Below, in pieces: positions 1 through 64,000 of a stretch of 64,000 nt of DNA; within the stretch, counting starts at the first letter, position 1; each line of letters begins with the position of its first letter. The position numbers were made by a program, and so were the translations under genes. The notes under the pieces are model-generated. The model saw nothing but the letters and a program-made list of their open reading frames with translations, was not told the DNA's origin and did not search any database. Source of the DNA: a virus; the IMG/VR virus record IMGVR_UViG_3300044631_002422, positions 62,001 to 126,000 of that record; one strand, given 5' to 3'.

Positions 1-1
1 T

Positions 2-139
2 TTGTTTCCGCCATTCGCAATAGCAATGGCAGTTACAGCTTCGATGTTGTTTGGAGATACATTGCGAGCAAAAGTTATTCGTAAAAGCGAACCAGTTAGA
101 GTTGAGATTGTTGACCAAGGGAAAGCGAGGGGCGAATGA
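2..139 (+). CDS. 5'-truncated small membrane protein
   Basis: An open frame enters from the left window edge and stops at 137-139, leaving 45 residues. The visible N-terminal part is hydrophobic (FAIAMAVTASMLFG), followed by a charged tail rich in Arg, Lys and Glu, which suggests one membrane segment and a cytoplasmic tail. Its TGA overlaps the next ATG as ATGA, which supports a real coupled gene. The start lies outside the window. Function not recognised. Confidence 0.45.
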   Translation: MFPPFAIAMAVTASMLFGDTLRAKVIRKSEPVRVEIVDQGKARGE

Positions 140-390
140 ACGAGTGGAAGTCGATAACCGAAATGCCAGACAACTTTTGTGGAGATGTTTGGGTTTTCTC
201 GCCGCACGTAAAACAACCAGAGTTGGCTCACACCTATCTAGCTGGATGGAGCAAAGACCCAAGCAAGCGTGTATTCGAGACAATCTATACAGTCCACGAC
301 AGCGAGGGATTGAACGCTGAATACTTCAGAGACGTTTCCCATTACATGGAGGTTGTTCCTCCAGAGCCACCAATAGTGAGGGTAGAATAA
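136..390 (+). CDS. DUF551-like small protein
   Basis: This 84-residue protein opens with MNEWKSITEMPDN and ends with a VSHYMEVVPPEPP segment. That layout matches the widespread phage/prophage DUF551 family (N-terminal W..I...P and C-terminal THWMPLPEPP). The family has no assigned biochemical role. It overlaps the upstream gene by ATGA, and its last base is the first base of the next ATG. The surrounding DNA is GC-richer than the rest of the window, so this block may have been acquired separately. Confidence 0.6.
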   Translation: MNEWKSITEMPDNFCGDVWVFSPHVKQPELAHTYLAGWSKDPSKRVFETIYTVHDSEGLNAEYFRDVSHYMEVVPPEPPIVRVE

Positions 391-815
391 TGAATGAGGA
401 ATGGTTGGCGAGTGAAATAGAGAAGTTTGAAAAGGAAAAAGCAATGAGCGAGATACAAACTGGCGAAGGTTACAGGTTAATCGACAAGGCAAAGGACACA
501 AAGCGACCGGGAGATGAGTATTGGTCCTGTTTTGGCGACTGGGCTTTAGCGTCGAATGACGGCATGTTTCACCCCGAACACGTTTACCGTCGCCGCATCC
601 CGGCCAAGCCGGAAGCGATGGAGATTTGGAACGCTTTTAAGGTGCAATGTGGCTACGCACCAGACCACTTTGCAATTTGGCAAGTTGGTCCACCCGATTC
701 CGCTGGCGATGTTGTTATTGGTAATGCAGCCGAAGCCCGCCAACTAGCCGACTGGTTGACGAGGTTTGCCGAATGGCGAGAAGCACAAGGGGACAACAAT
801 GAACGAACAAATTGA
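390..815 (+). CDS. conserved phage protein, paralog of the next gene
   Basis: The 141-residue product has an N-terminal charged helix (residues 1-20), then GEGYRLI, a YRRRIPAKP segment near residue 87 and a C-terminal AEARQLADWL..FAEWRE helix. The same three blocks occur in the next gene (GDGWRLL, VRRKIPALP, RQVIAWL..VVDWRE), so the two are tandem paralogs. The GYRLL...YRR pattern is common in small phage proteins of unknown role. Two hand-counted lines in this gene are 55-58 percent GC, far above most of the window. Function unknown. Confidence 0.6.
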   Translation: MNEEWLASEIEKFEKEKAMSEIQTGEGYRLIDKAKDTKRPGDEYWSCFGDWALASNDGMFHPEHVYRRRIPAKPEAMEIWNAFKVQCGYAPDHFAIWQVGPPDSAGDVVIGNAAEARQLADWLTRFAEWREAQGDNNERTN

Positions 816-1170
816 GCCCGGCGATGGATGGCGGTTGCTGGGACCGGATGAACCAGTATTTCCATTAGACGAACTTTACTTTGCGGAAGGTGGAAGCTGG
901 CATCAAATGTCTCCACAGAATTTCCTTTGCAAAGCAAAGCTATGGACCGCCGTTCGCCGCAAAATCCCAGCCCTGCCAGATGTGTTAAAGATTCAGAGTG
1001 AAGGCGGGTCAATATCGCTGGAAACCATTCCTCGCGGACCTGCTTATATTATTCAGCGATGGGAAGATTCAAGGGATGAGGTTCGACTGGATACCACCGA
1101 GCAAATTCGCCAAGTAATCGCATGGCTACAACAAGTTGTTGACTGGCGAGAGCAAGGAGAACAAAAATGA
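799..1170 (+). CDS. conserved phage protein, second tandem paralog
   Basis: I chose ATG 799 (MNEQIEPGDGW) over an in-frame ATG at 766 because AAGGGGA lies just upstream and the homology to the preceding gene begins here. The product is 123 residues with the GDGWRLL, RRKIPALP and IAWLQQVVDWRE blocks shared with its upstream paralog. It overlaps that gene by 17 nt and ends in ATGA, so translation is probably coupled. Codon and base composition is GC-rich like its two neighbours. Role unknown. Confidence 0.6.
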   Translation: MNEQIEPGDGWRLLGPDEPVFPLDELYFAEGGSWHQMSPQNFLCKAKLWTAVRRKIPALPDVLKIQSEGGSISLETIPRGPAYIIQRWEDSRDEVRLDTTEQIRQVIAWLQQVVDWREQGEQK

Positions 1171-1177
1171 GCTTAAT

Positions 1178-1237
1178 ATGATATTTTTTGCTGGAGTTTT
1201 GATTGGGGGCTTGACGATACTGTTTTGTATGGTATAA
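1178..1237 (+). CDS. tiny hydrophobic peptide (19 aa), tentative
   Basis: A 20-codon frame encodes MIFFAGVLIGGLTILFCMV, a single membrane-spanning segment with a GG-rich core. Phage genomes often carry such one-helix peptides. The only Shine-Dalgarno (AGGAG, about 1155) is better spaced for ATG 1167, which gives a 4-codon ORF ending where this one begins, so reinitiation would be needed. The candidate promoter at 1211-1238 overlaps its 3' end. Could be chance. Confidence 0.3.
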   Translation: MIFFAGVLIGGLTILFCMV

Positions 1238-1238
1238 T
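1211..1238 (+). promoter_or_regulatory. sigma70-like promoter
   Basis: TTGACG (1211-1216), a 16-bp spacer, then TATAAT (1233-1238). It sits 33 bases upstream of ATG 1271, where GC-rich genes give way to AT-rich ones. The same 16-bp spacing recurs at 1691 and 4103. Confidence 0.65.
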
Positions 1239-1270
1239 TGAGTTGTAACATCAACAATTTGGAGAACACA

Positions 1271-1672
1271 ATGAATCGACAAGAAATTTTCAACAAAGTT
1301 TACGATTACGCAAAGACTATGCAGGGGCCGTCATATTTTATGGAAAATGACACAAGCCCAACATGTGCATATCGCGGATGCAATGGAAACAGGTGTTTGA
1401 TTGGGGCTTTGATTCCCGATAGTCTTTATTGCAAAGAAATGGAAGCTAACGTTATTGAAAACTTGTTGGGAGAATTTCCACAGCTTGACGACTACTTTGA
1501 AGTAAAAAGTGAAGACGATGTGAGGTTTCTAGCAAGTCTTCAAATGTGTCACGATAATTCTTGTAACTTTAATAATCGTTTTGCTCCAGATAAAGTTCCA
1601 TTGGATCTTTTCAAAGAGCGATTAATGGAAAACTTGAAAGATTTTGCAGAAGCTAATAATTTGAAAGTCTAA
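1271..1672 (+). CDS. hypothetical protein
   Basis: The start at ATG 1271 (MNRQEIFNKVYDYAKTM) has GGAG ten bases upstream and lies downstream of the promoter. A longer in-frame start at 1238 would fall in the -10 box. The 133-residue protein has seven cysteines, including CAYRGCNGNRC at about 31-41, which could bind a metal. It is otherwise acidic and helical. Family not recognised. It stands alone, with its own promoter and a second promoter just after it. Confidence 0.55.
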   Translation: MNRQEIFNKVYDYAKTMQGPSYFMENDTSPTCAYRGCNGNRCLIGALIPDSLYCKEMEANVIENLLGEFPQLDDYFEVKSEDDVRFLASLQMCHDNSCNFNNRFAPDKVPLDLFKERLMENLKDFAEANNLKV

Positions 1673-1690
1673 AAAATTTTGTTTTTATTG

Positions 1691-1718
1691 TGGACAATCT
1701 AGTTTATCGAGATATAAT
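1691..1718 (+). promoter_or_regulatory. sigma70-like promoter
   Basis: TGGACA (1691-1696, five of six bases of the consensus), a 16-bp spacer and TATAAT (1713-1718), placed 35 bases before ATG 1753. It occupies the gap between two genes and argues against the longer start at 1690 for the next ORF. Confidence 0.6.
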
Positions 1719-1752
1719 ATGTTGTATCAAAACGAACAACAAAGGTTTTGGG

Positions 1753-2172
1753 ATGGTTAAAAAAAAGAAACGAATTCCTCTTAAAGAATGTCCAGCTTGT
1801 CAAGCAAAAGTTCATGCAAGAAAAGCTGAATGCGAGGAATGTGGACATTGTTTTTACGAAAAGAAAAGTAAACTTGTTACTGATTGGACAAAATTAAAAA
1901 TTGGTGATATAGTTAGATCACTGTATGGAAATGGACCTTATTGGGAAGATCCAGTTAGTAAAGAAAAACTGTACATGGGTTCGTATGGAAAGTTTGCTGT
2001 CAATAAAGTTGGTGACAATTACATTGGGTGTTCAGAGGTAAAAAAATATGGTGGCTTTTCTAGTGGCTATCATATATTATATATGGGTGAATTTAAAAGG
2101 TCTAATTTGTGTGATAATCTTTATAGATGCCCGCATAAATTAATTAGTGTTTCTTTAAAAGGAGAGCGTTGA
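1753..2172 (+). CDS. zinc-ribbon protein, unknown role
   Basis: Start ATG 1753 (MVKKKKRIPLKECPAC) is chosen because the upstream in-frame sequence overlaps a promoter. The 139-residue product opens with a Lys-rich patch and a zinc-ribbon knuckle pair, CPAC (about 12-15) and CEEC (about 26-29). A region rich in Gly and Tyr follows (GNGPYWED, YGGFSSGYHILY) that may form a small beta domain binding nucleic acid or another protein. The stop overlaps the next ATG by one base. Function unknown. Confidence 0.6.
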   Translation: MVKKKKRIPLKECPACQAKVHARKAECEECGHCFYEKKSKLVTDWTKLKIGDIVRSLYGNGPYWEDPVSKEKLYMGSYGKFAVNKVGDNYIGCSEVKKYGGFSSGYHILYMGEFKRSNLCDNLYRCPHKLISVSLKGER

Positions 2173-2384
2173 TGTTTACTGATTGGAATTCTATTCTGTC
2201 GAATAGAGGAAATGTTCATACCGTTAATAACTTTGCTAACGGTAGTATTAGTGGCGAGGATTTTTATGCTAGATTTTGTGGAACTCCTCTTGGTGGTTCT
2301 ATTCGTAATCTTCTTAGGACTTACGGAGTTGAGCGAGCGAGAATTTTGGCCAAGAAAGCGTTGAATCGTCGAGAACTTGTTTAA
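2172..2384 (+). CDS. hypothetical protein
   Basis: ATG 2172 overlaps the preceding TGA by one base and has GGAGAG six bases upstream. The 70-residue product has an N-terminal part with no clear fold and a basic C-terminal helix (RTYGVERARILAKKALNRR) suited to contacting nucleic acid. It directly precedes the SSB gene, so a role in DNA metabolism is possible by context only. No family recognised. Confidence 0.5.
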   Translation: MFTDWNSILSNRGNVHTVNNFANGSISGEDFYARFCGTPLGGSIRNLLRTYGVERARILAKKALNRRELV

Positions 2385-2401
2385 TTTTTAGAGGTGCAAT
2401 T

Positions 2402-2758
2402 ATGTTGAATAATCGTGTTATTTTGAAGGGTAATTTGACTAAAGATCCAGAATACAAGACTGTATCCGACAAGGAACTTGTATCTTTCCGTATCGCTGTA
2501 AATGAGTCAGTCGGTAATGGAAAGGAAGAAACAGTTTACATGGATGTTGATGGATGGGGAAGTCATGCTGGTTATGCCCGCGATGTTTCTCTGAGCAAGG
2601 GTGATCGTGTGATTATCGATGGCCGTTTGCGTCAGCGAAACTGGGAAGACAAGGCTGGCGCGAACCGAACTTCTTATACTGTTTTGCCTAGTACTTTTTC
2701 TAAGGTTGTGAAGCCACCAAAAATGGACGCCGAACCATCAGGATCTGAAACTTTCTAA
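2402..2758 (+). CDS. ssb: single-stranded DNA-binding protein
   Basis: A 118-residue OB-fold SSB. The N-terminus NRVILKGNLTKDPEYK and the segment VSFRIAVNE are the canonical first strands of bacterial-type SSB, and GDRVIIDGRLRQRNWEDKAG matches the later strand with the binding aromatic. It would coat single-stranded DNA at forks and in recombination. The usual glycine-rich linker is absent. The C-terminus (SGSETF) keeps the final Phe but lacks the run of Asp that recruits bacterial partners. A second SSB lies at 40551. Confidence 0.88.
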   Translation: MLNNRVILKGNLTKDPEYKTVSDKELVSFRIAVNESVGNGKEETVYMDVDGWGSHAGYARDVSLSKGDRVIIDGRLRQRNWEDKAGANRTSYTVLPSTFSKVVKPPKMDAEPSGSETF

Positions 2759-2769
2759 GTTTAAGTACA

Positions 2770-2979
2770 ATGAAAAATAGACAATACTTGATAAATGCGT
2801 TGAGAGATATTGAGCTTAGGCTTAGTTTATTGCAAGAGCGATCTTATTCTCTAGAGCAAAATTCTTCCGAACTACGTCAGGTAGATAAACGAAGAAAGAA
2901 GCTTGATAAAAATAGAGAAAAAATTTTGAGAAAACTTGAGCAACTTAATAGCAATCAAGATTATAATAATTTAGACTAG
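2770..2979 (+). CDS. coiled-coil small protein
   Basis: The 69-residue product is almost entirely predicted helix with heptad-like Leu/Ile spacing (LRDIELRLSLLQERSYSLE, then KLDKNREKILRKLEQL), so it is probably a dimeric coiled coil. It starts 11 bases after ssb and ends at a hairpin and terminator, so it looks like the last gene of the ssb operon. Function unknown. Confidence 0.5.
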   Translation: MKNRQYLINALRDIELRLSLLQERSYSLEQNSSELRQVDKRRKKLDKNREKILRKLEQLNSNQDYNNLD

Positions 2980-3000
2980 AGTCAATCCATAATACTCTAG
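2976..3000 (+). repeat. inverted repeat CTAGAGT/ACTCTAG
   Basis: A perfect 7-bp inverted repeat (2976-2982 and 2994-3000) with an 11-base loop begins inside the stop codon of the coiled-coil gene. There is no U tract, so it is not a terminator itself. It lies 10 bases before one and could be an mRNA 3'-end stabiliser or a protein site. Confidence 0.45.
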
Positions 3001-3009
3001 AGGAAATTG

Positions 3010-3040
3010 AGATACCCTTTTAATAGGGGTATCTTTTTTT
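3010..3040 (+). terminator. rho-independent terminator
   Basis: Stem AGATACCC (3010-3017) pairs with GGGTATCT (3027-3034), followed by a run of T to 3040. It closes the ssb operon. A similar GGGGTAT stem recurs in the terminator near 56856. Confidence 0.85.
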
Positions 3041-3075
3041 ATAGGTTTGTCTTACTCGTACTAATCGGATTGCAT

Positions 3076-3894
3076 ATGAAAACAGGAATAGTTATAGGTC
3101 ACAATACAGGTCTTGGTGATCAAATCATAATGAATGGTGCGGTAAGATACTTAGCTGAAGTTTATGACACGGTTTGGTTTGTTACATGGGAAAATAGAAA
3201 AAAACACGCTGAATTTCTTTATAAAAATTGTGCAAATATTGAAATTTATACTAAACCATCAATAGCAAGTTCTAGACAAGGTATACTTAGAATGAGTGCG
3301 GCATATGAAGAAATAACAAAGCAGCACAATGACTATGAATTTAAACCATACAATAGATGTTTTTATCCATCTGTTGATGATTGGAAAAAATTTCAAATTA
3401 AAATGAAATTACCGGATAATGTAATATTCCCAAGGGTATTTTATGGTATAATTGGAGTTCCATACGAAAAAAGATATCAATATCAACAAATACCAAGAGA
3501 TTTAGTAGTTGAAAAAAAGATATTTGAAAAGTTAAATATTAGTAAACCATATGCATTCGTAGTAAATGATTCTCGTTCATCAAAATATGAATTTAAAATT
3601 AATACTAATCTTAAAATTATTAACCCGCTAGAATATGATTTCTGGAAAGATACTTTAATTTATGATTGGCAGACAGTTATTGAGAATGCTTCCGAAGTAC
3701 ATTTAGTAAACACAAGTTGGTTTCATTTAGCAAGAACACTAAAGTTAAACTCCAAAAAGTTTTATTATTGCGCTAGAAATATCCTAATGTGTGAACAAAG
3801 CGAAGAATTCGTAAACGATGAATTTGATAATAACTGGATAATAGTAAAGACTAAAACTTTAGAAAAAGTTAAGAAAAAATGGTGGTTAAATTAA
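3076..3894 (+). CDS. GT9-like (ADP-heptose transferase-type) glycosyltransferase
   Basis: I place the start at ATG 3076 (MKTGIVIGHNTGLGDQII) because the longer frame from 3007 runs through the terminator hairpin. The 272-residue protein begins with the GxGD loop that opens GT9/heptosyltransferase-like folds, followed by NGAVRYLAE. A C-terminal segment ends VHLVNTSWFHLARTL, matching the nucleotide-sugar site of that family. It probably transfers a sugar in the cytoplasm. A second, shorter member lies at 53162 (GLGDHIICNG), so the phage carries two. Substrate unknown. Confidence 0.6.
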   Translation: MKTGIVIGHNTGLGDQIIMNGAVRYLAEVYDTVWFVTWENRKKHAEFLYKNCANIEIYTKPSIASSRQGILRMSAAYEEITKQHNDYEFKPYNRCFYPSVDDWKKFQIKMKLPDNVIFPRVFYGIIGVPYEKRYQYQQIPRDLVVEKKIFEKLNISKPYAFVVNDSRSSKYEFKINTNLKIINPLEYDFWKDTLIYDWQTVIENASEVHLVNTSWFHLARTLKLNSKKFYYCARNILMCEQSEEFVNDEFDNNWIIVKTKTLEKVKKKWWLN

Positions 3895-3907
3895 GGGGAA
3901 TAAAAAA

Positions 3908-4132
3908 ATGCAAAAACCGAATAAATCTAAACAACAAAAACAATTAAAGAATGGTAAAAAGAAACGATCAAAACAATTAAAAAGAAACGAGCAAAATAAG
4001 ACTAAAAGACTAAAACGTCTTTTAAAAAACACACAAAAAAGACAAATCGAGAACGAAACATTCAAGCTTGAAGACGAAATAAGACGAATACAAAACAAGG
4101 GCTTGACATTCAGAAATCCTATTGTAGAATAG
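3908..4132 (+). CDS. highly basic Lys-rich small protein
   Basis: The 74-residue product is roughly 40 percent Lys/Arg across its first 50 residues (QKQLKNGKKKRSKQLKR), then a short acidic helix and the tail GLTFRNPIVE. AAGGGGA lies 8 bases before the ATG. Such a chain would be disordered and bind nucleic acid or another polyanion. Low complexity makes homology assignment unsafe. A promoter for the next gene lies in its last codons. Confidence 0.5.
   Translation: MQKPNKSKQQKQLKNGKKKRSKQLKRNEQNKTKRLKRLLKNTQKRQIENETFKLEDEIRRIQNKGLTFRNPIVE
4103..4130 (+). promoter_or_regulatory. sigma70-like promoter
   Basis: TTGACA (4103-4108), a 16-bp spacer and TAGAAT (4125-4130), inside the last codons of the Lys-rich gene and 30 bases before ATG 4161. 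This is the third promoter in the left region with exactly 16-bp spacing. Confidence 0.65.
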
Positions 4133-4160
4133 TGTTTTTAAGAAGTTTGGAGGATTGGCG

Positions 4161-4625
4161 ATGCAAAATACTGGGACTTGGAATTCTGATTTGGCTTTGT
4201 TTTATCTGGCCGTTTTTTTGACTCCGTTGTGGCTCAAGATGATTTTATGGACAATTAACACTTTCGGGGCTAACGTAAAAGTAATTAGAGTAGAAAAAGA
4301 GGTTCAGGTTCCAGTGACTGTTTACCGCGATAGAACAGTTTACAAAACAGTACCAAAAACTCCAAAAACTCCAAAAGCTCCAAAAACCCAGCCGGTAAAA
4401 CCGATTAAGACTAAAGTTGCAGCTACTCCTAAAGTCACTACTGTTGTAAAGCAACTTACAGAAGCATCGATTATTTCTGATGCTGTATCCGGTTTGAGAG
4501 TATTAGGAATTCATAAAAGTCAAGGTCGTGATTTGGCTGAAAAAATAGCTAATAAACAACAATACAATACCGCTGAAGAATTATTGCAAGATTGTATTGC
4601 CCATATCCATAAAATGCGTACATAA
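4161..4625 (+). CDS. membrane-anchored protein with RuvA-C-terminal-like domain
   Basis: Start ATG 4161 has TTGGAGGA upstream. The 154-residue product has one membrane segment (about 10-31, ALFYLAVFLTPLWLKMILW). A Pro/Lys/Thr-rich linker follows with KTP/KAP repeats (about 66-88). The C-terminal helical domain is SDAVSGLRVLGIHKSQGRDLAEKI and AEELLQDCIAHI. That last part resembles domain III of RuvA (three-helix, LG-[YF]-x-x-x-x-A), which in RuvA contacts RuvB. The membrane tether is unusual for such a domain. Domain call is by pattern only. Confidence 0.5.
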   Translation: MQNTGTWNSDLALFYLAVFLTPLWLKMILWTINTFGANVKVIRVEKEVQVPVTVYRDRTVYKTVPKTPKTPKAPKTQPVKPIKTKVAATPKVTTVVKQLTEASIISDAVSGLRVLGIHKSQGRDLAEKIANKQQYNTAEELLQDCIAHIHKMRT

Positions 4626-4658
4626 TAATATATCTTCAACAACCCAAAATGGTGTATC

Positions 4659-5162
4659 ATGTACAAATATTTGCTGTCTTTATTATTTTTTGTTTTATTT
4701 GTAGCTTCAACATCTGCTCAAACGTATTACTATTCTTATAGTGGTTACAGTAAAGGCGGATTTAATTGGCCCGGAACTACAAAAGAGCAAACTAATAAGT
4801 TGATTCAAGAATCTTTCGCAGAGATAAACAGGCATTCAAAAATGCAAGTCAAGCCTTGGTCTGGCAAAGGAAGCTACCAAATTACTATAAAGTTTTCTAA
4901 TAAAGTTCCATACAATGCTCTTGCTGTTATGGATGGAAATACCATGCTAATAAGCAAAACAAGACCAGTTCAGCCAGTAAACTGTAGAAGTGTAGTTATA
5001 CATGAATTTTTTCATTATCTTAACTATAAAGCAAACCCTCAAGCAGATAAGTGGGGACATAGCAACGATAAAAACTGCGCGTTCAACATCAATGGTAATA
5101 TTGATAAACTTTGTCCCGCAGAAGTTCAGTTTTTAATAAACAAATTTGGTAAAAAGCAATGA
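4659..5162 (+). CDS. exported zincin metalloprotease-like protein
   Basis: The 167-residue protein starts with a clear Sec signal peptide (hydrophobic core about 5-18, cleavage expected after STSA-20). The zinc-metallopeptidase motif HEFFH is at 115-119. A downstream GHSND could give the third ligand. It would act outside the cytoplasm, perhaps on host envelope proteins or in lysis. Its stop overlaps the next gene by 4 nt. Tailed phages rarely encode exported zincins. The family beyond HExxH is not identified. Confidence 0.65.
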   Translation: MYKYLLSLLFFVLFVASTSAQTYYYSYSGYSKGGFNWPGTTKEQTNKLIQESFAEINRHSKMQVKPWSGKGSYQITIKFSNKVPYNALAVMDGNTMLISKTRPVQPVNCRSVVIHEFFHYLNYKANPQADKWGHSNDKNCAFNINGNIDKLCPAEVQFLINKFGKKQ

Positions 5163-5818
5163 AAATATTCGAAGTTGCCCAGCAAATACGAACTAAAGTA
5201 AATTCGCTAAAATATTCAGATACGCCCGAAACTCAAAAGGTTAGTAGCTTGATAGAGGTTGGATGGCAAAACGCTTTACCAAAACCGCCAGAAAATACTA
5301 GCGATATAACTATAAGTGAGCTTAGGTATCTAGAAAAATTGACAAGAGTTTTATCGCCAGCGGAAAAAGAGTTGGTGAAAGTTGTTGACATAGAATCTTT
5401 AGACTTATTTAGAAATGTAGCAAGAAAAAATAACATCAAACTAAATGAAGACGGTTTTGTAAAATTATGGAATATATGTAGACCAATAGTATTTAATTTA
5501 AAAGCAAAGTTTAATAGACCAAGACCACAGCAACTAGCCCCGTATTTTGGTATAAATGTAAACGTAATAACAACCAAAACACATCAAACGCCAGCTTACC
5601 CATCTGGGCATACTCTTTATGCCGCATTAGCCGCGCATCTTTTTTCTGCCAAATATCCAGAATTATCTGGTGAGTTTTTTAGTCTTGTTGGTACTGTTGG
5701 TGAAGCAAGGTGCTTGCAAGGTGTTCACTATCCAAGTGATAATGAGGCATCAATGACTATTTCCAGTGTTTTATGGGAAGACTTAAAGTACAAATTGTTT
5801 CCTGATCTTTTTATATAA
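5159..5818 (+). CDS. PAP2-superfamily phosphatase
   Basis: All three PAP2/vanadium-haloperoxidase signature pieces are present in this 219-residue protein: K115-x6-R122-P123, PSGH at 148-151, and R184-x5-H190-x3-D194 (with Ala instead of Ser before the Arg). No signal peptide or strong membrane segments are seen, so it is more like the soluble acid-phosphatase group. It would remove phosphate from lipid or small phospho-substrates. It is coupled by ATGA to the exported zincin, hinting at a shared envelope-related task. Confidence 0.8.
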   Translation: MKIFEVAQQIRTKVNSLKYSDTPETQKVSSLIEVGWQNALPKPPENTSDITISELRYLEKLTRVLSPAEKELVKVVDIESLDLFRNVARKNNIKLNEDGFVKLWNICRPIVFNLKAKFNRPRPQQLAPYFGINVNVITTKTHQTPAYPSGHTLYAALAAHLFSAKYPELSGEFFSLVGTVGEARCLQGVHYPSDNEASMTISSVLWEDLKYKLFPDLFI

Positions 5819-5828
5819 GGGTTTATAT

Positions 5829-6656
5829 ATGCCACTTCCGACACGACGCGAAGATGAGTCTCGCGAAAATTACATTTCTAGATGTATGTCAGACAATAAA
5901 GTTTCTGATGAATTTCCAGATCGTCAACAAAGAATTGCTGTTTGCATGTCCAAGGCTTGCGAAGGTCTTTCGGCAGTAGCTTCTGCCGACTTGCAGTATA
6001 GTGTTGAAGAATTTGGTTATACTGAAGATGTAAATGAAGATAATTTTTACATTCCAAGCGAAGATGAATACCTAAGTATCGCCAGTATTAAAGTTACTCT
6101 TGAAGAAGAAGATGAAGAAGATGATACCGAGGAGGACGAGGAAGACGATGAAGAGGATGATGTAGAAGAAATTGATGCTTCTAAAGAACTTCCGGGTCTC
6201 TGGGAAAACATTCGTAGAAAGCGCGAAAGAGAAGGTAAAGACTACAAGCCAGCAAAACGCGGAGATAAAGATCGTCCAAAACCAGACGCATGGAAACAAG
6301 CTCAAAGTAAGTTTGTTTACGAAAACCCTAAAACTGGCGAGCGTTATTCTTATATTCGTCAAGGTAACTACAAAAAAGATGGTACTATGCTTGTTTATAA
6401 GGGTAAATCATCAGAGTATCAAGGTCGAAAAGTCAAACTAAACAAGCCATTTAGAACCCCTGACGGCCCTAAGAAGTTTGCTGTTTATACGCGAAATGAT
6501 AGTGGTAAGGTAGTTATTGTTCGTTTTGGCGACCCTACAACTGACATAAAAAGAGACGATCCAGAGCGTAGAAAATCTTTTAGAGCAAGGCACAGATGCG
6601 ATACAAATCCCGGTCCACGCTGGAAAGCACGTTATTGGGCGTGTCGTAGCTGGTGA
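5829..6656 (+). CDS. phage protein with SRCMSD N-terminal module, acidic linker and basic C-terminal module
   Basis: The 275-residue product has three parts. Residues 1-46 carry a Cys-containing module (ENYISRCMSDN...FPDRQQRIAVCMSK) often seen at the front of phage head-maturation or structural proteins. Residues about 88-116 are almost pure Glu/Asp. The C-terminus is a basic module (LNKPFRTPDGPKKF...RRKSFRARHRC...WKARYWACRSW) that recurs at the ends of phage structural proteins. I infer a virion or prohead-core role. No protease motif is visible. Function remains unproven. Confidence 0.55.
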   Translation: MPLPTRREDESRENYISRCMSDNKVSDEFPDRQQRIAVCMSKACEGLSAVASADLQYSVEEFGYTEDVNEDNFYIPSEDEYLSIASIKVTLEEEDEEDDTEEDEEDDEEDDVEEIDASKELPGLWENIRRKREREGKDYKPAKRGDKDRPKPDAWKQAQSKFVYENPKTGERYSYIRQGNYKKDGTMLVYKGKSSEYQGRKVKLNKPFRTPDGPKKFAVYTRNDSGKVVIVRFGDPTTDIKRDDPERRKSFRARHRCDTNPGPRWKARYWACRSW

Positions 6657-6659
6657 TAT

Positions 6660-6947
6660 ATGCAAAGATTAATAGCAATTCTTATTATAATTTCACAACT
6701 TGCTAATGTAATAATAAGTTCATTTACAGAAGACGCCTCTGAAAATGATGCTGATGAAATGCTTTGCAGTAAGGCTTGGAGATTACAAGATAAACCATTT
6801 TGGAATACAGTAAAAGTATTCTTTGATGAATACGCTTGGCCTCTTTCTGTTTGGAAAGGAAAATACTCAACTCACTGCGAAGCTTGTTTTTATCAAGAAA
6901 AATCAAGAATAGAAGATAGGTTAAAACAATACAAAGACTGGAGTTAA
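6660..6947 (+). CDS. small exported or membrane-anchored protein
   Basis: The 95-residue product opens with a hydrophobic stretch (LIAILIIISQLANVIISS), a signal peptide or anchor. A soluble part follows with Trp residues and three Cys (CSKAW, HCEACFY). The start lies 3 bases after the preceding TGA. No family recognised. It begins a run of small membrane-associated genes. Confidence 0.5.
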   Translation: MQRLIAILIIISQLANVIISSFTEDASENDADEMLCSKAWRLQDKPFWNTVKVFFDEYAWPLSVWKGKYSTHCEACFYQEKSRIEDRLKQYKDWS

Positions 6948-6948
6948 A

Positions 6949-7356
6949 ATGAATATTTGGACCTCAATTAAAACATGGTTTCTTGGTTGGTTTGTTGGAA
7001 GTAAAGAGCTTAAAGTAATAGAAATACTTGAAAGCGCAGATACGTTATTCAACAAGTCTTTTCCAATAGTAAAGCAAATAGATGAAGAGTTAAAACCGGC
7101 TCTTAGAAGTTTGGCTGCTAAAAATGGCGATGAAGCTGATGTATATGAAACAATATTAGCATTCTTGAAAAAGTTTGAAGGTGTACTTGAAGACTTTCAT
7201 AAACTTGCTAAACAGGTTTACGAACTTCCAATACCAGATATGCTGTTTACAATAGCTATCGAAATTTTAAAAGCTCAATCTGCTGGAAATGTATCTTTAT
7301 CGTTGCTTAGACTTTCTGTAGAATTAGCTTATAACGTATACAAAAAAACAAAGTAA
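6949..7356 (+). CDS. hypothetical helical protein
   Basis: The 135-residue protein starts with an amphipathic, Trp-rich segment (MNIWTSIKTWFLGWFVG) and continues as alternating helices with a hydrophobic C-terminal part (MLFTIAIEILKAQSAGNVSLSLLRLSVELAYNV). It may associate peripherally with membranes. GGAG precedes ATG 6949, one base after the upstream stop. No homolog recognised. Confidence 0.5.
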   Translation: MNIWTSIKTWFLGWFVGSKELKVIEILESADTLFNKSFPIVKQIDEELKPALRSLAAKNGDEADVYETILAFLKKFEGVLEDFHKLAKQVYELPIPDMLFTIAIEILKAQSAGNVSLSLLRLSVELAYNVYKKTK

Positions 7357-7408
7357 AAGTAATGTCTTTTGGAGCAATTGGTCAGTTTATGATTAAAGGG
7401 GTGATACT

Positions 7409-7654
7409 ATGCTTATCAAAGTTGAAAATAAAGATGGTTACAAAACATCCAATCCATTTTATTATCACACCAAGGATGAAAATGATAAACATTATCTTTT
7501 TTCTGAGTTTCAACTTGCCGTAGCTTCCGAAAGAGCAGATAAGAATAAAGAGGATTTACCTAAAGAAAAAAAGTCCCACGCCTGTTTTTATTCCTTTGTT
7601 TGTGGTGTTTTAGTTGGTTTTATTCTAACGTTTGTTTATTGTTATTTTTTCTAA
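7409..7654 (+). CDS. tail-anchored small membrane protein
   Basis: The 81-residue product has a charged soluble N-terminal part and one C-terminal membrane segment (CFYSFVCGVLVGFILTFVYCYFF), so it is probably tail-anchored. AAAGGGGTG precedes the ATG. Role unknown. It immediately precedes a glycosyltransferase gene. Confidence 0.5.
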   Translation: MLIKVENKDGYKTSNPFYYHTKDENDKHYLFSEFQLAVASERADKNKEDLPKEKKSHACFYSFVCGVLVGFILTFVYCYFF

Positions 7655-7663
7655 TGGTGTATT

Positions 7664-8722
7664 TTGAATCATATCAAACTGATAGCTCCTATCAATAGTC
7701 TTGGATATGGGGTAGCTGGATACAATTTATTCAAAGAGTTATATCAACTTCATCCATCCACTGCCCTTTATCCTATTTCTCAGCCAGAGTTTGTAGACGA
7801 ATACGTTCAGACAGGAATGAATAATAGGTCTGCAAATTTCCCAAATTCTCCATGCGTTAAAATCTGGCATCAAAATGATGTACATTCTTTTATTGGGAAA
7901 GGTTTACATGTGGGTTTTCCCATTTTTGAACTTACTGAGTTTTCCAACGAAGAAAAACTTAGCATGTCGCATTGTGACAAGCTTTTTGTTTGCTCAGAAT
8001 GGGCTAAAGATGTACTTTACAACCAAAGGGGATGGAGTTCTCCTGCCGTTCATGTAGTTCCACTTGGCGTTGATTCAGATGTTTTTCAGCCATGTTTATC
8101 CAGTAGAAAAACAACAGTATTTTTTAACTGTGGAAAATGGGAAAAACGTAAAGGTCACGATATTCTTTTGGAGTGCTTCAATTATGCGTTCGGGCCAAAC
8201 GATAATGTAGAACTTTGGATGATGTGTGATAACCCATTTATTGGGCAAAACAACGAAAAATGGATGAATCTATACAAAAATTCACCGCTTGGACACAAGA
8301 TTAGATTTATTCCAAGGCAAAAAACTCACAAAGATGTGTATAATATCATGAAGCAAACAGATTGCGGTGTTTTTCCAGCTAGAGCAGAAGGTTGGAATCT
8401 GGAGTTACTAGAAATGATGTCTTGCGGTAAACAGGTAATAGCCACAAACTATTCAGCGCACACAGAATTTTGTAACAATAATAATTGTCATTTAGTTGAC
8501 CCAGAAGGTTTCGAGCCAGCTTTTGATGGAGTATTTTTTTCAGGATCTTACGGAGAATGGGCAAGTCTGCAAAAAAAATCTAAAGAACAAGTAATTAGTT
8601 ATATGCGAACCATACATAAACAAAAACAAGAAGGTTCCCACAAATTAAATACTAAAGGCATTGATACTTCAATTCAATTTAGTTGGCAAAATTCAGTACA
8701 GGAGTTATTAAATGGACTCTAG
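7664..8722 (+). CDS. GT4-family glycosyltransferase
   Basis: The only workable start is TTG 7664, since an in-frame stop lies at 7652. The 352-residue protein is a GT-B glycosyltransferase. It has an N-terminal loop (PINSLGYGVAGYNL), a central VPLGVDSDVFQP hinge, a FFNCGKWEKRKGHDILLE nucleotide-site strand, and the C-terminal ExxE region of GT4 (PARAEGWNLELLEMMSCGKQVIAT). It is predicted to use an NDP-sugar in the cytoplasm. It overlaps the protease gene by 11 nt and sits far from the main glycosylation cluster. Confidence 0.75.
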   Translation: MNHIKLIAPINSLGYGVAGYNLFKELYQLHPSTALYPISQPEFVDEYVQTGMNNRSANFPNSPCVKIWHQNDVHSFIGKGLHVGFPIFELTEFSNEEKLSMSHCDKLFVCSEWAKDVLYNQRGWSSPAVHVVPLGVDSDVFQPCLSSRKTTVFFNCGKWEKRKGHDILLECFNYAFGPNDNVELWMMCDNPFIGQNNEKWMNLYKNSPLGHKIRFIPRQKTHKDVYNIMKQTDCGVFPARAEGWNLELLEMMSCGKQVIATNYSAHTEFCNNNNCHLVDPEGFEPAFDGVFFSGSYGEWASLQKKSKEQVISYMRTIHKQKQEGSHKLNTKGIDTSIQFSWQNSVQELLNGL

Positions 8723-9635
8723 TTTTCAAACATCCCGAAAAATTCTCGATCTTTATCGTAATGGTTTCGTTGGGGCTATTTGTGACGAAGAAGATGTAAA
8801 AAAGCTTCTTGGTGAGCTTCCGATGCCAATTTTTGGTGCTGCTGCATATGATCTTAAAAATAGTGGTAAAGATAAATTAAGTTTGCCATATAAATGTTTG
8901 ATTGATTTTGATCCAGATTTTGGCCCATCGGAAAGTCAAACCACTGGCGATTGTGTCAGTCATGCAACTAGAAATGCAATCGATGTAACGCGCGCTGTAG
9001 AAATTAAAAATGGAGATAAGGAAGATTTTATTGCTCGCGGAGCAACCGAAGGAATATACCAGTCTCGCGGTCATAATGGTCAAGGAATGACATGTTCTGG
9101 AGCGGCTAGATATGTAAATCAAACTGGAGGTATTCTCCTTAGAAAGGATTATGGGGCAGTAAATCTTTCTGTATACAACTCAAGCCTTGGAGCGAACAGT
9201 AGAATTCCAGAGTCTGTTTATAAAATAGAAGCACAAAAACATCAAGTTAAAACAGTATCAAATGTAAGAACAGTTGAAGAAGCAAGAGATGCTTTAGCAA
9301 ATGGTTACGCTCTTTCTGTTTGTTCTGGTTTTGGGTTTTCCAGCAAACGAGATTCCAATGGAATTGCTAAAAGATCCGGGCAATGGGCGCACGCGATGGC
9401 TTGGATAGCTTGTGATGATACCCGTGAAAGATTCAATGAAATCTTATTTTTAGTTCAAAACAGTTGGGGCATGTGGAATAGTGGACCAAAAATTCACGAT
9501 CAGCCAGAAGGAAGTTTTTGGATCAGAGAAGCTGATGCGAGAGGAATGCTTGCAGAAGGAGGTTCTTGGGTATTTAGCGATGTAAACGGATTTCCTCCAA
9601 GAAAAATTATTTACAACAATAGCGAGGTTTTCTAA
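8712..9635 (+). CDS. papain-like (C1 family) cysteine protease
   Basis: Within 307 residues the C1 active-site set is visible: Q76 (oxyanion) with TTGDC81VSHA, H227 in GQWAHAMAW, and N250 in LVQNSWG. This is the papain order Gln-Cys-His-Asn. There is no signal peptide or obvious propeptide, so it likely works in the cytoplasm or as a virion part. Virion maturation, tail-associated proteolysis or host-protein cleavage are all possible. Its stop overlaps the next ATG. Confidence 0.75.
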   Translation: MDSSFQTSRKILDLYRNGFVGAICDEEDVKKLLGELPMPIFGAAAYDLKNSGKDKLSLPYKCLIDFDPDFGPSESQTTGDCVSHATRNAIDVTRAVEIKNGDKEDFIARGATEGIYQSRGHNGQGMTCSGAARYVNQTGGILLRKDYGAVNLSVYNSSLGANSRIPESVYKIEAQKHQVKTVSNVRTVEEARDALANGYALSVCSGFGFSSKRDSNGIAKRSGQWAHAMAWIACDDTRERFNEILFLVQNSWGMWNSGPKIHDQPEGSFWIREADARGMLAEGGSWVFSDVNGFPPRKIIYNNSEVF

Positions 9636-10054
9636 TGAATATTCAGCAAAGAGCCATAATAGGCGCGATAATTATTGCAGCTTTTGTTTTTTTTACAAAT
9701 CATGATAAAATTTCAAATTCCGCCTTGACAAATGATGAAATAACTAATATAATAACACAGACAGAAAAGGCTTTTAATGAAGCGGAATCTAAAATTCTAA
9801 AGAATAATCCAAAGCCTGACGATAATAAACCAGTCGGCCCAGATCCAGATGCAGCAAAATGTATTTGCAAAGGAACCGGAAAAATAGTACAAGGAGACGG
9901 ACATATTTCGCCATGTCCATACCATAGCAGCGGAGAATCTTCGCAGGTAATAGATGGAGCTTGTGATAATTGTGGAAACATAAATTCTAACATTCTGATA
10001 ACCAAATCAGATTATACTAGAAAAGATGTTTTAAATAGTGTGTTTGGTTATTAA
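9635..10054 (+). CDS. membrane-anchored protein with DnaJ-like CxCxGxG knuckle
   Basis: The 139-residue product has an N-terminal membrane segment (about 8-22, IIGAIIIAAFVFF). A soluble part contains CICKGTGK (about 76-83), a CPYH pair and CDNCGN. CxCxGxG plus a second Cys pair resembles one zinc module of DnaJ, though only part of that domain is present. It may bind zinc in the periplasm or cytosol. A perfect consensus promoter lies inside its coding region at 9725-9753. Function unknown. Confidence 0.5.
   Translation: MNIQQRAIIGAIIIAAFVFFTNHDKISNSALTNDEITNIITQTEKAFNEAESKILKNNPKPDDNKPVGPDPDAAKCICKGTGKIVQGDGHISPCPYHSSGESSQVIDGACDNCGNINSNILITKSDYTRKDVLNSVFGY
9725..9753 (+). promoter_or_regulatory. 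consensus sigma70 promoter inside a gene
   Basis: TTGACA (9725-9730), 17-bp spacer, TATAAT (9748-9753): both hexamers are perfect. It would drive the small-membrane-gene run from 10078 onward. It lies within coding sequence, so chance cannot be excluded. Confidence 0.45.
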
Positions 10055-10077
10055 TTTTTTCTCAAAGGAGAAACATA

Positions 10078-10254
10078 ATGGAAAAGTGGAAAGCTTTACT
10101 TACGTCGAGAAGATTTTGGGTTTCAGCCGTTGCTTTAAGCTCTATTGTTGCTTCCGAGGCTTTTGGCATTACTCTCAATCAAGAACAGCTTGTTGGTTTT
10201 GTTACAATTGTTGTAGCTTGGGTTATTGGGGACACGATTAGGGAAACCAAGTAA
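10078..10254 (+). CDS. holin-like two-helix membrane protein (58 aa)
   Basis: ATG 10078, preceded by AAAGGAGAAAC, opens a 58-residue frame: MEKWKALLTSRRFWVSAVAL, a short loop with LNQEQ, then VGFVTIVVAWVIGDTIRETK. The two hydrophobic segments separated by a polar loop and the charged tail match small phage proteins often annotated as holin-like. It would sit in the host inner membrane and could time lysis. No endolysin is recognised beside it, so the lysis role is an inference. TAATG couples it to the next gene. Confidence 0.7.
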   Translation: MEKWKALLTSRRFWVSAVALSSIVASEAFGITLNQEQLVGFVTIVVAWVIGDTIRETK

Positions 10255-10562
10255 TGAATTTATCAGATATAAGTCCTATTCAATGGGTATTTTTAATTGT
10301 TGGTGTTTTAATAGCTCTTCCGGCTGTAACGCCATATTTAACTTCCTTTTTGAATAAGCGGAAAGATGCGCCTAAAGATAATGATGGTTATGAAACTTAC
10401 AGTTTAACTGATATAGTTCATAAATGGGAAAGTTTAGAAGAGGCTTGCAGAAAAGCTAATTTAAATGAAGCTTCAGTAAAGTTAATCGAAGTTTTCCCTC
10501 TTTTGGCAAAAAAAGGAAATCCTGTTGATAATATAATGAGCAAATATAATCCTAACCCATAA
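10254..10562 (+). CDS. single-pass membrane protein
   Basis: The 102-residue product has one N-terminal membrane segment (about 10-30, WVFLIVGVLIALPAVTPYL). A soluble helical domain follows (DIVHKWESLEEACRKANLNEASVKLIEVFPLL). Its ATG overlaps the preceding stop by one base. Companion-like arrangement with the holin-like gene; function unknown. Confidence 0.55.
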   Translation: MNLSDISPIQWVFLIVGVLIALPAVTPYLTSFLNKRKDAPKDNDGYETYSLTDIVHKWESLEEACRKANLNEASVKLIEVFPLLAKKGNPVDNIMSKYNPNP

Positions 10563-10571
10563 GAGGTTAAA

Positions 10572-11030
10572 ATGAATAATGGCACACGGCTAGTTATTGG
10601 TTTGTGTTTGGTTTCGGTTGGTCTTTTTTGGAATAATTTAGTAAATCTTATTCCAAAAATCGATAAAAAAATTCCAAAACAAGTGGTTCAAATAGATAAG
10701 CCATCTGATGAAGTTTTTAATACTGTCAAATCAACGGCAGATTTAGTCACAGACCCTAGCGATAAAATTAAATTGTGCATTTTCAACAACACCTTTTCAA
10801 AAAGAGTAACGTCTTATTCCGCTGACGCACAGCAGATTAACGATGTTTATGTTCAGGCGGCAAAAAATATTTTTGGCGACTCTTTGAAGGGTAAATACCA
10901 AGGATTTTCTGGGTCGTTGGACAAACTTTTTGGCTCAGTTTTAGGAATAGAAAACCATATTGCTACAGATAAAGAAAAATCTGCAATATCTGATACTTTT
11001 AGGGGGTTGGCTTATTGCTTATCTTTATAA
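10572..11030 (+). CDS. membrane-anchored protein, unknown role
   Basis: The 152-residue product has an N-terminal membrane segment (about 5-21, TRLVIGLCLVSVGLFW) and a mainly helical soluble domain. GAGGTT precedes the ATG. It is the last gene before the strong terminator at 11035, closing the membrane-protein run. No family recognised. Confidence 0.55.
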   Translation: MNNGTRLVIGLCLVSVGLFWNNLVNLIPKIDKKIPKQVVQIDKPSDEVFNTVKSTADLVTDPSDKIKLCIFNNTFSKRVTSYSADAQQINDVYVQAAKNIFGDSLKGKYQGFSGSLDKLFGSVLGIENHIATDKEKSAISDTFRGLAYCLSL

Positions 11031-11034
11031 CAAT

Positions 11035-11060
11035 AAAACGGGGCTTCGGCCCCGTTTTTT
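11035..11060 (+). terminator. rho-independent terminator with UUCG loop
   Basis: AAACGGGG pairs with CCCCGTTT around a CTTCGG loop and is followed by T residues to 11060. This is a very stable textbook terminator right after the stop at 11030. Confidence 0.93.
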
Positions 11061-11077
11061 AAAATTGAAAGGAACTT

Positions 11078-11311
11078 ATGAATATAATTGATGTTTTGAT
11101 AGACGAGTGCCGTTGTGCGATGAAACAACAAACATTTGAAATAAATAGCGTACTAGCAAACCCAACCCACGAAGGGTCTGTAAACAGGGCTTCTAAAGCT
11201 ATTTACGAATATACAAAACATGAAACCGTACTTCAGAATTTGCTAAAGTTAAAAGGACAGATGGACGAAATGAATAATACCGAAGTTCAAGAAGAGGTAA
11301 ATGAAAACTAA
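11078..11311 (+). CDS. hypothetical protein
   Basis: The 77-residue helical protein begins after the terminator with GAAAGGAAC upstream. It has a Cys pair near residue 11 (ECRCAM) and an acidic C-terminus. It overlaps the next gene by 11 nt. No family recognised. Confidence 0.5.
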   Translation: MNIIDVLIDECRCAMKQQTFEINSVLANPTHEGSVNRASKAIYEYTKHETVLQNLLKLKGQMDEMNNTEVQEEVNEN

Positions 11312-11669
11312 AATAACCCTAATTGTAATAGAAACAATTCCTTATTTTAGACAAGGTATACCTCCAACGAAAATTTTAGTTGACAAAAATGGAAAGTTTC
11401 CTAGTGGATATATCTCAACAAAAACAGTTGAAGATACAATAAAAGAAATACTATCAAATCACACATCATTGTCTCCAGACTTTCTTTGCCCAACTATCAG
11501 CAAACTTTTTCACGAAAAAGGCTCTGATGAGTGTGAAGCAATTTACACATGCGTTATCCAAAATGGAATCATCGGCACAAAAAATAATTCTAAAATGCTA
11601 TCAATTGAGGAAATAAACATAGATGAGCGATATACAACACCAATCATCGCAGTCCCCAGATCAATTTGA
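11301..11669 (+). CDS. hypothetical protein, weakly Nudix-like
   Basis: The 122-residue product contains KILVDKNGKFPSGYISTKTVEDTIKEIL (about 24-51). Its layout (P-[SA]-G-x-[IL] then E..x..E) recalls the start of a Nudix box, but the REx2EExGU core is not intact. At best it is a catalytically dead Nudix-fold relative. It overlaps the next gene by 47 nt in another frame. Confidence 0.45.
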   Translation: MKTKITLIVIETIPYFRQGIPPTKILVDKNGKFPSGYISTKTVEDTIKEILSNHTSLSPDFLCPTISKLFHEKGSDECEAIYTCVIQNGIIGTKNNSKMLSIEEINIDERYTTPIIAVPRSI

Positions 11670-11982
11670 AGAAGGCAGTAACAACGAAAATATTTCTGCG
11701 CAGTTGACTATTACTGTTGACAATCAGGGTTTTATATCCTATAATTGCGACTGGACACCGGGAGAAAACGGAATCGTTGGCTTGGCTTCTATTTTTTACA
11801 GATTACTTTTAGCTAATTTTAGCGAAGAAATTCTTCTAGAAATTAAACAGCAGTGCGTATCAAATGATAGCGAAGCTGATTATATCGCAATAATTAATTT
11901 GATCAATAGTTATGATTCAAAATTAAACAAAAACGATGATAATCAAGTAGTTATAGCTCCCGATCAAGTTTACCGAATATAA
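11623..11982 (+). CDS. hypothetical acidic protein
   Basis: The 119-residue product has a Gln/Ser/Asn-rich start (MSDIQHQSSQSPDQFEEGS) and then a compact part (LTITVDNQGFISYNCDW, IVGLASIFYRLLLANF). It starts inside the previous gene. A perfect TTGACA-N17-TATAAT promoter lies within it at 11717. No family recognised. Confidence 0.5.
   Translation: MSDIQHQSSQSPDQFEEGSNNENISAQLTITVDNQGFISYNCDWTPGENGIVGLASIFYRLLLANFSEEILLEIKQQCVSNDSEADYIAIINLINSYDSKLNKNDDNQVVIAPDQVYRI
11717..11745 (+). promoter_or_regulatory. consensus sigma70 promoter inside a gene
   Basis: TTGACA (11717-11722), 17-bp spacer, TATAAT (11740-11745), both hexamers perfect. Downstream lie the gene at 11996 and the sigma factor at 12627, so it could be their early promoter. 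Confidence 0.5.
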
Positions 11983-11995
11983 CTGGAGAAGGTTT

Positions 11996-12634
11996 ATGGC
12001 AAGCAAAAAAATAGTCTGGAAAAGCTGGAATGCTGTTGCAGAAGAATACATAAACTCATGCACGGAAGAACTAAACAAAATAGAAGAAGAATTGAATAAC
12101 ATGTCTGGAGAAGACGGTTTAATGGGAACCGGAACGCCAATATTTCTTAATTCTGAAAAGTTTAGTGGAATGCATACTCCATTTGGAGTTTTTCCTATCG
12201 ATTCTCCATTCAAGCCATCAGACCGATGGGATTGCTGGATTGGAACAACAAATTTTAGCATCACTCAATCAATAAACAAAACGCTAAAAGAAAATATTGA
12301 TGGAATTGAGGCTTTGAAAATAATGGGAAGGTATTCTTTTTGTGTAGGAATACCTTGCACATTCGACTTTCAGGATGTAAGATTAGAAATCGAAAAGAAG
12401 CTTTGCGTTTTCACCGAGAAGGAGGTAATGACAGACGAAGTAACGGAAACGGTTGCTTTGATGAAAGAACAGCTAAAACATAACAAATATTGGTCTATTT
12501 TAGTTGCTTCTACGGGTAAATTGGATTATGTTGTTTCTGACAATTTTGATCAGAAATACGTGGATGGTTTGAATCAGTTAGTAGAGTTAAAACAAAAAAT
12601 TGGTGGAATAATTTTAAGGGGCGAAGATGGATAA
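11996..12634 (+). CDS. conserved hypothetical protein upstream of sigma gene
   Basis: The 212-residue product has a charged helical start. A central part follows with RWDCWIGTTNFSIT, IDGIEALKIMGRYSF and FDFQDVRLEIEKKL, and then a helical C-terminus. The W.G.TNF.IT...DGVE.L...GRY pattern looks like a conserved phage protein family without assigned role. GGAGAAGG precedes the ATG. It overlaps the sigma gene by 8 nt, so the two are probably co-expressed. Confidence 0.55.
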   Translation: MASKKIVWKSWNAVAEEYINSCTEELNKIEEELNNMSGEDGLMGTGTPIFLNSEKFSGMHTPFGVFPIDSPFKPSDRWDCWIGTTNFSITQSINKTLKENIDGIEALKIMGRYSFCVGIPCTFDFQDVRLEIEKKLCVFTEKEVMTDEVTETVALMKEQLKHNKYWSILVASTGKLDYVVSDNFDQKYVDGLNQLVELKQKIGGIILRGEDG

Positions 12635-13100
12635 TATTAATCAAGAATTTGAAGCAAAGTGGAACGATTCTGATGTCAAAAGTATAATGAACAAGATATC
12701 TAACAAATATAGGAATAATATCGACATAGACGATATAGAGTCTATAAAAATGAATACTCTTTGGAACTGTATAAAGAAGTTTGACGAGTCGAAGGGTACA
12801 AAATTTACTTCCTACTTGTTTCAACAGCTTACTTACGCTTTCAAAAATAAAATCAAAAGTAAACGCAACGAATTTAACTTTGAAAATATTGAAAAACAGG
12901 ATGTTAATTACCAAGATAAGCTTGAGGTTATTGATATACTGAATAGTCTTGACGATGAAACAACTCAAATTTTGCAACAAAAATTTTACCAAAATATGAC
13001 CATGAAAGAAATTGGAAGAACCAATGGTTATTCTCGGGAAACTGCCCGTAGAAAGTTCAAAAATGCTATTGCGGAATGTAAAAACTTGCATAAATCTTGA
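12627..13100 (+). CDS. sigma-70-family RNA polymerase sigma factor
   Basis: The 157-residue protein has the two-domain layout of small alternative sigma factors. Region 2 (about 8-83) contains SIKMNTLWNCIKKFDESKGTKFTSYLFQQL, matching the core-binding and -10-reading helices. Region 4 (about 112-155) contains TTQILQQKF..NMTMKEIGRTNGYSRETARRKFKNAI, the -35 helix-turn-helix. Regions 1 and 3 are absent. It would redirect host RNA polymerase to phage promoters. The GTGTATAGTA motif begins 9 bases after its stop. Confidence 0.85.
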   Translation: MDNINQEFEAKWNDSDVKSIMNKISNKYRNNIDIDDIESIKMNTLWNCIKKFDESKGTKFTSYLFQQLTYAFKNKIKSKRNEFNFENIEKQDVNYQDKLEVIDILNSLDDETTQILQQKFYQNMTMKEIGRTNGYSRETARRKFKNAIAECKNLHKS

Positions 13101-13108
13101 TTTTAATT

Positions 13109-13118
13109 GTGTATAGTA
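13109..13118 (+). promoter_or_regulatory. candidate late promoter, motif GYGTATARTA
   Basis: GTGTATAGTA in the 101-base gap between the sigma gene and a virion-like gene. No convincing -35 hexamer sits at 15-19 bp. The same decamer pattern occurs at 14323, 21391 and (minus strand) 58265. Confidence 0.5.
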
Positions 13119-13130
13119 GTTTAGGAATAG

Positions 13131-13196
13131 GATCTCCTTTTGGATAACTGGGAAATAAAGTTTTTTATGTTTATTTTAATTATATAATCGGAGATC
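13131..13196 (+). promoter_or_regulatory. leader able to mask its ribosome-binding site
   Basis: GATCTCC (13131-13137) is complementary to GGAGATC (13190-13196), which contains the Shine-Dalgarno of the gene at 13202. If transcription starts near 13124, the leader could fold over 52 bases and hide the ribosome site. Seen by pairing only. Confidence 0.35.
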
Positions 13197-13201
13197 GAAC
13201 T

Positions 13202-13882
13202 ATGGCTGTGCAACCAAAATCTAGCTATTTGAGAAATACTGGCGGCGGCGCTTTTACTTCTCAACGTCAAGGCGGAACTCTTTACGCTAACGGCTCAACG
13301 GGGTCTGTCATCACCAAGGCATTTTTAGTTAAGGATGCTGTTGATGATGTAGTCAAATCTTATGGTGTTGTTCTTAGGGCTTATCCGGGATCAAGCGGAA
13401 TGTACGGAACTCAGAAAATCGTTTCTGGTGGCGCTTTCGCTTATTTTGAAGCTGGTAAGTACATTATTAGAACAATCAGCACTACTATTGCTGGTGTTGC
13501 GTCTACTAAGCTTCTTATTCCCGGCTCAGACAATGGAAAGCGTAATGCTATTCATCAGTTTATCCATGACTTTGGCGCTCGATTGCTCACTAAATGGCGA
13601 GCAAATGAGTTCTCTTGGCTTGGTGTATTTGATAATGGCAGCAAGATCAAGCGTCGTTACAACTGGGTTGATGCCGCTGGTACAGCAGCATCGAAACCTG
13701 TTACCGCTACCAATCTTGATATGATTAATCCAGTTGGTGGTGCTACTGCTCGAAAGAGCGATAGCGCTGCTAATCCAACCCGCGCAATTCCGGGTGAATT
13801 AGTTATGAAGGTTGACTTTGTAACAACAAACATTTCTAGCGGCGGAGACTTCTTCAACTATAAGCCTATCACAGGTATGTAG
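13202..13882 (+). CDS. virion-like protein (probable head or decoration protein)
   Basis: The 226-residue product is Gly/Ala/Ser-rich with many beta-prone stretches (GGGAFTSQRQGGTLYANG, SGMYGTQKIVSGGAFAYF, TTIAGVASTKLLIPG), no Cys and a basic bias. That composition is typical of abundant phage virion proteins. Codon use looks GC-richer than its neighbours (many GCT, GGC, CGT), as expected for a highly expressed gene. It is isolated among non-structural genes, has its own motif promoter and a structured leader. Exact role unknown. Confidence 0.55.
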   Translation: MAVQPKSSYLRNTGGGAFTSQRQGGTLYANGSTGSVITKAFLVKDAVDDVVKSYGVVLRAYPGSSGMYGTQKIVSGGAFAYFEAGKYIIRTISTTIAGVASTKLLIPGSDNGKRNAIHQFIHDFGARLLTKWRANEFSWLGVFDNGSKIKRRYNWVDAAGTAASKPVTATNLDMINPVGGATARKSDSAANPTRAIPGELVMKVDFVTTNISSGGDFFNYKPITGM

Positions 13883-13918
13883 TTTATTAATTCTTCCATT
13901 GTAAACCGGAGTACAATT

Positions 13919-14230
13919 ATGAATGAAGCTTGGGTTTTGATTAGAAATGTAGCAGAAGTAATAGGGATGTTTGCAATACCATTATTTTCTTGGGTTGTTT
14001 ATACTATTGTTCAACAAGGTAAGCAAATTATTATTCTTGAACAAAAGGTAAATGACTCGATTAGTCAGAGAATGACTGGTATTGAAAATAGAGTGGCTGG
14101 CGTAGAAACAAAAATGGAAGAAGTTATTAGCAACGTGGTCGAATTTAAAATGTATGCCGTGGATAGTAAAAATATCCATACTCAAATTAATTCTAAACTA
14201 GACACGATTGTTTCTAAGTTGAAAATTTAG
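13919..14230 (+). CDS. membrane protein with coiled coil
   Basis: The 103-residue product has an N-terminal membrane segment (about 12-32, VIGMFAIPLFSWVVYTIV). A long helix with heptad spacing follows (IILEQKVNDSISQRMTGIENRVAGVETKMEEVI). CCGGAGT precedes the ATG. The one-TM plus coiled-coil layout recalls small phage lysis or membrane accessory proteins such as XhlA-like proteins, with the topology reversed. It ends at a terminator. Confidence 0.55.
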   Translation: MNEAWVLIRNVAEVIGMFAIPLFSWVVYTIVQQGKQIIILEQKVNDSISQRMTGIENRVAGVETKMEEVISNVVEFKMYAVDSKNIHTQINSKLDTIVSKLKI

Positions 14231-14260
14231 TAAGATAGTTCAACTATCTAAATATATAGA

Positions 14261-14300
14261 AAGCCTGTCGATTTAAAACTCGGCAGGTTTTCTTTTTTTT
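14261..14300 (+). terminator. rho-independent terminator
   Basis: An 11-bp stem with two G-U pairs (AAGCCTGTCGA 14261-14271 with TCGGCAGGTTT 14280-14290), an 8-base loop, then TTTTCTTTTTTTT. A smaller palindrome (AGATAGT/ACTATCT, 14233-14249) lies just upstream. Confidence 0.85.
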
Positions 14301-14302
14301 GA

Positions 14303-14332
14303 TTGATTTTTGGTCTGGAAAGGCGTATAATA
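14303..14332 (+). promoter_or_regulatory. promoter of nrdAB
   Basis: TTGATT (14303-14308), 17-bp spacer, TATAAT (14326-14331), so it fits host sigma70. The -10 is also embedded in GCGTATAATA (14323-14332), the shared motif, so it may answer to both sigma factors. ATG follows at 14370. Confidence 0.65.
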
Positions 14333-14369
14333 CTCTACCAGATAAAAGTTTATATAGAAAGGTATTGTA

Positions 14370-16607
14370 ATGAAAGTAACAAAGGTAAACGGAGAACAGG
14401 AAAATTTCTCTGTGGAAAAAATTCATAAAGTAGTTGAGTGGGCGACCAAAGGAATTAACGGTGTGTCCTTTTCTGATGTTGAAATGAATGCTAATCTTTC
14501 GATATATGATGGAATTTCTACAAAGGAAATACATCAAGTATTGATTAAGTCTGCAAACGATCTTATTTCAATACATACGCCAAATTACCAGTATGTAGCA
14601 TCTAGATTACTCAATATGCAACTCAGAAAAGAAGTCTGGAATTGTGGCAAGCGTTACAATCCGGTAGATTTTGTTGTGTTTGTAAAAAGAAATATTGATA
14701 ACGGAATCTACGATCCGATATTGGAAAAGAAATGGGATAATGATCAGATTGAAGATTTTGGTAAATATATTGACCATACCCGCGACGATTTATTTACATA
14801 TGCTGGCTTGCAGCAAATGATTGATAAGTATCTTGTCAAGAATCGAAGCACTGGACAAATTTATGAAACGCCACAGTTTGCTTATATGTGCATAGCGATG
14901 TGTCTTTTTAATACAGTCGAAGAAGTAAAACAGGCTTATGATTGTTATTCTACATTCAAGATTAACCTTCCAACACCAATCATGGCTGGAGTTAGAACAA
15001 ACATACGTCAATTTGCAAGCTGTGTTTTAGTTGACGTAGAAGATAATCTGGATAGTATTTTTTCAAGTATTCATGCAGTTGGAAAGTATACTGCTAGAAG
15101 GGCTGGTATAGGTCTTAATATAGGCCGTATGCGCCCGATAAACTCACCTATTCGTGGAGGAGAGGTTATTCACACCGGAGTTATTCCGTATTTAAAAAAC
15201 TTTGAATCAGTTGTAAAGTCAACATCGCAAAACGGAATTCGTGGAGGAAGCGCAACCGTTTATTGCCCTTGGTGGCACTATGAAATTGAAGATATTATTG
15301 TGCTGAAAAACAATGCTGGAACTGATGATAACCGAGTCCGAAAACTTGACTATTCAATTCAGTTTTGCAAATTGTTTTATGATCGACTCATCAATAATCA
15401 AGATATAACCCTTTTCAGTCCACACGAAGCAAAGGGTCTTTATGAAGCTTTTGGCAACAATAAGAAGTTTGAAGAGCTTTATTTGAAGTACGAAAACGCT
15501 CGCTCGATGAAGTTTAAAAAGAAAATACCAGCACGTAAACTTGCTGAAATTTTTGCCAGAGAACGCCTAGAAACTGGTAGGATTTATAGTATGAATCTGG
15601 ATACAGCAAATGAACACGGCTCATGGGACATTCCATGTTATATGAGCAATCTTTGCTGTGAGATAGTACATCCCACAAAGCCAATAAAATCTATCGACGA
15701 CCCAAACGGCGAAATTGGAATTTGTATTTTGTCTGCATTAAATCTTCTTGAAATTTTTGAAAAAGAAGGTGATCTTGAAGAGGTTTGTAAGATAGCTGTA
15801 AAAACTCTGGACGCAGTTATTGATTATCAAGACTACCCAGTTTTGGCAGGCGAAAACTTTACAAAGAATCGTAGGTCTTTGGGTATTGGTGTTACTAATC
15901 TGGCTGGATTTTTGGCAAAGAATAAATTAAAATATGAAGACAAAGAAACCTTGACTTTGGTTCATGGCGTTATGGAGAAAATACAATGGCATTTGATAAA
16001 TGCTAGTTGCGAATTAGCTAAAGAAAAAGGAGCCTGTCCTAAGTTTAAAGACACAAAATACGCTAAGGGTCTTATGCCAATTGACTGGTATAAAAAAACA
16101 GTTGACGAACTGGTTGCTCCAAGGTACAATATGGATTGGGAAGAGTTACGTCAACGTGTTAAGAAATACGGTATGCGTCATTCTACACTTTCAGCGATTA
16201 TGCCGTGTGAGTCTTCTAGTGTTATCCAGAACAGCACAAACGGTATCGAGCCAGTCAGAAGCTTGCTTTTGTTCAAAAAGGCCAAAAACGGCGTTTTAAA
16301 ACAACTTGTTCCAAATTACCATATGCGAAAAAATTATTACACTTTAGCTTGGGAAATGACAACCAACAAGCCGATAATGAATGTTGCGGCAGTTATTCAG
16401 AAGTTTGTTGATATGAGCATGAGTACAAACTTATACTATAATTACGCTCACTACGAAGGGGGAAATATTCCACTAAGCGTTTTAATTAAAGATCAAATTT
16501 ACGGTTACAAGTATGGGCTTAAGAATTTTTACTATGCCAACACACCAGATGGTGATGGTGATACAGAAAAAGGTATGAATTGCGAATCTGGCGCGTGTTC
16601 AATTTAA
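14370..16607 (+). CDS. nrdA: class I ribonucleotide reductase, alpha subunit
   Basis: The 745-residue enzyme reduces ribonucleoside diphosphates to deoxy forms for phage DNA synthesis. An ATP-cone lies at about 1-88. Active-site residues are in place: C218 (RQFASC), N427-L-C429-x-E431 (SNLCCEI), and C452 (IGICILSALNL) as the partner of C218. The C-terminal redox pair is in CESGAC. Length and order match NrdA of E. coli. AAAGG precedes the ATG. The gene is 10 bases before nrdB, with which it forms the active complex. Confidence 0.96.
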   Translation: MKVTKVNGEQENFSVEKIHKVVEWATKGINGVSFSDVEMNANLSIYDGISTKEIHQVLIKSANDLISIHTPNYQYVASRLLNMQLRKEVWNCGKRYNPVDFVVFVKRNIDNGIYDPILEKKWDNDQIEDFGKYIDHTRDDLFTYAGLQQMIDKYLVKNRSTGQIYETPQFAYMCIAMCLFNTVEEVKQAYDCYSTFKINLPTPIMAGVRTNIRQFASCVLVDVEDNLDSIFSSIHAVGKYTARRAGIGLNIGRMRPINSPIRGGEVIHTGVIPYLKNFESVVKSTSQNGIRGGSATVYCPWWHYEIEDIIVLKNNAGTDDNRVRKLDYSIQFCKLFYDRLINNQDITLFSPHEAKGLYEAFGNNKKFEELYLKYENARSMKFKKKIPARKLAEIFARERLETGRIYSMNLDTANEHGSWDIPCYMSNLCCEIVHPTKPIKSIDDPNGEIGICILSALNLLEIFEKEGDLEEVCKIAVKTLDAVIDYQDYPVLAGENFTKNRRSLGIGVTNLAGFLAKNKLKYEDKETLTLVHGVMEKIQWHLINASCELAKEKGACPKFKDTKYAKGLMPIDWYKKTVDELVAPRYNMDWEELRQRVKKYGMRHSTLSAIMPCESSSVIQNSTNGIEPVRSLLLFKKAKNGVLKQLVPNYHMRKNYYTLAWEMTTNKPIMNVAAVIQKFVDMSMSTNLYYNYAHYEGGNIPLSVLIKDQIYGYKYGLKNFYYANTPDGDGDTEKGMNCESGACSI

Positions 16608-16617
16608 AGAGGTATAA

Positions 16618-17688
16618 ATGAAAACTATTTTCAACACAGTAAATGTAGACCCAATGACTCAACCACTTTTCCTTGGTAAAGATTTAGGGGTTCAAAGATA
16701 TGATATTATTAAGTATCCTATATTCAAAGAGCTTGATAGCAAGCAAATGATGAACTTTTGGCGACCAGAAGAAATCGAACTTAAAAAAGATCGTGGCGAT
16801 TTTAAGGAAATGTCCGAGAACGAAAAGTTTATTTTTACGTCTAATCTTAAGTATCAAACAATGTTGGATAGCGTTATTTGTCGCGGAGTTCCAACACTGT
16901 TGGAATATGTAACAAATAGCGAGCTTGAGGCGTGTTTGATGACATGGCAATTCTTTGAAAAAATCCATTCTCAAAGTTATAGCTATATCATTCAAAATGT
17001 TTACGCAGATAGCAAAGAAATCTTTGATGGTATTTATGAAGATCGAGAAATCATGAAAAGGGCCAATAGCGCCATCGAAGACTACAACAATTTGATGGGC
17101 ATGACTTGTGATACAAATAAAATTTCTGACATAAAAAAACAAATTTATATGACTATTGTGAGTATAAATATTCTGGAAGCGGTTCGTTTTTATGTTAGTT
17201 TTGTGTGCAGCTTCGCTTTTGCTGAAAATAAGAAAATGGCTGGAAATGCAGATATAATCAAGCTAATCAAGCGAGATGAAGCGTTACATCTAGCAAATAC
17301 TCAGCAAATTCTGAAGATTTTACACAACGAAGAATCGGAAGGTTTTATTAAAACGTCACAACAATGCGAAGAAGCAGCTTGTGAACTGTTTAACAGAGCC
17401 GCAAAAGAGGAAAAGGAATGGGCATCTTATTTGTTTAAGAATGGCTCGATTATAGGTCTAAACGAAACTGTACTACATCAGTACATCGACTGGCTTGTAA
17501 TGTCAAGACGCAAAGCGATTGGATTGCCCTATGAAAATGTTGGCAAAAATCCAATTGCAGGATGGACAGAACACTGGATGAATAGTGAGGCTGTTCAAGT
17601 TGCTCCGCAAGAACATGAAATTACCTCATACAAAATAGGAGCTAGTAAAAATGATCTTGACGACATAGATTTTGGAGGCGTGTTATGA
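16618..17688 (+). CDS. nrdB: class Ia ribonucleotide reductase, beta subunit
   Basis: The 356-residue small subunit carries the diiron-tyrosyl cofactor. Ligands D84, E114 and H117 and the radical Tyr at 121 are visible in ML-D84 and E-KI-H-SQS-Y, in the spacing of E. coli NrdB. The later ligands follow in ILEAVRF and RDEALHL. The acidic C-terminal tail (NDLDDIDFGGVL) is the usual NrdA-docking peptide. It overlaps the next gene by 4 nt. Confidence 0.96.
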   Translation: MKTIFNTVNVDPMTQPLFLGKDLGVQRYDIIKYPIFKELDSKQMMNFWRPEEIELKKDRGDFKEMSENEKFIFTSNLKYQTMLDSVICRGVPTLLEYVTNSELEACLMTWQFFEKIHSQSYSYIIQNVYADSKEIFDGIYEDREIMKRANSAIEDYNNLMGMTCDTNKISDIKKQIYMTIVSINILEAVRFYVSFVCSFAFAENKKMAGNADIIKLIKRDEALHLANTQQILKILHNEESEGFIKTSQQCEEAACELFNRAAKEEKEWASYLFKNGSIIGLNETVLHQYIDWLVMSRRKAIGLPYENVGKNPIAGWTEHWMNSEAVQVAPQEHEITSYKIGASKNDLDDIDFGGVL

Positions 17689-18305
17689 AAGCTCTGCAAA
17701 GAACTGCGTCTGTTTTGTTTCTATCTCTTGTTTCCGTTTTTTTAATTTGTTCGAGTATTTATAGTCAAACATGTTTTATAAGGTGTGAACCAGACAAGGA
17801 AACCGGAGGCGGAGCTTGCGGATCTGGCTTTTTTATTTCAAAAAATGAAATTTTAACTGCGGCCCATGTAATAAATGACGCAAATAATGTTAGAATTGAA
17901 TTTGATGGAAAGTATTTTAAAGCTTTCGTTGTTAGACAAGATGCCACTAAAGATTTAGCCCTTCTAAGAATAGAAGAAGAGCATGATAAATTTTATAAAC
18001 TTAGTGACTCTTTCGGTAAAGCTGACCAAAAAGTAACTTGTTTTGGTTTTCCTAGAGGTGTTTGGACCTTGTATAAGTCAAGTGGTGTTATTAAGGAAGT
18101 TAATAGCGTTACAAGAGATTCTAGATATAAAGACAATCCGAGGATGGAATATGCTGTATTAATGGAAGTTACGAATGGAATGTCTGGAGGACCACTTCTT
18201 ACTGAAGATAAAACCGTAATAGGGGTTTTAAGCAGCAAGAATATTATTGGCGAACCAAGAGCTAATTTTATTGCTCTTGAAGATATAAAAAAGTTTCTTG
18301 ACTAA
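17685..18305 (+). CDS. exported trypsin-like serine protease
   Basis: The 206-residue protein has a Sec signal peptide (hydrophobic core about 8-24, ending ICSSIYSQ). The chymotrypsin-fold triad follows: His in LTAAHVI (about 60), Asp in KDLALLRI (about 87) and Ser in NGMSGGPLL (about 167). It lacks a PDZ domain, so it is a minimal Deg/HtrA-like protease domain. It would act in the host envelope. ATGA overlap with nrdB means it is made with the reductase, an odd pairing. The next element is a tRNA-like RNA. Confidence 0.82.
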   Translation: MKALQRTASVLFLSLVSVFLICSSIYSQTCFIRCEPDKETGGGACGSGFFISKNEILTAAHVINDANNVRIEFDGKYFKAFVVRQDATKDLALLRIEEEHDKFYKLSDSFGKADQKVTCFGFPRGVWTLYKSSGVIKEVNSVTRDSRYKDNPRMEYAVLMEVTNGMSGGPLLTEDKTVIGVLSSKNIIGEPRANFIALEDIKKFLD

Positions 18306-18315
18306 GTAAAATAAA

Positions 18316-18401
18316 GCGCGGGCCAAGTGGTTGGCAGTATTTAACTTAAATGACGATTAATGTTAAATACAGCAGTGCTGGTTCGACTCCAGCCCCTCGC
18401 C
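18316..18401 (+). tRNA. divergent tRNA-like gene, identity uncertain
   Basis: The 3' half is canonical: T stem GCTGG/CCAGC around loop TTCGACT (18377-18393), then CCCTCGC pairing with GCGCGGG at 18316 except for one C-U mismatch, then a T tract. A GCC-AAGTGGTT-GGC D-arm overlaps the acceptor by one base, so the two linker bases are missing. The middle is a 9-bp perfect stem (GTATTTAAC/GTTAAATAC) with a 16-base loop, in which no ordinary anticodon arm can be drawn with confidence. It is either a degenerate tRNA or an unusual tRNA-like RNA. Confidence 0.42.
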
Positions 18402-18435
18402 TTTTTAATTTTAATTTTGATTTGAGGGAAAATTT

Positions 18436-19119
18436 ATGCAAAATAAAGTTGAACTTATGAGCCCTGATGGATATTATGGAAGCGATGAAATTATTGCTTG
18501 CAGTGCGTGGACTTCTACTAGTCGCGATTTAAATGATGAAAAGCGTGGCCGTATTGGTAAACTAATTAAGATGTTGTGGGAGAATGGGCATGAAACGCCT
18601 TTTGAAAAGGGGATTGTTCACTTTCTTGTGGATACAGATATTGCTACGCACATTCATTTACTCAAACATCGCATTAGCAGTATCAATGCTGAGTCTGCAC
18701 GGTATAAAGAACTAAAAGAAGATAAGTATTATCTACCGGAAGACTGGCGAGGCATAATGGCTAAAACAAACGCATTAGTAATTGGGGATTCTAATGATGA
18801 TAAAGACTGGATAAAATTACTAGAACAATATACTAATATAGGAAATAAGTTGTATCACGATTGTTTAAAAGATTTATCGCCCGTTCTTGGTCGCAAGCGA
18901 GCCAAAGAATCGGCCCGTTTCTTCAAAACATACAACAGTCAGATTCAGAGCGACATTATGTTTAATATGCGTAGCTTTGCTAATTTTCTAAAACTAAGAC
19001 TATCTCCAAACGCACAACTTGAAATCCGCGAAATCGCTCAACAAATGTTGCATTTGGTTAAGAATATTGAAGGTAATCCATTTAAGTACACTTTAGAAGC
19101 GTGGGGATATCAACAATGA
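18436..19119 (+). CDS. thyX: flavin-dependent thymidylate synthase
   Basis: The 227-residue enzyme makes dTMP from dUMP using FAD and methylene-folate. The ThyX signature RHRxxSxNxxSxR is present at 77-89 with Lys as first residue (KHRISSINAESAR). HETPFEK (about 52-58) and the C-terminal LRLSPNAQLEIREIAQQML also match the family. GAGGGAAAA precedes the ATG. It complements nrdAB and the MazG-like enzyme in dNTP supply. The stop overlaps the next ATG. Confidence 0.95.
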   Translation: MQNKVELMSPDGYYGSDEIIACSAWTSTSRDLNDEKRGRIGKLIKMLWENGHETPFEKGIVHFLVDTDIATHIHLLKHRISSINAESARYKELKEDKYYLPEDWRGIMAKTNALVIGDSNDDKDWIKLLEQYTNIGNKLYHDCLKDLSPVLGRKRAKESARFFKTYNSQIQSDIMFNMRSFANFLKLRLSPNAQLEIREIAQQMLHLVKNIEGNPFKYTLEAWGYQQ

Positions 19120-19281
19120 GCTACAATGAATTAATCAAAGAGTTGCAATCGTAACTATGGAAATTATGATAAATTTGGTTACGATAAAAAATCTACTCAA
19201 GATAACCACGAACCAGATTGTTTGCATCGACTGGCTAGTGAACTTTTAGAAGGAAAAGAAAATGGACAGAAGAACTTTTAA
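19116..19281 (+). pseudogene. small ORF broken by a +1 shift (or read by frameshifting)
   Basis: ATG 19116 overlaps the thyX stop and reads MSYNELIKELQS, then stops at TAA 19152. Skipping one base (T19152) opens a frame NYGNYDKFGYDKKS...DCLHRLASELLEGK to 19281, giving a 54-residue protein with normal composition. The shift site reads TCG-TAA-C, a stop in the weak C context known from the prfB +1 frameshift. No strong upstream Shine-Dalgarno stimulator is obvious. It may be a decayed gene, a sequencing error or true recoding. Confidence 0.45.
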
Positions 19282-19711
19282 TAAATCAATTGCTGCCACT
19301 TATGGATTGGTTGCATTTCCGCAACTAATAGAAGAAAATAAGCAACCCGCTCAGCCGACTCTTAAAAACTTTAATATTAAACTTTCTTATGGGTACGAAT
19401 TTAATGCTCCAGATATCGATATGGTGTTGACATATGGAGATATTGAGTTAGAATTTTATGTGTATAGCGTCGAATATAAATTTCCTAATGTAGAGCCATT
19501 GATAGAATCATCGCTGGGTAAGAATCGTATTTATTACACACTTTTGAGTATTGACTTTTATCTCGATGGAATGAAAATCGATCCGCTTGATATCAACGAT
19601 AAAGAAACAAAATATGAAGTAGTATTAAATATAACGGAAGATATAACCAAGAGAAAATGTGCAGTACTTCTACACGAAGTTGTTTTAAAAGAAAGGCGGC
19701 AGTTATGCTAG
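19262..19711 (+). CDS. protein with Tat-like signal peptide
   Basis: The 149-residue product begins MDRRTFNKSIAATYGLVAF, a twin-arginine-like leader (RRxF, polar, then a mildly hydrophobic stretch), followed by a beta-rich domain (IELEFYVYSVEYKF, YYTLLSIDFYLDG, KYEVVLNITEDIT). It would be exported folded by the host Tat system. The leader is short and weakly hydrophobic, so a cytoplasmic location is also possible. AAGGAAAAG lies before the ATG. Function unknown. Confidence 0.5.
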   Translation: MDRRTFNKSIAATYGLVAFPQLIEENKQPAQPTLKNFNIKLSYGYEFNAPDIDMVLTYGDIELEFYVYSVEYKFPNVEPLIESSLGKNRIYYTLLSIDFYLDGMKIDPLDINDKETKYEVVLNITEDITKRKCAVLLHEVVLKERRQLC

Positions 19712-20367
19712 TTGTTGGTGATGTTCACGGAAAATTCAACGAATACTACAATCTTGTCAAAGATGCAAGATCTTCGTTTCAAATTGGAGATTTTGGATTT
19801 GGGCAAGCTTGGAATGCGCTTAATTATTCTGAACTTGACCACAAGTTTCATAAAGTTGGTCAGGGAAACCACGACCCACATGACTCGCTACATGGTGATG
19901 TTAAATATTGGACTGGACGTTATGGGCCAGTTAATGTTGACGGTCACAATATATTCTGGATTGGCGGCGCATTAAGTATCGATTTGGTTTATAGAGTTGC
20001 TGATTGGGTAAACAATAATAGAAATCCAGCCAGTCGCTCTTGGTGGGCTAACGAACAGCTTACATATCAAGAAATGCGCGATTGTGAAAAAAAATGGAAA
20101 AACAAAAAACCAACCGTGGTATTTAGTCATACTTGCCCAAGCTCTATTATATTAAATCATTTCAATGGAAATAAGGGTACTAATATAATGGATACTTACG
20201 GATGGGGTTCTGGCTATACCGATATGACCAGTCAATTCCTAGAGCATTTGTGGGGCATTCACAAGCCTGATTTATGGATCTTTGGACACTTTCATAAATC
20301 GTGGAATCAAGTTATAGACGGAACAGAATTTCGCTGTTTAGCAGAACTGGAAACTTTTAGTTTATAG
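19705..20367 (+). CDS. calcineurin-like metallophosphoesterase
   Basis: Start ATG 19705 (MLVVGDVHGKF), preceded by AAAGGCGG. The 220-residue enzyme has the ordered metal motifs: GDVHG (5-9), GDFGFG (about 29), GNHD, a lone His in VFSHTCPS, and GHFH near residue 199. The two-metal site would hydrolyse a phosphomonoester or diester. Substrate is not evident; nucleotide or protein phosphatase roles are both possible. It overlaps the Tat-signal gene by 7 nt. Confidence 0.85.
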   Translation: MLVVGDVHGKFNEYYNLVKDARSSFQIGDFGFGQAWNALNYSELDHKFHKVGQGNHDPHDSLHGDVKYWTGRYGPVNVDGHNIFWIGGALSIDLVYRVADWVNNNRNPASRSWWANEQLTYQEMRDCEKKWKNKKPTVVFSHTCPSSIILNHFNGNKGTNIMDTYGWGSGYTDMTSQFLEHLWGIHKPDLWIFGHFHKSWNQVIDGTEFRCLAELETFSL

Positions 20368-20376
20368 GAATTTTAA

Positions 20377-20448
20377 ATGGAAATGATAGTTGCTTTATTT
20401 TTAGTTTGTTTTATGTTTGAATTTTTTTGTATGATCACTGATCAATGA
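20377..20448 (+). CDS. tiny membrane peptide (23 aa)
   Basis: ATG 20377, with TAGGAA upstream, encodes MEMIVALFLVCFMFEFFCMI plus a short tail. It is one hydrophobic helix ending 8 bases before the next gene. It fills an otherwise empty gap between tightly packed genes, which supports it. No homology can be claimed for so short a peptide. Confidence 0.4.
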   Translation: MEMIVALFLVCFMFEFFCMITDQ

Positions 20449-20455
20449 GGTAAAA

Positions 20456-20770
20456 ATGAACCCTTATGACATAATAACTAGTATTTTTTCAAAAGACGGT
20501 TTTTCAAATGAATTATTTTCTGTAAAGTTCAAAGACTCTATAAATGTAAAGATAGAGCAAAATAAAGAAGGCTTTTTAGTGTCCTTTATTGATAGCAAGC
20601 CTACAATAAAAGTAAACAAATACGTTTCGTTGTCTTTGACTGTTAATTCAATCCTTCTAAGAAAAAATAGTGGAGTTTTTCAAATCGATTATTTCCCAGA
20701 TATTCCTTTTAGATACGATTGGATTTTTGGTGAAAATAACCCAGAAGGAGAATCAAATGAATTACAATAA
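20456..20770 (+). CDS. hypothetical protein
   Basis: The 104-residue product is beta-rich in the middle (SVKFKDSINVKIEQNKEG, SLSLTVNSILLRK) and ends with an acidic tail. GAGGTAAAA precedes the ATG. It overlaps the next gene by 14 nt. No family recognised. Confidence 0.5.
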   Translation: MNPYDIITSIFSKDGFSNELFSVKFKDSINVKIEQNKEGFLVSFIDSKPTIKVNKYVSLSLTVNSILLRKNSGVFQIDYFPDIPFRYDWIFGENNPEGESNELQ

Positions 20771-21065
20771 TTTGCACGATGAAATAAATGCTAAATATGC
20801 AAATAGTCCTAGCAGGAAAAAATTAGCTGAAAAATGTTTAGAAAAAGCAAAAGAGTGGCTGGATAATTTTTCTGACGAAAACGACATTTCAAATTTGACC
20901 AATGTCGATATCAAAAAAATGAAGCGCGAATGTACAGCTTATGTCAAAAAAAACGTTGATACAGGTGAAGAGCGTAAAATTTACGGCTCAGTTTTGCTTA
21001 TGATTATTATGGGGGCGATTGTTTCTTGGTTAGTACAAAGACTTTTGGATGAACTTTTCGATTAA
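20757..21065 (+). CDS. tail-anchored membrane protein
   Basis: Start ATG 20757 follows AGAAGGAG; the longer in-frame start at 20670 lies inside the upstream gene. The 102-residue product is a charged helical domain (SRKKLAEKCLEKAKEWLDNF) with one C-terminal membrane segment (VLLMIIMGAIVSWLVQRLL). Function unknown. Confidence 0.55.
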   Translation: MNYNNLHDEINAKYANSPSRKKLAEKCLEKAKEWLDNFSDENDISNLTNVDIKKMKRECTAYVKKNVDTGEERKIYGSVLLMIIMGAIVSWLVQRLLDELFD

Positions 21066-21076
21066 AGGTAAAAATA

Positions 21077-21379
21077 ATGAATAATCTTGAAGACTATATT
21101 TCTAAAGTTAAACAATGGCATTATGACAGAAATCTCATCGAAGGAAGCAGTGATAAAGATCAAACTTTGAAACTGCTACAAGAACTTGGAGAACTGTCCG
21201 ATAGTGTTTGCAAGGGAAACGATATTCGTGACGATATTGGAGATATGTTAGTAGTTTTAATCAATATTGCTGAACGAAATAAGCTAAATCTTGAGGAGTG
21301 TTTGGCTAAGGCTTGGGATGATATCAAGGATAGAAAAGGAAGAATGGTTGATGGTATTTTTGTTAAAGACGTTAATTAA
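21077..21379 (+). CDS. MazG-like nucleotide pyrophosphohydrolase
   Basis: The 100-residue all-helical protein has the MazG metal motif: LLQELGELSDSV (ExxE, about 33-44) and RDDIGDMLVVL (about 53-63, ExxD-equivalent). One MazG fold of this size would cleave NTPs or dNTPs to monophosphates, or lower (p)ppGpp-like signals during infection. AAGG precedes the ATG. It lies near thyX and phoH, in line with nucleotide control. Confidence 0.82.
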   Translation: MNNLEDYISKVKQWHYDRNLIEGSSDKDQTLKLLQELGELSDSVCKGNDIRDDIGDMLVVLINIAERNKLNLEECLAKAWDDIKDRKGRMVDGIFVKDVN

Positions 21380-21390
21380 CAATAAAAAAT

Positions 21391-21400
21391 GCGTATAGTA
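21391..21400 (+). promoter_or_regulatory. candidate late promoter, motif GYGTATARTA
   Basis: GCGTATAGTA 37 bases before ATG 21437 of a virion-like gene. Upstream TTAATT at 16 bp could serve as a weak -35. Part of the four-copy motif set. Confidence 0.5.
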
Positions 21401-21436
21401 TTTTGTATCCAGTAATTAGAACTTTAGTACAACCAT

Positions 21437-22429
21437 ATGCCAAACCCATTTATACCCCCGAATAATAGAATTTTTTATGCTTGTCAAGCCATACTGTTAG
21501 ATGGCGTATACTTTGAGGGTGTGCAAAGCGCTGGAGTAAACTGGGATTTAACAACAGAAATGCTGTTAGATAATACCAAAATAAGACAGCAAAAACATAG
21601 GTTTGGAAAACAGTCATATACAGTTACCATTTCTAGGGTTATTCCTAGAAGTGGTTCTTTTTTTTATTCATCTGCAACCCATCCATTATTGACAACCCTA
21701 AAAGGACCAATTCCTCCCACAAAAGATATATCTTTGATTTATGGTCCAGATAGTCAGTCTCATATAAGTAAAAATGACCAAACTATATCAAAAATTACTT
21801 ACAATGATTCAATACTGACCTCTATTTCATATAGCATAAAAATTGATGGTCCAATAACTGAAAATTTGACCTTTCAAAGTCATTCTTACACCAAGTCTAA
21901 TGATACTATAAATTTAAATTCTACGCTGCCACAAAATGGGGCAACTATAAGAAGACAGGATATTTCTTTTAGCGGTGGCTCGGCATCGACACTTCCAACA
22001 GAAGTTTTAAACGCTTTCAATATAGGTAATTCTATTGATGGAAAACCTGTGTATGGTCTTCAGTCAATCGAAATTAATATAGAAATGAATTACAGAGATT
22101 TGCTGGACAATGGAACTTGGAATAGAAGTAGCGGAACAAAACAATTCAAACTTGTAGAAGTTCCAATTTCTGTAACTTCTTCTTTTATAGGTGTTATGCG
22201 ATCACATTATGACGAAAGTCGCCCAAACATAGACCCAAGTTATTACGACACAAATAGAACTATAGATTTAAAAGCAGTTGTTGATGGATCTGTTTTTAGA
22301 TGGAATTTAGGAACCGACAATTATTTAACTGGTTTCGATTTCTCTGGTGGAGATACGGAGGGTGGAAATGTAGAAGCTACTCTTAGTTATCAGAATGACA
22401 GCAGTGATTTTTATTTTACAAAGTCATAA
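21437..22429 (+). CDS. virion-like protein (probable tail tube or tail-associated)
   Basis: The 330-residue product is Ser/Thr/Asn-rich with alternating beta strands (YACQAILLDGVYFEGVQS, SYTVTISRVIPRSG, SIEINIEMNYRDLL, FKLVEVPISVTSSF) and few charged helices. This is typical of phage tail-tube or baseplate proteins, and its first 60 residues resemble the opening beta sandwich of tail proteins. It is alone on the plus strand among nucleotide-metabolism genes, with its own motif promoter. Exact role not proven. Confidence 0.5.
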   Translation: MPNPFIPPNNRIFYACQAILLDGVYFEGVQSAGVNWDLTTEMLLDNTKIRQQKHRFGKQSYTVTISRVIPRSGSFFYSSATHPLLTTLKGPIPPTKDISLIYGPDSQSHISKNDQTISKITYNDSILTSISYSIKIDGPITENLTFQSHSYTKSNDTINLNSTLPQNGATIRRQDISFSGGSASTLPTEVLNAFNIGNSIDGKPVYGLQSIEINIEMNYRDLLDNGTWNRSSGTKQFKLVEVPISVTSSFIGVMRSHYDESRPNIDPSYYDTNRTIDLKAVVDGSVFRWNLGTDNYLTGFDFSGGDTEGGNVEATLSYQNDSSDFYFTKS

Positions 22430-22448
22430 TTCCGTAAAGGAAAAATAA

Positions 22449-23117
22449 ATGGCGAAAAAAAGGCAGGCGCAAAAACAATCAGTAAGACCTTCTCGTAAAA
22501 CATTAAAACCAAAAACAAAAAATCAAGAAAATTACATTATAGCTATGGCAGAATCAGACATAACATTTTGTTCTGGTCCAGCCGGATCTGGTAAAACTGC
22601 GGTTGCAGTTGGTTTAGCTTGTGAATATATTCTTGCAAATAAAGTTGAAAAAATAGTTATAACTCGACCTGTTGTTGAATCTGGTAGAGGTCTTGGGTTT
22701 TTACCGGGAACTTTAACCGAAAAAGTACAACCGTATTTAGTTCCAATAATCGAAGAAATGAAACTATATCTTGGTATAGACACATACAATTTAATGCGGG
22801 CTTCAAATATAATAGAGATTTGCCCACTAGAATATATGCGCGGAAGAAATTTTCATAATACATTTATGATTCTAGACGAAGGTCAAAATGCTACATTCGA
22901 GCAAATAAAAATGTTTTTAACTAGAATAGGAATAAACTCCAAGGCTATAGTAAATGGCGACCTAGATCAAACTGATTTAAGAGGCGGTGATTACGGCGGG
23001 TTACATGAATGCATGAAACTTTTAGATGACTTAGAGGGTGTAGCTATTTGCAAACTCGATTATTCAGATATTGTTAGAAACGGAATAATATCAAGGGTTT
23101 TAAGTAGACTGCGTTAA
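22449..23117 (+). CDS. phoH: PhoH-like ATPase
   Basis: The 222-residue protein has Walker A GPAGSGKT (43-50), ITRPVVESG, and Walker B FMILDEGQNA, all standard for the PhoH P-loop family, plus VNGDLDQTDL (sensor). A basic N-terminal extension (KKRQAQKQSVRPSRK) is added. PhoH is common in phages; an RNA-related ATPase role is suspected but unsettled. AAAGGAAAAA precedes the ATG. The gene ends at a terminator. Confidence 0.92.
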   Translation: MAKKRQAQKQSVRPSRKTLKPKTKNQENYIIAMAESDITFCSGPAGSGKTAVAVGLACEYILANKVEKIVITRPVVESGRGLGFLPGTLTEKVQPYLVPIIEEMKLYLGIDTYNLMRASNIIEICPLEYMRGRNFHNTFMILDEGQNATFEQIKMFLTRIGINSKAIVNGDLDQTDLRGGDYGGLHECMKLLDDLEGVAICKLDYSDIVRNGIISRVLSRLR

Positions 23118-23140
23118 CATTAGATTTTTTGTGTTTTATG

Positions 23141-23180
23141 GGCTGCTTTGTATTACTATAAATACAGCAGCCTTTATTTT
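23141..23180 (+). terminator. rho-independent terminator after phoH
   Basis: GGCTGCT (23141-23147) pairs with AGCAGCC (23166-23172), extended by an inner GTATT/AATAC stem, then TTTATTTTT. It lies just before the Shine-Dalgarno of the next gene. Confidence 0.75.
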
Positions 23181-23194
23181 TGATAGGATGGAAA

Positions 23195-23548
23195 ATGCCA
23201 ACTTACGATTTTGAATGCGAGCCGTGCGCCTATATCACGGAAATAAGACAAAGTGCCAGTGAACCAAATATATTGAAATGTCCAATTTGCGAACAGGAAA
23301 CGCTTAAAAAAGTTTTTATCTCCGCTCCAACTGTATTCGTTCGCGGAGAACCAACAACGATAGGCCAATTAGCAGAACGAAATACAAGCAAAATTGGCAA
23401 ATATGAGCTAGAAACTAAAAGAGAAAGTGATAAAATTCAAACCGCTGTAAGCGAAGAAGTAAAAAAGAAAAGAAAAGAACATAGAGCAATTCAGTCAATG
23501 ACGCCAGAACAACAAGTTAAATATATAAAAACTGGGGAAATGCCTTGA
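23195..23548 (+). CDS. FmdB-family zinc-ribbon protein
   Basis: ATG 23195, with TAGGATGG upstream, gives MPTYDFECEPC, the hallmark start of the FmdB zinc-ribbon family. The second knuckle CPIC follows at about 29-32. The 117-residue protein ends with a long charged helix. FmdB-type proteins are putative regulatory or nucleic-acid-binding proteins of uncertain role. The stop overlaps a TTG start of the next gene. Confidence 0.75.
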   Translation: MPTYDFECEPCAYITEIRQSASEPNILKCPICEQETLKKVFISAPTVFVRGEPTTIGQLAERNTSKIGKYELETKRESDKIQTAVSEEVKKKRKEHRAIQSMTPEQQVKYIKTGEMP

Positions 23549-23844
23549 ATCCATACGAAGCAAAATTTACTGAACTACTGAAAAAACATTACGAGTCAGT
23601 AACTCAACAAATAACAGAAAAACCTAGAAAAACAAATCCTCATATTGCAGTTTTGACATTCAAAATTGATGTTCGCGAGCTAGATAATCAAGGTATTATG
23701 GGAGAATCTATTTTGAGCAAGTCGGAATTATTGAAATATGGAATGAGTAATAAAGCACAAATTTTGATCAAAGGCGAAACAGAAGCTGATTGTATAAAAA
23801 AAGTAAAAGACATATTGGAGAATATAGATGCAAAATCCAGATGA
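23545..23844 (+). CDS. hypothetical protein (TTG start)
   Basis: TTG 23545 overlaps the preceding TGA (TTGA) and follows GGGGAAA. The 99-residue product has charged helices flanking a beta segment (HIAVLTFKIDVREL) and a C-terminal ETEADCIKKVKDIL helix. The next gene starts inside it. No family recognised. Confidence 0.5.
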   Translation: MNPYEAKFTELLKKHYESVTQQITEKPRKTNPHIAVLTFKIDVRELDNQGIMGESILSKSELLKYGMSNKAQILIKGETEADCIKKVKDILENIDAKSR

Positions 23845-24190
23845 TGAAGTTTTATTTAAAGAAATGGGAATACCAGATCCAATACAAACAAAAGTCACAT
23901 TCTTTGGCAAGGCGGCAAAAGAGTGCGAAGAATACTCATCGCTTGCTAAAAAGGTTGAAGTTAAATATAGTGTAACTGATTTGCAATACCACTACTTCGT
24001 AAGGGTTGGTCGCGGAGAGTTAATAGACCCATATGAAGCAAATTCAAATTTAAGCAGAAAGCATGTTTCTGAAATGTTTTCCTATAGAAAAGTTAGTGAA
24101 AGAGTTTTCAACTCTTTTTTGAAATATTTGGAAACTAAAAACAGAATACATTTTACTACGGCACGAAGACTTTTATTATCGGAGAGATGA
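23828..24190 (+). CDS. hypothetical protein
   Basis: The 120-residue product overlaps the upstream gene by 17 nt (GGAG before the ATG). It contains KAAKECEEYSSLAKKVEVKYSV and a C-terminal basic region (KYLETKNRIHFTTARRLLLSER) that may contact nucleic acid. Its YFVRVGRGELIDPYEA segment suggests a small beta domain. Unknown function. Confidence 0.5.
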   Translation: MQNPDDEVLFKEMGIPDPIQTKVTFFGKAAKECEEYSSLAKKVEVKYSVTDLQYHYFVRVGRGELIDPYEANSNLSRKHVSEMFSYRKVSERVFNSFLKYLETKNRIHFTTARRLLLSER

Positions 24191-24191
24191 A

Positions 24192-24509
24192 ATGAAAAAG
24201 GGACCATTATCTGGAGAAGACAAAGAATATATCAAAACAAACTACAAAGGTTTGCAAGTTACTGTAATGGCCGAGAAGCTAAAACGGTCCTTGCCTATTG
24301 TTCAAAAATTTGTAGATGAACTATATTCCCAAGAGCCAAAAACCCCAGAAGCAACAGATGCCCAGAATCTTTACGCGCGCAAGCCAGAACGCGGAGTTGT
24401 TGTTTCAACTCAAGCGGCCTCTATGGCGGCAGATGAATCAAAAGAAAAGAAAGACCCCAGTAAAATTAGTCCAAGATACGATAAATTCATTCATAAGATA
24501 AAGAAATGA
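24192..24509 (+). CDS. small helix-turn-helix-like protein
   Basis: The first 45 residues (LSGEDKEYIKTNYKGLQVTVMAEKLKRSLPIVQKFV) read like a homeodomain-type helix-turn-helix, as in small phage DNA-binding or terminase-like N-termini. The rest is a flexible Pro/Ala/Lys-rich tail ending KFIHKIKK. GGAGAG precedes the ATG. It could be a regulator or a DNA-packaging accessory; not resolved. Confidence 0.5.
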   Translation: MKKGPLSGEDKEYIKTNYKGLQVTVMAEKLKRSLPIVQKFVDELYSQEPKTPEATDAQNLYARKPERGVVVSTQAASMAADESKEKKDPSKISPRYDKFIHKIKK

Positions 24510-25027
24510 GAACAGAAGTTTGTACAAATTTTGATGATTACATGCATTGTTTATGTCATGTAAAAATAAACATGAGTTGGACAGCCGAAATGCAAAATGG
24601 CTTGACAATTTACGGTGACTATGAACGCCCAGACTATCTCGACTGCTGGACAAGATTCAAGAACTATTGCGAAGAAAATAAAGTAGTTCCAGTTAGAATA
24701 AAACTGTATATGTTCGGCATGAAAGAGTTTATTTTTTTTGAAGACCCCAATGGACTAGATGGCTTTTCAATATGTAGGGGATGCTCAAGAGATCAATCTT
24801 TGAGTGGAGAGTTTAGAGATTTTCAGTTTTTAACAGTGTCGCTTTTGAGGGATGAGTGTGATTATATCAATGTCAGAAAGTTTGCTTGGCCGGAAACAGC
24901 TTTTGAAGAAGCTGAAAGCGTAAGGTTGATAACACAAAATAACATTGAACACATGATATTTAAACATGACTCAGAAAAAGCAAAACACGAAGAAGTTCAG
25001 CAGTATCTCAACAGGGCAACCATGTAG
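24506..25027 (+). CDS. hypothetical protein
   Basis: The 173-residue product overlaps its upstream neighbour by ATGA. It is aromatic and Cys-rich at the N-terminus (NFDDYMHCLCHVK), with a beta region (VPVRIKLYMFGMKEFIFFEDPNG) and SICRGCSRDQS (CxxC). A helical C-terminus overlaps the next gene by 62 nt. No family recognised. Confidence 0.5.
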   Translation: MRTEVCTNFDDYMHCLCHVKINMSWTAEMQNGLTIYGDYERPDYLDCWTRFKNYCEENKVVPVRIKLYMFGMKEFIFFEDPNGLDGFSICRGCSRDQSLSGEFRDFQFLTVSLLRDECDYINVRKFAWPETAFEEAESVRLITQNNIEHMIFKHDSEKAKHEEVQQYLNRATM

Positions 25028-25436
25028 TGCTGCGCAATACATTGCCGAGCTTGTATGTATAAGAAAATCGGAAAAGGATAACAAAGGAAGTTTAGCTTAT
25101 AAGTTTTGGAATCAAACAGAAAGCTACGAAATACAAATTCGTGTAGCCAATAAACTAATAAATAAGTACGGAGAAAGAGCCGTGCTTCATTATTTAAATA
25201 GCCCTAGCGGATCGAATGTTTATTCGCTTGGGTTTTTGCATAAAAGTAAGAATTTTGTTTTACCGTTAGATTTTGTGAAAAAGGGTATTGAAAATTCTAA
25301 GAAGATAACAGATGCCGAAGACGCAAAACCAAAAAAGATAGTAGAACAACCAACAGGCGAATACAAATCAAAACAATCATTACCAGATAAAAAAAGTTTA
25401 TTTTTCAAATTGAGGAAAGCAGATGGCAGTAACTAA
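24966..25436 (+). CDS. conserved phage protein upstream of recA
   Basis: The 156-residue product has PCSAAQYIAELVCIRKSEKD near the start and YLNSPSGSNVYSLGFLHKSKNFVLPLDFV in the middle, then a Lys-rich linker. It starts 62 nt inside the previous gene and overlaps recA by 14 nt, so it is tightly linked to the recombinase and may assist replication or recombination. No domain is recognised. Confidence 0.55.
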   Translation: MTQKKQNTKKFSSISTGQPCSAAQYIAELVCIRKSEKDNKGSLAYKFWNQTESYEIQIRVANKLINKYGERAVLHYLNSPSGSNVYSLGFLHKSKNFVLPLDFVKKGIENSKKITDAEDAKPKKIVEQPTGEYKSKQSLPDKKSLFFKLRKADGSN

Positions 25437-27525
25437 AATACCTGATTATCTTAAAAAGTCAGCAAAAGATTATGGACAGATAATTAAAAGTGGTACAGAA
25501 GTATTAAAAGAAAAAAGCAGTTATGAAATTATTTCTGTGGGTCCAGCAATTGATATTGCTCTTGGAGGAGGAATAAAAGAAGGTAGTTGGGTTACTTTAA
25601 CCGGCGATCCTAAGAGCGGAAAAGATCAGCCACTGACATCTACAGTTTATACACCAGATGGTCCTAAAACAATGGGATCATTAAAAATTGGAGATTTGGT
25701 TTGTACTCCAGATGGCGACTTCGCGAAAATAAACGGTATTTATCCACAGGGATTAAAAGATGTTTATAGAGTTACATTTAATGATGGAACTTTTGCGGAG
25801 TGCGGGATAGACCACTTATGGAAAGTATGCAAAAATTATCACGGAAGAAATGACGAATGGGTAGTTTTACCATTGAGACAGATAATAGAAGAAGGCTTAT
25901 TTTACAGCGATAGAGCAAAGTGGAAAATTCCTATATGTGAACCTGTTTATTTCGGCTGTAAAAATCTTGAAATAGATCCGTATATACTGGGGTGCTTAAT
26001 TGGCGATGGTGGGTTGTCACAAGGAACTCCTATTATTACCACATCAGATAATGAAATTTTAGAAGCTTTTAAATATTATGCAAAAAATAATGGCTTAGAA
26101 ATTCATCATAGATCAAGATATGATTATTCTATTGTTGGATATGAAAAAAATGTTAATAATTTAACTAATAAGTTAAGAACATTAAATCTTATGGGTAAAA
26201 ACTCTCATACAAAATTTATACCACAAAACTATCTTTATTCATCTATTAATGATAGATTTGAATTAATTCGTGGGCTGATGGATACTGACGGATATAATGA
26301 CAATGGTAAGTCTGCTGAATACAGCACTGTGTCATACTTATTAAGTATTCATGTGGCAGAGTTATTGCGTTCGCTTGGGTATATGGTAAAAACAAAAGAA
26401 AGAATGACAAAATGCAATGGTCAAGAATTTAAATCTTTTAGACTTTATATATCAGGCAATGATGTAAATAAGCTTTTTAAGCTTAGTCGTAAAATTTTCT
26501 ATTCAAAAAGAAAAAAACCAAAATTATTCAAAACTATAAAGAAGGTTGAAGTTGTTAGAAAAGAAGAAACTCAATGTATCTTTATTAACCACCAAGACCA
26601 TCTTTATTTAACTGATAGTTTTAATGTTACTCACAATACAACTACAGCAATGCAGATAGCCGCTAATTGCCAAAAGCTTGGAAGAAACATAATTTATATT
26701 GACGCAGAAGGAAGATTCAAGGATATGAATTTTCAAGTGGACGGACTAGATCCTGAAAAGATGCTTATTATGGCTCCAGAAGACAAACCTATTCCAGCTG
26801 AGAAGTTTCTTGAATGGGCTTATATGATGATGAGTCACTCTGACAATTATGGGGCAGTATTGATTATTGATTCTATATCGTCGCTAATACCAGAAAAAGA
26901 ACTTGATGGAGATTTCACTGCTGGCCGCGCTGGATTACCAAAGGTTCTTTCTGTATTCACGAAGAAGGTTGGTCAGTTACTACCGAGGCAACGCGGTCTT
27001 GTTATTGCAATAACTCATTACATTGCGAATACATCCGGTTTTGGTAAAGCTAAAATGGCTGATGGTGGAAATAAAATTCAATATCAAGCTGACACAAGAA
27101 TGGAAATTGCTGGCGGCGGAGAAAATACCCCGGCAGTTAAATTTTGGGAAGATGATGAAGGTAAACGAGTTGGTCAGGTAGTTAACTGGAAAATTATTTG
27201 TTCATCTATGGGACCACCGGGAGGACAGGTACAGAGTTATATCAAGTACGGCCACGGGATTGACCGAACGCAGGAAATTTTAATGCTTGCTTTAGATCTC
27301 GGTTTAATAGATAAATCCGGCGCTTGGTTTACTTGTTCTTTTATTCAACTTTATAAAGATTTAGCAAAACAAATTTTTCCAGATATAAATGTTGAAAATC
27401 AAGAAGAGTTGTTTTCAGTAAAAGGTTTTAAGTTTCAGGGGCAAAATAAACTATATGATTTTTTGAAATCTCATCCAGTTCTTGTTGATACCCTAGAAAA
27501 GATGATAAAGGAAAACTTAACATGA
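25423..27525 (+). CDS. recA: RecA/UvsX-type recombinase precursor containing an intein
   Basis: The 700-residue precursor should splice to a 362-residue recombinase. The N-extein (1-67) ends in the P-loop GDPKSGK. The C-extein from residue 406 resumes TTTAMQIAA, so the insert splits Walker A exactly. Walker B is VLIIDSIS, and IDAEGRF, QRGLVIAITHY and the DNA-loop region follow. It would pair DNA strands for recombination-dependent replication and repair. Because the intein breaks the ATP site, the unspliced protein should be inactive, making splicing obligatory. The last codons overlap the next gene. Confidence 0.95.
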   Translation: MAVTKIPDYLKKSAKDYGQIIKSGTEVLKEKSSYEIISVGPAIDIALGGGIKEGSWVTLTGDPKSGKDQPLTSTVYTPDGPKTMGSLKIGDLVCTPDGDFAKINGIYPQGLKDVYRVTFNDGTFAECGIDHLWKVCKNYHGRNDEWVVLPLRQIIEEGLFYSDRAKWKIPICEPVYFGCKNLEIDPYILGCLIGDGGLSQGTPIITTSDNEILEAFKYYAKNNGLEIHHRSRYDYSIVGYEKNVNNLTNKLRTLNLMGKNSHTKFIPQNYLYSSINDRFELIRGLMDTDGYNDNGKSAEYSTVSYLLSIHVAELLRSLGYMVKTKERMTKCNGQEFKSFRLYISGNDVNKLFKLSRKIFYSKRKKPKLFKTIKKVEVVRKEETQCIFINHQDHLYLTDSFNVTHNTTTAMQIAANCQKLGRNIIYIDAEGRFKDMNFQVDGLDPEKMLIMAPEDKPIPAEKFLEWAYMMMSHSDNYGAVLIIDSISSLIPEKELDGDFTAGRAGLPKVLSVFTKKVGQLLPRQRGLVIAITHYIANTSGFGKAKMADGGNKIQYQADTRMEIAGGGENTPAVKFWEDDEGKRVGQVVNWKIICSSMGPPGGQVQSYIKYGHGIDRTQEILMLALDLGLIDKSGAWFTCSFIQLYKDLAKQIFPDINVENQEELFSVKGFKFQGQNKLYDFLKSHPVLVDTLEKMIKENLT
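25624..26637 (+). mobile_element. class 3-like intein with LAGLIDADG endonuclease in recA
   Basis: Intein of 338 residues, precursor residues 68-405. Position 1 is Asp (DQPLTSTVYTPDG), not Cys or Ser. The class 3 triad is present: Trp66 in DHLW (block B), Cys318 in ETQCIF (block F) and Thr336 in VTHN (block G), ending His-Asn before Thr+1. A LAGLIDADG homing endonuclease is visible as ILGCLIGDGG (121-130) and LIRGLMDTDG (214-223), with acidic residues kept in both. It is probably an active homing element targeting the recA P-loop. Confidence 0.93.
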
Positions 27526-28451
27526 ATTTTTGGAGTCTTCAAAAAGAAGGTAAGATTGATGGAAAATTTTTCTGCAATTTATACAAATGTTGCAAGGAAA
27601 TAAACATACAGGATTTAAAAAATGGAACTCGTAAAAACACTTACGAAGCAATGCAGAGTTATATCAATATCGATGAAAATTCTCCTACTTTAGTAACACA
27701 TGCTGGAGACTGGGGAATAAAGAAAAATCAATGTAGTATTACATCTAAAAACATATACGCTTATACTATTGAAGATGCAACTCACGGAGGAGTGTATCTT
27801 AATCTAGAAATAGATTCAGTTCTGCCAAATGTAAAAAGATGGTTCATGTCAAACATGGGTCAGCTTTTGCATGAAAAGATATACCCAGTTCCGTTGAACA
27901 TCCTTAAAAAGGATTGGCAAGGAATAGATATAAATCAATTGAGACATGTCAAAAAAGAAAAACTATGCTACGCAAATTTTACAATCACTTCTCCGTACAG
28001 AATACGGGTAGCTGAGTGGGCTTGGGGTGAAAAGTATATTGATTGCCATTTCCCGAAACGGTATGCAAATCAAGACATAGAACTTAGTATGCCAATCTTA
28101 AAAGAGCAAAGACTTTCTATGCAACAATTTACAGAAGTTTTATCTTCTTATCATTTTTGTATTGCGCCAACTGGAAACGGACTCGACACGTTTAGAACTT
28201 GGGAATGCATTTTATGCAATACAGTTCCAATAGTTCAAGACAATTGGATGAATAGAGTTTTCTCAAAAATATGGCCAATGATCATAGTGCAAAGATATGA
28301 ATTTACCGATGTTTACAAAAAGATAAATGAATTTCATGAGCAATATGGGAAAGTAAACTACGATTATTCTTTGCTGCTAGAAGAAAATTTTGATTTACTG
28401 CTAGATAGGATTGAATATGAAAGTAATAGGCTTAGACGGGAATACATATAA
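27522..28451 (+). CDS. exostosin-like glycosyltransferase
   Basis: The 309-residue product has the exostosin/GT47-type C-terminal motif in YHFCIAPTGNGLDTFRTWE followed by LCNTVPIVQDNWM, where the Glu and the CxxPV turn mark the nucleotide-sugar site. The N-terminal half (HAGDWGIKKNQCSITSKNIYAYTIED) is less conserved. ATG overlaps recA by 4 nt, so a sugar transferase is co-translated with the recombinase. Acceptor unknown. No signal or membrane segment. Confidence 0.65.
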   Translation: MNFWSLQKEGKIDGKFFCNLYKCCKEINIQDLKNGTRKNTYEAMQSYINIDENSPTLVTHAGDWGIKKNQCSITSKNIYAYTIEDATHGGVYLNLEIDSVLPNVKRWFMSNMGQLLHEKIYPVPLNILKKDWQGIDINQLRHVKKEKLCYANFTITSPYRIRVAEWAWGEKYIDCHFPKRYANQDIELSMPILKEQRLSMQQFTEVLSSYHFCIAPTGNGLDTFRTWECILCNTVPIVQDNWMNRVFSKIWPMIIVQRYEFTDVYKKINEFHEQYGKVNYDYSLLLEENFDLLLDRIEYESNRLRREYI

Positions 28452-28821
28452 GTGGAATCCAAAATCAGGCTCAGATTCAGCCAAAAGGTCAAAACTTCAT
28501 GAAAAGGCAAAAATAATTCTTGACATATGTTTTCCTTATGATAGAATTCTACAAGAGGTTTCTTTACCCGGAACAAAAACACAAGGAAGAAAAGGAACTC
28601 TTCGGGCTGATTTTTTTATTCCGAATAGGAATCTTGTTGTAGAAATACATGGACAACAACACTTTAACTTTAACAAGTTTCATTTTAAAGATAAATTATC
28701 ATTCTTTCGCGCTCAGGCTAGAGACAGGGATAAGCGCGAATGGTGTAATATAAACGAAATTAAGATAATAGAATTCAATTACAACGAGAGTGAAGATGAC
28801 TGGAGAAGAAAAATTAGCTGA
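28417..28821 (+). CDS. Vsr-like/PD-(D/E)XK nuclease
   Basis: Start ATG 28417 (MKVIGLDGNTYKWNP) lies inside the previous gene. The 134-residue product has the core LRADFFIPNRNLVVEIHGQQH (about 67-87), with Asp, Glu and His placed as in Vsr-type and EDxHD nucleases, then RDRDKREW and IKIIEFN. No extra DNA-recognition domain is attached. It may be a repair or junction nuclease, or a stripped homing endonuclease. Two larger relatives lie at 38532 and 54963. Confidence 0.6.
   Translation: MKVIGLDGNTYKWNPKSGSDSAKRSKLHEKAKIILDICFPYDRILQEVSLPGTKTQGRKGTLRADFFIPNRNLVVEIHGQQHFNFNKFHFKDKLSFFRAQARDRDKREWCNINEIKIIEFNYNESEDDWRRKIS
28520..28547 (+). promoter_or_regulatory. possible internal promoter
   Basis: TTGACA (28520-28525), 16-bp spacer, TAGAAT (28542-28547): identical hexamers and spacing to the promoter at 4103. 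It lies within coding sequence and would feed the helicase-primase genes. Chance is possible. Confidence 0.4.
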
Positions 28822-29275
28822 ATTTTTACAAGTCATAGAGGATTGGAAATTCTCTAAACATCTCAAGGAAGTGAAACCGCCAAAAGATGAATCTACATTG
28901 AATGCCATTCTAAATGGAAATTCCGAATGGTTAAAAATGCTGAACGATAAAGAATGTATGATGTACGCTTATGAACTTTATGTTTATGCTGAATATATTG
29001 AAACCATAAAAGCCAAAGAAAAAACAGTTTTAGAATGGGCGGATTCGTCTATTTGGTTTATAATAGGTGGAGTAATTAACCAGTACGGCAGTCAATACTC
29101 AAAGTGGCAAGAAAAGTATTACGCCGCTGTAAAAGAAAATCCACTCGCGTCAGAGATACTCAAGATTAAAAATCATGCAGAGGCTAGAGTAAGAATGCTT
29201 GATGGGAAACATGATAGATTGATGAAAATGGCGGACACTTTAAATAATTTAGCGAGGAGAAAGTATGGACAATGA
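28796..29275 (+). CDS. hypothetical helical protein
   Basis: Start ATG 28796 (MTGEEKLAEFLQVIEDWKF) overlaps the nuclease gene by 26 nt, with GAGAG upstream. The 159-residue product is predicted all-helical (MYAYELYVYAEYIETIKAKEKTV) with a basic C-terminus (DRLMKMADTLNNLARRKYGQ). Its place between recombination and helicase genes suggests a replication accessory such as a loader, but nothing in the sequence proves it. Confidence 0.5.
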   Translation: MTGEEKLAEFLQVIEDWKFSKHLKEVKPPKDESTLNAILNGNSEWLKMLNDKECMMYAYELYVYAEYIETIKAKEKTVLEWADSSIWFIIGGVINQYGSQYSKWQEKYYAAVKENPLASEILKIKNHAEARVRMLDGKHDRLMKMADTLNNLARRKYGQ

Positions 29276-29669
29276 ACATTTAAAAAGCATAGTAGATTCT
29301 TTGTCACCGGAACAGGTTGCGGATCTTTTACAACAAATACTTAAACAACAATCGGAAAAAAATGAGAAACCTACCTATAAAAGAAATCCACAAACTAGCG
29401 AAAAAAATGACAACTCTTTTGTAATGAAGCAAGAACAAAGCAAAGTTAGAAAAACACCAGTCACAGAAGGCAGGCGTTTTAATAAGTTTAAAGACACTGG
29501 CGAACATCGTGACGAAGTAAACAAAACGCCAGAAGTTAATCTAACTGAAAGACGAAGACCAACTTTCAAACAAGTAGACCAAGTTTGTACACGTTGCAAC
29601 AAAAAAGTTCAGGTTCATCCCCAACATGCTCGCGATTTTTATGTGTGTGACTCATGCCTAAGAAAGTAG
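29265..29669 (+). CDS. protein with C-terminal zinc finger, upstream of helicase
   Basis: The 134-residue product has a short helical start (SIVDSLSPEQVADLLQQIL), a long polar, Lys/Arg-rich linker, and a C-terminal zinc finger CTRC (about 108-111) and CDSC (about 128-131). It overlaps its upstream neighbour by 11 nt and the helicase by 16 nt. It could tether the helicase to DNA or another protein. Family not recognised. Confidence 0.5.
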   Translation: MDNEHLKSIVDSLSPEQVADLLQQILKQQSEKNEKPTYKRNPQTSEKNDNSFVMKQEQSKVRKTPVTEGRRFNKFKDTGEHRDEVNKTPEVNLTERRRPTFKQVDQVCTRCNKKVQVHPQHARDFYVCDSCLRK

Positions 29670-31126
29670 AAAATAAACTAGAAGACTTAGCTTCAGAAAG
29701 AGCCGTTCTGGCAGCACTTTGCCAACACGGTCTTGATGCATATCTAGATATAGATTTTATTGATTCTAGATCATTTACAGACCCCATGAATCAATTGATA
29801 TTTGATTGTATTTATAAGTCAATTTCTGAAAATACTCAAGTCGAACTATCGTCCATTCTTTCGGCAGCGAATAATCTTGGCGTTGCGGATCAAATAAACA
29901 ACAAAGATGAAATAGCATTTATAAGATCTTTGTTTAATTTTCCAATACACAAATCAAATATTGGAACATACGCTACAAAAATAGCCAAGCTCAAATTGGC
30001 TAGAGATTTACTGAAAACCCTTCGAGCTTGTGAAACTGAACTTAATTCAGTGACAGGCGAAGAAGATATTATTGATATTATATCTAAAATAGAAGAGCCT
30101 CTACTTGACGCAACTAGCGATATATACCAATCATCAAGCAAAAAAACACAAACTCTTGGCGAGGGATTAGATGAATACTTAGAATATCTTTCAAATAACG
30201 TATCTGATTTTGTTGGAATATCTAGCGGTTTTCCAGCTTATGATGCTGCGATTGGCGGAGGTCTTCGTAGAAAATCTGTTGATCTTGTCGCCGCAAGACC
30301 AAAAGTAGGCAAATCAATGTTTGGTGATGCGGTCGCTTTGCATGTAGCCAGCAAGTTGAATGTACCTGTTTTAGTTCTTGATACAGAAATGTCTAAAGAA
30401 GATCATTATAATAGAATTCTCGCGAACTTGTCTGGTGTTGAAATCAATAGAATTTCTACTGGAAAGTTTACTGAAAATGAAATAGATAAAGAGAAGGTAT
30501 TTAACGCTGCAAAAAAACTAAAAGAAATACCATATCATTATATTAGTATTTCTGGAGAGTCTTTCGAGAACATACTCAGTCAAACAAGAAAATGGATTTA
30601 CCAGCATGTTGGATTTGATGAAAACGGAAAAACAAAAGATTGTTTGATAGTTTATGACTATCTCAAACTAATGGGATCGGAAGGCATTAGCGCTGCTATG
30701 CAAGAGTATCAAGTGCTTGGTTTTCAAATTACTAAACTGCATAACTTTACAGTCAAGTATGATGTTCCATGTTTAGCTTTTGTACAATTGAATAGAGATG
30801 GTATCACTAAAGAAAGCACAGACGCTGTTTCTGGTTCGGATCGTTTGATTTGGCTTTGTACTAGTTTTTCAATTTTTAAATTGAAATCAGATGAAGAAAA
30901 AGCAACCGATGGTGTAAACAATGGTGACAGAAAACTTGTACCAGTTGTTTCTAGACATGGCGAAGGGTTGTGTGATGGTGATTATATTAGTATGAAGATG
31001 CATGGTCGTTACGGAAGAATTGAACAGGGTTTAACGAGAAATGAAATTCACGAAAACAATAAAGTCAGACAAGAAGGTTTTGAAACAGACAACATTAACG
31101 AAGGAGAAGATCTCATCGTTATGTGA
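29654..31126 (+). CDS. dnaB: DnaB-family replicative helicase
   Basis: The 490-residue protein has the DnaB layout: N-terminal helical domain (about 10-150, ASERAVLAALCQHG), linker, then a RecA-like motor. Walker A is ARPKVGKS (214-221), Walker B CLIVYDYLKLM, and LAFVQLNRD plus SGSDRLIW match the later helicase motifs. It unwinds the fork 5' to 3' as a hexamer and partners the primase encoded next. Length agrees with the family. The primase gene starts 86 nt before its end in another frame. Confidence 0.93.
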   Translation: MPKKVENKLEDLASERAVLAALCQHGLDAYLDIDFIDSRSFTDPMNQLIFDCIYKSISENTQVELSSILSAANNLGVADQINNKDEIAFIRSLFNFPIHKSNIGTYATKIAKLKLARDLLKTLRACETELNSVTGEEDIIDIISKIEEPLLDATSDIYQSSSKKTQTLGEGLDEYLEYLSNNVSDFVGISSGFPAYDAAIGGGLRRKSVDLVAARPKVGKSMFGDAVALHVASKLNVPVLVLDTEMSKEDHYNRILANLSGVEINRISTGKFTENEIDKEKVFNAAKKLKEIPYHYISISGESFENILSQTRKWIYQHVGFDENGKTKDCLIVYDYLKLMGSEGISAAMQEYQVLGFQITKLHNFTVKYDVPCLAFVQLNRDGITKESTDAVSGSDRLIWLCTSFSIFKLKSDEEKATDGVNNGDRKLVPVVSRHGEGLCDGDYISMKMHGRYGRIEQGLTRNEIHENNKVRQEGFETDNINEGEDLIVM

Positions 31127-32123
31127 TGAAGTCTTTTTGAAGATTGATGATTTATTAGAAAAGCTTGAAATTGACTATGTTAAATACCCAAATAGACTAG
31201 CGTTTCCATGTCCAGTGCATGGAGGCGATAATCCAGAGGCTTGTTGTATTTTTACTGATGGAATTAGTAATCAGGGTAATTGGGCTTGTTGGACTCATTC
31301 CTGCCATGAAGAATATGTAAATAATCTTTTTGGTTTTGTTCGGGGTTGTTTATCATACAAACAAAACAAACCAGTTTCCATGATTGAAACATCTAATTTT
31401 TTATGCGACTTTATATCGAAAGATATCGACGAATTGGAAGTTAAGCAAGTAAGAGAATCTAAGAGTCTTGATATTTTCAATAGAAAAATAACGAGAGCTA
31501 CATCTAACATTTCTCGCGAAGAAATAAGAGATAGAATACAAATACCTTCTGAATATTACATTCGCAGAGGATACTCGTCTGAAATTCTTAATTTATTTGA
31601 CGTTGGAGAATGTTTGACAGAAAATCAGCCAATGAGTGGTCGTGTAGTCGTTCCAATTTATGACGAGGGCTCTAACTATGTAGGATGCGTTGGAAGATCA
31701 ATCAAAGAGCATATAAATCCAAAATGGCTACATAGTAAAAACTTCACTAAGAATGTTTTGTATGGAATGAATCTTGCAAAAGAATGTATATTGAAAACAA
31801 GAACGGTCGCAATTGTCGAAGGACAGGGCGATGTATGGAGGGCGTTTGAAGCTGGATTAAACTTTACTGTAGGAATATTTGGATGTAGTTTAAATGACGA
31901 TCAATTGATATTACTAGAGCAAAGTGGAGCTTTAAATGCCATAATACTAACAGATCAAGACGAAGCAGGAAATAAAGCGGCAGAGCAAATAATGCATAAA
32001 TGCGGTCGTAGATTTAACTATATAAGACCAAACTGGTCAACAAAAGATATTGGTGATTTAACAGTCGAACAAATTAAAACAGAAATATATCCTCAGTTGA
32101 AAGGACTTGTTGATGAAAACTAG
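31041..32123 (+). CDS. dnaG: DnaG-like primase
   Basis: The 360-residue protein has an N-terminal zinc-binding region (CPVHGGDNPEACC, then NWACWTHSCHEE, about 57-90). A TOPRIM-type catalytic region follows, with VAIVEGQGD (Glu) and LTDQDEAG (Asp-x-Asp). The C-terminal helicase-binding domain of bacterial DnaG is missing, giving a compact phage primase. It would lay RNA primers for lagging-strand synthesis. The start at 31041 implies an 86-nt overlap with dnaB; a TTG near 31134 is an alternative. Confidence 0.85.
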   Translation: MKFTKTIKSDKKVLKQTTLTKEKISSLCDEVFLKIDDLLEKLEIDYVKYPNRLAFPCPVHGGDNPEACCIFTDGISNQGNWACWTHSCHEEYVNNLFGFVRGCLSYKQNKPVSMIETSNFLCDFISKDIDELEVKQVRESKSLDIFNRKITRATSNISREEIRDRIQIPSEYYIRRGYSSEILNLFDVGECLTENQPMSGRVVVPIYDEGSNYVGCVGRSIKEHINPKWLHSKNFTKNVLYGMNLAKECILKTRTVAIVEGQGDVWRAFEAGLNFTVGIFGCSLNDDQLILLEQSGALNAIILTDQDEAGNKAAEQIMHKCGRRFNYIRPNWSTKDIGDLTVEQIKTEIYPQLKGLVDEN

Positions 32124-33009
32124 AATTTTGGCATTTGCTGGAGCTAAACAAGCTGGCAAATCTACTTTTTCAAATTTTTTACATGGGTATCAGCTTCGCG
32201 CACAAGAAGTGGTACAAGATTTTGCAATTGCTGAAAATGGCAAACTTGTGGTTAAAACGGAAGTCATTGAAGATGGAAAAACTCAAATTGGCGAAACATT
32301 TCTAGATACATCAAGAAAAGACCCTGATTTCGTAGAGTGGGCAATGTATAATATGTGGCCATTTGTAAAAAAGTATTCGTTTGCCGATACATTAAAAGAA
32401 ATTGGTATGACGTTGTTCGATTTGAGTTACGAGCAGGTTTACGGCTCGGAGGCGTACAAAAATCAATTAGTTGAACATCTTCGATGGGAAAATATGCCCG
32501 GAGTTCTCACGGATGAACTTTGTGATATTTATCAGGATGTGTGTAGTGCAAATGCAAATCCTAAAGATTGGCCCTTGGAATACTCTAAACTAACTTATCA
32601 CGCCGCAGGCCCAATGACAGTGCGTGAATTCCTCCAGTTTTTTGGAACGGAAGTATGTCGTAAGATTTACTCGCCAATATGGGTAAATCGAACCATCAAA
32701 GATATACAGCAAGAAGAGCCTTTGCTTGCAGTTGTGGATGACTGTAGATTTGAAAACGAGATACGGGCCATACAAAAAGCTGGCGGAAAAGTTATCGGTT
32801 TAACACGCAAGCCGTCTAAAGATGATCATGGAAGCGAACGTGTTATTGAGCAACATTCTGATATATTAGATGCTATTATCGATAACCAAAACATGGAAAT
32901 TCTAGATGTTTGCAAATCTATCATTACTCAATTGGATGAGTGGGGTTGGCTTGGAGCGCAAACAATTACAAACAATACAAAAGGACTTCACACCATAAAG
33001 GGTAAATAA
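32113..33009 (+). CDS. deoxynucleoside monophosphate kinase (T4 gp1-like)
   Basis: Start ATG 32113, with AAGGAC upstream. P-loop GAKQAGKS is at 10-17. The 298-residue protein has KYSFADTLKEIGMTLF and PMTVREFLQFFGTEVCRK, plus VDDCRFENEIRAIQKAGG, which are landmarks of the phage T4 gene 1 type dNMP kinase. It phosphorylates dNMPs, completing dNTP supply with NrdAB and ThyX. It overlaps primase by 11 nt and the next gene by one base. Confidence 0.82.
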   Translation: MKTRILAFAGAKQAGKSTFSNFLHGYQLRAQEVVQDFAIAENGKLVVKTEVIEDGKTQIGETFLDTSRKDPDFVEWAMYNMWPFVKKYSFADTLKEIGMTLFDLSYEQVYGSEAYKNQLVEHLRWENMPGVLTDELCDIYQDVCSANANPKDWPLEYSKLTYHAAGPMTVREFLQFFGTEVCRKIYSPIWVNRTIKDIQQEEPLLAVVDDCRFENEIRAIQKAGGKVIGLTRKPSKDDHGSERVIEQHSDILDAIIDNQNMEILDVCKSIITQLDEWGWLGAQTITNNTKGLHTIKGK

Positions 33010-34031
33010 TGATAGTTACATACATCAGAAGTTCTTCGTATAACAATTACGATTACTGCGAAATGCAGTATTTTATAACTTACGTTCTTGGTCATACATC
33101 GACTTCTGGTAAAAAGGCACAGCTTGGCACTATTGTCCATAAAGTTATGGAGTGCCTTGCTTCCTGCAAAAAACATCTTCAAGATAATCAAGATGAAAAA
33201 AGTTTGTTTATCAACGACGACGCTTTGGGCAAAATAAACTTTACTCCCAAAACTCTATTTACAAAAGCTTTTGTTTTTAAGTTACTTGATCAAAGCTATG
33301 AATACTATACAGCAAATTGTACTCATAAGTATATTACGGCAGATAAAAAGTTCTGTAAAGAATCAACTGATATTGCTTTGGATTACAACGGGGGTCAATT
33401 TGATCCTAGAAATAGAAACATAATTCAAGCAGAGCCTCATTTTGATATACCAATCACTCAAGAGTGGGCAAAATTTAAGTACATGATTGACGGAAAAGAA
33501 GTTGAAGGGCAATTAGCTATAAAAGGAACAATAGACCTTGTAACCAAGGTAGATGATGGTATAATCGAGGTGATAGACTGGAAGACTGGACAAAGAAAGA
33601 ACTGGGCGACTGGCGAAGAAAAAACTTACGAAAAACTAATTGATGACCCGCAATTACTTTTGTATAATTATGCAATATCTCAACTTTATCCTGAATATGA
33701 ACAAGCAATAATGTCGATATTTTTCATACGAGATGGAGGCCCATTTAGTATGTGCTTCGACAAATCTGATCATGATAGATTTTTAGAGATGCTTGAAAAA
33801 AGATTTACAGAAATCAAAAATAACACAAGGCCGAATTTATGTTCTCGTAATCGAACAAGTTTTAAATGCACAAGACTTTGTGATTTTTATAAAAAAAATT
33901 GGCCCGGAACAAATGTTTCGATGTGCGAACATGTTGAAGAACATTTAAAAACTTTTGGACACGATACTACTATAGAGAAATGCACAAGAGAAGGACATAA
34001 CATTGGATACTACCAAGCTCCCGGAGGTTAA
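33009..34031 (+). CDS. RecB/Cas4-like PD-(D/E)XK nuclease
   Basis: The 340-residue protein has the RecB-nuclease core: GTIVHKVME (His), a distant IKGTIDLVTK (Asp) and IEVIDWKTG (Glu-x-Lys), then a QLLLYNYAI motif. Three further Cys follow near the C-terminus (KCTRLCDFYKK, MCEH). Together with the early Cys in DYCEMQY they could hold a 4Fe-4S cluster, as in Cas4 and AddB. It likely resects DNA ends for recombination. It sits between dNTP-supply and polymerase genes. Confidence 0.78.
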   Translation: MIVTYIRSSSYNNYDYCEMQYFITYVLGHTSTSGKKAQLGTIVHKVMECLASCKKHLQDNQDEKSLFINDDALGKINFTPKTLFTKAFVFKLLDQSYEYYTANCTHKYITADKKFCKESTDIALDYNGGQFDPRNRNIIQAEPHFDIPITQEWAKFKYMIDGKEVEGQLAIKGTIDLVTKVDDGIIEVIDWKTGQRKNWATGEEKTYEKLIDDPQLLLYNYAISQLYPEYEQAIMSIFFIRDGGPFSMCFDKSDHDRFLEMLEKRFTEIKNNTRPNLCSRNRTSFKCTRLCDFYKKNWPGTNVSMCEHVEEHLKTFGHDTTIEKCTREGHNIGYYQAPGG

Positions 34032-34779
34032 AATAGTTCTTTTAACTGAGTTTTATAAGTCAAAATTCGAAGAAAGAAACAAAGAGTTGCTGGACTCTTT
34101 GCAAAGAAATATTGATTGTGAACATATCAAAAAAATTGTTTTGTTTTATGAAAATAGTCTAGACGAATATCCAGATATAGCATTCAGCCCAAAGATTGAA
34201 ATTGCTTATACAAAATCAAGAATGAAGTTTGCAGACTATTTTAATTACTACAATAGTAACCTATCTGGACATATTTGCATAATTGCCAACAGTGATATCT
34301 ACTTTGATGATTCAATAAAACATATTCACAACATCAGAGAAAATGAATTTTTATGTATAACCAGATGGAATCGAAATGAGCTTCAGGGACATGACGAATA
34401 TAGTCAAGATGTGTGGGTTTTTAGAAAACTAATACCGCAAAAAATGGTTGATTGTTCAGGTTTTTACCTTGGCAAACAGCAATGCGATAATAGAATATCT
34501 TTTGTGGCGATGAAGAATGGATTTGATTTAATTAATCCGTGCCATTTAGTCAAATGTCAACATCTACATAAAGACCCAGATAAAATCACTTACAACAAAA
34601 AAGAGAACTTTAAAAATTTACTATATTTGTCAACGGTTAAACCGTCTGATAAAATTGAATATACCGAGAATAATGTTTGTTCATATTGGGCAGATTCTGG
34701 TGGAACTAGGTATTGCGGATCATGGTATGTTAACTTTTGCAGGAATGAATTAAATGACTTGGAATCCAATCAATTGTAA
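34003..34779 (+). CDS. glycosyltransferase-like protein (TTG start)
   Basis: TTG 34003 is preceded by AAGGAC at good spacing and overlaps the nuclease gene by 29 nt. The 258-residue product starts with a GT-A-like strand (VKIVLLTEFYKS) and has a central IIANSDIYFDDSI segment with an Asp pair placed as a DxD-like metal site. The rest is unassigned. A second possible start, ATA 34033 behind GGAGG, would remove ten residues. It is wedged between nuclease and polymerase genes. Confidence 0.55.
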   Translation: MDTTKLPEVKIVLLTEFYKSKFEERNKELLDSLQRNIDCEHIKKIVLFYENSLDEYPDIAFSPKIEIAYTKSRMKFADYFNYYNSNLSGHICIIANSDIYFDDSIKHIHNIRENEFLCITRWNRNELQGHDEYSQDVWVFRKLIPQKMVDCSGFYLGKQQCDNRISFVAMKNGFDLINPCHLVKCQHLHKDPDKITYNKKENFKNLLYLSTVKPSDKIEYTENNVCSYWADSGGTRYCGSWYVNFCRNELNDLESNQL

Positions 34780-36331
34780 AACACATTTTAGCTTGCAGCA
34801 CGGTTTTTGCAAACCTGATAAACTTTCTAAAAAATGCGCTGATTATGGTTACACATCTTGCGGAATCGCAGATTTTGGAACCTTGTCTGGTGCAGTTGAC
34901 TTTCATCAAAATTGCACTAAATATGGTATCAAGCCAATAATTGGGTGCGAATTTGATGGATACATTCTTTATGCTAAAAACAAAAACGGATGGTTTGACT
35001 TGGTTAAATATGTATCAAACCAAACACTGGATGTTTTAAAAGAAATAGCAAAAAATGGAAATGTACTTTGTGTAACACCATCTGTAAACGGTTTTGCTAA
35101 TCTATTTAAATCAAACCATATTCAACTAGATTATCCAAGTGAAGCTATCTATTATGTGGAAAAAAATGATGCAGATTGTCATAGAATTATGCTTTGTGGT
35201 AAGCTAAAAACAACACTAAAGAAAATTAAATTACTGGAAGTAAACGAGTACAGCCAGTTTTTTGATGATAATGACAGATGGTATTTACCATCCAATGATG
35301 AAATTCTAGACAGGTCTAAAAATATCGCTAAAATAGTTGACGCTTGCGAAGCTTACGAGCTTGCTGGACCTCCTATGCTTCCTGCTTTTGAATGTCCAAC
35401 TGGCTATGATGAAGACGAGTATTTGACTGAACTTTGTAGAAGTGGCTGGAAAAATAAATTAGTTCCATTCAAAAAAATATCAACAGAAGAACAAAAGAGT
35501 ATTTACGCAGAAAGAGTAAAGCATGAACTTAAGGTTATATTCAAGGCTAAACTTTCTGGTTATTTCTTGATTGTTCAAGATATCATTCGATGGGTTAAAT
35601 CAAAAGGTTGGCTTGCTGGTCCGGGACGAGGCAGTGCCGCAGGATGCCTTATTTCTTATCTACTTGATATAACTGAAGTAGATCCAATAGAATATGATTT
35701 GATCTTCGAAAGGTTTTATAATGAAGGAAGAAACACCGATGGTAACGTGGCTATTCCAGATATTGATATGGATATACCAGCCGAACACCGCGACGAAGTT
35801 ATTGATTATATCAAACAAAAATATGGAGCGTCTAACGTATCTCAAATGATAACATTTGGAAGACTGCAAGGCAGAGCGGCCATAAAAGAAGTTCTTAGAA
35901 TCAATGAGGCTGTGTCATTCGCAGAAATGAATGCTATAACAGATAGTATTCCTGACGAAGCTAAAATTTCTGACCAGTTAGAGCTTATGGAAGAAAAGTC
36001 AATCATCAAGTGGGCGTTAGAAAATGAACCAGATAATTTAAGGAATTGGTGCTTCTATAATGACAATGAAAAGCTTGATGGTCCTTTGGCGAATTTGTTT
36101 GAACAAGCTATAAAAATAGAAGGAACAAATAAGTCTCAAGGTAAACACCCTGCTGGTGTTATTATATCGAAACACAAGCTAAATGAAGTTTGTCCAATGA
36201 CAAGTGATAAGTCTGGAGATTCTATTGTTGCTTTTGAAATGAATGCTTTGGAATACCAAGGCCATATAAAATTTGATGTTCTGGGAATTGATTTACTTTC
36301 TAAGATAATGGAGATTTGTGAAAATGACTGA
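34754..36331 (+). CDS. dnaE: DNA polymerase III alpha, fragment 1 (PHP-like + palm)
   Basis: The 525-residue first piece of the replicative polymerase. Residues 1-70 are a reduced PHP-like domain. The polymerase core has GPGRGSAAG (289-297), and all three catalytic aspartates are here: D336 and D338 in PDIDMD and D508 in IKFDVLG. The ORF stops 17 residues after D508, where intact DnaE continues into the fingers. No intein sequence is present at this end, so it must associate non-covalently with the second polypeptide. Confidence 0.93.
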   Translation: MTWNPINCKTHFSLQHGFCKPDKLSKKCADYGYTSCGIADFGTLSGAVDFHQNCTKYGIKPIIGCEFDGYILYAKNKNGWFDLVKYVSNQTLDVLKEIAKNGNVLCVTPSVNGFANLFKSNHIQLDYPSEAIYYVEKNDADCHRIMLCGKLKTTLKKIKLLEVNEYSQFFDDNDRWYLPSNDEILDRSKNIAKIVDACEAYELAGPPMLPAFECPTGYDEDEYLTELCRSGWKNKLVPFKKISTEEQKSIYAERVKHELKVIFKAKLSGYFLIVQDIIRWVKSKGWLAGPGRGSAAGCLISYLLDITEVDPIEYDLIFERFYNEGRNTDGNVAIPDIDMDIPAEHRDEVIDYIKQKYGASNVSQMITFGRLQGRAAIKEVLRINEAVSFAEMNAITDSIPDEAKISDQLELMEEKSIIKWALENEPDNLRNWCFYNDNEKLDGPLANLFEQAIKIEGTNKSQGKHPAGVIISKHKLNEVCPMTSDKSGDSIVAFEMNALEYQGHIKFDVLGIDLLSKIMEICEND

Positions 36332-36554
36332 CAATCGAGACGTTTATAAGGCTGTAATTTTTGACGGTGCTATCATAGAATCAAACGGAGTGTCTTTGTG
36401 CAACCTTGAAGATGCTATGCGAGGAAATTCTTTTATACCGCGAGCAAAGTACCAAGTGTGGTCAGATCGGCACAAGTTTCATGAGTTGTTCTTTAGTATT
36501 GATGAAGCTGTAGAAAAATTCTTAGAACTCAAGTCTAGAAAGAATTGGAACTAA
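36324..36554 (+). CDS. conserved small protein within the dnaE gap
   Basis: Start ATG 36324 (MTDNRDVYKAVIFDGAII) overlaps dnaE fragment 1 by 8 nt. The 76-residue protein contains LCNLEDAMRGN and FHELFFSIDEAVEKFLEL, a compact alpha/beta pattern. I believe it is a conserved small phage protein but cannot name a family. It is the first of three genes in the first dnaE break. Role unknown. Confidence 0.55.
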   Translation: MTDNRDVYKAVIFDGAIIESNGVSLCNLEDAMRGNSFIPRAKYQVWSDRHKFHELFFSIDEAVEKFLELKSRKNWN

Positions 36555-36555
36555 T

Positions 36556-36978
36556 ATGGAAATAGAAGTTTCTAATGGTGAAGTAATTGACAAATTAACT
36601 ATTTTGAATATAAAGTCTGAGAAAATTAAAGATCAAGAAAAACTTGAGAATATCCATCGCGAATTGCATTTTCTAAGGATGAAGTCTACCGAGTGGTGGA
36701 GTTATTGGGAAAAAGAGATACTTCCTTTATTTGATAGTTTACTATCGGTTAATCGGCAACTTTGGGATATTGAAGATAAAATACGCGAGCTAGATAATGA
36801 GGTATTTCTACCACGTTTAGATGCTGCTATACAATCTGTATACCGTTTTTCTAAAGTTTGTGAATATATAGAGTGCGCAAGAATGGTTTATACGTTGAAT
36901 GATAAACGATCTAAAATCAAACGCGAAATCAATGAAATTACCAAGTCTGGAATAATAGAAGAAAAATCTCATTTTTAG
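36556..36978 (+). CDS. DUF6165-like protein
   Basis: The 140-residue protein starts with VSNGEVIDKLTILNIKSEKI and continues as a long helical bundle, matching the DUF6165 pattern (SxGExxDKLTIL-x-IKxE). Members are often found near glycosyltransferases, and biochemistry is unknown. It starts 1 base after the upstream stop. It lies in the dnaE gap, upstream of the exonuclease. Confidence 0.65.
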   Translation: MEIEVSNGEVIDKLTILNIKSEKIKDQEKLENIHRELHFLRMKSTEWWSYWEKEILPLFDSLLSVNRQLWDIEDKIRELDNEVFLPRLDAAIQSVYRFSKVCEYIECARMVYTLNDKRSKIKREINEITKSGIIEEKSHF

Positions 36979-36988
36979 AAAGATTTAT

Positions 36989-37675
36989 ATGAATCATCGG
37001 GATATAATCGTGTTTGATTTTGAAACGACTGGCAGGAATCCATTAAAGTGTCAACCAACACAAATTGCCGCTGTAGCTATACATGCTAGAAAGTTGACAA
37101 TACAACCCGGAGGAGTTTTTGAAAGTAATATACGTTGCATAGTAGATGACGAAAAGGCTATAGCGGCTGGTTTTGACCCAGTAGAAGAAGGCGCTCTTGA
37201 AGTTACTAGAAAAACAAGAGATCAAATATCTAAAGGACCATCGCCAAAAGTAGTATGGCAAAAGTTCACCCAGTTTTGCGAAAAATTTAACTTCAACAAG
37301 ACCTCATTTTCTGCCCCAATAGCGGCTGGTTATAATATCAATAGTTATGATATGCCGATTGTACAAAGAATGTGTGAAATGTATGGTCCTGTAGATGAAA
37401 AAACTGGCCGTCAAAAAATATTCAATCCTATCTTTTCAATGGATCTTATGCAGCACATTTACTGCTGGTTTGAAAACAATGCCGATGTTAAAGGTTACAG
37501 CATGGACTATCTAAGAGACTATCTTGGAATGTCAAGCGAAAAATCACACGATGCATTGCAGGACGTTAAAGATACAGCTAATATACTAATAAGGTTTCTG
37601 GTTATGCAAAGAAACCTTTCGAAGAAAATTAAATTTGAGAAAGCTTTTGCGAATGGCGATCTTCACATAAAATAG
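36989..37675 (+). CDS. DnaQ-like DEDDh 3'-5' exonuclease
   Basis: The 228-residue enzyme has the DEDD motifs in order: FDFETTG (D, E), NINSYDMPIV (D), and SHDALQDVKDTA (His and D five apart, DEDDh type). DNA polymerase III epsilon and phage proofreading exonucleases share this fold. It lies between the two halves of dnaE, so it is the natural candidate for the proofreading partner of this split polymerase. The phage alpha subunit has a degenerate PHP domain, which strengthens the need for it. Confidence 0.88.
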   Translation: MNHRDIIVFDFETTGRNPLKCQPTQIAAVAIHARKLTIQPGGVFESNIRCIVDDEKAIAAGFDPVEEGALEVTRKTRDQISKGPSPKVVWQKFTQFCEKFNFNKTSFSAPIAAGYNINSYDMPIVQRMCEMYGPVDEKTGRQKIFNPIFSMDLMQHIYCWFENNADVKGYSMDYLRDYLGMSSEKSHDALQDVKDTANILIRFLVMQRNLSKKIKFEKAFANGDLHIK

Positions 37676-37683
37676 GAATCCGA

Positions 37684-38502
37684 ATGTTTGATATTAATAA
37701 TTTTGACGACTCCAAAGTTTGGGACTTGATTTGCGAAGGAGATACTAAAGGTATTTTTCAGCTTGAATCAAATCTTGGTAGGTATTGGGCAAAAGAAACT
37801 AAGCCGCGCAATATAAAAGAATTAGCGGCTTTGATTAGTCTTATTCGTCCCGGAACTCTGCTTGCTAGAGATGCAAATGGTAAAAGCATGACTCAGGTTT
37901 ATGCTGATCGTAAGAATGGTAAACCCAATTCGCCGGTAGAATATCTGCACGATTCTTTGGAGCCAATACTCAAAGAAACATACGGCGTTTTGGTTTATCA
38001 AGAACAATCTATGATGATCGCGCAAAAACTGGCAGGTTTCGATTTGAAAGAAGCTGACGCACTCAGAAAGGCTATTGGAAAAAAGAAAGCCGATCTCATG
38101 GAGAAAGTAAAGAAAGCTTTTCTAGAAGGCGCGGCTAGTCAAGGAATCATTACTAAGGAAATTGCAGAGGAATTGTTTTCTTGGATTGAAAAATCTAACC
38201 GTTATGCATTCAATAAATGCTTGTCTCCCAAAACTATTGTAATCACAGAAAATGGAGAAAAGTGTTTAGATGAATTAAATATAGGCGATAAAGTTCTTGC
38301 TCCTAAAAATTTGAACGAAGATGAATTTGTTGAAGTTATAGATATAATTGATAATGGAATAAAAGAAGTTGTTGAAATAACTATGGAAGATGGTAAAAAA
38401 ATTATATGCACATTAGACCATAAATTCCTTTGTTCCGATGGAAAAGTTCATAAATTGATAGAAATTTTAGAGCAGAATTTGGAAATAATGTGTATAGATT
38501 AG
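37684..38502 (+). CDS. dnaE: DNA polymerase III alpha, fragment 2 (fingers) fused to split-intein N-half
   Basis: Residues 1-178 continue the polymerase where fragment 1 stops: DTKGIFQLES, LISLIRPGTLLARD, YGVLVYQEQSMMIAQKLAGF and ADALRKAIGKKK are DnaE fingers motifs. The extein ends NRYAFNK. From C179 the chain is an intein N-terminal half (CLSPKTIVITENGEK, LNIGDKVLAP, TLDHKFLCS) ending at residue 272. AGGAAT precedes ATG 37684. Splicing with the product at 39401 would make a 519-residue polypeptide. Confidence 0.92.
   Translation: MFDINNFDDSKVWDLICEGDTKGIFQLESNLGRYWAKETKPRNIKELAALISLIRPGTLLARDANGKSMTQVYADRKNGKPNSPVEYLHDSLEPILKETYGVLVYQEQSMMIAQKLAGFDLKEADALRKAIGKKKADLMEKVKKAFLEGAASQGIITKEIAEELFSWIEKSNRYAFNKCLSPKTIVITENGEKCLDELNIGDKVLAPKNLNEDEFVEVIDIIDNGIKEVVEITMEDGKKIICTLDHKFLCSDGKVHKLIEILEQNLEIMCID
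38218..38499 (+). mobile_element. split intein, N-terminal half (IntN)
   Basis: About 94 residues beginning with Cys1 (CLSPKTIV). Block A is followed by NIGDKV and block B TLDHKF. The inserted site is after AFNK of the DnaE motif YAFNK-SHAISYA. It partners the C-half at 39401. Confidence 0.9.
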
Positions 38503-38531
38503 TATGAGATTTATTAACAGGAGTCATACTA

Positions 38532-39437
38532 ATGAGTATAAAAAAAGAAGATTGGCATATATGCAAAATGTGCAATAAAAAAATTAAAGATCTATCTAAA
38601 GAGCTTGGCGGCAGCGGTATATACAGCACAGAAGTATTTGCCAAACATTTAAATCAATTTCATAAAATTACTCCAGAAGATTACTTTGAAAAAATATCGA
38701 ATAGACCAAAATGTTCATGTGGAATATGTGACTCAAATGTCGATTTAACTTGGAAAGGCAAAACCAATTTCAACTGGAGACAATATAAATGCGGAAGAAA
38801 TGAAGGTGTTAAAAAATGGAGCGAAGAAGCAAAGAAAACTAGATCCGGTAAAAATAATCCAATGTATAATAAAATACCTTGGAATAAAGACAAAACCAAA
38901 GATAACTCAGAATCTCTAAAAATTGTTTCTCAAAAAATGAGTGGACGAAGCGTGTCTGAAGAGATTAGGCAAAAACAATCAAAATCAGCTAAATCTCGTT
39001 TGAGTCATGGTCATACAGGCTTTAAACATTCCGAAGAAAGTAAAGATAAAATGCGCCAATCGACTTTATCAATGATAAAGAATGGAAGATTTAAACACAC
39101 AAAAACCAAACCGCATTTAGAATTTGCCAAGATATTGTCTGAATTAAATATTGCTTTTCAAGAAGAATATGTTATTAAATATTGGTCATTTGATTTTTTC
39201 TTGACTGATTTCCATGTATTAATAGAGGTAGATGGAGATTATTTTCATTCAAATCCAAAGTTTTATAACAAACCAAAAACCAAAACTCAAAAAATAAACT
39301 CATACAGAGATCAAAAGAAAAATGATTTTTGCGAGTCTAATGGCTACGCTTTGATTAGAATATGGGAAGACGATGTTATCAACAACAAAGAGAAAATATT
39401 ATGCAGCCTAAAAGAATTGTTCATGTTCGGACAATAG
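38532..39437 (+). CDS. Vsr-like (EDxHD) homing endonuclease with NUMOD3 repeats
   Basis: The 301-residue free-standing endonuclease lies between split-intein halves. It has N-terminal Cys pairs (CKMCNKK, CSCGIC), a NUMOD3-type repeat around SGKNNPMYNKIPWNK and another around HTGFKHSEESKDKMRQS. The C-terminal catalytic domain has FDFFLTDFHVLIEVDGDYFH and IRIWEDDVI. The order zinc knuckles, NUMOD3 and Vsr fold matches the EDxHD homing family exemplified by I-Bth0305I. AGGAG precedes the ATG. It overlaps the C-half gene by 37 nt. Confidence 0.85.
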   Translation: MSIKKEDWHICKMCNKKIKDLSKELGGSGIYSTEVFAKHLNQFHKITPEDYFEKISNRPKCSCGICDSNVDLTWKGKTNFNWRQYKCGRNEGVKKWSEEAKKTRSGKNNPMYNKIPWNKDKTKDNSESLKIVSQKMSGRSVSEEIRQKQSKSAKSRLSHGHTGFKHSEESKDKMRQSTLSMIKNGRFKHTKTKPHLEFAKILSELNIAFQEEYVIKYWSFDFFLTDFHVLIEVDGDYFHSNPKFYNKPKTKTQKINSYRDQKKNDFCESNGYALIRIWEDDVINNKEKILCSLKELFMFGQ

Positions 39438-39514
39438 GAAATATTCCAACAATGGATATTGAAGTCAATAGCGATTCTCATATTTTTTATGGAGATGGTA
39501 TCGTTACATCAAAT
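39401..39514 (+). mobile_element. split intein, C-terminal half (IntC)
   Basis: 38 residues with block F (MDIEVNSDSHIF) and block G (DGIVTSN). The last residue is the needed Asn and the +1 residue is Ser. The penultimate His common in block G is Ser here. Confidence 0.88.
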
Positions 39515-40540
39515 TCACATGCTATTTCATATGCAATCAATGCTTATTGGTCCGCTTATTGTAAAACCTACAAACGTAAGAAGTTTTATGAAAAATATCT
39601 CAATAGGTCAGATAGAAAGCCTGATCCAGATATAGAGAAGAAACAATTAATAATGGATGCAAAGCGGTGCGAGATAGAAGTTTTACCGCCCAGATTACAA
39701 CATTTACACAAGGACTTTACTAGGCATCCTAGCAAAGATATTATTTACTATGGATTGTCACATGTTAAACATGTTGCTGAAAAGGAGTGTGACAAACTCA
39801 TTGGTTTATCAGGTGTTGAAAAGTATAACTGGATGGATTGCTTGATCAATATCGTTCATGGTTTAAATATTAATAAAAGCGCCACCGTAGCGCTTATTTC
39901 TGTTGGTGCGTTTAATGGAATCAACAATACAACAAGTAGACAAAAGATGTTGTACGAGTTTGATAGCTGGAAGCATCTTACTGCCAAAGAACAAGAAGCA
40001 ATTGCAAATGCCTATAATTCAGGTTCGCAAAAACCAAAAGATTTAACGCAGGCAATAGAGTGGCTTATTACAAATACCAAGATTAACTCCAGAAGATTGC
40101 AATCGGTAGAAGATATAAAAAATTCTCTAAAAAATCCTTTCTATGATATCGACGATAAACCAGAAACAATTGCCGCAGATGAAGAAAAATATATGAGTTG
40201 CTCCTTAACATGTAGTAAAGTTGATGGTTTAGACCTAAATACAGTGATAAATATGTGTCAAGATGTGTCTAGCCATTCTATAATAGGTAAGGTAACTCTT
40301 GCTGTAGAAATTGTGCGCATAAAGATTGTAAAGACTAAAAAGGGTAAAACTCCCGGTCAGGAAATGGCTTTTCTGACTGTCGAGGATGGAAGTGGATCTT
40401 TAGACTCAATAACCATTTTCCCAGAAGCTTACGATAAATACAAAGACTTACTAGTGGAAAATAATACTGTTCTTTTGATTGGCGAGATATTTAAAAAAGA
40501 TAAAGAAGCTATCATCGTCAATCAAGTATCGCAAATTTGA
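39401..40540 (+). CDS. dnaE: split-intein C-half fused to DNA polymerase III alpha, fragment 3
   Basis: Start ATG 39401 (MQPKRIVHVRTI) lies 37 nt inside the endonuclease gene. Residues 1-38 are an intein C-half (MDIEVNSDSHIFYGDGIVTSN), ending Ser-Asn before Ser+1. The extein SHAISYAINAYWSAYCK then continues DnaE exactly where fragment 2 stopped, through the helix-hairpin region to a C-terminal OB fold (SIIGKVTLAVEIV...DGSGSLDSITIFPE). The extein is 341 residues. No clear clamp-binding motif is visible at the C-terminus. Confidence 0.92.
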   Translation: MQPKRIVHVRTIGNIPTMDIEVNSDSHIFYGDGIVTSNSHAISYAINAYWSAYCKTYKRKKFYEKYLNRSDRKPDPDIEKKQLIMDAKRCEIEVLPPRLQHLHKDFTRHPSKDIIYYGLSHVKHVAEKECDKLIGLSGVEKYNWMDCLINIVHGLNINKSATVALISVGAFNGINNTTSRQKMLYEFDSWKHLTAKEQEAIANAYNSGSQKPKDLTQAIEWLITNTKINSRRLQSVEDIKNSLKNPFYDIDDKPETIAADEEKYMSCSLTCSKVDGLDLNTVINMCQDVSSHSIIGKVTLAVEIVRIKIVKTKKGKTPGQEMAFLTVEDGSGSLDSITIFPEAYDKYKDLLVENNTVLLIGEIFKKDKEAIIVNQVSQI

Positions 40541-40550
40541 AAGGTAATAT

Positions 40551-40883
40551 GTGAATAAATGTCATTTTTTAGGAAAATTAACACGCGAACCAAATGTTAA
40601 AAAAGAAAACAATGTTTCGGTAATTGATTTTGAATTAGAAATAGAAGAGTTTAGAAAAGATAACAATAAAGATAAAGTTAGGTCTGTAATATATTTGAAT
40701 TTTGAAGCTTGGGACACGGCGGCTGAAGCTATTGAAAAGTATGCTAAAAAGGGAAGCTTAATGGCAATAGAGTCAGTAGCAAGAAACTATTTTTATGAAG
40801 ATCCGAATAATCCAGAAGCTGGCGAAATAATTGAAACGTATTTTCGAGTAACTAATTTTAAAATCCTTGGATTTGGAACATGA
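40551..40883 (+). CDS. ssb: second single-stranded DNA-binding protein (GTG start)
   Basis: GTG 40551, behind AAGG, gives a 110-residue OB-fold protein (MNKCHFLGKLTREPNVKKE, VSVIDFELEIEEF, VIYLNFEAWDTAAEAIEKY), the SSB-family strand pattern including the conserved aromatic in FEAWD. It lacks the acidic C-terminal tip; the end is NFKILGFGT. With the SSB at 2402 the phage encodes two. It follows the dnaE pieces and overlaps a glycosyltransferase gene by 4 nt. Confidence 0.8.
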   Translation: MNKCHFLGKLTREPNVKKENNVSVIDFELEIEEFRKDNNKDKVRSVIYLNFEAWDTAAEAIEKYAKKGSLMAIESVARNYFYEDPNNPEAGEIIETYFRVTNFKILGFGT

Positions 40884-42514
40884 GAAAAAAAAGGATACTT
40901 TGGGTAAACGATGCGTCTTGGAAAGGAACTGGTTATGCCGTTTACTCCAATGAGGTATTGTCTAGGCTTAATAAGGTTGAAGATTTTGAAGTTGCTGAAA
41001 TAGCTTGTTATGCAGACAAAAATGATCCAAAAATAAAAGAAGTTCCTTGGAAGGTTTACCCGAATAGACCCTTGGAAACGGACCCTTCGTTTGAAAGTTA
41101 TGTAAAAAATCCAAGCTCAATTTTTGGCGAAAATTCTTTCAACGAAGTTCTTTTAGACTTCATGCCGGATATAGTTATGGATATACGAGACTGGTGGATG
41201 TTTGAATATCAGCAACGTTCGCCATTTCGTGACTTTTTTCATTGGGCTATAATGCCAGCCGTTGATGCTGCTCCTCAAAATCCTCAATGGTTGAATACCT
41301 ATGCTTCCGCTGATAGCGTTTTTGGGTATTGTGAATTCAGTAAAAAGACGTTGCAAAATCAATCGGACAAGATAAACTTTATAGATATAGCATCCCCAGC
41401 AGCCAATGCCGAAGATTTCAGACCAGTCGAGAATAAACAACTTCACAAAGATGCTATGGGACTAGATTCTGGTTCTATAATAGTAGGAACTGTGATGCGT
41501 AATCAACGCAGGAAACTTTATCCAGACCTATTTAAAGCGTTTAGAATGTTTCTTGACAAAACTAAAAACCCAAATGTCTTTCTTCTCTGCCATAAATATT
41601 ATCCAGATATTGGCTGGGAAACTCCTGTACTACTTGATATGTTTGGCTTAAGCAATAGAGTGTTATTTTCATATAAGTGTCAAGAGTGCAAAGATATCAG
41701 TGTTGACTTCTTTAAAGATTCAGTAACTCATTGTACAAAATGTAAAAAATTTAGCAAAAGGCTGGTTGGCGTTGACAACCCTATGAACAATCAAGAGTTG
41801 AGCAAAGTATACAATCTTTTTGATGTATATGTTCAGTATGCCAACAGCGAAGGATTTGGTATGCCGCAGTTAGAAGCTGCTTATTGCGGAGTTCCAGTAA
41901 TGACTATTTATTACTCTGCAATGAAGTCAGTGGCAGATAATATTGGAGCTATACCAATACATCCAATCCAATATTCAATGGAATGCGAAACTGGATGTTA
42001 TCGAGCTATACCAAACAATCAGCAATTTGTAGAAAAGTTAGAAGATATATTGAACGCCGATTTCAGATCGTTTGGTTTAAAAACCGCCGAGTTGGCTAGG
42101 AATCATTATAGTTGGGATAAAACTGCTAAAGTGTGGATAGACTACTTTAAAACAGTTCCAATGAAGAATCATCTTGATACATGGAAGTCTCCGCCTAAAA
42201 TATTCGAACCAACAACAACGATACCAAATGATATTGTTGATTTAAAAGATCAAGTTAATTATATATTTAGATACGTTCTTTATAAACCAGAATGGATTGG
42301 TGGGTATTTTTGGTCAAAAGTATTGAAAGATATTACATTTGGATACCGCGTAAGAAATTCTGAAGATGATTATTACTTCAATGAATCACATATGCCAGCA
42401 GTTGATAAGTATGAAAAGTTTAATTTTGTTATGGCAGTAAACGAGCTAACAAATCTTAGAAACCAATGGAACGAATGGGAAAAATTAAGGAGTGAATACA
42501 TTGCAAGACTTTAG
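40880..42514 (+). CDS. GT4 glycosyltransferase with inserted zinc ribbon
   Basis: The 544-residue protein is a GT-B transferase: N-terminal VNDASWKGTGYAVYS loop, central IVGTVMRNQRRKLYPDLFKAF strand, and the GT4 signature VYVQYANSEGFGMPQLEAAYCGVPVMT. A four-Cys zinc ribbon (C267, C270, C285, C288) is inserted between the C-domain strands, which is unusual for this family. The C-terminal about 130 residues are an extra domain. It opens the glycosylation cluster and overlaps the ssb gene by ATGA. Confidence 0.78.
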   Translation: MRKKRILWVNDASWKGTGYAVYSNEVLSRLNKVEDFEVAEIACYADKNDPKIKEVPWKVYPNRPLETDPSFESYVKNPSSIFGENSFNEVLLDFMPDIVMDIRDWWMFEYQQRSPFRDFFHWAIMPAVDAAPQNPQWLNTYASADSVFGYCEFSKKTLQNQSDKINFIDIASPAANAEDFRPVENKQLHKDAMGLDSGSIIVGTVMRNQRRKLYPDLFKAFRMFLDKTKNPNVFLLCHKYYPDIGWETPVLLDMFGLSNRVLFSYKCQECKDISVDFFKDSVTHCTKCKKFSKRLVGVDNPMNNQELSKVYNLFDVYVQYANSEGFGMPQLEAAYCGVPVMTIYYSAMKSVADNIGAIPIHPIQYSMECETGCYRAIPNNQQFVEKLEDILNADFRSFGLKTAELARNHYSWDKTAKVWIDYFKTVPMKNHLDTWKSPPKIFEPTTTIPNDIVDLKDQVNYIFRYVLYKPEWIGGYFWSKVLKDITFGYRVRNSEDDYYFNESHMPAVDKYEKFNFVMAVNELTNLRNQWNEWEKLRSEYIARL

Positions 42515-43091
42515 TTGGATAATCGACCAAATAAATAAAGGCAGCATAAACCTAGATACGATTCGTATCGAGAGCAATCTAGCTGTAAGAGATGGTTTGT
42601 TTAAAGAAATATTGGACTCTTTTAATGAACAGCCAATCAAAGTTTTTCAAATTGGAGCAATAGAATCTCTAGAAAATAAATTCAGGATTGGCTCTGGTTG
42701 GAGCGACTTATTTTTTGGTGTTTATATTAAAAAATATGGCGGAACCCTTGTAGTTGTAGATATATGCTTGAACCATATAGCTAATTCAAGTTTTGTATCT
42801 AGCCAGATAGGTTATGAAACAAATTTTATTTTTGGAGATGCAAATAATTTTATTTCTACTGGATATGACATATACTATCTCGATGGTGCTGACATATCTT
42901 ATGCGGAAGATGCTTACGAGCAAACATTGTCACAATTCAAGAAAATTGAAGGTACAAATTCTGTTGTTCTTGTTGATGATGCTCCAAGCAAGGGCAAGGC
43001 TTTGCTCGATTACCTAAAACAAAAAAACATACCATATACATACCATAATTTTGGTTCTGGAATGATCAAGATTGATATGAGGTCAAAATGA
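42501..43091 (+). CDS. SAM-dependent methyltransferase-like protein
   Basis: I favour TTG 42501, eight bases after AAGGAG, over GTG 42492, which overlaps the Shine-Dalgarno. The 196-residue product has a Rossmann-like first loop (FQIGAIESLENKFRIGSGWSD), an acidic strand end (LVVVDICLN) and YDIYYLDGADIS, as in class I methyltransferases. Substrate is unknown; sugar O- or N-methylation fits the cluster. It overlaps both neighbours. Confidence 0.55.
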   Translation: MQDFSWIIDQINKGSINLDTIRIESNLAVRDGLFKEILDSFNEQPIKVFQIGAIESLENKFRIGSGWSDLFFGVYIKKYGGTLVVVDICLNHIANSSFVSSQIGYETNFIFGDANNFISTGYDIYYLDGADISYAEDAYEQTLSQFKKIEGTNSVVLVDDAPSKGKALLDYLKQKNIPYTYHNFGSGMIKIDMRSK

Positions 43092-44167
43092 AAGTTCTTT
43101 ATATTGGACACTATAGAGATGGAACAGGATGGGGAAATGCAGCTATAAACAATATTTTAGCCTTGGATTCTGTTGGGGTTAAAGTTGTTCCGCGAGCCAT
43201 TACATACGAGGCTCAAGATAGGTTATATCCAAATAGAATCCGAGAATTGGAAGATAACTCAGAGTCTGGTTGCGATATTGTGATTCAACACACGTTGCCA
43301 AATAACTACTGGTATAATTCTAGTTATAGAAATATTGGCTGTATGACTGCCGAGTCTTCAAATTTTAAATCAACAGGATGGCAAAACTATTGCAATATAA
43401 TGGACGATATTTGGGTTTCGAGTAAAGTGACAAAAGATATATGCAAACGAAGCGGAGTCAAAACACCAATAGATATTGTTCCTTATGCTATAGACTTAAG
43501 TAAATATGAAAACCCATCTGGCGAACAAATAGAAGAACTAAAAAACAACTTTACTTTTGGTTTTGTTGGCGAGTTTATTGAGCGTAAAAACATAAAAGCT
43601 CTTATCCAAGCTTTTCATATGGAGTTTGATCCAAGAGAACCCGTTAACTTGTTGATCAAAACCTCAAAAAGAGATTTAAATGGAATTCAGGCTTATTTTA
43701 ATCATATCAAACGAGGGTTAAAAATAAGACAAAATTACATAGAAGAAATAATCATAACTGGAATCATGCCAGAAAATGACTACATATCTGTTTTATCGCA
43801 AGTAGATTGTTTTGTTATGCCGAGCAGAGGAGAAGCTGGTTGTATTCCATCGCTTGAAGCTATGGCTCTAGGAATACCCGTTATTTGGACTCATGGCATA
43901 GGAATGGACCACGCAATTGGTACAGCGGTAAAATCCGATAACGTCCCTTGTTTTGGGGCAATAGAAACTCTTAATGACTTAGACACTGCGGAAGCTACAT
44001 GGAAGGATATCGATGTAATAGAATTGACAAATGCTATGAGAAAAATGTATGAAAACATAATTGTCAAAAATAACAAAGAAAACATGGCAAAACAATGCAA
44101 AAATCAAGCAGCGAGATATTCTCACAAAGAAATAGGAAAACTTATGCTGGAGGTTTTAAATAAATGA
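43088..44167 (+). CDS. GT4-family glycosyltransferase
   Basis: The 359-residue GT-B protein shows an N-terminal GTGWGNAAINNILAL loop, DIVPYAIDLSKYE, a FGFVGEFIERKNIKALIQAF strand-helix and the GT4 acid region VDCFVMPSRGEAGCIPSLEAMALGIPVIWT. No membrane segment, so it is cytoplasmic. It overlaps the previous and next genes by 4 nt each, part of a continuous translationally coupled run. Confidence 0.82.
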   Translation: MKVLYIGHYRDGTGWGNAAINNILALDSVGVKVVPRAITYEAQDRLYPNRIRELEDNSESGCDIVIQHTLPNNYWYNSSYRNIGCMTAESSNFKSTGWQNYCNIMDDIWVSSKVTKDICKRSGVKTPIDIVPYAIDLSKYENPSGEQIEELKNNFTFGFVGEFIERKNIKALIQAFHMEFDPREPVNLLIKTSKRDLNGIQAYFNHIKRGLKIRQNYIEEIIITGIMPENDYISVLSQVDCFVMPSRGEAGCIPSLEAMALGIPVIWTHGIGMDHAIGTAVKSDNVPCFGAIETLNDLDTAEATWKDIDVIELTNAMRKMYENIIVKNNKENMAKQCKNQAARYSHKEIGKLMLEVLNK

Positions 44168-45192
44168 CCGCTAGAGCCAATGTCAGAGCAGTTCGTTCAT
44201 TTATGGGGAAGAATAAACCAAAAGACAAGTTGAATATTTTGACTTTTCCAACCCATGAACGCTATGAAGAAAATCTTTGTAGAACCGGGCATAATTTTTA
44301 CGCATTCAACTATGGGAAAACTTGGAATACAACGTATGCTCCAGTTCCTGAAAACTATCATATAATCAATAGTCTTCCTAATTGGCTTGATATTGATTTA
44401 GTTTTGAGTCACACATCATGCGAACGACTCCAAGTAGCACATGATTTACTTTCCGAAACTTTAGGAATATCGGACGGTGTATCAGTTCCAATACTGAGGC
44501 ATTGTCACATTCTTCCGACTGCTGGACTTGAGAATCAAGTAGAAAATTACAAAAACATAAAAGTATTTCGCGACTCATTTATTTCAAAGTATAGCATGAA
44601 TGCTTGGGGATATACAGACGATGAAGCTTTTGTTGTAAATCATGGAATTGATACAGATTTTTGGAAACCGGACAATTCGATAAAACGCGACAATGTTTTA
44701 TTGTCAGTAGTAAACGATTGGCCAAACCGTGATTGGTGTTGCGGGTTTAACTTGTGGAGACGTACAGTTAAACTAGGAACTGAAAACCAATTACCAGTTA
44801 GTGTCTTTGGAGATAGTCCGGGATTATCAATTGCAGCAAAAGATAAACAGCATTTACGACAAATATATCAAAATTCAAGTATCTTTTATAACACATCGCT
44901 GTTTTCACCAATTCCAACTGTGTTAATGGAAGCAATGGCTTGTGGCTGTGCAATTATTTCAACAAATAATTGTATGATACCAGAAGTTATAGAGCATGGC
45001 TACAATGGTCTTTTATCAAACGATCCAGACGAGCTAACTTCATATTGCGAATTGTTGTTAAATAAACCAGAGTTCGCAAGAAGGCTTGGAAATAACGCTA
45101 TGTTGACAATACTAGAAAAGTATAATATGCAAAATTTTATCGATAATTGGAACACATTACTTTACAATACAGTTGGAGATTTTAGATGTTGA
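44164..45192 (+). CDS. GT4-family glycosyltransferase
   Basis: The 342-residue transferase has a short basic N-terminal extension, a VVNHGIDTDFWKPD hinge, VLLSVVNDWPNRDW, and the GT4 motif SIFYNTSLFSPIPTVLMEAMACGCAIIST followed by PEVIEHGYNGLL. It is a second adjacent GT4 gene. ATGA overlap upstream, and its stop lies inside the next gene. Confidence 0.8.
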   Translation: MTARANVRAVRSFMGKNKPKDKLNILTFPTHERYEENLCRTGHNFYAFNYGKTWNTTYAPVPENYHIINSLPNWLDIDLVLSHTSCERLQVAHDLLSETLGISDGVSVPILRHCHILPTAGLENQVENYKNIKVFRDSFISKYSMNAWGYTDDEAFVVNHGIDTDFWKPDNSIKRDNVLLSVVNDWPNRDWCCGFNLWRRTVKLGTENQLPVSVFGDSPGLSIAAKDKQHLRQIYQNSSIFYNTSLFSPIPTVLMEAMACGCAIISTNNCMIPEVIEHGYNGLLSNDPDELTSYCELLLNKPEFARRLGNNAMLTILEKYNMQNFIDNWNTLLYNTVGDFRC

Positions 45193-45632
45193 TATACCTA
45201 ACAGGAAGAGATTTGGTCTTATCAGTGCCAGAAGCTTACTCAAAGCATAACATATATCGTGACGCTGCTTCGTTATCGCGGAACGTGCTTCAAAATGAAG
45301 CTACTGAAATTATTTGTCAAGATTTTCTTTGCTGCTTCAACTGGAAAGACCTTCCAAAAATAATCGATTTAATCTTAAGTAAAATGAGAAAAGGTTGCAA
45401 GTTGACTATAATAGAAAAAGACTTGAGATTAATTTCTAGACAAGTTTACAAAGATTTATACAATACAGAACTTTTAAACAAAAAAGTGTTCGAATTTGGC
45501 CAAATAGTCAAGTCTTTGTTTTCTTTAGAAGATATAATTGGACATATAACTGATACCGATCAATATATTGTAACATCTAAGGGCTTCATAGATGCAACAA
45601 GTTTTAGCCTAATAGTGGAGAGAGTTAGATGA
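45186..45632 (+). CDS. reduced methyltransferase-like protein
   Basis: The 148-residue product resembles the central part of small class I methyltransferase-fold proteins: ATEIICQDFLCCFNW, then LILSKMRKGCKLTIIEKDLRLIS. The usual glycine-rich SAM loop is missing at the N-terminus (MLIYLTGRDLVLSVPEAY), so it may be inactive or bind a partner. It overlaps both neighbours in the cluster. Confidence 0.45.
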   Translation: MLIYLTGRDLVLSVPEAYSKHNIYRDAASLSRNVLQNEATEIICQDFLCCFNWKDLPKIIDLILSKMRKGCKLTIIEKDLRLISRQVYKDLYNTELLNKKVFEFGQIVKSLFSLEDIIGHITDTDQYIVTSKGFIDATSFSLIVERVR

Positions 45633-46429
45633 AAATAGTTACGCATTGCGAAGATTGTATATTCGCTAAATTAAATAAAGAAAATAAACAAGAATCGTGT
45701 TCACTTGATAGGCCGAATAAACTTGGTATTGAAAAGTTAGAGGGTGATTATTTCGAGTTGCGGAGGTATTGCAATGCGTTTCGTCCACTGGAGTGGGTTC
45801 AACAATTAGAGTTTGAAGAGTCATTAAATCCAGAAAATGCAGTTCTACAGGAAGTATATCCAAGAATTGGTTTTTTTGTAAAGCTAAATACAAATGAACC
45901 AAACGCAATAGATGCTTTGGATCTAACTATAAATTCTATCACTAAAATTCATGGTAAACAGGCATCGTATGTCGTTGTAATTAATGATAAAGTTGAATAC
46001 AATGAAGAAATATGGGGACTCTTTATCAAGTACTTTGGCGAACAATCACCGGTAACAAAATACCATATTGTACAAATTGAAGAAAAGCCAAATAAAATAA
46101 TTCAAATAATTGACGAAGCTTTCGGCAAGGCGGAAAATAGTTGGATAATGTGTACATCGAGCGGACTTAGAGTTAAGCCGGAAACGCTTGATAGGCTTCA
46201 TGAAATTCTTAACATAGAAATGAAGCAAATCACAATGATAGAACCAATTGATGATTTTAACGGACTTATGTTTCCGGCTTATTTATTCAAGTTCTTGAAT
46301 GGAAATAAAACAAAAGTTTTCAGTGATGAAATAGCTGACAGTAATGAATTCATTGAAAAAGTAAGAAACGCAGAAGAGCGTGGACAAACAAAAACCATAT
46401 TTAACTGGAGAGAGTTTTATGGGAAATAA
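45629..46429 (+). CDS. hypothetical protein with N-terminal Cys cluster, GT-A-like fold suspected
   Basis: The 266-residue protein starts with four Cys (HCEDCIFA, SCSLDR, RYCNAF) in a spacing suitable for zinc or an iron-sulfur site. It continues with an alpha/beta domain (RIGFFVKLNTNEPNAIDALDL, ASYVVVINDKV, SWIMCTSSGLRV) that recalls a degenerate GT2 fold without the DxD. It ends in the start of the next gene. Function not assigned. Confidence 0.45.
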   Translation: MKIVTHCEDCIFAKLNKENKQESCSLDRPNKLGIEKLEGDYFELRRYCNAFRPLEWVQQLEFEESLNPENAVLQEVYPRIGFFVKLNTNEPNAIDALDLTINSITKIHGKQASYVVVINDKVEYNEEIWGLFIKYFGEQSPVTKYHIVQIEEKPNKIIQIIDEAFGKAENSWIMCTSSGLRVKPETLDRLHEILNIEMKQITMIEPIDDFNGLMFPAYLFKFLNGNKTKVFSDEIADSNEFIEKVRNAEERGQTKTIFNWREFYGK

Positions 46430-47153
46430 CTTTCCAAATGTTGCTATTGTTTGCGCAAATTACAACTATGGTAAATTTATAGTTGCTGCAATGAAAAGCA
46501 TTATGAGCCAAACATATAAAGGTAAAATTCGTCTTTATGTTGTAGATGACGGATCTACCGATAACTCATGGGAATTAATATCTGAATATGCCGCGTTATT
46601 TTCTGATAAAATTTTTCCAATCAGAATACAAAATTCTGGCGCTAGTGCTGCTAGAAATTTAGCAATTGAATACGCTATTGAATGGGCTGAAATCATAGGT
46701 ATACTTGATGCTGATGACGCATACATGCCAAATAAAGTCGCGGTCTTAGTTAACAAACTTGTAGAACATGACGAAATAGGCGTTGCTTACGGCGATTATA
46801 TGAATGTATTTCCAGAGTATTCTAAACTAGAATTCAAGTCATCTTACAGTAAAATAGGTCTTCTACAAAAGTGTATGGTTCATAGTAATTCTTTGATAAA
46901 AAAGAAATACTTACAACAAGCAAAACTTCCAAACGGAGACTTCTTTGATAGAAATCTTCATGGACCGGCAAGCAAAGATTTTATTGGATGCACCGAAGAT
47001 TATGACTTATGGATAAGATTGTCTAACTTATGTATCATAACACACGTTCCAGAATGTTTAGCTATTGCCAATCAACATGGAAACAATCAATCAATGAAGA
47101 TGACTGCTGAAATTTTCAATCAAAACACACGAACAATGATGGAAAGAAAATGA
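46419..47153 (+). CDS. GT2-family glycosyltransferase
   Basis: Start ATG 46419, preceded by GGAGAGAG. The 244-residue enzyme has the complete GT2 order: VAIVCANYNYGKFIVAAMKS, LYVVDDGSTDNS, NSGASAARNLAIE, and the metal motif LDADDAYMP (DxD). EDYDLWIRLSN is the later catalytic ED. It is a cytoplasmic inverting glycosyltransferase without membrane helices. It overlaps the next gene by 4 nt. Confidence 0.88.
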   Translation: MGNNFPNVAIVCANYNYGKFIVAAMKSIMSQTYKGKIRLYVVDDGSTDNSWELISEYAALFSDKIFPIRIQNSGASAARNLAIEYAIEWAEIIGILDADDAYMPNKVAVLVNKLVEHDEIGVAYGDYMNVFPEYSKLEFKSSYSKIGLLQKCMVHSNSLIKKKYLQQAKLPNGDFFDRNLHGPASKDFIGCTEDYDLWIRLSNLCIITHVPECLAIANQHGNNQSMKMTAEIFNQNTRTMMERK

Positions 47154-47860
47154 GTAGATTTGTTACCAATATAAGAAAAAAAGTAGTTCAAAATGATCAG
47201 TCAGATGGTATATCGGTAGCAATACTTTCCGCTGGCTGTGGAAGTAAAATCAAGTCATATGAACCAAGAAGTTTGCTAAAAATAAACAACGAAGAATTTT
47301 TGATAGATCATCAACTTACAACTATAGCTAATTTTTTTGTAAAACCGGAAATCATTACTGTTGTTGGTTGCTATGCAAACAAGGTAATCAAAAAAATTAA
47401 AGGTAAATGCAGAGTAGTTGAAAATCAGATACATGAAGAAACTAATGCTTCAGAAAGTATGAGACTTGCGTTCAACAATTCAAGCATGTCAAGTTTTATG
47501 TTTATACATGGAGATATTCTGTTTGATACAAATTGTTTAGATGCAGAATACTCTCATTCGTTTATAATTACAGATTCCAAAAAAATGATAGGTGAAAATG
47601 AAATAGGAGTTACTATTGTTGATAATAAAGCTTCGATAATGTCATACGGACTTCCTATAAAATGGGCGCAAATAGCGTTTTTTACTGGCAAAGAGTTAAA
47701 AATACTAAATAACATCTTTCAAAGATTTGAAGACAAAGATAAAAAGAAACTTTCATTTGAAATAATTAATGATGTTATTTCTAACGGGGGAGTGTTTCAT
47801 TGTTATGAACCACATAAGATGAGAATCAAGGAAATTGATACAATAAAGGATATAGAATGA
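47150..47860 (+). CDS. sugar nucleotidylyltransferase-like protein
   Basis: The 236-residue product has a Rossmann-like NTP-transferase opening (VAILSAGCGSKIKSYEPRSLLKI), the counterpart of L-x-GGxGTRL-x-P-K. A FIHGDILFD segment follows, with Asp at the metal position. The signature Gly-Thr-Arg is altered (GCGSKI), so activity is uncertain. It would make an NDP-sugar for the neighbouring transferases. Coupled on both sides by 4-nt overlaps. Confidence 0.62.
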   Translation: MSRFVTNIRKKVVQNDQSDGISVAILSAGCGSKIKSYEPRSLLKINNEEFLIDHQLTTIANFFVKPEIITVVGCYANKVIKKIKGKCRVVENQIHEETNASESMRLAFNNSSMSSFMFIHGDILFDTNCLDAEYSHSFIITDSKKMIGENEIGVTIVDNKASIMSYGLPIKWAQIAFFTGKELKILNNIFQRFEDKDKKKLSFEIINDVISNGGVFHCYEPHKMRIKEIDTIKDIE

Positions 47861-48903
47861 AAGTACTAATAGCAAGCGATGGTTTACACGCTCATTTCTA
47901 TGAAAGAATGACATGGGCAAATGCTTTCATGGCCTGCGGAATAAATGTTGCTATATGGGACATAAAACAACATTCAGCTTTTGATGTTTTTGATACTTTC
48001 GAACCAGATTTGTTTCTTGGTCAATCATACAATCTTGATGAAGCAACGATAAAATGTATATATGAAAGACCTCATTTAAAAGTTGGTCTTCGTGCTGGCG
48101 ATTGGGGGGATCAAACAAAAGAAATTGACTTTAATAAGTTCAATATATTGGCATGTTCTATTAAAGAACGAGAAATGCTAAAAAAACTAAAAGATGAAAC
48201 TGGCCAACCGGAGTTTGTTCATATCCATTATACTCCAGAAGCTATATCTAAAACTCATAACTATTTTGAAACAATTGGAATCAAACCAGTTTCAATTATG
48301 ATGTCTGCCGATACCGTTTCTTATAGCAATGCAAAGTTTGATCCGTCTTTAGAATGTGACATAGCTTTTGTTGGCGGATTTTGGCCGTATAAAGGTCAAG
48401 TAATACGTCCATATTTTTTCCCGCTACTTGAGCATATTGGCAAATACAGAGTGAAAATTTTTGGAAATCAACCTTGGCCAGTCAACCAATACTGCGGACT
48501 CATCAACGATGAAGACGTAAAGAATTTATTTGCCTCTGCTAAAATATGTCCAAATTTAAGTGAGCCACATGCTCATGAATTTGGCTTTGATGTTAATGAA
48601 AGAATATTCAAGATTTTATATGCTGATGGATTCTGCATAAGTGATAATGTAGAAGGATACAAAAACACTTTTTCTGATTCGGTTGTTTATGCAAGTTCTC
48701 CAAATGACTTCAGTGAAAAGGTTGAATATTACCTACAAAACCCAGATGAAAGAAAAATTATATCAAATCTTGGAAAAAAACTTGTTCGGGAAAATCATAC
48801 AGGGTTTCATCGTGTATCGCAAATATTACAAGAATCTGGATATACAGAGTTATCAAAAGAACTATTGACTCAATACCGAAAGTATATAAATGAACAAGCC
48901 TAA
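47857..48903 (+). CDS. CgeB-like glycosyltransferase
   Basis: The 348-residue protein ends with the CgeB/GT1-type C-terminal pattern: CDIAFVGGFWPYKGQVIRPYF, KICPNLSEPHAHEFGFDVNERIFKILYADGFCISD, and NPDERKIISNLGKKLVRENHTGFHRV. CgeB-type proteins transfer sugars to surface structures. It overlaps the epimerase gene by 14 nt. Confidence 0.75.
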   Translation: MKVLIASDGLHAHFYERMTWANAFMACGINVAIWDIKQHSAFDVFDTFEPDLFLGQSYNLDEATIKCIYERPHLKVGLRAGDWGDQTKEIDFNKFNILACSIKEREMLKKLKDETGQPEFVHIHYTPEAISKTHNYFETIGIKPVSIMMSADTVSYSNAKFDPSLECDIAFVGGFWPYKGQVIRPYFFPLLEHIGKYRVKIFGNQPWPVNQYCGLINDEDVKNLFASAKICPNLSEPHAHEFGFDVNERIFKILYADGFCISDNVEGYKNTFSDSVVYASSPNDFSEKVEYYLQNPDERKIISNLGKKLVRENHTGFHRVSQILQESGYTELSKELLTQYRKYINEQA

Positions 48904-49855
48904 AATTTTGATTACTGGGTCTACTGGATTTCTTGGTAGGGCAGTTATGAGCGCAATCGATGATAAATATATCAAAATTGGGCTTAAGGGAAAATCTCAT
49001 TGTGATTTAACAAATCAAAAATATGTTGATTATACTTTACAAGAATATGAACCGGACTATATTATTCATCTAGCTGCCGCCTGTGGAGGGATAGGAATAA
49101 ACCAAAAATTACCGGGACAATTCTTGTATGACAATCTAGCGATGGGAATGAATTTAATCGAAAGCTGCCGCAAATATGGCAGACTGAAAAAATTCATTAT
49201 GGTTGGCACTGTTTGTTCTTATCCTAAATACACTCCAGTTCCATTTCAAGAAGAAGATCTTTGGAACGGATATCCTGAAGAAACCAATGCTCCATACGGT
49301 ATAGCAAAAAAGACGTTAATAGAAATGCTTGTTGCTTATAATAAGCAGTATGGATTTAATTCCACAAACTTAATACCAGTAAATATGTATGGCCCAAACG
49401 ATAATTTCAATCCTACTAGCAGTCATGTTATACCAGCATTGATATTAAAAATAGATCGCGCTATTCAAAATAATGAAAACAGTATCATACTATGGGGCAG
49501 CGGACACGCAAGTCGTGAATTTTTGTATGTTGAAGATTGCGCGCAGGCAATCGTTTCTTGCCTAAATGTAGATACTGATCCATATCCAATCAATATAGGA
49601 ACATGTAGCGAAATTACTATCAAAGATCTAGTATCAAAGATTGCAAATGTAATGGGCTATAATGGAAACATATTATACAATTTAAATTATCCAGATGGTC
49701 AACCAAGGAGATGTTTAGATATAACCAAAGCTTCAACTATTCTAAATTTTACAGCTAAAACAAATCTTGACGATGGATTGAAACAAACCGTTGACTGGTA
49801 CTACAAAAACAAAGATATGGAGAAATTCGTTGATTACTTTAATTATATTCAGTAA
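48890..49855 (+). CDS. GDP-L-fucose-synthase-like NAD(P)-dependent epimerase
   Basis: The 321-residue short-chain dehydrogenase has the nucleotide loop ITGSTGFLGRAV (GxxGxxG, about 10-16), LAAACGGIGINQKLPGQF, the catalytic YxxxK in APYGIAKKT, and NMYGPNDNF: the layout of GDP-fucose synthase. It would reduce and epimerise an NDP-4-keto sugar. The dehydratase it needs is not in this window, so the host or another phage region must supply the substrate. Confidence 0.85.
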   Translation: MNKPKILITGSTGFLGRAVMSAIDDKYIKIGLKGKSHCDLTNQKYVDYTLQEYEPDYIIHLAAACGGIGINQKLPGQFLYDNLAMGMNLIESCRKYGRLKKFIMVGTVCSYPKYTPVPFQEEDLWNGYPEETNAPYGIAKKTLIEMLVAYNKQYGFNSTNLIPVNMYGPNDNFNPTSSHVIPALILKIDRAIQNNENSIILWGSGHASREFLYVEDCAQAIVSCLNVDTDPYPINIGTCSEITIKDLVSKIANVMGYNGNILYNLNYPDGQPRRCLDITKASTILNFTAKTNLDDGLKQTVDWYYKNKDMEKFVDYFNYIQ

Positions 49856-50708
49856 AAATAGACCATTACAATTAGATCTTTGCTTGTCTAGCATAAGGCA
49901 AAACTTTAATGCAAACTATACTCCAATAGTTTTGTATGACTGTGACGAACAGTATGAAAATGCATATAAAAATCTCAAAGATGAACATGCTAATGTAATG
50001 TTTTGGCGGCAGGGTAGATCTTTATTTGAAGATGTTTTTGTTGCCATAAACTCTTACGATGATTCGTATGTTTGTTTTATGACCGATGATTGTATTATGT
50101 ACCAACAATCACCAAATCTTAGCAACGAAAATATAAACAACATATTTGCAATGGAAAATATTTGTTGTTTTTCTTTACGGCTTGGAGCCAATATAACAAA
50201 ACGCGGGCATTTAGGAGAAAAAGAGTTTGAATGGTTTGATAGTCCACTTCTATACTCAGAAGGCTTAACCGTATGGCAAAATAAGCTAGGATTTATTTGT
50301 TGGGATAGAACACAACATTTTTATGGAAGCTATTGGAATTACCCAATTTCAGTAGATGGCCATATATTCAGAACCAAAGACCTTTCATCTTGGATGGAAG
50401 AGTTGGTGTATTTAGAGCCAATAAAAAAATGGCAACAAACACCAAATGAACTAGAACGATCTTTACAGAGATTTGTAAACGAAATAAAACCACTGGTTGG
50501 ATGTTTCGAGTTGAGTTGTGTTGTAAATAGTCCAAACAATAGAGTTCAAAATACAATTCTAAATTACGAAGGTGTTTTTCATCCCGCGACAGCAGAATTA
50601 CTGCTTCAATATTTTGAACAAGGAAAACGAATAGATTTACAGAAATTAGATACTGGTAATATCGAATGTCCTCATACTGAAATTGATATACTTAAGGGAT
50701 TAGAATGA
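49830..50708 (+). CDS. GT2-like glycosyltransferase (TTG start)
   Basis: TTG 49830, seven bases after TGGAGA, gives MITLIIFSKNRPLQLDLCL, a typical GT-A opening; longer in-frame starts lie inside the epimerase gene. The 292-residue protein has VLYDCDEQYENA and CFMTDDCIMY (DxD-like TDD) at GT-A positions. The C-terminal third is unassigned. It overlaps the epimerase by 26 nt. Confidence 0.6.
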   Translation: MITLIIFSKNRPLQLDLCLSSIRQNFNANYTPIVLYDCDEQYENAYKNLKDEHANVMFWRQGRSLFEDVFVAINSYDDSYVCFMTDDCIMYQQSPNLSNENINNIFAMENICCFSLRLGANITKRGHLGEKEFEWFDSPLLYSEGLTVWQNKLGFICWDRTQHFYGSYWNYPISVDGHIFRTKDLSSWMEELVYLEPIKKWQQTPNELERSLQRFVNEIKPLVGCFELSCVVNSPNNRVQNTILNYEGVFHPATAELLLQYFEQGKRIDLQKLDTGNIECPHTEIDILKGLE

Positions 50709-51451
50709 TTAGTGTAGTAACTGGCACTTTGAATAGATATGATTATCTTTACGGACTTCTAAAAAATACTATTTGGGCTGACGATAGAATAGAATTAGTT
50801 TTAGTTGATGGTGGAAGTACAGATGGTACAATAGAATTAGGACGAGAGATAGCCTCAAAAGAACCAAGACTTAAATTTATAGAAGTTGGACATAGAAGTT
50901 CTTACCCACATTATATGAATCTGGGTATAAAAAATGCCTCGCATGAGTTGATTTGCCAATGGAACGACGATGTTTTACTTTGCAACAAATGGTCAGAGGC
51001 TTTAGATGAAATTGATGATCATGATGTTTACATATTTAATTGGAAAACTGGATCTTTAGAAGACACGCACAATCCTGAATGGCTCAAGTGCAACAGCATA
51101 CGCGACAACGGATGGATTGTAATAAACAATGCCGAATACAAATATCCACAATCCATAGGCGAGCAATACAATGAAGTATGCGTAAACTACGGAATTTACA
51201 AAAAGGATGTGTTTAGAAAATATGGTCTTTACAATCCAGAGTATCAATACTACTGTGCAGATGGAGAAATGGCCATGCGATCAAAATATCATGGGGCAAA
51301 ATTTAAAACTTGTTTAAACATAAAGGTTTGTGTGCTTCCAGCGGAAAAAAGAGCCATTATGACTAATGAGGATGTTCAAAGATACAATTTGGACTGCTTT
51401 CATTTTAACTATAAAACACCTAGCTATTTCAATGGTGAGTATCTGGAGTAA
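50705..51451 (+). CDS. GT2-family glycosyltransferase
   Basis: The 248-residue enzyme reads ISVVTGTLNRYDYLYGLL, LVLVDGGSTDGTIELG and the metal motif QWNDDVLLC (NDD), with FRKYGLYNPEYQYYCADGEMAMRSKY as acceptor-side region. This is a standard GT2 core. Coupled to its upstream gene by ATGA. Confidence 0.85.
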   Translation: MISVVTGTLNRYDYLYGLLKNTIWADDRIELVLVDGGSTDGTIELGREIASKEPRLKFIEVGHRSSYPHYMNLGIKNASHELICQWNDDVLLCNKWSEALDEIDDHDVYIFNWKTGSLEDTHNPEWLKCNSIRDNGWIVINNAEYKYPQSIGEQYNEVCVNYGIYKKDVFRKYGLYNPEYQYYCADGEMAMRSKYHGAKFKTCLNIKVCVLPAEKRAIMTNEDVQRYNLDCFHFNYKTPSYFNGEYLE

Positions 51452-51454
51452 ATT

Positions 51455-52006
51455 ATGAGTAAAACTGGGTTTTTGCTATTCGGAAGATTTGATTCAGATA
51501 ATAGCATAGATAGTGAAATACAACAATGTTTGCAGCATTTTGGGAATCTAGAAATAGACTTGCATTTCTTGGGATTTGGCGCAGCAGGAAAAAATACAAC
51601 AAAATTAAACGATAATTTTTCATTATTTGAAAGTTTGGATATTACATTTTTTCAGAACAAAATCGTCTCAAAATTAGAAAACTTTACAGAGTTGGGTTAT
51701 AACAAAACAATAATATGCAGCTGCTCGTACCAAATAAAGAATCTAAATTTTCTAGACAAAAACTTAATATTTGTTTACTATGATGATTTGGATTTTGAAA
51801 AACACAAAAATATCAACCATAGATTCATGTATGGTCGCACTTCTTTAATAAAAAGAATATGGGAAAATAGACCGTTTGACGTAACCAAAGACTTAGATAA
51901 AAATTTGTTTCTAAATACATTTAATGTAATAGGTCTTAAAAAAATGAATGAAAACAAAGTATTGATGGATCAAACGATCCAAAGAATCGGATGGTCTTCT
52001 CAATGA
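51455..52006 (+). CDS. hypothetical protein of the glycosylation cluster
   Basis: The 183-residue product has an alpha/beta feel (TGFLLFGRFDSDNS, LEIDLHFLGFGAAGKNTTK, KTIICSCSYQI, NLIFVYYDDLDF) but no clear family. Its position, with a 4-nt overlap into the next gene, suggests a role in the same pathway. Unknown function. Confidence 0.5.
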   Translation: MSKTGFLLFGRFDSDNSIDSEIQQCLQHFGNLEIDLHFLGFGAAGKNTTKLNDNFSLFESLDITFFQNKIVSKLENFTELGYNKTIICSCSYQIKNLNFLDKNLIFVYYDDLDFEKHKNINHRFMYGRTSLIKRIWENRPFDVTKDLDKNLFLNTFNVIGLKKMNENKVLMDQTIQRIGWSSQ

Positions 52007-52713
52007 AACTATTATCATTCAGTCTTTACGGTGATGACCCAAAATACACTCGCGGTTTAATAACAAACCTAGATATAAAATTACGAGACAATCTATATCA
52101 AGATTGGGATGTTATTGTATATCACGATAATAGTGTAAAAGATAATATTTTAAATGAACTTGAATCTAAAGGGGCTATTTTAAGGAATGTAACTAACTCT
52201 GGAATATTTCCTTTAAGTTGGAGATTTTTAGCCAACGATGAATCTAATGTTGAAAGATTTATTTCTAGAGATGCCGACTCAAGAATCAGTAAACGCGAAG
52301 AAGAAGCTGTTTTACAATGGATTGCTAGTAATAAAACTCTTCATATAATGAGAGATCATCCTCATCATAGCTATAAAATTTTAGCCGGTATGTGGGGAAT
52401 GAAAACTCAAGAATTTAATATGCAACAAGAAATATTAAGATATCAAAAACAAGAATATATAACAAATGTTAGTAATTGGCCAAAACAAACAGATCAGTAT
52501 TTTTTAGCTGATTTTGTTTACACTAAATATGGGAACCAAGAAAATTCAATAATACACGTTGCTAGAGACTATGTTAACAGAAGGTGGACGAATGAAAATT
52601 GGGCAATTGATTTTCCGAGCGCAATCGGTAAAGAAAAATATTTTGTTGGAGAGGTTTTCTATTTCGATCATAATGGAATAGAAAGAAGAGACTATCAATG
52701 TGGGGAAAGATAA
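52003..52713 (+). CDS. glycosyltransferase-like protein with DxD
   Basis: The 236-residue product starts KLLSFSLYGDDPKYTRGL and has FISRDADSRI (DAD as metal motif), LHIMRDHPHHSYKILAGMWG and a C-terminal Trp/Tyr-rich part. The RDADSR...RDHPHH...GMWG set looks like a conserved GT-A-type family seen in phages and large viruses. ATGA overlap with the preceding gene. Acceptor unknown. Confidence 0.6.
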   Translation: MKLLSFSLYGDDPKYTRGLITNLDIKLRDNLYQDWDVIVYHDNSVKDNILNELESKGAILRNVTNSGIFPLSWRFLANDESNVERFISRDADSRISKREEEAVLQWIASNKTLHIMRDHPHHSYKILAGMWGMKTQEFNMQQEILRYQKQEYITNVSNWPKQTDQYFLADFVYTKYGNQENSIIHVARDYVNRRWTNENWAIDFPSAIGKEKYFVGEVFYFDHNGIERRDYQCGER

Positions 52714-53171
52714 TGTTAAATATATCAGCTTTAATCAACGATTTGTCAGCATCGCAAAATTCATTTTATATGATTAAGGAATTCAATAAGTGTATTGAAA
52801 ATACTGATTTATCAGTGAGCGTATTTTGTAATAGGCATTGTGTTCCTGTTATACAACCATTATTTGCTTGTAGGTTGGTTAATTTTCTTGTGTCTTACAA
52901 TGGAATTGTGATTGCCACAACTCTGGAAGAAGCCGAGATAATATTAAAACTTCCAAATAAGTCGAGCAGATATCTATATTTATGGGATTTAGATTGGTTA
53001 GAAAATCCTGTATTTTTCTCAAGTGCCATGAATATTCTCCGCGACAATAAGTTGCAGATTTTAGCCAGAAGTGAATCTCATGCAAAAGCGATAGATAATT
53101 TTGCTAATCGTGAAGTAAAGGGAATTATAGATAATTGGAATATTGATCAGGTTTTAAAACTATGTACTTAA
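52713..53171 (+). CDS. hypothetical protein of the glycosylation cluster
   Basis: ATG 52713 overlaps the previous stop by one base, with GGGGAAAG upstream. The 152-residue product has SALINDLSASQNSFYMIKE and YLYLWDLDWLENP and ends in LARSESHAKAIDNFANREVKG, loosely like the N-terminal domain of a GT-B enzyme without its catalytic half. It overlaps the GT9-like gene by 10 nt and may act with it. Confidence 0.45.
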   Translation: MLNISALINDLSASQNSFYMIKEFNKCIENTDLSVSVFCNRHCVPVIQPLFACRLVNFLVSYNGIVIATTLEEAEIILKLPNKSSRYLYLWDLDWLENPVFFSSAMNILRDNKLQILARSESHAKAIDNFANREVKGIIDNWNIDQVLKLCT

Positions 53172-53797
53172 TACATCATCATCTTGGGCTTGGAGATCAT
53201 ATAATTTGCAATGGGCTAGTTCGTCAACTTGCAAAAGTCAAAGATGTTACTTTAGCAGTAAAACACAAAAATCTAGCAAATGTTTGCAGGATGTTTAATG
53301 ATATTCCTATTGAGTATTACTTGATCGATAAAGACGAATCAACTGGTAATATTGGGTGGTGTTTTGGAGGAGATAAAAGAATTAATTTTGATGAGGCTTT
53401 TTATAAGCAAGCTGTAGTAAATTTTGAAGAGCGATGGAACTCTTTTTACATTGAAAGAGACGTAAAGAAAGAACGCCAGTTAATAGAATATATTTGCCCA
53501 TCAAAAAAATTCTGTCTTGTCCACAACACAGCGAGTGCTGGAAAAGTAAACATAAACATAGAAACCGACTTACCGATAGTAGAACTACATAAAACACCAA
53601 TTGAAAAATCTATATTTGACTGGATGGGCATTATTGAATTGGCTTCAGAAATACATTGTATAAATTCTTCATTCATTCATTTGGTTGATTCGATGCAGCC
53701 AATCGCTAAACTATATTTTCATGACGATAGATCTCATTTACAATTTTCAAAAAAATTAAACTGGAGAACTTTAGGTGTCGGGGCAGATACAAATTGA
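53162..53797 (+). CDS. GT9-like glycosyltransferase, shorter paralog
   Basis: The 211-residue product shares its opening with the gene at 3076: LGLGDHIICNGLVRQLAK. It also has IHCINSSFIHLVDSMQP near the C-terminus, the nucleotide-sugar site pattern of GT9-like folds. It is about 60 residues shorter than that paralog. It overlaps the methyltransferase-like gene by 23 nt. Confidence 0.58.
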   Translation: MYLIHHHLGLGDHIICNGLVRQLAKVKDVTLAVKHKNLANVCRMFNDIPIEYYLIDKDESTGNIGWCFGGDKRINFDEAFYKQAVVNFEERWNSFYIERDVKKERQLIEYICPSKKFCLVHNTASAGKVNINIETDLPIVELHKTPIEKSIFDWMGIIELASEIHCINSSFIHLVDSMQPIAKLYFHDDRSHLQFSKKLNWRTLGVGADTN

Positions 53798-54395
53798 TAG
53801 TAAGTTTGGAAAAATTCTCAAGCAGATTTCCGAACGAAGTAATGTAATAAATATCGTTGAAATAGGAACTTGGAATGGTCTTGGTTCAACCTTATGTATA
53901 CTAGAAGGAATAAAAAATAAACAACAAACTAATTTCATTAGTATTGAGTTGATAGATGAAATGCACCATGTCGCTAAAATCAATTTAGAAAAATACAAAG
54001 ACAAAGTAAAGTTGTTAAACGGAACAATAATAAAAAAACAAGATCTGTATTGGTTTGAACCGTCTGACTATTTATTCAAAGACATAGAAAAACAGCATTT
54101 TGATTTGTATTACGATAAAGAAGTTGCCGCAATAAAAAACGCAAAAAATGTAATAGAAGAAATACCTGAAATTATTGATTTTTTGATTTTGGATGGCGGA
54201 GAATATAGCACATATCCAGAATGGCAAATGCTAAAATTTAAAACAAATACAGTGGCTTTGGATGATACTACTCTTCTTAAAACAAAAAAAATACGAGAAG
54301 AATTATTGTTGGACAATGAATGGAAAATCACTCATGAAGATTTATCAGATAGAAATGGATATACAGTATTCGAGAGGATAACCTATGTTCGATAA
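53775..54395 (+). CDS. class I methyltransferase-like protein (GTG start)
   Basis: GTG 53775, with GGAG upstream, starts a 206-residue Rossmann-type protein: VINIVEIGTWNGLGSTLCIL is the SAM-binding loop and FISIELIDEMHHVA the second strand with an acidic end, while DFLILDGGEYSTYPEW gives the late motif. This layout is close to cephalosporin-hydroxylase/FkbM-like sugar methyltransferases. Substrate unknown. It overlaps both neighbours. Confidence 0.68.
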   Translation: MSGQIQIDSKFGKILKQISERSNVINIVEIGTWNGLGSTLCILEGIKNKQQTNFISIELIDEMHHVAKINLEKYKDKVKLLNGTIIKKQDLYWFEPSDYLFKDIEKQHFDLYYDKEVAAIKNAKNVIEEIPEIIDFLILDGGEYSTYPEWQMLKFKTNTVALDDTTLLKTKKIREELLLDNEWKITHEDLSDRNGYTVFERITYVR

Positions 54396-54966
54396 ACCAA
54401 ATAGTAAACAACTTATAGATGATAGATGCGGGCTGGTATTTCCTTGGTATGTTCCATTATCTCTAGAGTTTTTTCTCATCAATGACGTAGGCAATTGGGA
54501 TATATTCGAGTGGGGAGGAGGATTGTCAAGCGCGTGGTATGCTTACAATGCAAAATACGTCGATATTCTAGAAACAAACGAAAAATGGACAAAAGAAATA
54601 GATGATTACATCAAACATAAACTAAATAAAAACAACTATTCTATCAAATACATAGATGTAAAATCAGAAGAAGCCGAATATGGCTCGCAAAATATTCCTA
54701 CTCCAAACATGGAATTGTACCTATCATATATCAGCACTTTAAACAAAACCTACGATTGTATTATTATTGACGGATCGTATCGCGATGAAGCCATCATTCC
54801 GTCTATTCAATATGTTAAAAATGGAGGATACATAATATTTGACAACTATGAGCAAGTAACTTCTGGTTATTCTACCCTAAAAAATAAAGATCTCTTGAAT
54901 AGATACGATTCCAATATCTATACCGAGGGCGACTGGAAAACTGGTATATGGAGAATATATAAATGA
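54385..54966 (+). CDS. methyltransferase-like protein
   Basis: The 193-residue product has IFEWGGGLSSAWYA (SAM-type loop), KYVDILETNEKW (acidic second strand) and YDCIIIDGSYRDEAI with GGYIIFDNYE. These fit a class I methyltransferase fold of the FkbM-like kind. It is the last gene of the glycan cluster and ends inside the endonuclease start (ATGA). Confidence 0.62.
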   Translation: MFDKPNSKQLIDDRCGLVFPWYVPLSLEFFLINDVGNWDIFEWGGGLSSAWYAYNAKYVDILETNEKWTKEIDDYIKHKLNKNNYSIKYIDVKSEEAEYGSQNIPTPNMELYLSYISTLNKTYDCIIIDGSYRDEAIIPSIQYVKNGGYIIFDNYEQVTSGYSTLKNKDLLNRYDSNIYTEGDWKTGIWRIYK

Positions 54967-55733
54967 AATTAGATGAAAAATACGTTATTGAACAATATCG
55001 ATCTGGACTTAGCTGTCAAGAAATTGCCGAAAAACTGAGTACCTATTCTAAAAAAGTTGAAAGGGTTTTAAAGAAAAACGGAGTTGCAATTAGAGATAGG
55101 TCCAGTGCTATGAAATTAGCTATTGAAAATGGAAGATCCGAGCATCCAACAAAAGGTAAAAAACGCAACGAAGACTCAAAACTTGCGATTAGCAAGGGTG
55201 TTGAACAGGCATGGAAAGATATGACACAAGAAACAAAAGAAGAACTTTCCAGCAACGCAAAAGATAGATGGAAAAATATGGACCCAGTTAAAAAACGCGA
55301 AATGCAAGAAAAGGCTGGCCGAGCTTTGAGGCAGGCTTGTCTTAATGGTTCAAAAGCTGAAAAGTTTTTAAAGTCAAAACTCCAAGAAATGGGCTATGAA
55401 GTAACCATGCATAAGAAGGGTTTGATAGAAGGAAATTTTGAAATAGATTTGCTTTTACCAGAACTAAACACGATAATAGAAGTAGATGGTCCACAGCATT
55501 TTTTGCCAGTTTTTGGCGAAGAAAAGCTGGCAGATATAGTCAAGATGGATAGCATCAAAAATGGTTTATTGATTGGTAAAGGTTTTTGTATAATCAGGAT
55601 AAAGTACCTTTGCAAAAATATGAATCTGAGCGTTGAAAGAAAGTTATGGGATGCTGTGTCTAAAGAAATAGAAAAAATTGAGATTAGTTTCCCCGAAAAG
55701 ACTAAACGATTTATTGAATTGGAGATTAAGTAA
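54963..55733 (+). CDS. Vsr-like endonuclease with HTH and NUMOD3-like part (free-standing homing endonuclease)
   Basis: The 256-residue protein has an N-terminal helix-turn-helix (QYRSGLSCQEIAEKL), a region with NUMOD3 flavour (HPTKGKKRNEDSKLAISKG), and a Vsr/PD-(D/E)XK domain: GNFEIDLLLPELNTIIEVDGPQHF (Asp, Glu, His) and CIIRIKY. It is a likely free-standing homing endonuclease. It lies between the glycan cluster and a recombination gene, coupled to both, with no broken gene around it. Compare 38532 and 28417. Confidence 0.72.
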   Translation: MKLDEKYVIEQYRSGLSCQEIAEKLSTYSKKVERVLKKNGVAIRDRSSAMKLAIENGRSEHPTKGKKRNEDSKLAISKGVEQAWKDMTQETKEELSSNAKDRWKNMDPVKKREMQEKAGRALRQACLNGSKAEKFLKSKLQEMGYEVTMHKKGLIEGNFEIDLLLPELNTIIEVDGPQHFLPVFGEEKLADIVKMDSIKNGLLIGKGFCIIRIKYLCKNMNLSVERKLWDAVSKEIEKIEISFPEKTKRFIELEIK

Positions 55734-56491
55734 TGGGATCACAGGATTTGTTTGATATTGATAATATCAAAGAGGATATAACCAACGAGCAAATGGGTGA
55801 ACGTGATATGATGCCAGCTTACGGATCTGAAAAGTGGCATGATTATGTAATGAGTAGATTTTATCCAAGCGAGCTTTATGACGGCAACCCTGTTTGCGCT
55901 GGGCTACGTCGTGTAACCGAAGAACTTCTTGGAACAATTGTTGTAAGTAGACCATCCCAAGTTTGGCCAGCAATGGATACAGATGGTCCCGGACGAGCAA
56001 CTGTAGTATTTGAAGTTGTTATTGACTGGATGGATTCTGGTCAATTAAGAACATTTTCTGATGTTGCCGACGTATGGCATGGAAATACAGATGACTTATT
56101 CTGCGCGCATCCTGTTGCTACTGCGTCAACGCGGGCAGAAGGACGAGCGCTTCGCAAAGCGTTAAAGGTTCGATGTTTGGCAGCAGAAGAGCTTGCCAAG
56201 AAGGATATTGTTTCTATCGTTAGACAATCGGTTCAAAACCAATCATCTACGGATGGAAGCTGGAAGGAAGATGAAAGTATTAGTATTCCACAGATTAACT
56301 TTATTGATGCTAAGTGCAAGCAACTTAATATCAATGTCATAAAGTTTATCAACATTGGAGAATCTAAATATGAAACCATCGACAAAGTAAGTAAAAAGAC
56401 AGCATCTAAAATGCTAGGAGTCTTGAACGAGTACCAAACTGGTACAAAATCTATTCCAACTGAAGTTGTTGGATATACTAACTGGAGGTAA
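55733..56491 (+). CDS. probable recombination-associated protein (SSAP-like)
   Basis: The 252-residue product has VVFEVVIDWMDSGQLRTFSDVADVWHGN, then PVATASTRAEGRALRKALKVR, a pattern like the conserved core of phage single-strand annealing proteins. The C-terminal ISIPQINFIDAKCKQLNI...KKTASKMLGVL helix set also occurs at the ends of Erf/RecT/Rad52-like proteins. I infer a role in annealing or recombination, not proven. It starts within the previous stop. Confidence 0.5.
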   Translation: MGSQDLFDIDNIKEDITNEQMGERDMMPAYGSEKWHDYVMSRFYPSELYDGNPVCAGLRRVTEELLGTIVVSRPSQVWPAMDTDGPGRATVVFEVVIDWMDSGQLRTFSDVADVWHGNTDDLFCAHPVATASTRAEGRALRKALKVRCLAAEELAKKDIVSIVRQSVQNQSSTDGSWKEDESISIPQINFIDAKCKQLNINVIKFINIGESKYETIDKVSKKTASKMLGVLNEYQTGTKSIPTEVVGYTNWR

Positions 56492-56494
56492 TAA

Positions 56495-56824
56495 ATGAAA
56501 GTAACTTATCAACTTGGCAAACTTAATGCGTCTTTTGAATGCGATACGCAGAAAGATTTGTTTATGCAACTATCTTCTTTTCAAGAAGTATTTGGACAGT
56601 CTAAATGTGGAAAGTGCGGGGCAGAAGATTTAGTTTTTATTGTTCGTGAGAATGGTGGAAACGAATATCATGAAATGCGATGCACTTCTTGCAATGCTCG
56701 CCTTTCTTTTGGTGTCAATAAGAAGGGAGGCGGATTGTTTCCGAAACGTAAGGACGCAGAAGGTAACTGGTTGCCAGATGGCGGCTGGGTAAAGTGGAAT
56801 CAAAAAACTCAAGCAGTAGAATAA
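56495..56824 (+). CDS. zinc-finger protein next to the recombination gene
   Basis: The 109-residue product has a zinc ribbon with CGKC (about 38-41) and CTSC (about 63-66). It ends with a basic, Gly/Trp-rich part (NKKGGGLFPKRKD, GGWVKWNQK). GGAGGTAATAA precedes the ATG. This is a phage protein family that often follows annealing or recombination genes; no activity is known. A terminator follows. Confidence 0.62.
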   Translation: MKVTYQLGKLNASFECDTQKDLFMQLSSFQEVFGQSKCGKCGAEDLVFIVRENGGNEYHEMRCTSCNARLSFGVNKKGGGLFPKRKDAEGNWLPDGGWVKWNQKTQAVE

Positions 56825-56855
56825 CATAATCATCTATTGTTTTATTTCAAAAAAT

Positions 56856-56881
56856 AAGGGGTATCTAAGTATACCCCTTTT
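56856..56881 (+). terminator. rho-independent terminator
   Basis: AAGGGGTAT (56856-56864) pairs with ATACCCCTT (56871-56879), loop CTAAGT, then a short TTTT (56878-56881). The tract is modest, so efficiency may be partial. The GGGGTAT stem is similar to the one at 3010. Confidence 0.7.
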
Positions 56882-56902
56882 ACTTCAATTAAGGAAAAAC
56901 AA

Positions 56903-57196
56903 ATGGACAATCAGCCAGAACCGAAAAAAGCAAAAACCTTACAGTATGATATAGCGAGCCTTACAGACAATGACAAGTACATTATAGTCTTATCTAAACT
57001 TAATGGAGAGAGCATTGACTCTTGGGTAGCTGCAAATAACTTCAGGGTCAATGATTACCCTATTGTTAGAAATGCTATTTCTCAGATGATTTATGAAATG
57101 CATGAAAATGAATCAAAGAAGTCAACAACAACTATTCAGGAAGAACAAATTAAGAGCAGTGAAAAAGAAATAAAGAGTTTGCTTGACTCTCAATAA
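56903..57196 (+). CDS. hypothetical protein, last plus-strand gene
   Basis: The 97-residue product starts MDNQPEPKKAKTLQYDIASLT, has a helical middle (DSWVAANNFRVNDYPIVRNAISQMIYEMHE) and a charged tail. AAGGAAAAAC lies upstream. It is the last gene before the convergent minus-strand block. No family recognised. Confidence 0.5.
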   Translation: MDNQPEPKKAKTLQYDIASLTDNDKYIIVLSKLNGESIDSWVAANNFRVNDYPIVRNAISQMIYEMHENESKKSTTTIQEEQIKSSEKEIKSLLDSQ

Positions 57197-57236
57197 AAAA
57201 ATCCAGCGATATTTGAAAACCAAGTAACGCTGGATT
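57193..57236 (-). terminator. convergent (bidirectional) terminator
   Basis: AATCCAGCG (57200-57208) and CGCTGGATT (57228-57236) form a 9-bp stem. On the minus strand the stem is followed by a run of T (reverse of 57193-57200), so it best ends the virion operon. On the plus strand the tract is CTTATTTT, weaker. Confidence 0.8.
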
Positions 57237-57261
57237 CTTATTTTAAAATTTGAACTATTGA

Positions 57262-58236
57262 TTAATAGTATTCTAGCGACACATACAAACCATAAGCTTC
57301 TTTTGCGCCAGTTGAAAGAGGTGTGGCAGAAAGAGCAACTGACCAATTATGATGAGTTGAAACACCAGTTCCTCCATATGTTTTGATTCTATTACCAACA
57401 GTAGAACCATCACCAAAACTAAAACCAAATACAGTTGATTGATTTGTTGTATCAGTGAGATATTGCGTCCATTTCGGCCAAACCATACCGGTCCCACTAA
57501 TGGTTTGACTAACATGTAAATTCTTTTGGCCAGATCCGGGACTATCCAAAAGTGGTACAATTATACCAGTTCCGCCAACAGTGTCATAACTACCCGCAAC
57601 AGCAGCAGCAGAAAGACGAGAATCGCCATTAACTCTACTGTCTGAGCTAGTTCCGTTACGGAATACAGCACCAACACTATTTGTATAGTAGTTTTTCCCA
57701 CCGGTAATCAAAGCTGCTGGCCAAGGTTCTCCCCACCACCATAAGTCACCACTGCCTTGAGCAGCAGAATTAAGACCGTTGTCAGCACCTTGGTTATTGA
57801 ATGTACTTCCATTAAAATTGACAATCTCGGCAACCTTGGTATTGACACCACTGGCTGGATAATTGACATTAGCCCGATCATAAATTCTCAATTGACAATT
57901 CTGCACTCTAACTGCCGAGGTATGACCAAACTCAATACCGAGCGTACCATACATACTTCTAACGCCGCTTAAGCCGGTTGTACTTGGCGTTCCCGGAACA
58001 GAGTCAAGAACACATCGCCCACTAGGATAAGAATTTGCTACATATTTAATGTTTGAGGTAGCGTCAGCGATCACTGTAGCATCACCATTAGCAACATATG
58101 TAGTATCTTGGTACGCTCCAATTTGTACCGAAGATCCTTGAGTAGTACCAAAAAACGCAAGGCCAGAACCAGACAATGTTCTGACGCTAGGCGTTCCGTT
58201 GTTATTACCAAGTATTTGAAATTGTATTTCTGCCAT
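57262..58236 (-). CDS. virion structural protein
   Basis: The 324-residue minus-strand product is Gly/Ser/Thr/Asn-rich and almost free of charged helices, with long beta runs (LSGSGLAFFGTTQGSSVQIG, LRIYDRANVNYPASG, WSVALSATPLSTGAKEAYG). Its codon choice is GC-richer than most neighbours, as for abundant structural proteins. AGGAG precedes ATG 58236 and motif GTGTATAATA lies upstream. It is the promoter-distal gene of the minus-strand block and has its own promoter. Likely tail or head decoration; exact role unknown. Confidence 0.6.
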   Translation of the reverse strand: MAEIQFQILGNNNGTPSVRTLSGSGLAFFGTTQGSSVQIGAYQDTTYVANGDATVIADATSNIKYVANSYPSGRCVLDSVPGTPSTTGLSGVRSMYGTLGIEFGHTSAVRVQNCQLRIYDRANVNYPASGVNTKVAEIVNFNGSTFNNQGADNGLNSAAQGSGDLWWWGEPWPAALITGGKNYYTNSVGAVFRNGTSSDSRVNGDSRLSAAAVAGSYDTVGGTGIIVPLLDSPGSGQKNLHVSQTISGTGMVWPKWTQYLTDTTNQSTVFGFSFGDGSTVGNRIKTYGGTGVSTHHNWSVALSATPLSTGAKEAYGLYVSLEYY

Positions 58237-58264
58237 TTTATTTACTCCTGTTGAGGTTATAGTT

Positions 58265-58274
58265 TATTATACAC
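58265..58274 (-). promoter_or_regulatory. candidate late promoter, motif GYGTATARTA (minus strand)
   Basis: Read on the minus strand the decamer is GTGTATAATA, 29 bases before ATG 58236. TTGATA lies 14 bp upstream, too close for a normal -35. Fourth copy of the shared motif. Confidence 0.55.
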
Positions 58275-58299
58275 ATAATATCGAATATCAATTAAAATT

Positions 58300-59214
58300 T
58301 TATATAGTTCCAGTAGATGTTCCACTAGCACATTCAACTGGTGGACAACCTCCTTGTGGGCATTGTTCTGGGCATCCAACCCACACTGGAATCCATTCAT
58401 AGTTTATTCTTGCCGCAACTACCCAAATTAAATCCCTTACATATTCTTGATACAAGCTTGGATCTCGATTAGTTATTTGACATTTTTCTAATCTTTGATT
58501 AGGCCATTTAACATTACCTGTTGATGGAGATGTTTCTCCAGTATCCCTGAAAACTTTAATTGAAAAATGTGTTGGGCTGCATGGTGTTGATGGAGCTACA
58601 ATTGCTTGTTCTGCGACACCACAAATCATATGATGACCCATGCTCCATACTTTTCTATCTCGGTCCCATTGTAGTGCGACTGGGCCGCTTTTCCATATTC
58701 CACGATTATTAACAAACTCAGGATTAATTTCAAAAGGCCGTCCTCCAGAATTAGGAACTGGTCTATCTACTAAGTCTGTTCCCCATCCGCTAACTATCAT
58801 TGGTCCACGATGATGACTTACGGCAACCTGAGTAATGCTAGATCTATCCACATTTCTTTGATTAACGTCGGCTCCTCCAGTTCCAGTACCGTTATTCATA
58901 ACCATTTGATAGTCATTTTCCATCATGAATCGCACTGGGCTTAAAGTAGACAATAAAGTTGAAAAATAAGGGTCAAGCTCTGCTCTTGTTGCTCCAAGAT
59001 GACCACTATTATATTTTCCTTTTGATCTTGTATCTCCTTGAGGAACTTCAAAGCTAGACATAAGACCAGAACGATTTTGACCTCCAGCAGCAATAACTAT
59101 CGGAGAATAAAGCTGTTCCACTCCAGTAATTGTATAGTTTGATGGAAATAATCCAGCGGCAGCGGCAGCATCTGATACTGTGCCAAATGATCCGCTTATA
59201 TCTTTTGATCCCAT
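58300..59214 (-). CDS. virion-associated protein
   Basis: The 304-residue minus-strand product has an Ala-rich start (VSDAAAAAGLF), a mixed beta core (MVMNNGTGTGG, SITQVAVSHHRGPMIVSGWGTD) and a Cys-rich end (WVGCPEQCPQGGCPPVECASG). AAGGAAAATG precedes ATG 59214. Its place between two structural genes suggests a tail or head component. Pattern SHHRGPMIVSGWG looks conserved but cannot be assigned. Confidence 0.55.
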   Translation of the reverse strand: MGSKDISGSFGTVSDAAAAAGLFPSNYTITGVEQLYSPIVIAAGGQNRSGLMSSFEVPQGDTRSKGKYNSGHLGATRAELDPYFSTLLSTLSPVRFMMENDYQMVMNNGTGTGGADVNQRNVDRSSITQVAVSHHRGPMIVSGWGTDLVDRPVPNSGGRPFEINPEFVNNRGIWKSGPVALQWDRDRKVWSMGHHMICGVAEQAIVAPSTPCSPTHFSIKVFRDTGETSPSTGNVKWPNQRLEKCQITNRDPSLYQEYVRDLIWVVAARINYEWIPVWVGCPEQCPQGGCPPVECASGTSTGTI

Positions 59215-59224
59215 AACATTTTCC

Positions 59225-61981
59225 TTATATATCGTTTTTGATATTTGATTGATTAACTCTTGCTACCGGTCGTACTAAATTGGAGAATGCAGACGAATTA
59301 GTATGAGCAGACTTAGCTTTATCCTGCATATCAAAATTTGTTTTTTCAAATTTTAACTTTGGAAATGGAGGACGTTCTATTTCACTTCTTAATTTTTGTG
59401 CGCGCGCCCAAGAGTTTTTATTTATCTTTGCTATTCTATCTAAATTGTATTTTGCTAATTTTCCAAACTCTGGTGTCCAAGTATTGAATTTATATGTTGT
59501 TTTTACTCCACCGGTGGCGTCTGCTGATATATCCATACCGCTAACATAAGGACCATCACCAACAAATCTTTCGCCTATATTAAATGATGGAGCGCCAGCA
59601 AGTTCGATACTGCCAGTTTCACTTTCATGCATTTTAGCAGTGGAAACTTGAGCATAAATACTTCCAGCTATACGCAAATCCGAATAGCTTCCGTATACTT
59701 CTGGTGTGAGTTGTGATATTTCAGAAGCTTCTGCTTTTCCGTCTGGGCTATAGTTACCTCTAACTAAAATACCGTCGATTACTGTATCTTCCTTTAATGT
59801 AATCCAAGGGCCATAATTAAATCTTTGGCTTTCTTGGGGGATTCCAAAATATGTTGGATCTAGTACATCTGGAGGAATAGCTATTTGCAAACTTTCTTTA
59901 CCCGATCCTATATATGTTATCGGTGGAATATTTATTCCAAGCAGCATTTGGGCGACATAAGTTAATCCAAAATCTGGGGTAGTAACATAATCAAATTCTC
60001 TTGGTTGACAACCAGTTTTAAACATCACTCCAAATGTGCCTGTATTTGACCCAAAACCGTATGCATCATTTGTATACCAAAAAGATTCACCATCCGGTTG
60101 ACCCTTTTTAGATATTACATTACCAGATGCTCTATTTACTCCCAGAGCATAATCAGAACCAAGAGGCGATAAATCTGGAGTACCACCATTTCTTCCCGCT
60201 AAAATTGGGTATCCAACACAAGCCTGCATTTTTCCACTGCCATCAAAAAATGAAGCGTCAACGGAAGGAGCATAAAGCCCATACTGTATAAAAGCAGAAC
60301 TAGCTACCGACCAAGACCTCATGTAATAAGTGTCTTCAAAATCTTCTTGGGGTGAATAAATATTGTATCTTGTATTTGCGCTTTCACTCGGAAGAAAAAC
60401 AAAATACTCTTGTTTGTAAGAATTGCTTGCTACGGCAGAAACAGCTGAAAAAAGTTTGTCAGACAAGGCGTTTTTCTCTTCATTCCATGCTTTGTTTGCG
60501 CGTTGCAAACTTGTGTTAACTGCGTCGTAACTATTTCCTATTCCTTGTACAAGTAAATTCAAAACATTGGCAGTAACTTCTTGCGAAGCTGTAAATGGGG
60601 CAGTGTAAATGTTCCATATCCCATTTGGCTCTTTTCTAGAAATTATTTCCATTGTTTTCCAGAATTGCCAAGACTCTTTTCCTTCAAGTGCCATTCTAAT
60701 TTCAAATGGAGTACATCTATATATTCCAAATCCAGAAATGTATATTCCTATGCCAGCAGGAGCCAATGGCGATCCATAAACAATACCAGACGAACCAACA
60801 ATATTTGGATTGTTTTTCACAACGGCAGAAGTTATATTACGTTGACCCCAAACAGCGTATCCGGCAATAGCTATGTCAACAGGATTATATTCTAAATATC
60901 TAGTTCTTCTTCCGCCCCAAATAATTTTTTGTGTTACAACATCAGCTAACTCTTTACCAACATTGTAAGACATTAATATTTTATCTTTACGATTTCGTAC
61001 TTCTTCAATAAACTGTTTGATTCTATTTGGTTCTGGCGGAACTGATTTATCTACAATTTGCAAATAAATTGTTGGCTTTAGGCTATTTGGAATTTGCGCA
61101 CCTCCATCTGACAATCCATCAATTCCACTTTCTGGCTGAATACTGTAATAATAATCAAATTGATGAAACTCTGCAAGCTCTTGAAATAAACTATTCACAC
61201 TTTTAACTGGACCCTGAAGTCTTAAAGCAATTAAATCTCTATCGGTCAAACCAATACCTCTATAAAAGTTCTCTAGATTAGAAATATTTAAAGCGTACTC
61301 TGTTGCAGAAGGAGAAAGTTTAGGGCCAGAATTTTGTCCAGAAAATCTGATTGGACCGCCCCAAGGACTATTATTGTATGGCTCATGTTTTATCAACAAT
61401 TCAACAGCCGACAAAATACTAAGAACTGGCATACCAGAAGAATTAAACCCAGAAGACCCAAAATTCCCACCGGATTCATTATAGTTTAAACCATAAATAG
61501 GGTTTTCAAAAAATGCAAAAAGATTGTACACATTGTAGTAATTTGTGTAAAATGAATGGAAAGTGGCAATATTTGTACTCGACTCATATTGATTATACTG
61601 ATTAGCAAATAAGTCAGTGGCTCCATTCCAATTTTCTATTATAAGTTGCACACCATCCATAAGTTTAGATGGAGACTCAAGAATAATATCATATGTTCTG
61701 CCAGATGATGGACTTTCTTTGTACGACCACCTTTGAAAGATACCACCAAAATAAAATCCGCCATATTTGAAATAACAGGCAGTGCCAGTTGTTGGAGAAT
61801 TTGGACCTCCGCCAAAAAACGGATTTCCATTTGCATCTTTTTCTAAAAGAACTCCATTTGTTTCATCTTCAACTAAAGTCATTTGAAGAGTTCCGCCTTG
61901 TCCATTCACTGCCATATTGACGGTAATATTTGATATGTAAATACCAAACATTTTTGGAACATAGCCTTTATTTATTATCAT
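59225..61981 (-). CDS. large tail or baseplate protein
   Basis: The 918-residue minus-strand protein starts with a baseplate-hub-like beta region: FGIYISNITVNMAVNGQGG, CYFKYGGFYFGGIFQRW and YDIILESPSKLMDGVQLII. Long Gly/Ser/Tyr-rich parts follow, and a C-terminal helical part (LRSEIERPPFPKL). Size and the NMAVNGQGGTL/YGGFYFGGI repeats of short strands suit a tail hub or fibre-attachment protein. AGGA lies before ATG 61981. No enzyme motif seen. Confidence 0.6.
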   Translation of the reverse strand: MIINKGYVPKMFGIYISNITVNMAVNGQGGTLQMTLVEDETNGVLLEKDANGNPFFGGGPNSPTTGTACYFKYGGFYFGGIFQRWSYKESPSSGRTYDIILESPSKLMDGVQLIIENWNGATDLFANQYNQYESSTNIATFHSFYTNYYNVYNLFAFFENPIYGLNYNESGGNFGSSGFNSSGMPVLSILSAVELLIKHEPYNNSPWGGPIRFSGQNSGPKLSPSATEYALNISNLENFYRGIGLTDRDLIALRLQGPVKSVNSLFQELAEFHQFDYYYSIQPESGIDGLSDGGAQIPNSLKPTIYLQIVDKSVPPEPNRIKQFIEEVRNRKDKILMSYNVGKELADVVTQKIIWGGRRTRYLEYNPVDIAIAGYAVWGQRNITSAVVKNNPNIVGSSGIVYGSPLAPAGIGIYISGFGIYRCTPFEIRMALEGKESWQFWKTMEIISRKEPNGIWNIYTAPFTASQEVTANVLNLLVQGIGNSYDAVNTSLQRANKAWNEEKNALSDKLFSAVSAVASNSYKQEYFVFLPSESANTRYNIYSPQEDFEDTYYMRSWSVASSAFIQYGLYAPSVDASFFDGSGKMQACVGYPILAGRNGGTPDLSPLGSDYALGVNRASGNVISKKGQPDGESFWYTNDAYGFGSNTGTFGVMFKTGCQPREFDYVTTPDFGLTYVAQMLLGINIPPITYIGSGKESLQIAIPPDVLDPTYFGIPQESQRFNYGPWITLKEDTVIDGILVRGNYSPDGKAEASEISQLTPEVYGSYSDLRIAGSIYAQVSTAKMHESETGSIELAGAPSFNIGERFVGDGPYVSGMDISADATGGVKTTYKFNTWTPEFGKLAKYNLDRIAKINKNSWARAQKLRSEIERPPFPKLKFEKTNFDMQDKAKSAHTNSSAFSNLVRPVARVNQSNIKNDI

Positions 61982-61991
61982 GTCCTAAATC

Positions 61992-63398
61992 CTAATTTGA
62001 TGGTTGATTATCTGTCCATACATAGTCAAGATTGAGTGTATAACTACCGCTAATTGGATTCCAAGTTTCAGTCATATTTTCTCTGTATCTTGGCTTGACC
62101 GATGGTAGGTATGTATCAATATAAGCAAGCGCACTAGCGGTTGGTTTTGAAACTCTATTATTTTGGTCCATAGTTACGTCCAAACCTATGCTACGCTTTC
62201 TTTCGCCAGTAGTTTGCATGTCTTGAATAACCGGACCATTTGTTTTTGCAATAATTGGCAAAATTGCAACAATGTTGTTTCCGCCGTCTTCATTGTTGTA
62301 GGTAATGTTTAAACTAACACTCGCAGCACCCGGAAATGGAACAACTCTATCGTTAAAAGTTTGTCCGATAGTTATAACACCATCTGTTCGATTGTCACTT
62401 CTTGATAAAGAAGATGAATTGATATTGAATGTTTTTGTTCCGCCAGCAGTTACATAAAAAGTACTTGCCCATGTCGATATATTAGGTTTTATGTAAGTAT
62501 TGTAAAACGCTAAAGCATTCGTGTATTTATCAACTGTTCCACCATTTAAATTCAAAGAAGACAAACCACTAACAGTAATATTTACTTCTACATTTTGCGC
62601 ATCGGCAGTTTGATCACCAGTAAAACTAAATTCTATTGTTGAAGTTGCTGGATACAAACTTGTTTGCCAAGTTGTTGTAGCGCTATAAGTGCCTTCAAGA
62701 ATATCTTGACTAATTTGAATTGTGCGATTGTATGTAGAATAACCAACTGGAATTTCAAGAGCTATTAATTGTGGCGACTTTGAAAAATCTTGAGGCACAG
62801 TAGTAATTGGGTTGGTAGATATTCTGCCTTGCACCCAAGCTTTAGCAGCAATATAACCAGAGGAACCGGCAGGAACAGTACCTCCAGAAAGACCGCGAGG
62901 TCTTCCTGTGGCAGAAAGAGTTTGTGTTATTGTAAAAATAGTTTGCGGAAGACCAGTTCCAATATCTGTATATGTTGTTTCGTCTACGCTACTTTCCCAG
63001 CTTTCAGATATATCAAGCAAATTTGTTTTGCTTAATGTGGCTCCGGTAAAGTCATAAGCCTCAAAATTAAGTGTATAGTCTTGATTTTGAATACCACGAC
63101 TTGTTTCATCTTGCTGGGCCGCTTCGGTGCTTAAAAGAAAACAATCTGTAAAAACAAGAGGAACAACACCGTTGATTGTAAGGGTTCCTATTTCCCCAAT
63201 TGTTTTTGCTATAGTTTTTACTTGAGCCTGAAGGTCGCTATTTAAAATCAAAGTTCCAATTACAGTAATGCTATACTTAACGCCAAGATCAACACTGTCT
63301 TTTTTTACAGGCTCTGAATTTACACTGTATGTTGGAGATGGATTGTTTACATTTCCAATGTCTATTTGACCGCCACTATATGTAAATGTTATTGACAT
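61992..63398 (-). CDS. tail-associated structural protein
   Basis: The 468-residue minus-strand product is beta-rich with VKYSITVIGTLILNSDLQAQVKTI, IGEIGTLTINGVVPLVFTDCFLLS and several NxTxS-rich stretches, typical of tail proteins with immunoglobulin-like or jelly-roll parts. Its ATG overlaps the upstream gene by one base (TAATG). A virion role is inferred from composition and context. Confidence 0.58.
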   Translation of the reverse strand: MSITFTYSGGQIDIGNVNNPSPTYSVNSEPVKKDSVDLGVKYSITVIGTLILNSDLQAQVKTIAKTIGEIGTLTINGVVPLVFTDCFLLSTEAAQQDETSRGIQNQDYTLNFEAYDFTGATLSKTNLLDISESWESSVDETTYTDIGTGLPQTIFTITQTLSATGRPRGLSGGTVPAGSSGYIAAKAWVQGRISTNPITTVPQDFSKSPQLIALEIPVGYSTYNRTIQISQDILEGTYSATTTWQTSLYPATSTIEFSFTGDQTADAQNVEVNITVSGLSSLNLNGGTVDKYTNALAFYNTYIKPNISTWASTFYVTAGGTKTFNINSSSLSRSDNRTDGVITIGQTFNDRVVPFPGAASVSLNITYNNEDGGNNIVAILPIIAKTNGPVIQDMQTTGERKRSIGLDVTMDQNNRVSKPTASALAYIDTYLPSVKPRYRENMTETWNPISGSYTLNLDYVWTDNQPSN

Positions 63399-64000
63399 TA
63401 TTCGTAGCCTATTTCAAAAAGGGTTGTGGTTTTATTGGTAGGAGTTTTGATAAATAAAGTCGCTGTATTTGTGGTTAATGACCGCCCAGAAGCAAACATT
63501 GAAATCGCGGCAATTGGATTTGTTTGTTTGATAAACAACGGAATATCTTTTCCTTTATTGAAATCTGTTTCAATATACAAAGTAGTATTTGTTGTATTCG
63601 ATTGGTCGCCGCGAATGTACATCGAAATATTTTTGTTTGCAGCTGCGTACCCGCTTATATTTATCACACCCAAAAGCGACAGAGCGCCAATGTCCAAAGG
63701 GCTTGTACTACCACCTTGAGGAATTTCTGGCGGAACAGGGCGTGTTATGAACAAAGTAGTAAGAGTATTTTTCTCGATGTAATCTGGTCCACGCATCGTC
63801 AGTGTTGCGTTTGTTGCAAACACAGTATTTGGAATGCCATTCATTCTTAAGGTCAACGGATTAGCAATTGACGTTCCTCCATAATTTGGGTCGCCATTCA
63901 TATAAATTGGCATACTACTAGCGGAAATGCCATCCGATAATGGCAACCCAATAAATAAAGGAATTTCTGCTGACTTTGGGCCAGTAATAAAAAGGTTTGC
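63398..64000 (-). CDS. tail-fibre-like repeat protein, 5' end beyond window
   Basis: The reading frame is open to the right window edge, giving 200 residues of the C-terminal part; the TTG at 63946 is not a needed start. The chain is built of short repeats: LFITGP, IPLFIG, MPIYMNG, LTLRMNG, TTLFITRP, ISMYIRGD, TTLYIETD, IPLFIKQT, ATLFIKTP. Such alternating beta repeats fit a trimeric fibre. The N-terminus is not in the window. Confidence 0.62.
   Translation of the reverse strand, partial: ANLFITGPKSAEIPLFIGLPLSDGISASSMPIYMNGDPNYGGTSIANPLTLRMNGIPNTVFATNATLTMRGPDYIEKNTLTTLFITRPVPPEIPQGGSTSPLDIGALSLLGVINISGYAAANKNISMYIRGDQSNTTNTTLYIETDFNKGKDIPLFIKQTNPIAAISMFASGRSLTTNTATLFIKTPTNKTTTLFEIGYE

What the first reader, a model, noticed from the sequence alone, without database searches (positions are those of the whole stretch)
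12627..13118. Phage sigma factor and a shared GYGTATARTA motif before virion-like genes and nrdA
The decamers GTGTATAGTA (13109), GCGTATAATA (14323), GCGTATAGTA (21391) and, on the minus strand, GTGTATAATA (58265) all lie in short intergenic gaps 29-84 bases before genes. Three precede virion-like genes. One lies 9 bases after the stop of the sigma-70-like gene. At least two have no normal -35. I infer a phage late promoter class.
Basis: partly seen in the sequence, partly recalled or inferred. Interest (0 to 1): 0.65.

Follow-up and report, generated by a model that had tools for sequence, protein, structure and literature searches.

The report
Late-gene promoter switch in phages
A large uncultured phage and dozens of its relatives carry the same eight-letter start signal, TG(T/C)GTATA, in front of their late genes; it is probably read by one of two sigma factors that the phage itself makes, so it is a known kind of switch with new letters and two candidate readers.

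Summary
The late promoter class is real, but the stated decamer is not its unit. The window is 62001-126000 of a 148-kb virus record. An unbiased k-mer test in gaps upstream of the late, minus-strand block picks TGTGTATA (6 found, 0.025 expected). In 10 related genomes TGYGTATA lies 77 times in gaps (7% of the DNA) and 45 times in coding sequence; its reverse lies 0 and 51 times. Sites have no -35 element and show a T-purine step 7 bases downstream, like a transcription start. Orthologous sites are kept while flanks diverge. The nrdA site belongs to another class: TTGATT-N17-TATAAT, with a perfect TTGACA-N17-TATAAT in a relative. A fifth window copy (8336), not listed, lies inside a glycosyltransferase gene. 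The sigma gene is real (regions 2 and 4) and lies behind conserved sigma70-type promoters. A second sigma gene, outside the window at 25145-25666, lacks a recognisable region 4, sits directly behind a TGTGTATA site and is conserved. Which sigma reads the motif is open; I favour sigma2 for the single-element promoters, started by sigma1. Known precedents: phiEco32 gp36 (tAATGTAtA) and T4 gp55 (TATAAATA).

The parts
13108..13115 (+). Late promoter -10 element TGTGTATA, before the 226-aa gene at 13202
   Evidence: TGYGTATA at the same place behind sigma1 in 32 of 43 diverse relatives
21390..21397 (+). Late promoter -10 element TGCGTATA, before the tail-tube-like gene at 21437
   Evidence: TGCGTATA in L018 and G003, TGTGTATA in G006 at the orthologous place; weak Phage_tube_2 match of the gene, below cut-off
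58268..58275 (-). Late promoter -10 element TGTGTATA, before the 324-aa gene 57262-58236, first gene of the minus-strand late block as called
   Evidence: TGTGTATA before the ortholog in seven genomes at 61-100% protein identity; variant GTGTATTATAATA in G002
38489..38496 (+). Possible late promoter TGTGTATA at the 3' end of a DNA polymerase gene piece, 35 bases before an endonuclease-like gene at 38532
   Evidence: Exact word with TR at the start-like offset; overlaps coding sequence, so uncertain
12627..13100 (+). sigma1, 157 aa, sigma70 regions 2 and 4
   Evidence: Pfam Sigma70_r2 30.0 bits and Sigma70_r4 36.1 bits, both over cut-off; model mean pLDDT 83, nearest solved folds ECF sigmas
11717..11745 (+). 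sigma70-type promoter TTGACA-N17-TATAAT inside the upstream gene 11623-11982, about 910 bases before sigma1
   Evidence: 12 of 12; 27 of 30 relatives have such a site within 3 kb upstream of sigma1, 2.5 expected
9725..9753 (+). second sigma70-type promoter TTGACA-N17-TATAAT, about 2.9 kb before sigma1
   Evidence: 12 of 12; at about -2900 in several relatives
14303..14331 (+). nrdA promoter, sigma70-type TTGATT-N17-TATAAT, not of the late class
   Evidence: 10 of 12; TTGACA-N17-TATAAT before nrdA in G001, GAGTATAAT in L018
14258..14293 (+). terminator-like hairpin between the 103-aa gene and nrdA
   Evidence: 14-pair stem then T run
13116..13201 (+). conserved leader of the 226-aa gene with five GGA triplets

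Best explanation
TGYGTATA is the -10 element of this phage lineage's late promoters; there is no -35 element, and transcription starts about 8 bases downstream. It is read by the host RNA polymerase core carrying a phage-made sigma. Proposed order: host sigma70 reads the early region (TTGACA-N16-TATAAT) and the promoters before sigma1. Sigma1 (regions 2 and 4) then fires the operon that encodes sigma2, whose promoter has TGTGTATA and, in one large group, a conserved TATAAT 16 bases further on. Sigma2 (no recognisable region 4) reads the single-element promoters before the virion genes and keeps its own operon on. Shown by sequence: the motif, its gap and strand bias, its conservation, the start-like TR step, both sigma genes and the promoter-like sites in front of them. 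Inferred: that these are promoters, and which sigma reads which. My split for the single-element sites: sigma2 alone 0.45, both 0.25, sigma1 alone 0.2, neither 0.1.
For: Top 8-mer in late gaps without prior pattern and strongly enriched in relatives taken singly. 77 gap and 45 coding copies with gaps 6.6% of the DNA; reversed control 0 and 51. Late-strand gaps 52 of 124, other gaps 19 of 292; sigma70-type 0 of 124 and 44 of 292. TR at a fixed offset in 58% of 59 non-redundant sites. Ribosome-binding sites starting 7-8 bases behind the word in five sites. Conserved at orthologous places. Two sigma genes, both present in all five records of at least 138 kb. Sigma1 behind sigma70-type promoters, sigma2 behind TGTGTATA. 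Precedent: phiEco32 gp36, single element tAATGTAtA, start 6-8 bases downstream, sigma without region 4 (PMC8948821). No beta-subunit family of a multi-subunit phage polymerase found.
Against: No transcript data. 45 copies lie in coding sequence and may be chance. About half of late-strand gaps lack the exact word; some are short gaps inside operons or carry variants. The assignment to sigma2 rests on domain make-up only, and sigma2's model has C-terminal helices that might be a degenerate region 4. The TATAAT behind the word at the sigma2 operon is unexplained.
Confidence: 0.72

Rival explanations
1. Sigma1 alone reads all TGYGTATA promoters; sigma2 has another role or another target.
For: Sigma1 is driven by sigma70-type promoters, so it can be made first, while sigma2 itself sits behind the word and needs something to start it. 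A late site directly follows sigma1 in most relatives.
Against: Sigma1 has a well conserved region 4, yet no -35 is conserved at the sites. No second motif for sigma2 was found in late gaps.
Confidence: 0.2
2. The host primary sigma reads the word as a -35-less promoter, helped by a phage activator; the phage sigmas do something else.
For: TATA-like core; T4 middle promoters work through an activator (general knowledge).
Against: Early genes of the same phage carry near-perfect TTGACA/TATAAT, the two classes never share a gap, and the late word lacks the AAT of the -10 box. No activator candidate was identified.
Confidence: 0.08
3. The word is an RNA-level signal (processing or stability) or an effect of AT-rich gaps, not a promoter.
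For: Gaps are AT-rich; the decamer was chosen by eye.
Against: Second-order Markov expectation in gaps still gives p of 1e-8 to 1e-11 in several genomes taken singly. The reversed word, of the same composition, occurs 0 times in gaps. Fixed TR step and ribosome-binding sites starting 7-8 bases behind the word fit initiation.
Confidence: 0.03

Closest known systems
phiEco32 gp36 sigma and its middle/late promoters (tAATGTAtA)
   Same: Single short element, no -35, start 6-8 bases downstream, phage sigma on host core, structural genes, early genes left to host sigma70 (PMC8948821)
   Different: Different letters (TGYGTATA), two sigmas instead of one; gp36 does not align convincingly to either sigma
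T4 gp55 late sigma and its late promoters (TATAAATA)
   Same: Single -10-like element before virion genes; sigma2 resembles gp55 in having region 2 and no recognisable region 4
   Different: Different letters; no T4-type sliding clamp found, with T4 itself positive in the same search; gp55 aligns only over a short stretch; different phrog families
SPO1-type cascade of two successive phage sigmas
   Same: Two phage sigma steps after host sigma (general knowledge, not tested here)
   Different: SPO1 middle and late promoters are bipartite with other letters (general knowledge); no sequence comparison was made
Salmonella phage 7-11 gp47 sigma
   Same: Phage sigma with a region 4, as sigma1 (PMC8948821)
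   Different: Its promoters are bipartite, GTAAtg-(16)-aCTA; here no -35 is conserved at most sites

Membership tests
Phage-sigma-dependent late promoter class (general kind) | Shared element in gaps before late genes, absent from early promoters | tested here: met
Phage-sigma-dependent late promoter class (general kind) | A phage-encoded sigma that directs polymerase to the element | not testable with these tools
   Two sigma genes are present; reading of the element needs transcription assays
phiEco32 gp36-type system | Element tAATGTAtA | tested here: not met
   Consensus is TGYGTATA; GTATA shared, AAT replaced by TGY
phiEco32 gp36-type system | Sigma homologous to gp36 | tested here: not met
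   Best profile matches are short and weak, probability 2.7 and 0.4
T4-type late transcription | gp45-type sliding clamp | tested here: not met
   PF02916 not found in five near-complete records; T4 control 2.9e-35
T4-type late transcription | gp55 homolog | tested here: inconclusive
   Short alignments, E 0.0054 for sigma1 and 0.00027 for sigma2; no shared phrog family
Sigma70 superfamily (sigma1) | Regions 2 and 4 | tested here: met
   Both over Pfam cut-off
Sigma70 superfamily (sigma2) | Region 2 over cut-off; region 4 | tested here: inconclusive
   Region 2 28.6 bits over cut-off 24, no region 4 match; the model has C-terminal helices that could be a degenerate region 4

The most novel reading that the evidence does not exclude
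A two-sigma relay in which one DNA word serves twice: sigma1, with region 4, reads TGTGTATA as the upstream half of a bipartite promoter (TGTGTATA-N16-TATAAT) that switches on the sigma2 operon, and sigma2, without region 4, then reads the same word alone as a -10 at the late promoters and at its own operon.
Probability: 0.15. Interest if true: 0.7.

Novelty: new member of a known kind. Interest (0 to 1): 0.48.

Why it matters
It gives the likely transcription programme of a phage lineage that has many relatives among uncultured virus contigs (284 stretches with a related capsid protein) and only a very distant capsid match among named phages. The word can be used to mark late genes and operon starts in otherwise unannotated genomes. 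Two conserved sigmas with different domain make-up, and one motif, make a clean test of how region 4 shapes promoter choice.

Tried and rejected
Taking GYGTATARTA as the unit: rejected, RTA carries little information and the 5' T was missed. nrdA as a late gene: rejected. The copy at 8336 as a promoter: rejected, it lies in a glycosyltransferase gene. T4-type clamp: not found. Phage multi-subunit polymerase: not found by its beta-subunit family. A conserved -35: looked for at fixed offsets and as k-mers upstream; only a weak A preference at -25 and A/T runs. Telling sigma1 from sigma2 by presence and absence: all near-complete records have both. Naming sigma1 through close relatives in phage records: none. 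Rfam for the leader of the 226-aa gene: no match there at E up to 5. Structure search with sigma2: region 2 folds only, no clear whole match. Paper search for TGTGTATA with phage and promoter: none in the library held, which lacks most subscription journals.

Full report
What was checked. The four decamers are at the stated places and exceed chance (5 found, 0.58 expected), but a fifth copy at 8336 was missed and lies inside a glycosyltransferase gene. The window is 62001-126000 of a 148,313-base virus record, which I read in full. Genes were called with a script of my own, so gap borders are approximate.

Layout. Small early-type genes lie on the plus strand at about 26-60 kb, DNA metabolism on the plus strand at about 60-119 kb, and a mostly minus-strand block with a capsid protein, a tail-fibre-like protein and very long ORFs at 119-148 kb and 1-26 kb. 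I call this last block late by its content; no expression data exist.

Finding the unit. Every sense-strand copy in the block lies in a gap. Nine relatives, fetched through the capsid and sigma1, show the same word. Pooled over ten genomes, TGYGTATA lies 77 times in gaps, which are 6.6% of the DNA, and 45 times in coding sequence. The reversed word lies 0 and 51 times. Late-strand gaps hold it in 52 of 124 cases, other gaps in 19 of 292. Sigma70-type promoters show the opposite split, 0 of 124 and 44 of 292, and no gap has both. Several of the 19 are orthologs of the sites before the 226-aa and tail-tube-like genes, which sit on the early strand.

Shape. In 59 non-redundant sites the word is preceded by A/T-rich bases and followed, at offsets 6 and 7, by T-purine in 58% of cases; other offsets reach at most 31%. 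No -35 is conserved. Five sites have the ribosome-binding site starting 7-8 bases behind the word, which leaves room only for a start directly behind it, so there the word must be the -10.

Orthologous sites. The site behind sigma1 is TGYGTATA in 32 of 43 diverse relatives. The tail-tube-like site is TGCGTATA in this genome, L018 and G003 and TGTGTATA in G006. The site before the 324-aa gene is TGTGTATA in seven genomes and a variant in the eighth. The nrdA site is different: TTGATT-N17-TATAAT here, TTGACA-N17-TATAAT in G001, and GAGTATAAT in L018, so its GYG is not kept. It follows a terminator-like hairpin. It is a sigma70-type promoter.

Early class. About twenty near-perfect TTGACA-N16-TATAAT promoters, many with CGATA in the spacer, stand before early genes at 26-43 kb. 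The decamer at record position 30662 is one of them.

Two sigmas. Sigma1 (12627-13100) has regions 2 and 4. It stands behind TTGACA-N17-TATAAT promoters embedded in upstream genes; 27 of 30 relatives have such a site within 3 kb upstream, 2.5 expected. Those 30 include near-duplicates. Sigma2 (record 25145-25666, outside the window) has region 2 and no region 4 match. It is the second gene behind a TGTGTATA site (record 25962). Relatives keep it at 46-72% identity. All five records of at least 138 kb have both sigmas. In 29 of 69 sigma2 loci the best match is spaced exactly 16 bases, mostly TGTGTATA-N16-TATAAT; in a second group the elements are arranged differently.

Mechanism. The gap, strand, start-step and conservation evidence makes a late promoter class very likely (about 0.93). 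That a phage sigma reads it is likely (about 0.85). Which one is open. A promoter without a -35 fits a sigma without region 4, as in phiEco32 (PMC8948821). But sigma2 itself sits behind the word, so something must read it first, and sigma1, behind sigma70-type promoters, is the natural candidate; in this genome and two close relatives a sigma70-type site (TTGACC-N17/18-TATAAC/T) also stands upstream of the sigma2 operon. I therefore propose sigma70, then sigma1, then sigma2.

Compared with the known. It works like phiEco32 gp36 promoters (tAATGTAtA) and T4 late promoters (TATAAATA; PMC1524935). It is not shown to be a member of either: neither sigma aligns convincingly to gp36 or gp55, and no T4-type clamp is found, with T4 positive in the same search. 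It is a new member of a known kind, with an unresolved two-sigma arrangement.

Noticed in passing
13116-13201, and the same leader in 35 relatives: The leader between the late site and the 226-aa gene has exactly five GGA triplets, the ribosome-binding site included, in 35 of 36 non-redundant relatives (six in the other), in a fixed layout. In many of them the box GGATCTC pairs with the ribosome-binding site. No Rfam match. It may be a translational control element of CsrA type or with a phage protein; untested.
   Followed up: partly
34754-40540: The DNA polymerase III alpha gene is in pieces (34754-36331, 37684-38502, 39452-40540). The middle piece ends in a Hint/intein-like stretch and an endonuclease-like gene (38532-39437) stands before the next piece, as in fractured genes with split inteins.
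   Followed up: no
25423-27525: RecA-like protein of 700 aa with a LAGLIDADG homing-endonuclease stretch inside, so probably an intein.
   Followed up: no
L009:15004-15065 (record 35004-35065, outside the window): Pistol ribozyme match, 47.7 bits against a gathering score of 34.5, in the early region.
   Followed up: no
record 26-43 kb (L009, L010), outside the window: About twenty near-perfect early promoters TTGACA-N16-TATAAT, many with a CGATA box in the spacer, most directly before small genes. The extra spacer box is unexplained.
   Followed up: partly
L364: The only capsid relative in bacterial genome assemblies is a contig of a Flavobacteriales metagenome bin, 84% identity. The E. coli-like early promoters do not look like those known for Bacteroidota (general knowledge), so the host stays open.
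   Followed up: no
record 25653-25919 (L009:5653-5919 -), outside the window: A small acidic 88-aa protein lies between the TGTGTATA site and sigma2, overlapping the sigma2 gene; no family match. It might be a co-activator or anti-sigma; guess only.
   Followed up: no
38489-38496: TGTGTATA at the end of a polymerase piece, 35 bases before the endonuclease-like gene, with a TR step at the usual offset; would give late expression of a mobile endonuclease.
   Followed up: no
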